This document shows, piece by piece, positions 1-64,000 of a stretch of DNA of 64,000 nt. The stretch lies in the NCBI GenBank assembly GCA_032622095.1, contig CP136064.1:7371512-7435511 (forward strand). The letters are read 5' to 3'. The position numbers and the translations under genes are program-made. The stretch comes from Siphonodentalium dalli. Taxonomy: Eukaryota; Mollusca; Scaphopoda; Gadilida; Siphonodentaliidae. The notes under the pieces are model-generated. The model did no database searches. It worked only from the letters and a program-made list of their open reading frames with translations, and was not told the DNA's origin. Every line of letters starts with the position of its first letter. Position 1 is the first letter of the stretch.

Positions 1-941
1 TATAGCTCAAGCTCCATGCAGCGCCCTCTACGTTATCACTGTGATATATAACGATGTCGTGCCCTCGAGTGAGTTTACATGATATAGTTTACAGTGAAGT
101 AATTCGATTGGTAGCGCCCTCCAACGGAATTTGGACCAAGATGCAGGAGAGAATAAAAAAAATTCTGGGCTCTGGTTGGTTAATAGTAGTTTCGATATTT
201 AAACATATAAAATACGTGCAATCACTCCTCTTGAAATTTCAGATGCCAAACAAAACATTGGCATATTGTAAAGCATGTGGTTCCTAGATTGATTTTTTTT
301 GGTGTGAGGTAAAAAATGTCAATATTGTTTTCAAGGACTTCTGACTCTAGATTATATATCCCAAATTTAAAGGTACATTCCATGCTAGACGATATGAATT
401 TTTACATGCAGAAACTTTGCGCAGATGCAAATCCTGGTGATCATGTTCTCATTTATCACAATTCGTGGATAGTCAGGGCTGCAGGCCATTATATGTTAAC
501 ACTGAGGCCTATGGGAAATAATTACTTCACTGTAACCTATAGCTCAAACTCCATCCAGTGCCCTCTACGATATCACTGCGATATAGCACTGCCACAAGGA
601 TGGTACTTTGCGGACCGATACATCTATATTTACATATCGTCGGAACTATATTTAGTCACCTATTATCTTATTTTGACAACCAAAAGTTTGCAATAATGGT
701 ATATAATTCTTTCGGTATTGATAAGAACAATATGAACTGAGCCAGACATCGACAATTTTAATCCTAAAACATAAGAACTAAGAACACGTAAGAAATCCTT
801 ACCAAATGTCCTTATATGGCAATGGTATCTCAACAGAGCTATAGCTATATAACCTTTATATTAAATTGCACTCGAGTGAGTCCATAACTAAGTGCTACAT
901 GTACACGTATAAACTAACTCTTTATGGTTTAATTAGGCTTT
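1..941. other. Left edge, no gene recognised
   Basis: Two open frames occur on the + strand (54-287, 77 codons; 316-696, 126 codons). Neither has a domain I recognise, and neither shows a signal peptide or a GH9-like linker. A sequence of about 50 bp at 1-50 recurs with a few differences at 538-587, so the stretch is at least partly repeat-derived. The missing first exon of the cellulase could lie here or further left; I could not identify it. Confidence 0.4.
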
Positions 942-1094
942 TTAACCCTTTACCCGACAAACCTTCCAAAACCGGCCAAATAAAGCTTCAACAGCCTAAA
1001 ATATCTTCGGTCTGTCTCAATAGAACCATACAAATATGGATATCATTGGAACCGGCTCCTTGACCACATTGTGATAGTTACAGTTATGCCCTGT

Positions 1095-1163
1095 GCCAAT
1101 GCATTCTCTTATATATGCGAGTCGACCATAGGTCGCCTCGCATATATAAGAGAATGCATTGGC
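1095..1163. repeat. 69-bp hairpin palindrome, copy 1
   Basis: Arms of 27 bp beginning gccaatgcattctcttat are perfect inverted repeats around a loop containing accataggt. The same hairpin recurs at 1243-1311, 3493-3560, 9797-9865, 10074-10142, 19649-19717 and 19862-19930, always inside MITE-like sequence. Confidence 0.9.
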
Positions 1164-1242
1164 CTAAAAAAAATCTTTTTTTAACACTTTTTACCATTTT
1201 TTCTTACATTCTTTAACAATTTTATAATTTTTAATGTGTTAA

Positions 1243-1311
1243 GCCAATGCATTCTCTTATATATGCGAGACGACCTATGGTCGACTCGCATATATAAGAG
1301 AATGCATTGGC
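1243..1311. repeat. 69-bp hairpin palindrome, copy 2
   Basis: This is the second hairpin of the family P element at 942-1341, in mirror arrangement to the first and separated from it by an A/T-rich spacer. Confidence 0.9.
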
Positions 1312-1355
1312 ATAGGGCCGTTTTGTTGGGTAAAGGGTTAAAATAGAGCATGCGT

Positions 1356-1851
1356 CATGAATCTCTACTCTGGCTAACTCCCGTAGAGATCACCAATGCA
1401 CCAATGCAAAACCTGGTAACATGTTTATGTTCTGACCCCTTCTGACAGGGAACTTTATAACATTGAACAAACAAGGCAGGGAATATATTTCTTTGTATAT
1501 ATTTGTTCCTCGATAATCTACTTCAAAGTATGGGGCGGTCCCAGCTCTAGATTGCATACTTTATAGTGACTTTAATAAGCCGATATATCGAAAACATTGA
1601 ATTAATCACCATGAAGAAATTTCACGATTGTAAGTGGCGCAAAGCAAAATCGCCCACATGCATAATGCATAATGCAAACTCGAGCAGGAGCCTTCGCCTA
1701 CTGATGAATAAAATATTAAGCAACTGGTATTAACAAAGATATATTTTATCTGCGTTATTTTTGACTGCATAAGGTTCCCTGTCAAAAGTTTTCAGGTTTT
1801 GATCTGGTGGAATATGATCTCTACGGGCATTAGCCAGAGTAGAGATTCATG
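1356..1851. mobile_element. Inverted-repeat element of about 0.5 kb
   Basis: Imperfect inverted arms of about 38 bp begin CATGAATCTCTACTCTGGCT on the left and end with the complementary AGCCAGAGTAGAGATTCATG on the right. I see no clear target duplication and no coding sequence. It is a probable MITE of unknown superfamily. Confidence 0.6.
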
Positions 1852-2105
1852 GCATGGTCCAGCTTTAAAGATGAATACAGGGTCCAGACATCCATACAAC
1901 AACAGCATACTAAATATAACTAATCACCTTTCGCTTTACTTGAATGAAAACAAATGCAGAAAACCAAACTGCGACATTTTAGCTATAGACAAAATAGTTA
2001 TTTTTTCATTGAAAACTTCACAAAATAAGTATTGCTGTCCTCTGAAATACCACAAATAGAACAAAATAATTGAAAATATCACAAATATATGAACAAATAA
2101 ATTAA

Positions 2106-30728
<28,623 letters not shown>

Positions 30729-30823
30729 CAGCGATCGCAGACGGCACCCTATATATCTCACGACTGGTCCTATGATCTGAGCGCTGCATGTTACAAGTTA
30801 CAACCTTCTGGGATATTAGCATG

Positions 30824-31140
30824 TGATAGATAGATAGATATAATTTATTGGCAAAAGTGCATTAAATATACAAGAATACAGGAAATACAAAAATAATCAT
30901 AAATAGGATTGAATCGTCAAGTGCATAAGATCAGTTACTTGCCCAGTTGAGGGTCAGCAAGATATGGATATATGACGATCCACATCATGCTGACTCCCAA
31001 ATGGGGTGCACTCAGTCTGGGGTTGGCATAACCTCGTGCGTGTGTTCGTTGACATATAAAATAAAATTAACGTAGTTCAAGTTTACACAGGAGTTGTTTT
31101 GAATTTCCATCAACACAGAGGACATTCCTAATGACTTTAT
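30824..31140 (-). mobile_element. Possible LINE 3' remnant with GATA-repeat tail
   Basis: On the - strand the sequence ends ccaataaattatatctatct followed by tatc repeats, like the 3' end and microsatellite tail of a LINE. No coding part remains, so the call is tentative. Confidence 0.3.
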
Positions 31141-31270
31141 ACATCTGTGACACTTACCTGTACTGGGCTGGACAAAGGTAATGGTGCGATGGGGTTAATT
31201 TAACGATGTTAAAAGGATAAACGCCATGTATGACTATCGGGTATTGATAAGAATTTATAGTACTAGTATA

Positions 31271-31647
31271 CAGGGGCGCTGGAAGCATCCAAGGGCAGGG
31301 GGGGGGGGCAGAGCATACAAAAAGGGCACTTTTCCGCAAAAAAAGGGCATTTTCTCCGCAAACTCGGGACAATAACCATAAATTCATTGTGGCAAAAATC
31401 CCTATTTTAATGGTATTTGTCGGTTTTTATGGTCGTTTTGTGATAAAATTTACAAAAAATTAATATTCCTTGTGAAATTGGTGGTATTTGGACCAAAAAG
31501 TCACATTTTGCTATAAAACACGAGATTAAACACACAAAAAGCATTTTCTGTCTCCAGAAAAAGGGCAAGTCCTGCCCCCGCTCGCCCCCTTGGTCAAGGG
31601 CCGGGGGGTCAGCTGCCCCCTCTGCCCCCCCTCTTCCGGCGCCCCTG
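31271..31647. mobile_element. hAT-type MITE with 8-bp target duplication
   Basis: Termini CAGGGGCGCTGGAAG and CTTCCGGCGCCCCTG are imperfect inverted repeats. The exact 8-bp duplication CTAGTATA lies at 31263-31270 and 31648-31655. An 8-bp duplication with a CAGGGGCG-like end is the hAT signature (family knowledge). It contains poly-G and poly-C stretches and no transposase. Confidence 0.92.
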
Positions 31648-31772
31648 CTAGTATACGATTCGCAAAATAACCTTCGGAATAAGTGTCATATGCAAGGAAA
31701 TACATCCATGTCATTTATGTGGCTAGTTTAAGATCGTATAGATATTATGGCGATACCACTGGTTTGAACGTC

Positions 31773-32129
31773 TTAAAGTGATGTGAAACACCCCGGTAGG
31801 GTGGTCGAATAGAAATGGAGAATAATCTTACTCAAAGTATTTATTTTTACGAATATTAATCCAAACCGACGACACATACCATCATTCTGATATCTTAATT
31901 AAATGCAATGACTCTCGGTAGCGAAATCATTTGTGTGTATTTATCGTCGATAGTTGCATCCCGAATCGAGATGTAAATATTTACAATTGAGCGTAGTTCA
32001 GAGGATGTTTTCTATGGTCGATTTCTTTGACATTTTCGGCGATGTTAGTAGATTGCTACATTCCCCGGGTTGGCTGAGTACTAACCTATCAGTTTTACAC
32101 ACCCGAACAAGTCCATAATATGTCTTTAA
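31773..32129. mobile_element. TTAA-flanked MITE, family R, compact copy
   Basis: TTAA at 31773-31776 and 32126-32129, with the same ends and internal order as 8892-9275. Its right TTAA is also the left TTAA of a family Q element, so one inserted at or beside the other's target. Confidence 0.85.
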
Positions 32130-32384
32130 AGGTACTCAATCCGATCAGAGGGTCCTATATTACTATTTCTTTGGCTTTGGGGGTAAACAATATTTGATTC
32201 GAGTCGAGGAACCCACCCATCAAAGCTCAGAGTGATTAGATATCGATTTTTTAAAATTTATTAATTTTTTGAAATCTGTCCCAATAGTTAGCAGAACCAC
32301 GTGATCAAAACAGACAAATTGCGGGTGTAAGATGGATAACTCTAAAATCAAGTGGTTATTATTGTTAATAGTCAAATGATAAGT
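32126..32384. mobile_element. Family Q MITE, left half only
   Basis: It starts TTAAAGGTACTCAATCCGAT and continues through the left arm to the centre of the palindrome, where the family S element begins. The right arm is not found on the far side of that element, so this copy is truncated. Confidence 0.8.
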
Positions 32385-33985
32385 TTAACACTTTCTATAC
32401 TAAAGCATCATTGGTCAGTAGTTATCACATAGGAAATGTTCAGATAATAAGTTCAACCCTTTCTATACTAAAGCATCATTGATGAGTAGTTATCCCATAG
32501 GAAATATTCAGATAATAAGTTTAACACTTTCTATACTAAAGCATCATTGATCAGTAGTTATCCCATAGGAAATGTTCAGATAATAAGTTTAACACTTTCT
32601 ATACTAAAGCATCATTGATCAGTAGTTATCCCATAGGAAATGTTCAGATAATAAGTTTAACACTTTCTATACTAAAGCATCATTGATGAGTAGTTATCAC
32701 ATGGGAAATGTTCAGATAATAAGTTCAACCCTTTCTATACTAAAGCATCATTGATGAGTAGTTATCCCATAGGAAATATTCAGATAATAAGTGTAACACT
32801 TTCTATACTAAAGCATCCTTGTTGAGTAGTTATACCATAGGCAATGTTCAGATAATAAGTTTAACCCTTTCTATACTAAAGCATCATTGATGAGTAGTTA
32901 TCCCAAAGGAAATGTTCAGATAATAAGTTTAACCCTTTCTATACTAAATCATCATTGATGGGTAGTTATCACATAGGAAGTGTTCAGATAATAAGTTTAA
33001 CCCTTTCTATACTAAAGCATCATTGATGAGTAGTTATCACATAGAGAATAGTCAGATTATAAGTTTAACCCTTTCTATACTAAAGCATCACTGATGAGTA
33101 GTTATCACATATAGAATAGTCAGATAAAAAGTTTAACCCTTTCTATACTAACGCATCATTGATGAGTAGTTATCACATAGAGAATAGTCAGATAATAAGT
33201 TTAACCCTTTCTATACTAAAGCATCATTGATGAGTAGTTATATCATAGAGAATAGTCAGATAATAAGTTTAACCCTTTCTATACTAAAGCATCATTGATG
33301 AGTAGTTATCACATAGAGAATAGTCAGATAATACGTTTAACCCTTTCTATACTAAAGCATCATTGATGAGTAGTTATCACATATAGAATAGTCAGATAAA
33401 AAGTTTAACCCTTTCTATACTAACGCATCATTGATGAGTAGTTATCACATAGAGAATAGTCAGATAATAAGTTTAACCCTTTCTATACTAAAGCATCATT
33501 GATGAGTAGTTATCACATAGAGAATAGTCAGATAATAAGTTTAACCCTTTCTATACTAAAGCATCATTGATGAGTAGTTATCACATATAGAATAGTCAGA
33601 TAATACGTTTAACCCTTTCTATACTAAAGCATCATTGATGAGTAGTTATCCCATAAGAAATGTTCAGATAATAATTTTAACCCTTTCTATACTAAAGCAT
33701 CATTGCTGAGTAGTTATTATCATTGGCAATGTTCAGATAATAATGGCAATGTTCAGATAATAAGTTTAGCCCTTTCTACACTAAAGCATCATTGATGAGT
33801 AGTTATCGTTAAGGAAATGTTCAGATAATAAGTTTAACCATTTCTATACTAAAGCATCATTGATGAAGTTATCCCATAGGCAATGTTCAGGTAATACGTT
33901 TAACCCTTTCTATACTTTCTATACTAAAGCATCATTGATGAGTAGTTATCCCATATAAAACAGTCAGATAAAAAGTTAAACAAAC
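32385..33985. repeat. ~67-bp minisatellite, ~24 units
   Basis: The unit is ttaaccctttctatactaaa plus gcatcattgatgagtagtta plus tcacatagagaatagtcaga plus taataag. The early units have cccataggaaatgttcag in place of cacatagagaatagtcag, so two unit types occur in blocks. Confidence 0.93.
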
Positions 33986-34155
33986 GTCGTTTGTTGAACT
34001 TATTAATCTAAACATTTCCCGCAATAAATGGGACTCTTTCTGCATGCACTCTTATTTATCTGTCGTATCTTGTATCACCTTAACATCCCTCTAAACCATT
34101 GCGATGTACAATTTTTAATTGACTAGGAGAATCCATTTAGTATAGAAAGTGTTAA
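32385..34155. mobile_element. TTAA-flanked MITE, family S, expanded by a ~67-bp array
   Basis: TTAA at 32385-32388 and 34152-34155 with termini CACTTTCTATACTAAA and TTTAGTATAGAAAGTG. The first ~67 bp, including the terminus, are repeated about 24 times (to about 33985). The remaining ~170 bp correspond to the single-copy relative at 20284. Confidence 0.85.
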
Positions 34156-34279
34156 ATATATAATGCATGTGTGACTGTCGCTGATTGGTCGAAATTGATA
34201 TATATATCCGATATCCTTTCAGTGCCTATAGTATAAGAGCATACTTTGTTTTATGGAAACCCGACTGACGTAAATGTCT

Positions 34280-34674
34280 TTAGAGATACATACTCCGAAC
34301 TAACACTCCTAAATTACTATTTCTTTGGCATCGGGTGTAAAAAATATTTGATTCGAGTCGAGGAACCCACCCATCAAAGCTCAGAGTTATCAGATATCGA
34401 TTTTTAAAATCTTTTATTTTCCACCATCTGGAATATATGGCGGCCTAGCAAATATTCAACGAGCGGACCGACATATACTCTCGATACCAAATTTCGTTGA
34501 ACAAAATGTTGATATATAACACGTTTTGGAAAATTTTATACTAGATTTGACAGTGCTTAGCATAATGTATTGGTAATTAATCGATTCTGATAACTAAAGC
34601 GTCTTTTGAAGAAATTAGGTTGATGTTGAAATCTGATGATACATGGATCATCGAATCGGATTGTGTACCTTTAA
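34280..34674. mobile_element. Family Q MITE, diverged
   Basis: The right end TCGGATTGTGTACCT with TTAA at 34671-34674; the left end has TTAG in place of TTAA. The interior shares ccaccatc and ttcgttgaacaaaatgt with the copy at 10383, defining a subfamily that has lost the long palindrome. Confidence 0.75.
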
Positions 34675-34796
34675 TGGTCAATATTGTTGACATATTTGTA
34701 TTTTCTAGCTACATGGTATGATATATAATTGGGGCTGCCCCTTTAAGTCGTCTGGCAAAATGGAAATTAAATAGTTTATTGACTGATATATAAGCA

Positions 34797-35003
34797 CAGG
34801 GGCCTGTAACGCGCTCCGCTGTCCGCCCCCCTTTTGCGCTGCTCATATACGCCGCTTCTATATACGCGCCTGCTTCACGTTAATGGTAGTATAATAGGAC
34901 TATTGTACTAACATTAACGTGAAGCAGGCGCGTATATAGTAGCGGCGTATATGGGCAGCGCAAAAGGGGGGCGGACAGCGGAGCGCGTCGTTACAGGCCC
35001 CTG
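34797..35003. mobile_element. 207-bp near-perfect hairpin element
   Basis: The arms of about 90 bp begin CAGGGGCCTGTAACG and end CAGGCCCCTG, and include gctccgctgtccgcccccct and its complement. The centre is about 25 bp of AT-rich sequence. The CAGGGGCC end resembles hAT elements, but the 8-bp duplication is not exact, so the superfamily is unsure. Confidence 0.8.
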
Positions 35004-35104
35004 TGATATAAGTCAGTAAACGAGGTACAGTTGAGGTCCATATATTATGTCCGCTTGTCTCATCCCGGGTATAGCATTCATAAGACACCATGCAGTTCCG
35101 CATG

Positions 35105-35180
35105 TCTTATAGGTGTCGATATCATATATGTGTCGCTATCATATAGGTGTCGCTATCATATAGGTGTCACTATCATATGG
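35105..35180. repeat. ~18-bp unit repeated about four times
   Basis: The unit aggtgtcgctatcatat with small variants occurs in tandem. Confidence 0.75.
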
Positions 35181-35321
35181 TTCCAGCTACTTGTAATTTC
35201 TTCAGACCTACAAATAAAACAGTTTATTATTACCAGTAGACATGTTCGACAACCCTGTCAAATGTGGTCATTTTGTCTTATAAAGTTTTGTATTTGTGTT
35301 TCCCCTTGGAAAGTTATACTT

Positions 35322-35515
35322 TTAAAGATACATAATCCGAATTAACGACCCCTAAATTACTATTTCGTCGGCTTCGAGGGTAAAACATATTTGATTCGAA
35401 TCGAGGAACCCACCCATGCGTCAAAGCTCAGTTATCAGATTTCGATTTATTAAGTCTGTTATTTTTCACCACATCGAATATTTGGCTGACCTAGCAAAAA
35501 TGATATTCTTCCAAG
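35322..35515. mobile_element. Family Q MITE, left part
   Basis: It begins TTAAAGATACATAATCCGAA (35322) and follows the 10383/34280 subfamily to about 35500, where a run of about 30 G begins. No right end was found before the assembly gap. Confidence 0.65.
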
Positions 35516-35970
35516 GTGGGGGGGGGGGGGGGGGGGGGGGGGGGCGGGGGCGGTGGGGCCGGAAAAATTTCCAGGCACATATGGGACCCACACACCCACG
35601 TCCAATTTCTTTCCGTTTTCGGCAGTTTTTTCCCCGACATTTTTGGACACCCACCCCCCCGCCCTTTTAACACTAAAACAGAAATTTGTTGGGGGAAATT
35701 CACTGTAAACAGCTGTGAAATTCTGTGCATACTATTTGTCATTGATGTTAACATTGACATCACTCAATCAACGTTAATTGCCCCACAGCACCTATCTACG
35801 TTTATTGAACCGTTGGGTGTTGGGTAGAGTTGGATGACATTTGTTGATTGGAAAGTTTACCCAACGTTGATTGGAAAGAAAATGGGGCAAGGACGTCGTG
35901 GATATAGCTTTGCCGGTATAGTATACCTTTGTTTTAATTATTCTTTGTACGATACACTGATTATGTAGGC
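35516..35970. other. Poly-G tract and unassigned sequence before the gap
   Basis: A run of about 30 G at 35518-35545, then C-rich and unassigned DNA. Overlapping open frames here are low-complexity by-products. The poly-G tract may be collapsed or mis-sized in the assembly. Confidence 0.5.
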
Positions 35971-36070
35971 NNNNNNNNNNNNNNNNNNNNNNNNNNNNNN
36001 NNNNNNNNNNNNNNNNNNNNNNNNNNNNNNNNNNNNNNNNNNNNNNNNNNNNNNNNNNNNNNNNNNNNNN
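35971..36070. other. Assembly gap (100 N)
   Basis: Exactly 100 undetermined bases, a conventional placeholder, so the true distance is unknown. Confidence 0.99.
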
Positions 36071-36539
36071 CAAAATCAGTCCACGTGTTTATTTGAAACG
36101 ATCGATTTACAAAGATGGGGTGTGACAGATGAGATGAGATCAGCGTCAGATGACGAGCATAAATCTGTAGCAATATATATCTGTCCGGCTTGAACAAATC
36201 GATAGTAGTCAGTGAATAAAATATAGATTACTGGCGCTGAAGGGACCATATGTTTTGGGTTCGTCTGCCATCATATATTTGGACAGCAGGTTTGTCTATT
36301 TTTTTGCTTCTACGTTACTCTTAATGCATATTTTGCATGTCTCAATGATTCTGCTTATCATAATTGCGGTGAGTTATCTCTGACAACCTGATAATTACAC
36401 ACTTCGTAGTTAGATATTGTCAAAAATCGAATTTTAATGTGGAAATAAATGACGCGAACGATCATTTTGATCACTTCAAACTATTGCATTTTAAAATAAA
36501 ATCAGACTGATTATTTTATAACGGTTGGAAAGAGTAAAC

Positions 36540-36686
36540 ATGACAACGTCCATGGACGTATCAGTCGTATTTATTGGTCACCAGATGTCGAATATATTCA
36601 CCATATTTGAAGACGATGACCTGCTGAAGGCATACGGGTTGAAGGACAAATCTGGAGAGTTGCTGTACGGGTTATCACACATTTGA
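36540..36686 (+). CDS. Short open frame, possibly a first exon
   Basis: 48 codons from ATG (MTTSMDVSVVFIGHQ, IFEDDDLLKAYGLKDKSGE) to TGA. The composition is protein-like and a tacgg/gttatc junction could act as a weak donor, but I recognise no family and see no following exon. It may equally be chance. Confidence 0.25.
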   Translation: MTTSMDVSVVFIGHQMSNIFTIFEDDDLLKAYGLKDKSGELLYGLSHI

Positions 36687-36792
36687 GTATAAAACACGAC
36701 AGTTGGAGAATGGTCACTGTACATTCAATTTCACCAACATGAAAATGTAATAATAATACAATGTGAATCATGTTTACAAACCAACCTGACAC

Positions 36793-39114
36793 CATTGTTT
36801 TATAGAGCCCATATACAGAATGAGCAGGTGATGCCACAGTGTCCTGGGCCCACAAACAAGGTACCCCCGCCTTGCTCACCGGAAGCTTATATTATGCTAA
36901 TGATGAACAGACAGTCTGCCGTAGGAGCAGTTTTAGCCAGTCAAAAATAAAATTAGTGTAAATAAAATTGTAGAGAATCCTGAATATCATGAATTGATTA
37001 CACGATGGTATACACTTACAAAGCCCAAAATTTACAACTATAAATTCAACAACAGTCGTAGTCAGGTTATATTGTTTACATAAACATCGGAGGTGCCCTT
37101 GTTGTTAGCGGGAGTTATCGGAATCCACCGAGATCGCATCGGGCGCATACATTCCTATATTTTACATATTTCCGCGTTATCATATGCGTATTTTACATAT
37201 TAAATATAGTATACACAAATTATGGCATCCAGGTGAGACATAAAAATCTCTCGCGGAAAACAGACGCAAACAGGCGGACGGGCGGACTGACTAAACGGCA
37301 GACATTGAATGTCGGCCACAAAACGTTATCCTACATTATATATTAAATATATGTATTAGCGTCTTTTATGCGTGCAATGAGTTGGACTGTTGGAGTCCGC
37401 AATATTTATAACAATTAACGCTATTTAATTATATGCATATATGTGCGTGTTTACCTGCTTGTATTTTTGATGCCTGAAGTTCCCGTCTTTGTAAAACAAG
37501 TGCGTTTATCATGTACGCATATACAAACCATAACCATTCATACTTGGGTATGAATGTTTCACTCCATATACTCATTAAAAGATATCAACATAGAAAATTA
37601 ATTATCGAATAATCCACACACTATCGTGGAAGGTTATTTCGTTTCTTTGACCAAGGGAGGTCCCGTTGTTTGATTACCTATAAATCCCGTATAAAAATAA
37701 ATAACTCATAGATGAACCACTCTTTATATATAATGCAGTATAGTTTAACAGTCTGGGAAACAAAGCTGATACATGTAGTAAGCATTTTTACAAGATAAGA
37801 CAACATGCGTTATCATATATGTGTATTTTCCATATTAAATATCGGTATACACATACTAATGACATCCAGGTGAGACATACAAATCTATCGCGGAAAACAG
37901 ACACAAACGGACGGACGGGCGGACTGACTAAATGGCAGACATTGAATGTCGGCCACAAAACGTTATCCTACATTGTATTAAATATATATTAGCGTATTAT
38001 ATGCGTGCATGGAGTTGGACTGTTGGAGTCCGCAATATTTATAACAAATAAAGCTATTTAAATTATATGCATACGTGCGTGTTTACTTGTTTGCATATTT
38101 TGGGGCCTGGAGTTCCCGACTTTGTAAAATAAGTGCGTTTAACATGTACGCATATGCAAACCATAATCATTCATACTTGGGTATGAATGTTTTCACTTCA
38201 TATACTTATTAAAAGATACCAACACTGAAAATTTTCAATTATCGAATTATCCACACATTATCGTGGAAGGTTATTTCGTTTCCTTGACCAAGGGAGGTCC
38301 CGTTGTCTGATTACCGCGGTACCCATAAATCCCGTATAAAATAAATCATAGATAAACCACTCTTTATGTAATGCAGTAGCTTTGGCTATACATGTATACT
38401 ATACAGTAAGTATCTATATATCACACGACAACTAGTCTATTTTATATTTGTCATGATATATAGGGCTGTTGTCAGTAAGTAATTAAATTACAAACCTATA
38501 CATATGATATGGTAAACGCTCTTTATAATTATATAGAGTATATAACAGTTATGTATATAGGGTACATCGGCTGGGATTGTGTTCAAAGTTCCCATGCATA
38601 CAATTTGTTATCGTGATAGCAGACAAAAACGTGGACCATCCCACATACAGGTATACAATCAACCATCCATAAGTTAAATGGTTTGTTGGTTAACGGGCCC
38701 TGTTTCTAAAGTGGTGTTGATATGTGGAGCTATGTAAACATGTCATATTTACTGTATTTGAGTGTTTATTTTTTGAGTGTTTATTTTTTGACTTATCGTA
38801 CTAGCTTGATAACACAGAAGGAATCAATTGTTTGGAAAATGTTTACTAAGTCCGTTCCGAAATCATATTTGTGTACCAAAAGTTGGTCCTATAAAAAAAT
38901 GTTTGGCCACAGCAGCTCATCAGGTACACCTCTGGTCTATAACAGATATAAAGCAATCTGTTATTTCATATATGGTTTCGGGAGTTAAGTGCACGACCTT
39001 ATGGACAGACCAGTTCTCCCGTACAGACCAAATCCTTGGCCTGTACGCTGAAAGCCAGAAAATTGCCTGCTGATTCCTCCAATATCAAACTAGTACGAAC
39101 TGCCAAAGGTATTT
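36793..39114. repeat. 2.3-kb segmental duplication, copy 1
   Basis: Direct repeat of 40126-42448 with a constant offset of 3333-3334 bp and only scattered single-base differences, so recent. It contains its own older two-unit tandem repeat of about 635 bp (about 37170-37800 and 37806-38400). An 88-codon frame near its end (38722-38988) has no recognised domain. Confidence 0.93.
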
Positions 39115-40125
39115 TATCACGCGCGATGGTAACAGTGCACTGTAAAAATCGCGACGGTATTTATGTCCGAACATATATTATAGTTATAAACTGTGTTGAT
39201 AGTGTATAGGTTGTATAACAACAAAATTGCGCAAAGTAAAAACATTGTTTTGTCCGGTAAAAACCCAATTAAAAGCAAAAACGTGGTATAAATTAACATT
39301 AGTTTACCTGTAATCAGAATATAAACACATGTAGTAACCTCCATGTAGTATCCCCGTTCGTCAGTACATGCGAATTATTTAAGAACACATATCCTCTATT
39401 CGCGAAGGAGCCCAAACTGAACAGCCTACCTGGGCCTTATTCCTGCTAGTATGAAGTGCAGACGTTATGAGATACGTCACGATTCACGAGCTCCGGTGTG
39501 ACGCGTATCGGTCCGTGACGTCACACATCGGGTGCGTGTAATGCCATTTAAAGGGATACATATTGAATGTGTGTTGTTCATAATTATATGTACATGCTTT
39601 ATCTGCCCGTATGCTTTATCTGCATGCCCGTTGAAAGTATTATAAATTAAATTAGTTTTCACACAAACGACTGTACTGTTGGAATGTGGATATACATATA
39701 TTTACCAATAAGGGTTATAGCAAATGGACCCAAGTTATAGTCATAATATGTGTATCTGAACTTAGTGTGGGCTTATAATAGCGTTGTTATATGAAATTTT
39801 ATGATCATAATCCAAACATATACGTTATTATCTTTTTTGGGTTATTAGAGTGACATATATATGCTTTATTGGTACCATAATGGCCATGTTCATCGTGTAT
39901 TTTGGTAATCCAAATAGATCGTTATGATGCTATCATGATAACAGGATAAAATTGTTTAACATAATAGTAAATTAGGATAAATAGTTGGTCGAACTAAGAA
40001 ATAACTAACTAAAATAATCAGTGGTTTATAAATAAATAAACCTGGTTACCCAGAAAATCGTCAAACGTCTAATATTCCGAAAGAACCCTTGAGAGCAGGA
40101 CACCATTCCAAAGGGATCGATGTAT
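39115..40125. other. Unassigned sequence between duplication copies
   Basis: No gene or repeat recognised. With copy 1 it forms a 3333-bp unit that appears to have been duplicated in tandem; the second unit lacks this part. Confidence 0.45.
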
Positions 40126-42448
40126 CATTGTTTTATAGAGCCCATATACAGAATGAGCAGGTGATGCCACAGTGTCCTGTGCCCACAAACAAGGTACCCC
40201 GCCTTGCTCACCGGAAGCTTATATTATGCTAATGATGAACAGACAGTCTGCCGTAGGAGCAGTTTTAGCCAGTCAAAAATAAAATTAGTGTAAATAAAAT
40301 TGTAGAGAATCCTGAATATCATGAATTGATTACACGATGGTATACACTTACAAAGCCCAAAATTTACAACTATAAATTCAACAACAGTCGTAGTCAGGTT
40401 ATATTGTTTACATAAACATCGGAGGTGCCCTTGTTGTTAGCGGGAGTTATCGGAATCCACCGAGATCGCATCGGGCGCATACATTCCTATATTTTACATA
40501 TTTCAGCGTTATCATATGCGTATTTTACATATTAAATATAGTATACACAAATTATGGCATCCAGGTGAGACATAAAAAATCTCTCGCGGAAAACAGACGC
40601 AAACAGGCGGACGGGCGGACCGACTAAACGGCAGACATTGAATGTCGGCCACAAAACGTTATCCTACATTATATATTAAATATATGTATTAGCGTCTTTT
40701 ATGCGTGCAATGAGTTGGACTGTTGGAGTCCGCAATATTTATAACAATTAACGCTATTTAATTATATGCATATATGTGCGTGTTTACCTGCTTGTATTTT
40801 TGATGCCTGAAGGTCCAGTCTTTGTAAAACAAGTGCGTTTATCATGTACGCATATACAAACCATAACCATTCATACTTGGGTATGAATGTTTCACTCCAT
40901 ATACTCATTAAAAGATATCAACATAGAAAATTAATTATCGAATAATCCACACACTATCGTGGAAGGTTATTTCGTGTCTTTGACCAAGGGAGGTCCCGTT
41001 GTTTGATTACCTATAAATCCCGTATAAAAATAAATAACTCATAGATGAACCACTCTTTATATATAATGCAGTATAGTTTAACAGTCTGGGAAACAAAGCT
41101 GATACATGTAGTAAGCATTTTTACAAGATAAGACAACATGCGTTATCATATATGTGTATTTTCCATATTAAATATCGGTATACACATACTAATGACATCC
41201 AGGTGAGACATACAAATCTATCGCGGAAAACAGACACAAACGGACGGACGGGCGGACTGACTAAATGGCAGACATTGAATGTCGGCCACAAAACGTTATC
41301 CTACATTGTATTAAATATATATTAGCGTATTATATGCGTGCATGGAGTTGGACTGTTGGAGTCCGCAATATTTATAACAAATAAAGCTATTTAAATTATA
41401 TGCATACGTGCGTGTTTACTTGTTTGCATATTTTGGGGCCTGGAGTTCCCGACTTTGTAAAATAAGTGCGTTTAACATGTACGCATATGCAAACCATAAT
41501 CATTCATACTTGGGTATGAATGTTTTCACTTCATATACTTATTAAAAGATACCAACACTGAAAATTTTCAATTATCGAATTATCCACACATTATCGTGGA
41601 AGGTTATTTCGTTTCCTTGACCAAGGGAGGTCCCGTTGTCTGATTACCGCGGTACCCATAAATCCCGTATAAAATAAATCATAGATAAACCACTCTTTAT
41701 GTAATGCAGTAGCTTTGGCTATACATGTATACTATACAGTAAGTATCTATATATTTCACGACAACTAGTCTATTTTATATTTGTCATGATATATAGGGCT
41801 GTTGTCAGTAAGTAATTAAATTACAAACCTATACATATGATATGGTAAACGCTCTTTATAAATTATATAGAGTATATAACAGTTATGTATATAGGGTACA
41901 TCGGCTGGGATTGTGTTCAAAGTTCCCATGCATACAATTTGTTATCGTGATAGCAGACAAAAACGTGGGCCATCCCACATACAGGTATACAATCAACCAT
42001 CCATAAGTTAAATGGTTTGTTGGTTAACGGGCCCTGTTTCTAAAGTGGTGTTGATATGTGGAGCTATGTAAACATGTCATATTTACTGTATTTGAGTGTT
42101 TATTTTTTGAGTGTTTATTTTTTGACTTATCGTACTAGCTTGATAACACAGAAGGAATCAATTGTTTGGAAAATGTTTACTAAGTCCGTTCCGAAATCAT
42201 ATTTTTGTACCAAAAGTTGGTCCTATACAAAAATGTTTGGCCACAGCAGCTCATCAGGTACACCTCTGGTCTATAACAGATATAAAGCAATCTGTTATTT
42301 CATATATGGTTTCGGGAGTTAAGTGCACGACCTTATGGACAGACCAGTTCTCCCGTACAGACCAAATCCTTGGCCTGTACGCTGAAAGCCAGAAAATTGC
42401 CTGCTGATTCCTCCAATATCAAACTAGTACGAACTGCCAAAGGTATTT
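40126..42448. repeat. 2.3-kb segmental duplication, copy 2
   Basis: It matches 36793-39114 up to aaaggtattt. At that point the 28-bp minisatellite begins, whereas copy 1 continues into other sequence. Confidence 0.93.
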
Positions 42449-43228
42449 CGTGGCTGCGGGCTGACGCCAGGTGGTTCGTGGCTGCGGGCTGACGCCAGGT
42501 GGTTCGTGGCTGCGGGATGACGCCAGGTGGTTCGTGGCTGCGGGCTGACGCCATGTGGTTCGTGGCTGCGGGATGACGCCAGGTGGTTCGTGGCTGCGGA
42601 CTGACGCCAGGTGGTTCGTGGCTGCGGTCTGACGCCAGGTGGTTCGTGGCTGCGGGCTGACGCCATGTGGTTCGTGGCTGCGGGCTGACGCCAGGTGGTT
42701 CGTGGCTGCGGGATGACGCCAGGTGGTTCGTGGCTGCGGGCTGACGCCAGGTGTTCGTGGCTGCGGGCTGACGCCAGGTGGTTCGTGGCTGCGGGCTGAC
42801 GCCATGTGGTTCGTGGCTGCGGGATAACGCCAGGTGGTTCGTGGCTGCGGTCTGACGCCAGGTGGTTCGTGGCTGCGGACTGACGCCAGGTGGTTCGTGG
42901 CTGCGGACTGACGCCAGGTGGTTCGTGGCTGCGGTCTGACGCCAGGTGGTTCGTGGCTGCGGTCTGACGCCAGGTGGTTCGTGGCTGCGGGCTGACGCCA
43001 GGTGGTTCGTGGCTGCGGGATGACACCAGGTGGTTCGTGGCTGCGGTCTGACGCCAGGTGGTTCGTGGCTGCGGGATGACGCCAGGTGGTTCGGGGCTGC
43101 GGACTGACGCCAGGTGGTTCGTGGCTGCGGTCTGACGCCAGGTGGTTCGTGGCTGCGGGCTGACGCCATGTGGTTCGTGGCTGCGGGCTGACGCCAGGTG
43201 GTTCGTGGCTGCGGGATGACGCCAGGTG
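42449..43228. repeat. 28-bp minisatellite, left part, ~28 units
   Basis: The unit is ggtggttcgtggctgcgggc plus tgacgcca. Variants ggactg, ggtctg, ggatga and ccatgt are mixed. The same array in the same orientation resumes at 59384 after the Polinton. Confidence 0.97.
43223..43228. repeat. Polinton target-site duplication, left
   Basis: CAGGTG, part of the 28-bp unit, directly before the element's first AG; it is repeated at 59384-59389. Polintons make 6-bp duplications (family knowledge). Confidence 0.93.
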
Positions 43229-44366
43229 AGAAGATATAGGGTCTCGTTCGCGTCACATCTAAAAATAGAATCTTTGGGGTCTAAAATTGGTTGTACTAAA
43301 ATATTCCCAAAATATCAAAACCCAAAAAAAAAAATTCAAAACTTCAAAAAAAAATTTTTTCCAAAAATTATTTTTTCCAAAAAATTTAAAAATTTCCAAA
43401 CTTCCAAATTATCAAAACCCCAAAATTTCCAAACTTCCAAATTATCAAAACCCCCAAAATTGTTTAAATAAAAAATTTATAACGAGTTTTCGGTTTCTGA
43501 TAATCTCGATATTAAAAAATGTCGAATGTTAAATTATTTGCGCGTAATATCTTTCGTAATATTTTTTGTTCAAATATTTTTCAAGAATTTATTAATCGAT
43601 GTTTAGAAATAGCTTTATTGGACATTGTGACCATCGATATGAATGCATACATTCCAGTGTTTTATCGGACGCAGTTCATATAATTGTCATACCTGAAAAT
43701 AGACACTATTACTTTTACATAAATAATAAAGAGCGTTTATTCTTTACACTCTCTCTATCCCATATGACAGGTGTGTATTATCGTGAATTATTGGAAGTTT
43801 TGAGATGTACTATGTTCAATCCCTAACGGTCGAAAATTGTAATGTGAAATTAGAACCCTCCAGAATGAATTGTCATATTGAATGAATGATGATTTAATCT
43901 CAGCCATTTTTACATGGAACATGAGCGATGTACACTCAATCACACACGCCACATTGGTGTTAACAATGTGTCTTTCACACCTTTGCTTTACCAAATGAAT
44001 TCTATTATTTCCCCGGTCACAGCTATATGGTATTCAGAAAACAAATCGATTTAATGTCTGAACAAAACGAGTTAGTATCAATTAAGGTTGATAAACTGTG
44101 TCATTCACGCGATAATTAGTTATCCAAAAAACATGCATACATATTACGTCAGGTCGTGAGACACTCAATTATAGAAATTGCTTTTATGACATTGTTATAA
44201 CAACATTACGTAATAACCCCTTATCACTCCATTCACACTTACGACCATTTTGTATGCCGAAAACTCCAGGTAGCACCGATGATGTAACATTATATCACTG
44301 CTATTGTACCAATGATAGGTTCAGACATATTCTATGTTTAGAGAAATAGATAATCTGCAGGTGTTC
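43229..44366. repeat. Polinton terminal inverted repeat, left
   Basis: 1138 bp, from AGAAGATATAGGGTCTCG to gcaggtgttc, matching the complement of 58261-59383. The two arms differ in an A/T run near the end and by a 3-bp AGA at the tip. It includes a 75-codon frame (43599-43826) and an opposite 68-codon frame (43788-43994), both mirrored in the right arm; whether either is expressed is unknown. Confidence 0.95.
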
Positions 44367-44572
44367 ACTTGACAAGAGATTTTGTACACTCAATCACAGA
44401 CCAACGTGATAATACCAGCCCACACCTAACCCCCAACATCCACCAAACACCTTCACATCACTTACCAAAACCAATGATGTTATAAGAACTGTAGGTTTTT
44501 ATAATATTATAGCTTGCAGTGACATCCTGGTAATTCATTTACAACAGCCATAACAAATGTTTACTTATCATG

Positions 44573-44580
44573 TATATAAG
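44573..44580 (+). promoter_or_regulatory. TATA-like box upstream of the Polinton ATPase
   Basis: tatataag lies 48 bp before the ATPase start codon in otherwise non-coding sequence just inside the left TIR. Assigned by position and sequence only. Confidence 0.4.
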
Positions 44581-44627
44581 AACTGTATAGCTCCTAATAA
44601 ATAGGACACAGTGAACACAAAAAAAAA

Positions 44628-45293
44628 ATGGGTCCAATTAACCATAGCTCCATACCATTTGAACCTTGTTCTAGTATTTGCATCACCGGACCAACTGGTT
44701 CTGGTAAGACGAGATGGGTCTACAGATTCCTGCAAAATCTTAATGGAATGTATTCTAGAGATCCACCTAAGAAAATAATGTACTGTTACGGTATTTATCA
44801 AAATTTCTATGATGAAATTGAATCATCAATCGAAAATTTGGTCATGCATCAAGGATTACCTACCCAAACAGAAATCGAAGAATTTGCTGACGGTAAACAT
44901 AATATGTTAATATTAGACGACTTGATGCATCGCATTATTGACCAAAAAGAGATTGAAACACTATTTACGCAGCAAACTCATCATCGCTGTCTTTCGGTGC
45001 TGTTTATTTCACAAAATTTATACGCACAAGGCAAGGCTGCGAGAACTATAGCCTTAAACACAGGATATCTAATTTTATTCAAAAATTTGAGGGATGGATC
45101 ACAAATTTCCACATTGGGTAGACAATTGTATCCCGGTAAATCTAAAGTACTCATTGAGGCATACAAGGATTGTATGAAGAAACCATTTGCGTATCTTATA
45201 ATAGATATGTCCCCTCACACTGAGGATAAATACAGGCTACGAACAGACGTGTTTCCCAACCAAGACCCTATAATTTACGTACCTACTACGTAA
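44628..45293 (+). CDS. Polinton packaging ATPase (FtsK/HerA, A32-like)
   Basis: 221 codons. Walker A is GPTGSGKTRW at about residues 24-33 and Walker B is MLILDDLMH at about 101-109. Length and motif spacing fit the genome-packaging ATPases of Polintons and large DNA viruses, thought to drive DNA into the capsid (family knowledge). It is the first gene inside the left TIR on the + strand and is followed after 40 bp by the next frame. Confidence 0.94.
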   Translation: MGPINHSSIPFEPCSSICITGPTGSGKTRWVYRFLQNLNGMYSRDPPKKIMYCYGIYQNFYDEIESSIENLVMHQGLPTQTEIEEFADGKHNMLILDDLMHRIIDQKEIETLFTQQTHHRCLSVLFISQNLYAQGKAARTIALNTGYLILFKNLRDGSQISTLGRQLYPGKSKVLIEAYKDCMKKPFAYLIIDMSPHTEDKYRLRTDVFPNQDPIIYVPTT

Positions 45294-45333
45294 TAAGAAG
45301 GGGACAGTATCGGAGCTGAGTCGCGACGATAAA

Positions 45334-45657
45334 ATGAGTCGATTATTACGTAATGAGTTGAATTTTGTCAGACTATTGACATCAACCCAATCAAGATCTC
45401 AACGAAACGCATTATTGACATCGATAACTAATAATCAGTTGAAAGTTCTGGTTGAAATTACGATCAATTTACTACATGATAGTTTAACAGTTACAGTTCA
45501 ACAAAAAGCTAAATTACGGCGATATAAATCATTTTATATATTCTTGAGTGATAAATCTGTGAGTTTGTTGAGGAAAAGAAAAAGTGTGAATAATCACTCA
45601 ACCGCCATTACTTTGATGTTGAACATCGTTGAACCTAAATTGAAACAGTTTTTGTGA
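45334..45657 (+). CDS. Polinton small basic protein, conserved type, function unknown
   Basis: 107 codons, rich in Lys/Arg, with a helical pattern (RNALLTSITNNQLKVLVEI, QKAKLRRYKSFYIFLSDKSV, LLRKRKSV). Small proteins of this pattern recur beside the capsid genes of Polintons and adintovirus-like elements (from memory of the family; function not established). It lies between the ATPase and the integrase. Confidence 0.6.
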   Translation: MSRLLRNELNFVRLLTSTQSRSQRNALLTSITNNQLKVLVEITINLLHDSLTVTVQQKAKLRRYKSFYIFLSDKSVSLLRKRKSVNNHSTAITLMLNIVEPKLKQFL

Positions 45658-45800
45658 TGGAGTCTGTGAAGAAAACTGTTTTGATCCCGTATGAAAGATA
45701 TATGAGGTACACTGAAAAAAGTGAACACTAAAAAGTTTCATCGGAGTCTAACATTGAACACAGCGACATCTCGGCAAACAATAGTAGCCCTTCCGATGAA

Positions 45801-46025
45801 ATGGATAAAGAAATGGACCCGATGAATAATCAGATTGTTAATACAGTTCAAACGACTGAACCTCAGGATGCAATCCAAAAATCAGAAGTTAACACATCGA
45901 AAAAGACACGTACCAAGCAAAGAAAAAAGAAAATAAGAGGAGTTAAGCGTGAAATATCTAGACCTCCTGGTATAATCGCCGGTAAGCTGACCAAGATAAA
46001 GAAGAAACGTTGGCTATCACTGTGA
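45801..46025 (+). CDS. Polinton lysine-rich small frame
   Basis: 74 codons with a strongly basic C-terminal half (KKTRTKQRKKKIRGVKREI, RPPGIIAGKLTKIKKKRW). It overlaps the start of the integrase by 16 bases. The composition suggests nucleic-acid binding, but no domain is recognised. Confidence 0.45.
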   Translation: MDKEMDPMNNQIVNTVQTTEPQDAIQKSEVNTSKKTRTKQRKKKIRGVKREISRPPGIIAGKLTKIKKKRWLSL

Positions 46026-47140
46026 ACAATATGGCCGATTGGAAAGATTATTTGAGTTCAATTTATTTTAATCCGGGTCACCCCGCATCGTACTCAGGAG
46101 CTACAAAGTTGCATCAGACTGTAAAATCTGAAAATAAGCACAACATTTCCAAGCGCGAGATTGTGACGTGGCTACAAAATCATGAAAGTTATTCCCTGAC
46201 AAAAAGTGTTAGACGAAAATTCCCGAGGTCTCGTGTTATTGTAAACGCTTCTGACAGTCAATGGGATGGAGACCTCATGGATATGAATGATGTTTCCAAA
46301 GACAACGACAATTACACCTACGTGTTAGTAATGATTGACATTTTTTCTAGGAAGTTATGGTGTGAAGCTATAAAGAGGAAAACTGCAATTAATGTGATCA
46401 ATGCTATGAAACATATATTTGAAGGTGGAAGAACCCCGCGCGTCCTCCGAACGGATCGCGGTTCGGAGTTCACAAACAAACGGGTCAAAAGTTACCTAAA
46501 GGGTCTTCATATATCTCAAATGTTTACTCAAAACGAAATGAAAGCCAATTATTCGGAACGGGTCATAAAAACTATAAAGCAGAAGATTTCGCGTTATATG
46601 ATAAAGCATAATAATGCTAGATATATCGACATTCTACAAGATATTGTGAAAAGTTATAACCATACAATACATCGTTCGTTAGGCACCACCCCTGACTCCA
46701 TAACTGTTGAGAATGAAGATGAGTCTCGTCTCGATCAGTGGTTAATAAGACAGAAGGGAGGTGTTAAAAGTAAATTGAAGAAAAAGTTCAAATACAATGT
46801 AAATGATATCGTTAGAATATCACACACCAAAGCAGTTTTTGACCGAGAATATTTTCAGAAATGGACTGGAGAGTTGTTCAAAGTGACTAAGAGGTTTTAC
46901 AGGCAGAACATACCCTTGTATACATTGACAGATTTCTTGGATGAAAACATTGAGGGTGCTTTCTACGAGTCAGAACTTCAAGGGGTGCGCGTTGATGACG
47001 AAACAGTTTACAGAATAGATAAAATTGTCAAAAAGAGGAAACGAAAGGGTCAAACTGAAGTCCTGGTGCACTGGCATTCATGGCCTGACAAATTTAATTC
47101 ATGGATTTTAGAGTCTGATGTCGACAGATATCAAAATTAA
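46010..47140 (+). CDS. Polinton integrase (rve) with C-terminal chromodomain
   Basis: 376 codons. The N-terminal region (KREIVTWLQNHESYSL, VRRKFPRSRVIV) is typical of Polinton integrases. The DDE core runs through DGDLMDM, RTDRGSEFTNK and ANYSERVIKTIKQKISRY, giving D, D and E. After a basic linker, about residues 335-375 form a chromodomain (VYRIDKIVKKRKR, EVLVHWHSWPDKFNSWILES) with the aromatic residues expected for histone-tail binding. Integrases of this family insert the element and make 6-bp duplications (family knowledge), matching the CAGGTG found here. Confidence 0.95.
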   Translation: MAITVNNMADWKDYLSSIYFNPGHPASYSGATKLHQTVKSENKHNISKREIVTWLQNHESYSLTKSVRRKFPRSRVIVNASDSQWDGDLMDMNDVSKDNDNYTYVLVMIDIFSRKLWCEAIKRKTAINVINAMKHIFEGGRTPRVLRTDRGSEFTNKRVKSYLKGLHISQMFTQNEMKANYSERVIKTIKQKISRYMIKHNNARYIDILQDIVKSYNHTIHRSLGTTPDSITVENEDESRLDQWLIRQKGGVKSKLKKKFKYNVNDIVRISHTKAVFDREYFQKWTGELFKVTKRFYRQNIPLYTLTDFLDENIEGAFYESELQGVRVDDETVYRIDKIVKKRKRKGQTEVLVHWHSWPDKFNSWILESDVDRYQN

Positions 47141-47179
47141 TAAGAGCAAGCTATCCGAGGGGGGGAAACCATTACAATC

Positions 47180-47572
47180 ATGAATAATAGAACAGATACC
47201 TTGACGAATATGTTTCAAACAGAACGCGGTCGTCTACATATGAATCTCCTTAAATGGATAGGAATTACGATTATGGTAATAACTCTGTCACTACCGGTTA
47301 TAATAGTTCCAAAGAAGATACCACGTCAGACGGGGGACTATGAATTACGGCATACGAACGAGTCACGCCCCTCTGATTACGAACAACACCCCTGTGGGTT
47401 CGTGAAAAAGTGGACAATACGATCAAACATTACTGTTACATTATGTAATAATCAAGGGCGCATTTATACACGCATTAGGCGAGTTGTGAATAACACTCCC
47501 GCGATTATAAGTATTCCGTTGACCAGTGGTCTGCCTTCAAGTATATATTCAGTGATGTTGATAAAACTATAA
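47180..47572 (+). CDS. Polinton membrane-segment protein, unknown
   Basis: 130 codons with one hydrophobic stretch (WIGITIMVITLSLPVIIVP, about residues 30-48), followed by a polar domain with Cys residues and a C-terminal hydrophobic segment. It sits between the integrase and minor capsid genes. It could be a virion membrane or minor structural protein; no family recognised. Confidence 0.5.
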   Translation: MNNRTDTLTNMFQTERGRLHMNLLKWIGITIMVITLSLPVIIVPKKIPRQTGDYELRHTNESRPSDYEQHPCGFVKKWTIRSNITVTLCNNQGRIYTRIRRVVNNTPAIISIPLTSGLPSSIYSVMLIKL

Positions 47573-47623
47573 GAGAAGAGATGAACATTGATTCTCATTT
47601 GAAACAAAATAGAAACTAGTCAT

Positions 47624-48061
47624 ATGGATAATTATTATCTGTACCTGACTAGCGACGATTCCATAGATAAATATCCAGATAATCGTCCTCTCGACTTCAC
47701 AATAGAGTTACCTGGTGTATTAATATTGGAAGGGGCGTGGTTATGTTGTTTGAAAGACATAAACATAACTGACCATATAGACACGGATTTATTATATATT
47801 TGTTCGGACATATGTGGAGAATCAATAGCCTGCGACACATCATACCCCATCCTCCGGGTTATAAAGAGAGACACACGTGATACGGGTCATTGGCGGAGTT
47901 TTGAGGACTCATTCTACATAAACGTAAGACAGGATAAACTTCAGCGTCTCAGGATTTTTATAAGAGGCGATAAACTTTCTAAAATAAATGCAGAAAAAAG
48001 AGTGACCTGTACACTACATCTGAAGAAACATGTCGATCACGTATATTCCAGCCGATATTGA
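47624..48061 (+). CDS. Polinton minor capsid (penton-like) protein
   Basis: 145 codons. The N-terminal pattern YLYLTSDDSIDKYPDNRPLD then FTIELPGVLILEGAWLCCL matches Polinton penton proteins, whose start reads S-DS--YP-N---F---LP--I-L-G-WE--L (family knowledge). Such proteins form a single jelly roll at capsid vertices. It lies two genes before the major capsid gene, the usual neighbourhood. Confidence 0.8.
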   Translation: MDNYYLYLTSDDSIDKYPDNRPLDFTIELPGVLILEGAWLCCLKDINITDHIDTDLLYICSDICGESIACDTSYPILRVIKRDTRDTGHWRSFEDSFYINVRQDKLQRLRIFIRGDKLSKINAEKRVTCTLHLKKHVDHVYSSRY

Positions 48062-48332
48062 AATGTGGCGAAAACATTTCAGGGACATGATTAATGGGAA
48101 GTTAACGCCAGATAATGAGGGTCGCTACTTTATTGACAAAACTCAAAATAGCGATAGTGAAGAAGAAGACGTTCTAAAACCACATATTAACGTAGTGACA
48201 CCCATAGCGCAAGCGATTGAAATGGCCAAAGCAGAAGTTGCAGAAAATAAGTTGACACAAGCACGTAAGACGTCAAAAAAAACAATAAGAGGGTGTTACC
48301 TAACGATTTGGCTCATAACCCTAAGAAAGTGA
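48030..48332 (+). CDS. Polinton small virion-type protein, unknown
   Basis: 100 codons overlapping the end of the minor capsid gene. It starts ITYIPADIEMWRKHF, has an acidic stretch (DSEEEDV) and a basic tail (ARKTSKKTIRG). Similar short frames lie between penton and major capsid genes in other Polintons, as far as I recall. Function unknown. Confidence 0.5.
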   Translation: MSITYIPADIEMWRKHFRDMINGKLTPDNEGRYFIDKTQNSDSEEEDVLKPHINVVTPIAQAIEMAKAEVAENKLTQARKTSKKTIRGCYLTIWLITLRK

Positions 48333-48357
48333 AAACCAGCACCTGGTGGGATAAACC

Positions 48358-49620
48358 ATGAATGAATACAGAGAGTACCATACCTCTAAATTGGCATTAT
48401 TTGAATCGCCCACGGTTGACAGCGGAATACAAGCGACAGAATGGATAAACTACAGACCCGTGAATCAGCTGACAGACACTGCAGCTTTAGAGTTCAATAT
48501 TCCCGCCATGGCCACAACCTACATGGACCTCAAACGGACATTGCTACTTCTCAAACTCAAAATAACCAAGCAAGATGGTTCGGCTCTAACCGTTAATGAC
48601 GATGTGGGTCTGATAAATGCACCCCTACATTCAATATTTTCGCAGGTCGATTTGAATATACAGCAAGTTCCCGTGAGTCAAGTCGGTCCGAATTATCCAT
48701 ACAAAGCATATTTCGATGTACTCTTAGAAACTGAACGTAAGGAACAGCTACATGGACAAGCGTTCGAAAAGGACACGGCAGGTGGTATGGACCTGGCAGA
48801 TTCGAAAAGCGGGAACTCTGGCCTGTATTACAGGTCCAAAACAACCCGTACTAGTCAAATAATGGATATTATGGGATCAATTCAGCTTGACTTCTTCCAA
48901 CAGGACAAATTACTACTAAATGGTCTCCCGCTCACGTTAAAATTCTGGCAGACGAGAGATGTTTTTAGACTGATGTATGCGGGAACCACTGAGACATACA
49001 AGTTGAAAATACAGGAAGCTAATTTGAGACTAGCCACTGTGAAAGTTAACCCCGGTGTATTACTCAGTCATACTGAGTCACTCAAGAAAAAGAACGCGTG
49101 TTATCCTTTTTCAAAATCTATCATAAAGACGTATACAGTGTCAAAAGGTGCATTCAGTTTGGGAGAAGATAATCTATTTCAAGGAAACGTACCCAGTAGC
49201 TGTATTATTGGCTTAGTATCATCAAAGGCTGAAAGCGGTTCACGCGATAAGAACCCGTTCAACTTTGCGACTTTTGGATGCAACTTCGTCGGATTTTACG
49301 TCAACGGGCAGTCTATGCCCGCCCAAGCACTCCAACCGAACTTTACCAGTAAGGAATATGTAGAAGCTTACAATACGATAATAAAAGATGCCAAACGAAA
49401 AGCCGTTCATATTACTTATGAGGATTATGCGAAAGGTTATTGCATATATCGGATAAACCCGCAAGGAATTAATCACGACAGGGTCATACCACACAAAGGT
49501 CACACACGCCTCGAAATTAAATTCTCATCGGCTTTGAAAGACAATTGTACTGTAATCGTATACGCAAAATTTCCTGCCGTTCTCAAAGTTGACGAGAGTC
49601 GTAAAGTTTGCATTGAATAA
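48358..49620 (+). CDS. Polinton major capsid protein (double jelly roll)
   Basis: 420 codons. Conserved family pattern near the N terminus: ALEFNIPAMATTYMDLKRTL, LLLLKLKI, then DDVGLINAPLHSIFSQVDLN. Length and pattern fit the hexon-like double jelly-roll proteins that form the capsid shell in Polintons and related viruses. Its stop codon overlaps the start of the protease gene (TAATG), so the two are tightly coupled. Confidence 0.92.
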   Translation: MNEYREYHTSKLALFESPTVDSGIQATEWINYRPVNQLTDTAALEFNIPAMATTYMDLKRTLLLLKLKITKQDGSALTVNDDVGLINAPLHSIFSQVDLNIQQVPVSQVGPNYPYKAYFDVLLETERKEQLHGQAFEKDTAGGMDLADSKSGNSGLYYRSKTTRTSQIMDIMGSIQLDFFQQDKLLLNGLPLTLKFWQTRDVFRLMYAGTTETYKLKIQEANLRLATVKVNPGVLLSHTESLKKKNACYPFSKSIIKTYTVSKGAFSLGEDNLFQGNVPSSCIIGLVSSKAESGSRDKNPFNFATFGCNFVGFYVNGQSMPAQALQPNFTSKEYVEAYNTIIKDAKRKAVHITYEDYAKGYCIYRINPQGINHDRVIPHKGHTRLEIKFSSALKDNCTVIVYAKFPAVLKVDESRKVCIE

Positions 49621-50066
49621 TGAATACACGCGGACTCATGAGGGCGATAAATAGTTTCACAAACCATAATGAGATAGATGTTTGTCCCTTAGACAAATTA
49701 CCTCTTTATATCCAATATCCCCGGATGTATATAGTTAACACAGACGAGAGTAGCCAACCTGGACGCCACTGGATATTGATGACATTCCAGGAACATAACG
49801 TATCAGAGTTCTTCGACCCTATGGGATTAAAACCCGAGTGTTACAACGGACGATTTAAACACGTGTTGTTATTGAATGGACCTCGTTACGAGTGCAATGC
49901 TTACAGATTACAGCGTTCTAATATATGTGGTCCCTATTGCATATACTTTGCATTCTATAAACTGTGCGGATACAGTCTAGAAAATATAATGAGACGTTTC
50001 AGTGCCAATAATTATATGTATAATGATTTAATTATTAAGGATTTTATGTTGAAATATATTCTGTAA
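49620..50066 (+). CDS. Polinton cysteine protease (adenain/Ulp1-like)
   Basis: 148 codons. Catalytic residues are visible in order: His in GRHWILMTF (about residue 56), Asp in FFDPMGL, Gln in YRLQRSN, Cys in NICGPYCIYF. This is the adenovirus-type maturation protease layout. It starts inside the major capsid stop codon and is the last + strand gene before the - strand block. Confidence 0.93.
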   Translation: MNTRGLMRAINSFTNHNEIDVCPLDKLPLYIQYPRMYIVNTDESSQPGRHWILMTFQEHNVSEFFDPMGLKPECYNGRFKHVLLLNGPRYECNAYRLQRSNICGPYCIYFAFYKLCGYSLENIMRRFSANNYMYNDLIIKDFMLKYIL

Positions 50067-50181
50067 ACGCTCTTCATTAGCGACAACGAGAGAAACACTC
50101 TTTAAATTATATTATGTATATAAATAAAATATTGTAAATACAATCATTTATCGTTCTTATATTATCATATGTATGACTGGG

Positions 50182-50226
<45 letters not shown>

Positions 50227-50409
50227 CTGGGTTGAGAGGGTGGGGGTGGGGGGTCTGTGGAGAGAGTCCGGTGAGGTGGTATTAGGTCTGTTGTCAAAAC
50301 AAACAAAAAAATCTATTGTTTTTGTTTGTTTCGTCAAAAGCCTAAAAAACAAAGGTATGTGAGCCATCCCCCCGAATGAAAAAAATAGATAATCGATACA
50401 TATATATAT
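50067..50409. other. Non-coding junction between + and - strand gene blocks
   Basis: Holds two copies of an aaacgctctt-like motif (50064-50077, 50093-50108), a TA dinucleotide run (about 50185-50223), and a G-rich stretch. This is where transcripts from both strands would converge. Confidence 0.6.
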
Positions 50410-50934
50410 TTATTCTGAAAGTAATTCAAGTTCACATATGGTAGGATATACAATATTTAACATCTGCTTTTCACTTTTAATGCCCGTAATCACAATTTTT
50501 CCATTATGAAAGCATGTAAAATGTATTTTCTCACGTCTGAACATTGCCGCAGGGAACAGCTCTAATTCGTAAGAACATTCCATAAGTTTCACTAAAATGT
50601 TTAAGTCAAGTTTTCCATTTAACTGACAAAATGCAGACATTGTCAAAATTTTTATGGAATTTAATCTCACTCGCCAACCACATTTTTGAATATGTCGAGC
50701 GTACCGACGCAATCGAACTCGTGTCTGTTTGACACTATCAGAAAGCCCGTTAACAACGATTTTACCCGTGTTAAACACGAGGCAACATCCACCGAATTTA
50801 GAATGTTTCCATACAACTCCGCTAAACTTTTTGGAATTGTATTCAATGTTTGAACAGCCGAGTGTCAAATCCCTTAGATTAATAGAACAGTTCAAATCTG
50901 CAGAACATACGACATTAGTTATTCGTAGCATCAT
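50410..50934 (-). CDS. TATA-binding-protein-like protein encoded by the Polinton
   Basis: 174 codons with the two-fold saddle repeat of TBP. Repeat 1 runs from ITNVVCSADLNCSINL through EYNSKKFSGVV, LVFNTGKIVVNG and RRYARHIQKCGW. Repeat 2 runs through SYELELFPAAMFRR, FTCFHNGKIVITG and YPTICELELL. The four Phe residues that kink TATA DNA in TBP all align: F37, F54, F127, F142 (spacing 17 in repeat 1 as in eukaryotic TBP; 15 in repeat 2). TBP nucleates transcription complexes (family knowledge). Here it may direct transcription of the element's own genes, which is inference. It begins 11 bp after the stop of the PC4-like gene on the same strand, suggesting co-expression. It has no acidic or Gln-rich N-terminal tail and is strongly diverged from host TBP. 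Confidence 0.92.
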   Translation of the reverse strand: MMLRITNVVCSADLNCSINLRDLTLGCSNIEYNSKKFSGVVWKHSKFGGCCLVFNTGKIVVNGLSDSVKQTRVRLRRYARHIQKCGWRVRLNSIKILTMSAFCQLNGKLDLNILVKLMECSYELELFPAAMFRREKIHFTCFHNGKIVITGIKSEKQMLNIVYPTICELELLSE

Positions 50935-50945
50935 AGGAGTAATGT

Positions 50946-51557
50946 TTAGATCAATGTCTGCATCCGGTTAATCAAACACGTTCTATCGCCGTTGGGGCAG
51001 CATTCCATACATCTTAAAGATCCTTCCTGGTTTTGGTGATCGTCGGTCAAATAGCACTGCACAGTCTGATCAATTTCAGGAATATTAGCACACAGGACGA
51101 ATATAGCTCCAACTAGTTCTTCAAATTGGTCGAATGTCAGAGATATTCCGTATTTGGTTGCACACAAATCATCTGAATGTTCAGGCAGCCAATACCTGCG
51201 AATGTCAACACGCGGGATGCCGCTCTTTATCGTAATGAAGAAATTCCCTCCGATATGACGTCTCATGAATACATCGTCTTCACCGGTACGATAACTGACC
51301 ACTTCTTGATGTATATCTGCTAAGTAAGATTTCAACTCTTTGAATCTCCTTAGATTTAATGTTATTCCAGATTTTGTCGGAAATTTATGGCCCGCAGAAC
51401 TTTCACCGCACTCTCGTATGTGTATATACAGATTTCCCTGGAATCGGCCGTCAAATAGGAAAATGTCATTTCCTAACGGGGCCAAGCATTGTGGATGGAA
51501 CGCCCTCTCGTTGGTTTCAGTCCGTTGGTTTCCTTCAACATCGGGTTGATCAGTCAT
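50946..51557 (-). CDS. Double PC4-like (SUB1/p15) protein encoded by the Polinton
   Basis: 203 codons from the ATG at 51557 (MTDQPDVEG); codons upstream of it look non-coding. Two PC4-type domains follow. One has FLFDGRFQGNLYIHIRE, then PTKSGITLNLRRFKELKSYL. The second has VFMRRHIGGNFFITIKS, VDIRRYW, then ATKYGISLTFDQFEELVGAI. Human PC4 has the same order: a strand ending in IDIREYW, then KGISLNPEQWSQL. PC4 binds single-stranded DNA and assists transcription as a dimer (family knowledge); fusing two domains could replace dimerisation. The C-terminal tail is Cys-rich (CMECCPNGDRTC). Adjacent to the TBP-like gene. Confidence 0.85.
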   Translation of the reverse strand: MTDQPDVEGNQRTETNERAFHPQCLAPLGNDIFLFDGRFQGNLYIHIRECGESSAGHKFPTKSGITLNLRRFKELKSYLADIHQEVVSYRTGEDDVFMRRHIGGNFFITIKSGIPRVDIRRYWLPEHSDDLCATKYGISLTFDQFEELVGAIFVLCANIPEIDQTVQCYLTDDHQNQEGSLRCMECCPNGDRTCLINRMQTLI

Positions 51558-51662
51558 TGTTTTTTTATTTTGAACCTGGAAAATAAGAAAACAAAACATT
51601 ACTTATCAGTTACACATCGAGAATACAAAAGTCCGAAAGGAGTCCGCTCATGCGTTTGATGG

Positions 51663-51808
51663 ATGTTGGGTGTGGGGGGAGGCCCGCCCCCGCCCGCCCT
51701 GGGGAGGGGGAGGCCCGCCCGCCCCGCCCGCCCGCCCGCCCTGGGGAGGGGAGGCCCGCCCGCCCCCGCCCGCCCTGGGGAGGGGGAGGCCCGCCCCCCC
51801 CGCCCGCA
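51663..51808. repeat. GC-rich minisatellite (gcccgccctggggaggggga-like unit)
   Basis: About four imperfect units of ggaggcccgcccgccc-type sequence of roughly 40 bp. Its base composition is unlike the AT-rich element around it. The frame across it is open but low-complexity. Confidence 0.85.
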
Positions 51809-51852
51809 TACTCAATAAGAATAAGAAAATTGAGTCATTGAGTCAGTTCATT

Positions 51853-52215
51853 ATGGAGAGAATACTACCCGCAGAAATACTGGAGAAAATATACAATCAG
51901 CTAATTGAAATGTCAACTATAAATCCAGAAATAAAAAAACAACTACTACACAATTGGTTTATAAGAGAAATTAAAATAATACTGAAGAATATAGATGAAG
52001 GATATTTTCCTGTACAACGATTGAAATCTTTGATTGCTAGGTCTGAATTTGAAACTGATTTCTTACAGGATATATTGAATCAAATGTATTCAAATCGCTG
52101 GGTATTTAGAGGCGTTCCTAAAAACAAAATACATGACATTCGTGAACTTATTGGAGATAACTTTGTGAGATTTGCAGAATACCGAGACTGGGTTTTTCAA
52201 TCAGAGAAGTTTTGA
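51853..52215 (+). CDS. Polinton accessory frame, F-box-like start, unknown
   Basis: 120 codons from the first ATG after the GC-rich repeat. The start RILPAEILEKIYNQL resembles the opening helix of F-box proteins (LPxEILxKI), but the rest (REIKIILKNIDEGYFPVQRL, MYSNRWVFRGVPKNKIHDI) matches nothing I know. The frame is read on the + strand within the - strand block, so it may be an accessory gene. A second frame overlaps its end. Confidence 0.45.
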   Translation: MERILPAEILEKIYNQLIEMSTINPEIKKQLLHNWFIREIKIILKNIDEGYFPVQRLKSLIARSEFETDFLQDILNQMYSNRWVFRGVPKNKIHDIRELIGDNFVRFAEYRDWVFQSEKF

Positions 52216-52414
52216 AGAAGTGACAATAATTCATGGATATATCATTCTCCGTGAACCGGGTACACTGTTCACGATTGAACAAATACTTAACAGCGGCGTG
52301 ATTTTGGATTACATTTCTACAAGTAAATCGAAATATATTTCAGAATTAGAGAATGAATTAATCTGGTCATTCGGAATAATCTGGAATTATGGTGACTCTT
52401 CGTTGAGAAAATAA
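52172..52414 (+). CDS. Polinton accessory frame, unknown
   Basis: 80 codons overlapping the previous frame, with FEEVTIIHGYIILREPGTLF and ELENELIWSFGIIWNYG. The composition is protein-like and the frame is followed by an A-run. No family recognised; it may belong functionally with the preceding frame. Confidence 0.35.
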   Translation: MQNTETGFFNQRSFEEVTIIHGYIILREPGTLFTIEQILNSGVILDYISTSKSKYISELENELIWSFGIIWNYGDSSLRK

Positions 52415-52802
52415 AAAAAAAAATAGTTGTTTTTGGTTTAAGTATAAACCAAAAATGAGATTGTACTGGAGGTAAAAAATGTAATGATAGAAATCATAAT
52501 TCATAACTAACCTGTATAGAATATTTCACACGCACAGTATAGGACTACCGAATTTGTAATTGTGAATTGGATCGGGTAGCATTTTATAGATCGAAAAAAT
52601 GGACACCTTGGATAAATTGACCAATGACGGCCATACGTTTATAGTAATACGTGTTCATACACGCTCGATGTTATCTAACATCGAACGTGTTTGAACGAGT
52701 CTTAGTATAATCCGATAACTACCATCGATCGAATATTTACACTCTCATTACAACCTTGATCAAATATAGACGATTAAATTATATATATATTACGTACCTC
52801 GT
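52415..52802. other. Non-coding stretch between accessory frames and polymerase block
   Basis: AT-rich. It includes an inverted repeat around catcgaacgtg / cacgctcgatg (about 52660-52690) that could form a hairpin; no gene seen. Confidence 0.45.
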
Positions 52803-55544
52803 TCAATATCCATATGGCAGTGTATCCATGTTATCCAATCGTCTGCGTTTGGTATAAACAACTCGGTACTGTTTGTCCTCAGATCTGTTATATATCTTTC
52901 TTTTTCCTTTCGATCTGCATATTTTCCTTGAATTGGTTGTGGTGATGGGCACTGTGCTTCCAGATTCTAACAGCTCTTTAATCGTCTGGAAATTGATGAA
53001 CTGTGAATTTTCAAAGTTCAAAGAGAACCCCCGAACTTTACACGTCTCTTTAGCTTTATTTGTTCGATAAGCGTAATTCTTGGGGCCTCCAGAAACAAAT
53101 TCTTCGATGTATTCGTCAGGATCTAGCTCGCTGGTGAGTTGGCCCAAATAGTCGCCCAGTGGGGGATTAATTTGATCCTCAGTGCTGCTAAATACACAAC
53201 TATCCGTGTCGTAATATAATACTCTTCTGTCCAAGGAATGAATAACTTCATATAGCATTAATCGAGCGTGACACGTCGTGAATGTGGCCAAATATATGTT
53301 ATTCGCTGCTCCGCAAGGCACACAGTCTTTTCGATAGGTCCACTCCATTTGAAGAATGTCATCAGTTATGACATGAACATTTTCCATTTGTTTCATTGGA
53401 TTTGAAATGAGCTGGAATAGATTGTCTTGTTCCGATTCATGGAAATACTCGGTCTGCTTGAAATTCTGGTTTTGGCCTAGCTTCCCCCAAAATGAGTTGA
53501 GCATGAGCTTGCTGATTTGCCTCAGTCCTGGATTCTTTTCGATGCTTTCTCTGTCCAGTAATATACCTTCGTTGTCTTTATACGATGTGATGTATTTATC
53601 CATGTCTTCGTTAGATTTTATCCAATCCGGAGGACCGCTAGCCTGCTGCTTGAACTTTAGGAATGTGTTTATATATTCCGTGAATAATCCATTTTGTTGG
53701 CTATAGTCTGACGTTTCGGTCCAATGGTATATTTCATATATTTTGAGAATCTTGTATCCCACTTTGACAGCTGTCTCCAGTTCAGGAATACACCAAACGC
53801 CGGTAATGGCTCTCTGTTGGCACGTACACGTGCAAGGTCGTTGATTTTCATTATCAGCACAAGTCCTGCACAGTGGAAACTTCAGTTTACCTTCGGATCG
53901 ATACGGTAATACGGGGTGATAGAGTCCATTAGGTGGTAAAATCTTGACTTGCGCTATTCCGAAGTAATCCTTAAGCTCGGTAATGTCATCGCCCAAAATG
54001 ATTTTAGGGTGTCCAATCGGATAGCGAGAGTATTTGAGCACACTTGGATACAGCGACGTGAAATCAAAATAGTGTATTTTCTCACCAACGGCAGCTTTGT
54101 AGTGTAATTTAGTTGCATTCGTTCTGCCGCCGAAGAAACTGTCTCTAGGCTCTAGCCGCTCAACAATGTCTAAACTAGCGATGAAGTCACGAAGCTCCGG
54201 ATTAGTCTTTCGAGCAGCGACGAACTCGTGTTCCCAAATGCACACATATTTCATGCCTCGACTTTCTATAAACTTCTTCTTTTTCTGTGTGAGTCCGTAT
54301 AATTCATTAGGTGTCTGGTTGGTTATCGGATTCTTGACTATGTCTCTGTCGTGACTCAGACAAAGTTCACATCCATGGAATTGACAGCCGTGAAATTCGA
54401 ATGCCGTGTTTAATTCTTCGCAATAACCATCCAATCTGTACTTTGCATCATCGAGTTTCTTTTCACGGCCGTTCAATGCGTGAGTTATGTGAACTTTGTC
54501 TTTGAACATCAGCCATTCCAGCCATTGAATAGAACTTTTGCTGTATTGATCTTTATACGATGTCTTGGGGATTCGAGCTATCTGGGATTTGAGAAATTCT
54601 TTCTCACGAATTTGGACGCCGCGTTCATCTTGAAGTTTTGTGTCTTGAACCCATTCACCTTTGTATAAAATAGACAAGGTTCCATCTTTACATTTAGCAG
54701 GAAGCCACGTTTTCCCTTCGGTACTTAGACGCACTCTCCATTCCTCGTCGACGAATTTCGTTCTGAATATACCCATACATACCGATGCGATTGTAACGTA
54801 TTGGAATGGATCAACCGCACCGACCAGTTTGAACTTCATATCGCCAGAAAACTCGTCAATTACGGGTTGTATATTTCCAGTCGCATTCATGATGTGGGTT
54901 CTGAATTTTATGCAAGCTTGTCTCAAAATATTGACATCACTACGACAATAATCCGATAATTCTTTCTTGAAGATGAAAACTGCATTTGTTTGAGCAGCGT
55001 GCCATTTCGTGAAGTCTTTTCGTTCAGCCACACTCATATAATCAGCGCCGTAATATTTGGCATCCGGATAGGGTCCTTCATAATTCTGGTTGGCTGATTT
55101 ATTGAAAAAGTGCGGGAACCATCCTTTTTTCTCGCCATCAAGACCGAAAGTTTTCGGTAACAGTGCCAGCTTCATTGGTAGAAAGCTGAGACTGTCCAGT
55201 ACTTTTATATGAAGATCTTTTTCCACGTATAGGTACATCAATTTGGATCCATTATATATAACTTTGGATTGATCAATGAGATATTCCATGAGAAAATATC
55301 CATCGTAACCCTTGAAGTTGTGAGCCAGTGCTATGAACCCTTTGTGTTGTTCCGAGAATAACCATTTTCCAAACTTTTCACCGGTATCAGGACCGCTAAA
55401 TATAACCTCTCGGAGTCCGCATGTATCCGAACATAAATTTCGGTCACTCTTCTTTTTCTTCTTCTTGTCATCACTGTCGATACACGCATCACATAGAGGT
55501 CCGCAATTTCTACAGTTCGGTTTCACTTCCAACGATTCATGCAT
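52803..55544 (-). CDS. Polinton DNA polymerase B, main block (exonuclease II/III and polymerase domains)
   Basis: 913 codons. Visible motifs in order: ExoII-like HNFKGYDGYFLMEYL (about residue 74), ExoIII-like YCRSDVNILRQAC, polymerase motif A DFTSLYPSVLKY, motif B KLMLNSFWGKLGQN, and motif C YYDTDSCVF. These are the residues of family B, protein-primed polymerases of Polintons and adenoviruses (family knowledge), which copy the element from a terminal-protein primer. An upstream coding block on the same strand (56249-58015) holds the first exonuclease motif. Whether the two are exons or separate pieces cannot be settled from sequence alone. Confidence 0.93.
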   Translation of the reverse strand: MHESLEVKPNCRNCGPLCDACIDSDDKKKKKKSDRNLCSDTCGLREVIFSGPDTGEKFGKWLFSEQHKGFIALAHNFKGYDGYFLMEYLIDQSKVIYNGSKLMYLYVEKDLHIKVLDSLSFLPMKLALLPKTFGLDGEKKGWFPHFFNKSANQNYEGPYPDAKYYGADYMSVAERKDFTKWHAAQTNAVFIFKKELSDYCRSDVNILRQACIKFRTHIMNATGNIQPVIDEFSGDMKFKLVGAVDPFQYVTIASVCMGIFRTKFVDEEWRVRLSTEGKTWLPAKCKDGTLSILYKGEWVQDTKLQDERGVQIREKEFLKSQIARIPKTSYKDQYSKSSIQWLEWLMFKDKVHITHALNGREKKLDDAKYRLDGYCEELNTAFEFHGCQFHGCELCLSHDRDIVKNPITNQTPNELYGLTQKKKKFIESRGMKYVCIWEHEFVAARKTNPELRDFIASLDIVERLEPRDSFFGGRTNATKLHYKAAVGEKIHYFDFTSLYPSVLKYSRYPIGHPKIILGDDITELKDYFGIAQVKILPPNGLYHPVLPYRSEGKLKFPLCRTCADNENQRPCTCTCQQRAITGVWCIPELETAVKVGYKILKIYEIYHWTETSDYSQQNGLFTEYINTFLKFKQQASGPPDWIKSNEDMDKYITSYKDNEGILLDRESIEKNPGLRQISKLMLNSFWGKLGQNQNFKQTEYFHESEQDNLFQLISNPMKQMENVHVITDDILQMEWTYRKDCVPCGAANNIYLATFTTCHARLMLYEVIHSLDRRVLYYDTDSCVFSSTEDQINPPLGDYLGQLTSELDPDEYIEEFVSGGPKNYAYRTNKAKETCKVRGFSLNFENSQFINFQTIKELLESGSTVPITTTNSRKICRSKGKRKIYNRSEDKQYRVVYTKRRRLDNMDTLPYGY

Positions 55545-56248
55545 GCATTCGTAGCAAGCTGTTTGGGCGACGAGGAAGTTCGGTGTATGCTGGACTTTTC
55601 CGCACCATGTTTTTAAACAGTTCTGAAAAGTAATAATTGAACGTTTTAACCTCTAGCTTTATCGATAATAAAAAACAAAATAAAACGTCTACACTTTGTT
55701 TAAATAATTATTTAAAAAAAAAAAAAAAATTAAAAAAAAGGTTTTGGTATGGGTTCAACGTTAATAAAGAGCGTTGACGTATTACTATTGTTTGTTGGTT
55801 GATCCTAAAAAATTACTCGTTCCAATCTACGTGTCAATATTATAAATGTATATCATGATCCGACATATAGCCTGTATAATTAACGATTCAAGCACACAGC
55901 TATCAAGTTAAATAAAGTTAAAACAATTATATATTATGTTAGTTTACTATATAACAATTACAAAATGTCTTTTCACAAAAAAATATGTTACACATTTTTT
56001 CAATGTGTCAAGAATTAAAAAAGTTAATTACTCGGTTTAACATCTGTGACTCAGTTGAATTTTAATATTGAGACCCCTTAACTTTGGTCGAATTCAAGTA
56101 TGTAATTGTTATATGGTAATATAACACGCGAGGTAACAGCTAAAGAGCGTTCAGCGATAATCTAATTTAAAAAAAATGAAAGAGCGTCTCTACTTATGCG
56201 CGCCTTTAATAAAGAGCGTTACGTTATCACGATTTCGACTGTAATGTG
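55545..56248. other. Non-coding stretch between polymerase blocks
   Basis: AT-rich, with poly-A/T runs and several copies of an aataaagagcgtt-like motif (about 55761, 56141, 56178, 56206). No independent gene seen. Confidence 0.5.
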
Positions 56249-58015
56249 TTACATATATATATATATTACAATTAGGTTAAGACTCACCTGACACTTAGCA
56301 CATTTCTTGCATATATGATCCTCTTTACAGTCCTGGCAATCCTTCGTATGTAAAGGTGCATATCCTTCAGAACATTCCAATATATCATGTTGAATGGTTT
56401 CGAAGTCGAAGAAACAGAATTTAGCTCTTTCATCATCAGTAACGGGAGGTATGGCCCTTACATAGCATTCGTGTGGTCCCATTGTGTATTTGTCACACGA
56501 TCTACAAAATGTTTCTCCGCACACGTGTTGATTCGGACGTCTTTTCCGTCTCTCCATGACTTTTGTACAGTCCAAACATTTCCACCATTTTTGACAAGGA
56601 GCTGTGGTTTCTCCCGAAGCTTGATTAATAGGTTTTGCTTTATGACGCACGAAACATTGATGAGACATACACGTCATATTACAATCTGAACAATGTTCTT
56701 TGTTTCCACTTTGTTCACATTTATCACTTTTACACACGAAACAGGTGTGTTCACAATAATGCGTTCCTTTGGTTGAATAATGTTTTAAACAATGCACACA
56801 GAAATATATTGCGCTAAAGAATCCCGTTATGGATTGTATAGCGTGGAAATGTTCATTAGCAGTGAGATATAAATATATCACGGGTCTTTCTATACCGTCT
56901 GTAGGCGCGCTGGTAATGAATTTATTACCCAGTCTAGCACTGACGACTAGTATTGTCAAATTCAGAGTTTCCTCGAATGCTTTTAGATCTGCTAAACTGG
57001 CTGGTCTGTCTGTTGATACACCTGCGATGACACTAATTGCTTTGGCTAATTTTCCTTGCTCCGTACGTTTTTGGTGCCGCACATTTTTGTAATAATTGAT
57101 CGGTACTTTTCTGTATTCCATGATGAGTTGTAAATTATTTCTGGTTCCTCTATTCTGTGTTATTTCCATCCATTCATCAGGACTGCAAATATTTAATTTA
57201 CACCAACATGTGGCGATAGCCCGTGCCATACACATATTGTCGGTATTTTCAATCGTAACGATCGATGTTTTATTTCTTAGAATGTCACTTTCATCATGTA
57301 AAGCCGTTATCCTCCTCCGTGCTCCGCCTTTAGGTAACTCGATGGTGCCTATATCTATTCGGAAACTTTGATTAACAGTCAGTGTTTGGTTGCTGTTCAA
57401 AACGAGTTCGATTCTGTCAATCACAGTGTTAGCATTTAACGTTTGCAACGTTTGTAACGGAACTACTATAGGGTTGTCCAAACTCTCATGGTGAATGATA
57501 ACTCTGCCAAGATCATTGTCAGCCAACTTTCCACGAGCTCTTTGAATAGTGTCCTCGAACATTGAATGTAGATTCCTGTATATGTCGATTAACTTTTTCT
57601 CTTTGTAAATTTCATCTAATTTGATCTCATATGTTCTCTGTGTTGCCAAATTGTTTCCGAAGATTCGTTCACTCCTTTTGCGAATGCTATATCCAGTTAT
57701 TTGATTATCAGAACTGTCGGCTGTTTGATTGTCTGATTTTACAGCTCCTTCTTCGTCTTCTCGGTTTTGTAATCCTGATGGTCCAGCTGTACCGGGTTGT
57801 GAGTTGTTAACATCATTTTTAGACGCATCATGTTCTCCGTATCCGATTTGGTTCGGCCATGGGTCATCTCCTGAACAAAGCGTAGATGCTTCAATTATAT
57901 CTTCATCCAGTTGATAAGCTACGATAGCCTTGTCGTATTCTTCGATGTCTTGCAGAATACATTCTATTTCATAAATTTCATCCACTGTCAGAGGTGTCAT
58001 TATTTCTTCAGCCAT
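56249..58015 (-). CDS. Polinton DNA polymerase B, N-terminal block
   Basis: 588 codons. The first half has no clear domain, as is usual for the N-terminal region of Polinton polymerases, where the terminal-protein-like part is thought to lie. Then come Cys/His-rich clusters (CVHCLKHYSTKGTHYCEHTC, CSDCNMTCMSHQCF, CRSCDKYTMGPHEC), and finally the ExoI motif FCFFDFETIQHD. It begins about 245 bp inside the right TIR on the - strand. Confidence 0.88.
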   Translation of the reverse strand: MAEEIMTPLTVDEIYEIECILQDIEEYDKAIVAYQLDEDIIEASTLCSGDDPWPNQIGYGEHDASKNDVNNSQPGTAGPSGLQNREDEEGAVKSDNQTADSSDNQITGYSIRKRSERIFGNNLATQRTYEIKLDEIYKEKKLIDIYRNLHSMFEDTIQRARGKLADNDLGRVIIHHESLDNPIVVPLQTLQTLNANTVIDRIELVLNSNQTLTVNQSFRIDIGTIELPKGGARRRITALHDESDILRNKTSIVTIENTDNMCMARAIATCWCKLNICSPDEWMEITQNRGTRNNLQLIMEYRKVPINYYKNVRHQKRTEQGKLAKAISVIAGVSTDRPASLADLKAFEETLNLTILVVSARLGNKFITSAPTDGIERPVIYLYLTANEHFHAIQSITGFFSAIYFCVHCLKHYSTKGTHYCEHTCFVCKSDKCEQSGNKEHCSDCNMTCMSHQCFVRHKAKPINQASGETTAPCQKWWKCLDCTKVMERRKRRPNQHVCGETFCRSCDKYTMGPHECYVRAIPPVTDDERAKFCFFDFETIQHDILECSEGYAPLHTKDCQDCKEDHICKKCAKCQVSLNLIVIYIYM

Positions 58016-58087
58016 TTTTCGAGAAGTCCTGAGTAGTGATTACAGCGGCGTATATTCACTATATGGAATACAGCTTAGTAAGCTATA

Positions 58088-58095
58088 TTTTTATA
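58088..58095 (-). promoter_or_regulatory. TATA-like box upstream of the polymerase block
   Basis: On the - strand tataaaaatata lies about 75 bp before the ATG at 58015, inside non-coding sequence next to the right TIR. Assigned by position only. Confidence 0.35.
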
Positions 58096-58260
58096 CCATA
58101 AAATCCCGAACATATGCAAGCACGAATGACGTAACATTATATAAGATTATATATATATGAACGTAATGTATGAATAGGCCGATAATTGGTTTTGTACGGA
58201 CGAGGCAACATTAGTTGTTTAACTGGTTATTATTACGTAACCCTGTGTTCCCCCCGCTGA

Positions 58261-59383
58261 GAACACCTGCAGATTATCTATTTCTCTAAACATAGAATAT
58301 GTCTGAACCTATCATTGGTACAATAGCAGTGATATAATGTTACATCATCGGTGCTACCTGGAGTTTTCGGCATACAAAATGGTCGTAAGTGTGAATGGAG
58401 TGATAAGGGGTTATTACGTAATGTTGTTATAACAATGTCATAAAAGCAATTTCTATAATTGAGTGTCTCACGACCTGACGTAATATGTATGCATGTTTTT
58501 TGGATAACTAATTATCGCGTGAATGACACAGTTTATCAACCTTAATTGATACTAACTCGTTTTGTTCAGACATTAAATCGATTTGTTTTCTGAATACCAT
58601 ATAGCTGTGACCGGGGAAATAATAGAATTCATTTGGTAAAGCAAAGGTGTGAAAGACACATTGTTAACACCAATGTGGCGTGTGTGATTGAGTGTACATC
58701 GCTCATGTTCCATGTAAAAATGGCTGAGATTAAATCATCATTCATTCAATATGACAATTCATTCTGGAGGGTTCTAATTTCACATTACAATTTTCGACCG
58801 TTAGGGATTGAACATAGTACATCTCAAAACTTCCAATAATTCACGATAATACACACCTGTCATATGGGATAGAGAGAGTGTAAAGAATAAACGCTCTTTA
58901 TTATTTATGTAAAAGTAATAGTGTCTATTTTCAGGTATGACAATTATATGAACTGCGTCCGATAAAACACTGGAATGTATGCATTCATATCGATGGTCAC
59001 AATGTCCAATAAAGCTATTTCTAAACATCGATTAATAAATTCTTGAAAAATATTTGAACAAAAAATATTACGAAAGATATTACGCGCAAATAATTTAACA
59101 TTCGACATTTTTTAATATCGAGATTATCAGAAACCGAAAACTCGTTATAAATTTTTTATTTAAACAATTTTGGGGGTTTTGATAATTTGGAAGTTTGGAA
59201 ATTTTGGGGTTTTGATAATTTGGAAGTTTGGAAATTTTTAAATTTTTTGGAAAAAATAATTTTTGAAGTTTTGAATTTTTTTTTTGGGTTTTGATATTTT
59301 GGGAATATTTTAGTACAACCAATTTTAGACCCCAAAGATTCTATTTTTAGATGTGACGCGAACGAGACCCTATATCTTCTTCT
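58261..59383. repeat. Polinton terminal inverted repeat, right
   Basis: 1123 bp, the complement of the left arm. The mirrored 75-codon frame (58801-59028, - strand) and 68-codon frame (58633-58839, + strand) encode the same peptides as in the left arm. It ends in ...TATATCTTCTTCT. Confidence 0.95.
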
Positions 59384-59389
59384 CAGGTG
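59384..59389. repeat. Polinton target-site duplication, right
   Basis: CAGGTG directly after the terminal CT, identical to 43223-43228. Removing the element and one copy restores an uninterrupted 28-bp unit. Confidence 0.93.
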
Positions 59390-62300
59390 GTTCGTGGCTG
59401 CGGGCTGACGCCAGGTGGTTCGTGGCTGCGGGCTGACGCCAGGTGGTTCGTGGCTGCGGGCTGACGCCATGTGGTTCGTGGCTGCGGGCTGACGCCAGGT
59501 GGTTAGTGCCTGCGGGATGACGCCAGGTGGTTCGTGGCTGCGGGATGACGCCAGGTGGTTCGTGGCTGCGGGCTGACGCCATGTGGTTCGGGGCTGCGGG
59601 ATGACGCCATGTGGTTCGGGGCTGCGGGATGACGCCAGGTGGTTCGTGGCTGCGGGCTGACGCCAGGTGGTTCGTGGCTGCGGGATGACGCCAGGTGGTT
59701 CGTGGCTGCGGGCTGACGCCAGGTGGTTCGTGGCTGCGGGCTGACGCCAGGTGGTTCGTGGCTGCGGGCTGACGCCAGGTGGTTCGTGGCTGCGGGATGA
59801 CGCCATGTGGTTCGTGGCTGCGGGATGACGCCATGTGGTTCGTGGCTGCGGGATGACACCAGGTGGTTCGTGGCTGCGGGATGACGCCATGTGGTTCGTG
59901 GCTGCGGGCTGACGCCAGGTGGTTCGTGGCTGCGGGATGACGCCAGGTGGTTCGTGGCTGCGGGCTGACGCCAGGTGGTTCGTGGCTGCGGGCTGACGCC
60001 AGGTGGTTCGTGGCTGCGGGCTGACACCAGGTGGTTCGTGGCTGCGGGCTGACGCCAGGTGGTTCGTGGCTGCAGGCTGACGCCAGGTGGTTCGTGGCTG
60101 CGGGATGACGCCAGGTGGTTCGTGGCTGCGGGCTGACGCCAGGTGGTTCGGGGCTGCGGACTGACGCCAGGTGGTTCGTGGCTGCGGACTGACGCCAGGT
60201 GGTTCGGGGCTGCGGACTGACGCCAGGTGGTTCGTGGCTGCGGGCTGACGCCAGGTGGTTCGTGGCTGCGGGCTGACGCCAGGTGGTTCGTGGCTGCGGG
60301 CTGACGCAAGGTGGTTCGTGGCTGCGGGCTGACGCCAGGTGGTTCGGGACTGCGGACTGACGCCAGGTGGTTCGGGGCTGTGGACTGACGCCAGGTGGTT
60401 CGTGGCTGCGGGCTGACGCCAGGTGGTTCGTGGCTGCGGGCTGACGCCAGGTGGTTCGTGGCTGCGGGCTGACGCCAGGTGGTTCGTGGCTGCGGGCTGA
60501 CGCCAGGTGGTTCGTGGCTGCGGGCTGACGCCAGGTGGTTCGTGGCTGCGGGCTGACGCCAGGTGGTTCGTGGCTGCGGGCTGACGCCAGGTGGTTCGTG
60601 GCTGCGGACTGACGCCAGGTGGTTCGGGCTGCGGACTGACGCCAGGTGGTTCGTGGCTGCGGGCTGACGCCAGGTGGTTCGTGGCTGCGGGCTGACGCCA
60701 GGTGGTTCGTGGCTGCGGGCTGACGCCAGGTGGTTCGTGGCTGCGGGCTGACGCCAGGTGGTTCGTGGCTGCAGGCTGACGCCAGGTGGTTCGTGGCTGC
60801 GGGATGACGCCAGGTGGTTCGTGGCTGCGGGCTGACGCCAGGTGGTTCGGGGCTGCGGACTGACGCCAGGTGGTTCTTGGCTGCGGACTGACGCCAGGTG
60901 GTTCGGGGCTGCGGGCTGACGCCAGGTGGTTCGTGGCTGCGGGCTGACGCCAGGTGGTTCGTGGCTGCGGGCTGACGCCAGGTGGTTCGTGGCTGCGGGC
61001 TGACGCCAGGTGGTTCGTGGCTGCGGGATGACGCCATGTGGTTCGTGGCTGCGGGATGACGCCAGGTGGTTCGTGGCTGCGGGCTGACGCCATGTGGTTC
61101 GGGGCTGCGGGATGACGCCATGTGGTTCGGGGCTGCGGGATGACGCCAGGTGGTTCGTGGCTGCGGGCTGACGCCAGGTGGTTCGTGGCTGCGGGATGAC
61201 GCCATGTGGTTCGTGGCTGCGGACTGACGCCAGGTGGTTCGTGGCTGCGGGATGACACCAGGTGGTTCGTGGCTGCGGGCTGACGCCAGGTGGTTCGTGG
61301 CTGCGGGATGACGCCAGGTGGTTCGTGGCTGCGGGATGACGCCAGGTGGTTCGTGGCTGCGGGCTGACGCCAGGTGGTTCGTGGCTGCGGGATGAATCCA
61401 GGTGGTTCGTGGCTGCGGGATGAATCCAGGTGGTTCGTGGCTGCGGGATGACGCCAGGTGGTTCGTGGCTGCGGGCTGACGCCAGGTGGTTCGTGGCTGC
61501 GGGATGACGCCAGGTGGTTCGTGGCTGCGGGATGACGCCAGGTGGTTCGTGGCTGCGGGATGACGCCAGGTGGTTCGGGGCTGCGGGCTGACGCCAGGTG
61601 GTTCGGGGCTGCGGGATGACGCCAGGTGGTTCGTGGCTGCGGGATGACGCCAGGTGGTTCGTGGCTGCGGGATAACGCCAGGTGGTTCGGGGCTGCGGGC
61701 TGACGCCAGGTGGTTCGTGGCTGCGGGCTGACGCCAGGTGGTTCGGGGCTGCGGGCTGACGCCAGGTGGTTCGTGGCTGCGGGCTGACGCCAGGTGGTTC
61801 GTGGCTGCGGGATGACGCCAGGTGGTTCGGGGCTGCGGGATGACGCCAGGTGGTTCGGGGCTGCGGGCTGACGCCAGGTGGTTCGTGACTGCGGGCTGAC
61901 GCCAGGTGGTTCGTGGCTGCGGGCTGACGCCAGGTGGTTCGTGGCTGCGGGCTGACGCCAGGTGGTTCGTGGCTGCGGGCTGACGCCAGGTGGTTCGTGG
62001 CTGCGGGCTGACGCCAGGTGGTTCGTGGCTGCGGGCTGACGCCAGGTGGTTCGTGGCTGCGGGCTGACGCCAGGTTGTTCGTGGCTGCGGGATGACGCCA
62101 TGTGGTTCGTGGCTGCGGGATGACGCCAGGTGGTTCGTGGCTGCGGGATGACGCCAGGTGGTTCGTGGCTGCGGGATGACGCCATGTGGTTCGTGGCTGC
62201 GGGATGACGCCAGGTGGTTCGTGGCTGCGGGATGACGCCAGGTGGTTCGGGGCTGCGGGATGACGCCAGGTGGTTCGGGGCTGCGGGCTGACGCCAGGTG

Positions 62301-62988
62301 GTTCGTGGCTGCGGGATGACGCCAGGTGGTTCGTGGCTGCGGGATGACGCCAGGTGGTTCGGGGCTGCGGGATGACGCCAGGTGGTTCGGGGCTGCGGGC
62401 TGACGCCAGGTGGTTCGTGGCTGCGGGCTGACGCCAGGTGGTTCGTGGCTGCGGGCTGACGCCAGGTGGTTCGTGGCTGCGGGCTGACGCCAGGTGGTTC
62501 GTGGCTGCGGGCTGACGCCAGGTGGTTCGTGGCTGCGGGATGACGCCAGGTGGTTCGTGGCTGCGGGATGACGCCAGGTGGTTCGGGGCTGCGGGATGAC
62601 GCCAGGTGGTTCGGGGCTGCGGGCTGACGCCAGGTGGTTCGTGGCTGCGGGCTGACGCCAGGTGGTTCGTGGCTGCGGGCTGACGCCAGGTGGTTCGTGG
62701 CTGCGGGCTGACGCCAGGTGGTTCGTGGCTGCGGGCTGACGCCAGGTGGTTCGTGGCTGCGGGCTGACGCCAGGTGGTTCGTGGCTGCGGGCTGACGCCA
62801 GGTGGTTCGTGGCTGCGGGCTGACGCCAGGTGGTTCGGGGCTGCGGGCTGACGCCAGGTGGTTCGTGGCTGCGGGCTGACGCCAGGTGGTTCGTGGCTGC
62901 GGGCTGACGCCAGGTGGTTCGTGGCTGCGGGCTGACGCCAGGTGGTTCGTGGCTGCGGGCTGACGCCAGGTGGTTCGGGGCTGCGGGA
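59384..62988. repeat. 28-bp minisatellite, right part, ~129 units
   Basis: Same unit and strand as 42449-43228. Frames of 1289 and 1244 codons on the - strand cross it because three units (84 bp) make 28 codons with no stop in the frames concerned. Variant units (ttcggggctg, ggactg, gcaggctg, gatgaatcc) occur in repeated blocks, for example around 60067 and 60766, so larger blocks were duplicated. Confidence 0.97.
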
Positions 62989-63064
62989 GGTGAGAGAGAC
63001 TCTCGTGGAAATTCACGCATGACATTGTTAACTGGACATTTTAGAATGTTTATATTTCTGCAGA

Positions 63065-63178
63065 ATGAGTTTTGATGACATGATTGAGATTTTCGAAATG
63101 GCACAACGTGAGGAGGAAAACCATATCAGTAAAATTATAAGTGATAGACCCTACCCATTAGAAGAATCAGTGACGTAG
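63065..63178 (+). pseudogene. Short frame cut by a hAT-like terminus
   Basis: ATG followed by SFDDMIEIFEMAQREEENHI and SDRPYPLEES, protein-like and acidic. From 63168 the sequence reads CAGTGACGTAGCTAGGGGG, which looks like a hAT terminal repeat, and the frame stops at once within it. The frame may be the start of a real gene or transposase interrupted by the insertion. Family unknown. Confidence 0.4.
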
Positions 63179-63500
63179 CTAGGGGGTTTCCTTTGTTGGG
63201 GAATCCAACCTTGATAATAATAACTGCACCTCCCCTTCAACCAGTCCTAAAACGTGCTATCGTAATTTCATTTACACCCTGTGGACCTGACTGCGCTATA
63301 TATAAATTAATTGATATATTTCTTGTTTTGGTTCCCATATTATTGTCTGTAATTCGGCAAACGTAACGAATAACCCACGTTCGATGATGTTTTTGACTAG
63401 ATAGTTCACATCCCATAATTAAAAACTCACTTGCCAAATTTTTTGCCAAATGAAAATATTTTTTGCCATTGGCAAATTTGGCAAGCGGAAGCGCGAACCC
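63168..63500. mobile_element. Possible hAT-type element, left terminus
   Basis: CAGTGACGTAGCTAGGGGG at the left resembles the widespread CAGTGGCGTAGC hAT terminus. The other end was not found, so extent is uncertain and the element may run past the window or be truncated. Confidence 0.4.
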
Positions 63501-63854
63501 TGCCTGTGGTCACCAGTCAGAGGGATCAACATAATCTACTGGGCTCTGTCCAATAAGAATTTTGTTTTAGATCTGAAAATTGCAATAAATCCTAATATAT
63601 TGTAGTCTAGCTCCACTTAAATTCACACGTCCACGGGGAGGGAAGATCAAGATGCAATAAACCGACCACTGTTCGGCTCGATGTGAGAACATTTTGAAAT
63701 CGGAACATGAAAAGCGCAAAATCCTAGCATCTATACTGGCCTCGAGCTTAATTTCCAAGCATTGGAAATTTCCAATCTAACACCCGCTAGTACGGTCGAA
63801 CAATTTCGAATAACTAGCAGTTTTTGACTGGCCACGGTGGAGGAACCAGGACAC

Positions 63855-64000
63855 AAGCTTGCCAAATGTTGGAAATTTCCAACCTGACACCGACTTAAGG
63901 TCGAAAAATTTCCAACTGATGGCCTTCTCAGTCAAAAGTTTTGTCCAAAAGTAGGAGAATATGCAAATGTTGGTTTAAAAACAACAAATTCCTACTAATA
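63855..64000. repeat. Dispersed repeat shared with 30449-30592
   Basis: The order tgttggaaatttccaacctg, aatttccaactgatggcc, aagtag-agaatatgc and gttggtttaa is common to both places. It continues past the window edge. Confidence 0.7.

What the first reader, a model, noticed from the sequence alone, without database searches (positions are those of the whole stretch)
50410..50934. A Polinton that encodes its own TATA-binding-protein-like factor
The 174-codon frame aligns with both halves of TBP and keeps all four DNA-intercalating Phe (F37, F54, F127, F142), the saddle GK-V-NG/GK-V-TG strands, and the ELFP turn. TBP homologues are known in some giant DNA viruses; I do not recall one as part of the standard Polinton gene set. 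Such a factor could let the element recruit host RNA polymerase to its own promoters. The family assignment is strong; the role is inference.
Basis: partly seen in the sequence, partly recalled or inferred. Interest (0 to 1): 0.92.

Follow-up and report, generated by a model that had tools for sequence, protein, structure and literature searches.

The report
Polinton carrying its own TBP gene
A 16-kb virus-like transposon in what is probably a bivalve genome carries its own version of TBP, the protein that marks where gene reading starts, apparently retuned so that it could switch on the element's own late genes through the host's machinery.

Summary

The protein belongs to a separate family (window plus 28 of 30 hits; 100/100 branch against four cellular TBPs). 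The family keeps both TFIIB-contacting Glu (27 of 29 each), positions reported as variable in viral TBPs. It replaces groove-reading residues (yeast N159 to T in 29 of 29, V161 to S/T in 29, L205 to T/S in 25, T124 to N in 22); three of these sites are also changed in KSHV's late TBP mimic.

ATAAGA lies within 110 nt upstream of 7 of 8 rightward genes and 0 of 3 leftward ones. I propose a late-promoter switch: the element's TBP reads this box and recruits host TFIIB and Pol II. The box rests on one element; no binding was tested. No Polinton TBP was seen in the papers searched.

The parts
50410..50934 (-). TBP-like protein, 174 aa, two TBP repeats
50946..51557 (-). protein with two PC4 coactivator domains, next gene upstream of TBP on the same strand, 11 nt between the two
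   Evidence: PF02229 E 3.3e-15 whole; halves 3.6e-8 and 1e-5
43229..44366 (+). left terminal inverted repeat, starts AGAAGA
58261..59383 (-). right terminal inverted repeat, starts (AGA)3 read inward
43223..43228 (.). target site duplication CAGGTG, left copy, inside a 28-bp minisatellite
59384..59389 (.). target site duplication CAGGTG, right copy
44628..45293 (+). packaging-type P-loop ATPase (sub-threshold match)
   Evidence: Pox_A32 17.6 bits, below its cut-off 22.8; AAA_22 E 2e-4, also below its cut-off
45334..45657 (+). p107, unknown ORF of the rightward block
   Evidence: ORF; no Pfam hit above cut-off
46031..47140 (+). integrase with chromodomain
   Evidence: rve E 8.1e-15, Chromo E 8.1e-8; searches used 46037 as its start
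47180..47572 (+). p130, unknown ORF of the rightward block
   Evidence: ORF; no Pfam hit above cut-off
47624..48061 (+). p145, possible penton/minor capsid protein (a guess by eye)
   Evidence: ORF; no Pfam hit
48030..48332 (+). p100, unknown ORF overlapping p145
   Evidence: ORF; no Pfam hit
48358..49620 (+). major capsid protein, double jelly roll
49620..50066 (+). adenovirus-type protease (sub-threshold match)
   Evidence: Peptidase_C5 20.0 bits, just below cut-off 21.3
52803..55544 (-). PolB, polymerase part
   Evidence: PF03175 E 1e-51
56249..58015 (-). upstream ORF of the presumed PolB region, about 0.7 kb away from the polymerase ORF; not joined or read through
   Evidence: ORF; no Pfam hit
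51853..52215 (+). p120, possible small rightward gene
   Evidence: ORF; no Pfam hit
44575..44582 (+). candidate box TATAAGAA (ATPase, -52)
45292..45299 (+). candidate box AATAAGAA (p107, -41), overlaps the ATPase stop
45932..45939 (+). candidate box AATAAGAG (integrase, -98)
47139..47146 (+). candidate box AATAAGAG (p130, -40), overlaps the integrase stop
47568..47575 (+). candidate box TATAAGAG (p145, -55), overlaps the p130 stop
47959..47966 (+). candidate box TATAAGAG (p100, -70)
48284..48291 (+). candidate box AATAAGAG (MCP, -73)
51814..51827 (+). two overlapping candidate boxes (p120, -38 and -32)

Best explanation
The gene encodes a genuine TBP-superfamily protein that the Polinton uses as its own promoter-recognition factor. 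Proposed mechanism: the leftward genes (PolB, PC4, TBP) are transcribed first by ordinary host Pol II. The element's TBP then binds a TATA-like box, (A/T)ATAAGA(A/G), about 40-100 nt upstream of the start codons of the rightward capsid, packaging and integration genes. It binds through the standard saddle and four Phe but with a more polar groove-reading face, and hands over to host TFIIB (or Brf) through the retained stirrup glutamates. The PC4 protein helps as a coactivator. Shown: family, fold, kept and changed residues, position in a young element with the Polinton hallmarks, motif statistics. Inferred: expression, DNA binding, TFIIB binding, the early/late labels (from gene content), the PC4 role.
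For: TBP family and fold. Glutamates at yeast 186/188 kept in 27 of 29 each, L189 in 25 of 29, all present in the window protein; PMC7221094 names these positions (human E284/E286) as TFIIB contacts. Groove-facing changes: N159T 29 of 29, V161S 28 plus T 1, L205 to T 15 or S 10, T124N 22 of 29; the four cellular TBPs have N, V, L, T there. KSHV ORF24 has N at T124, N at V161 and S at L205 and reads TATTWAA late promoters (PMC12529657 sections 4 and 15). ATAAGA precedes 7 of 8 rightward-block starts within 110 nt; in 300 order-2 and 300 order-3 randomisations no hexamer reached 7 (means 3.6 and 3.8), rotation test P 0.008; it is over-represented on the sense strand of that block (10, expected 4.7, P 0.03) and absent from the coding strand of the leftward block (0, expected 3.9, P 0.03). 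Three control stretches around the same starts reach 4 of 8 at best. 0 of 3 leftward genes have it within 160 nt. Tandem PC4 neighbour.
Against: The box was found after the fact in one element; no DNA of a relative was available to repeat the test. The best 7-mers are not significant (P 0.057-0.21). Three of the seven boxes overlap the TAA stop of the preceding gene, and an AATAAA likewise overlaps the stop of the TBP gene (read), so a 3'-end signal is possible. The protease gene has no box. The TFIIA-contact Glu (human E191, recalled) is R or K in 20 of 29 family members, though E in the window. None of the 30 TBP hits shares a longest-contig length with the 55 capsid hits, so a Polinton setting is shown only for the window. 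No expression data.
Confidence: 0.6

Rival explanations
1. It is a TBP that works at ordinary TATA boxes, simply supplying extra TBP to the element (or to Pol III through Brf), without special promoter specificity.
For: Four Phe, N69 and V71 and the TFIIB glutamates are kept; PolB has TATAAAAATA at -80 and the ATPase has TATATAAG.
Against: The groove-reading face is changed in a family-wide way; canonical TATAWAW is not significantly enriched upstream of the element's genes (3 of 12, P 0.07 and 0.11).
Confidence: 0.2
2. The protein interferes with host transcription or host regulators (competes with host TBP for TFIIB, Mot1, NC2), a host-manipulation role rather than promoter recognition.
For: The basic helix RRYAR is largely kept (R76 25, R77 22, R80 25 of 29); PMC7221094 places host-regulator binding on basic N-lobe residues, some in that helix (exact positions not mapped here).
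Against: The DNA-intercalating Phe are conserved (25-28 of 29), which titration alone would not need; the motif evidence.
Confidence: 0.08
3. It binds the element's ends or replication origin (DNA bending for replication, packaging or integration), not promoters.
For: TBP-fold proteins bend DNA (established knowledge); the TIRs look AT-rich (by eye).
Against: TFIIB-contact residues would not need to be kept for such a use.
Confidence: 0.06
4. A recently captured or decaying host TBP/TRF copy that happens to sit in the element.
For: Mavericks carry accessory genes (vertebrate ones, PMC8097293).
Against: Intact frame; 33% identity to human TBP but 38-58% to 30 other sequences, 28 of which form with it one side of a 100/100 branch against four cellular TBPs.
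Confidence: 0.04
5. The ATAAGA motif is a 3'-processing or stop-codon-linked signal of the preceding gene, unrelated to the TBP.
For: Three of seven boxes overlap the preceding TAA; genes are head to tail; the AATAAA of the TBP gene also overlaps its stop (read).
Against: The ATPase, first gene of the block, has the box with no recognised gene before it; the MCP, p100, integrase and ATPase boxes do not overlap a stop; an ordinary AATAAA follows the protease stop (read).
Confidence: 0.3

Closest known systems
Cellular eukaryotic TBP (human, yeast, Arabidopsis, Encephalitozoon)
   Different: About 30-33% identity; N159, V161, L205, T124 replaced; no N-terminal extension; carried by a Polinton
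KSHV ORF24 / beta- and gammaherpesvirus late TBP mimics (PMC12529657)
   Same: TBP fold with kept Phe and replacements by Asn or Ser at T124, V161, L205; reads a non-canonical late box in the published case
   Different: ORF24 is a 752-aa multidomain protein that lacks the TFIIB glutamates and binds Rpb1 itself; the Polinton protein is a bare TBP core that keeps them; N159 is kept in ORF24 and is T here; L114 and V122 are changed in ORF24 and kept in the window protein
TBPs of Nucleocytoviricota and mirusviruses
   Same: DNA-virus-encoded TBPs
   Different: Viral structural matches shown (50 rows) are at most 22% identical; PMC7221094 reports variable TFIIB contacts and frequent own TFIIB genes; no TFIIB-like match among the ORFs of this element that were scanned with Pfam
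Metazoan Polintons/Mavericks/adintoviruses
   Same: TIRs, 6-bp TSD, PolB, integrase, ATPase-like, protease-like, DJR capsid; two gene modules on opposite strands pointing to the centre, as in vertebrate Mavericks (PMC8097293 section 7)
   Different: TBP and tandem-PC4 genes; ATPase lies in the capsid/integrase module here, in the PolB module in vertebrate Mavericks
PC4/Sub1 transcriptional coactivator
   Same: Two PF02229 domains in the adjacent gene
   Different: Tandem domains in one chain; only weak match to solved PC4 (E 0.0035)

Membership tests
TBP superfamily (PF00352) | Significant profile match over both repeats | tested here: met
   E 3e-32, two stretches
TBP superfamily (PF00352) | Pseudo-twofold saddle fold | tested here: met
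TBP superfamily (PF00352) | Four intercalating Phe | tested here: met
   F37, F54, F127, F142
Cellular-type TATA-reading TBP | Central minor-groove contacts N69, V71, L114, T124, N159, V161, L205, T215 | tested here: not met
   N69, V71, L114, T215 kept; T124N, N159T, V161S, L205T
Cellular-type TATA-reading TBP | TFIIB-contact glutamates 186 and 188 | tested here: met
   E123, E125; 27 of 29 each in the family
Cellular-type TATA-reading TBP | Binds and bends TATA DNA | not testable with these tools
   needs binding assays
KSHV ORF24-type late TBP mimic | No TFIIB glutamates, extra DNA-binding C-terminal domain | tested here: not met
   174-aa bare core; glutamates present
Polinton/Maverick | Long TIRs and 6-bp target duplication | tested here: met
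Polinton/Maverick | Family B DNA polymerase | tested here: met
   PF03175 E 1e-51; whether the whole gene is intact was not examined
Polinton/Maverick | RVE integrase | tested here: met
   E 8.1e-15
Polinton/Maverick | A32-type ATPase and adenovirus-type protease | tested here: inconclusive
   17.6 bits vs cut-off 22.8 and 20.0 vs 21.3
Polinton/Maverick | Double-jelly-roll major capsid protein | tested here: met

The most novel reading that the evidence does not exclude
A lineage of animal Polintons carries a self-contained late-promoter switch: a bare-core TBP whose groove-reading surface was rebuilt with polar residues (at three positions also changed in herpesvirus late TBP mimics) so that it reads an (A/T)ATAAGA(A/G) box in front of the capsid, packaging and integrase genes, while still docking on host TFIIB, aided by an element-encoded tandem PC4. 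It would be a one-protein orthogonal promoter system built on host Pol II.
Probability: 0.42. Interest if true: 0.9.

Novelty: new variant of a known kind. Interest (0 to 1): 0.8.

Why it matters
How Polintons turn on their capsid genes, and whether they run an early/late programme like viruses, is to my knowledge an open question. A dedicated TBP plus a candidate box makes it directly testable with one protein and short DNA probes. It adds a new setting to the known dsDNA-virus TBPs. It also gives a family of at least 29 TBP cores that keep the TFIIB handshake while replacing DNA-reading residues, natural material for asking how TBP specificity can be changed.

Tried and rejected
Genomic context of the other family members: eight scans of viral contigs (five with the TBP family, one with cellular TBPs, one with the ATPase, one with the capsid) and two of genome contigs with the TBP family gave no confirmed locus. 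In 'phages' the TBP matched only three haloarchaeal virus records and the capsid none. So the Polinton association is shown for the window alone. I compared longest-contig lengths of the 30 TBP hits and 55 capsid hits by eye as a substitute for linkage; none coincide, so there is no linkage evidence.

PC4 relatives: the homologue search had 16 candidates and none at E 0.001 or better, so its distribution is unknown.

Canonical TATA enrichment was tested and is not significant. The 7-mers behind ATAAGA are not significant. NCBIfam gave only TBP models below their cut-offs for the TBP and nothing for five other ORFs. Selection (dN/dS) could not be measured for lack of relatives' DNA.

A recently captured host gene is disfavoured by the tree, but that tree has only four cellular TBPs and one haloarchaeal virus TBP on a very long branch, whose position means nothing; TRF2, mollusc TBP and giant-virus TBP sequences were not in it.

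Of the 30 TBP hits, P0027 and P0030 (121 and 148 aa) were left out of alignment, tree and counts; of 55 capsid hits, 41 went into the structure alignment.

Full report

A SECOND TRANSCRIPTION GENE. Immediately upstream of the TBP gene on the same strand, with 11 nt between them, lies a gene with two PC4 coactivator domains (PF02229 E 3.3e-15 for the whole; 3.6e-8 and 1e-5 for its halves).

THE TBP FAMILY. The protein search found 30 proteins with E up to 1e-5, 38-58% identical, each with PF00352, 27 of the 30 between 169 and 183 aa. Twenty-eight of these 30 (two partial ones left out) and the window protein lie on one side of a branch of length 1.99 with support 100/100, four cellular TBPs and a haloarchaeal virus TBP on the other. 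The window protein is 33% identical to the human core. Viral structures (BFVD) are more distant: 22% identity at most in the 50 rows shown, best TM 0.80. So the family looks like neither a recent host copy nor a giant-virus TBP, but the reference sampling is thin.

WHAT IS KEPT AND WHAT IS CHANGED (n = 29). Kept: N69 29, V71 29, T215 28, F99 25 (plus 3 Tyr), F116 28, F190 26, F207 26, and the stirrup glutamates 186 and 188, 27 each. Changed against all four cellular TBPs: N159 to Thr in 29, V161 to Ser in 28 and Thr in 1, L205 to Thr in 15 or Ser in 10, T124 to Asn in 22 and Gln in 4; V122 varies widely. [quoted passage not shown] The Polinton family shows the reverse pattern: handshake kept, reading face changed. 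PMC12529657 (abstract and sections 4, 15, 16 read) lists the KSHV late TBP mimic ORF24 with Asn at T124, Asn at V161 and Ser at L205, recognising TATTWAA late promoters, and lacking the TFIIB glutamates. Three of the four positions changed here are thus changed there too; N159 is not. Against: the TFIIA-contact Glu (human E191, recalled) is Arg or Lys in 20 of 29, though Glu in the window.

A CANDIDATE BOX. Among all hexamers, ATAAGA covers most upstream regions: 8 of 12 genes within 130 nt (null maximum mean 5.1, P 0.007; 7 of 12, P 0.017, for 100 nt; 8 of 12, P 0.037, for 160 nt; 7-mers P 0.21, 0.057, 0.097). In the rightward block it lies within 110 nt upstream of 7 of 8 starts. In 300 order-2 and 300 order-3 randomisations no hexamer reached 7 (means 3.6 and 3.8), and rotating the starts gives P 0.008 (searches took 46037 for the integrase start, the first ATG is 46031, used). 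Three control stretches around the same starts reach 4 of 8 at best. None of the three leftward genes has it within 160 nt; PolB instead has TATAAAAATA at -80. Extended form (A/T)ATAAGA(A/G), at -40 to -98 of the seven starts. Canonical TATAWAW is not significantly enriched (3 of 12, P 0.07 and 0.11). In the rest of the window (1-42300) ATAAGA is common too (42 on plus, 16 on minus), so its position, not its presence, is the evidence. Weak points: one element, post-hoc motif, three boxes overlapping the preceding stop codon, as an AATAAA overlaps the stop of the TBP gene (read).

MECHANISM. Most likely the leftward genes are read early by the host machinery; the element's TBP then marks the rightward promoters through the ATAAGA-type box and recruits host TFIIB and Pol II, with the PC4 protein as helper. 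Shown: gene, fold, residues, element, motif statistics. Inferred: every biochemical step and the early/late order. The parallel with herpesvirus late transcription is in logic, not membership: ORF24 is a large multidomain protein without the TFIIB contacts.

PRINT CHECK. Full-text searches for Polinton with TATA-binding protein (3 papers), with TBP, Polintons with PC4, broader combinations of which I saw only the top of the list where it was long (30 of 844, 20 of 110, 9 of 10, 20 of 581, 10 of 1,969, 3 of 3) and Polinton with late promoter (10 of 11, listing only) showed no Polinton-encoded TBP. Opened at passages: PMC10675990 (TBP genes sporadic in elements of putative mirusvirus origin in an alga), PMC10132985 (TBP in 59% of mirusvirus genomes), PMC11464507 (giant-virus TBP), PMC12220804 (nothing relevant). 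Word searches of PMC10120064, PMC4642659 and PMC7805220 found no TATA or TBP. PMC7786948 and PMC12085832, also listed, were not opened. The adintovirus paper was not held. Subscription papers and repeat-database entries were not searched, so prior mention cannot be excluded.

VERDICT. Observation confirmed; the TBP identity is certain for practical purposes; the role is a well-motivated hypothesis with a specific, testable box.

Noticed in passing
50946-51557 (-): Tandem PC4-domain protein next to the TBP gene; no homologue at E 0.001 or better in the protein search.
   Followed up: partly
42447-43228 and 59384-62987: The Polinton is inserted in a 28-bp minisatellite array (28 copies left, about 129 right) that is open in several frames, giving long spurious ORFs.
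   Followed up: partly
51682-51807: GC-rich 34-bp tandem repeat inside the element between PC4 and the p120 ORF, unlike the AT-rich rest.
   Followed up: no
52803-58015 (-): PolB region lies in two ORFs about 0.7 kb apart; an intron or a break, not examined further.
   Followed up: no
4454-5760 (+): ORFs that look like a non-LTR retrotransposon reverse transcriptase (FADDLVLL motif, by eye).
   Followed up: no
18263-19117: Long tandem array open on both strands (YPILYT / HIIHNIS repeats).
   Followed up: no
P0021, P0038, P0042 (protein collection): TBP-family and capsid relatives named as Sedimenticola or Solemya velum gill symbiont proteins; perhaps host (bivalve) Polinton contigs inside symbiont assemblies.
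   Followed up: partly
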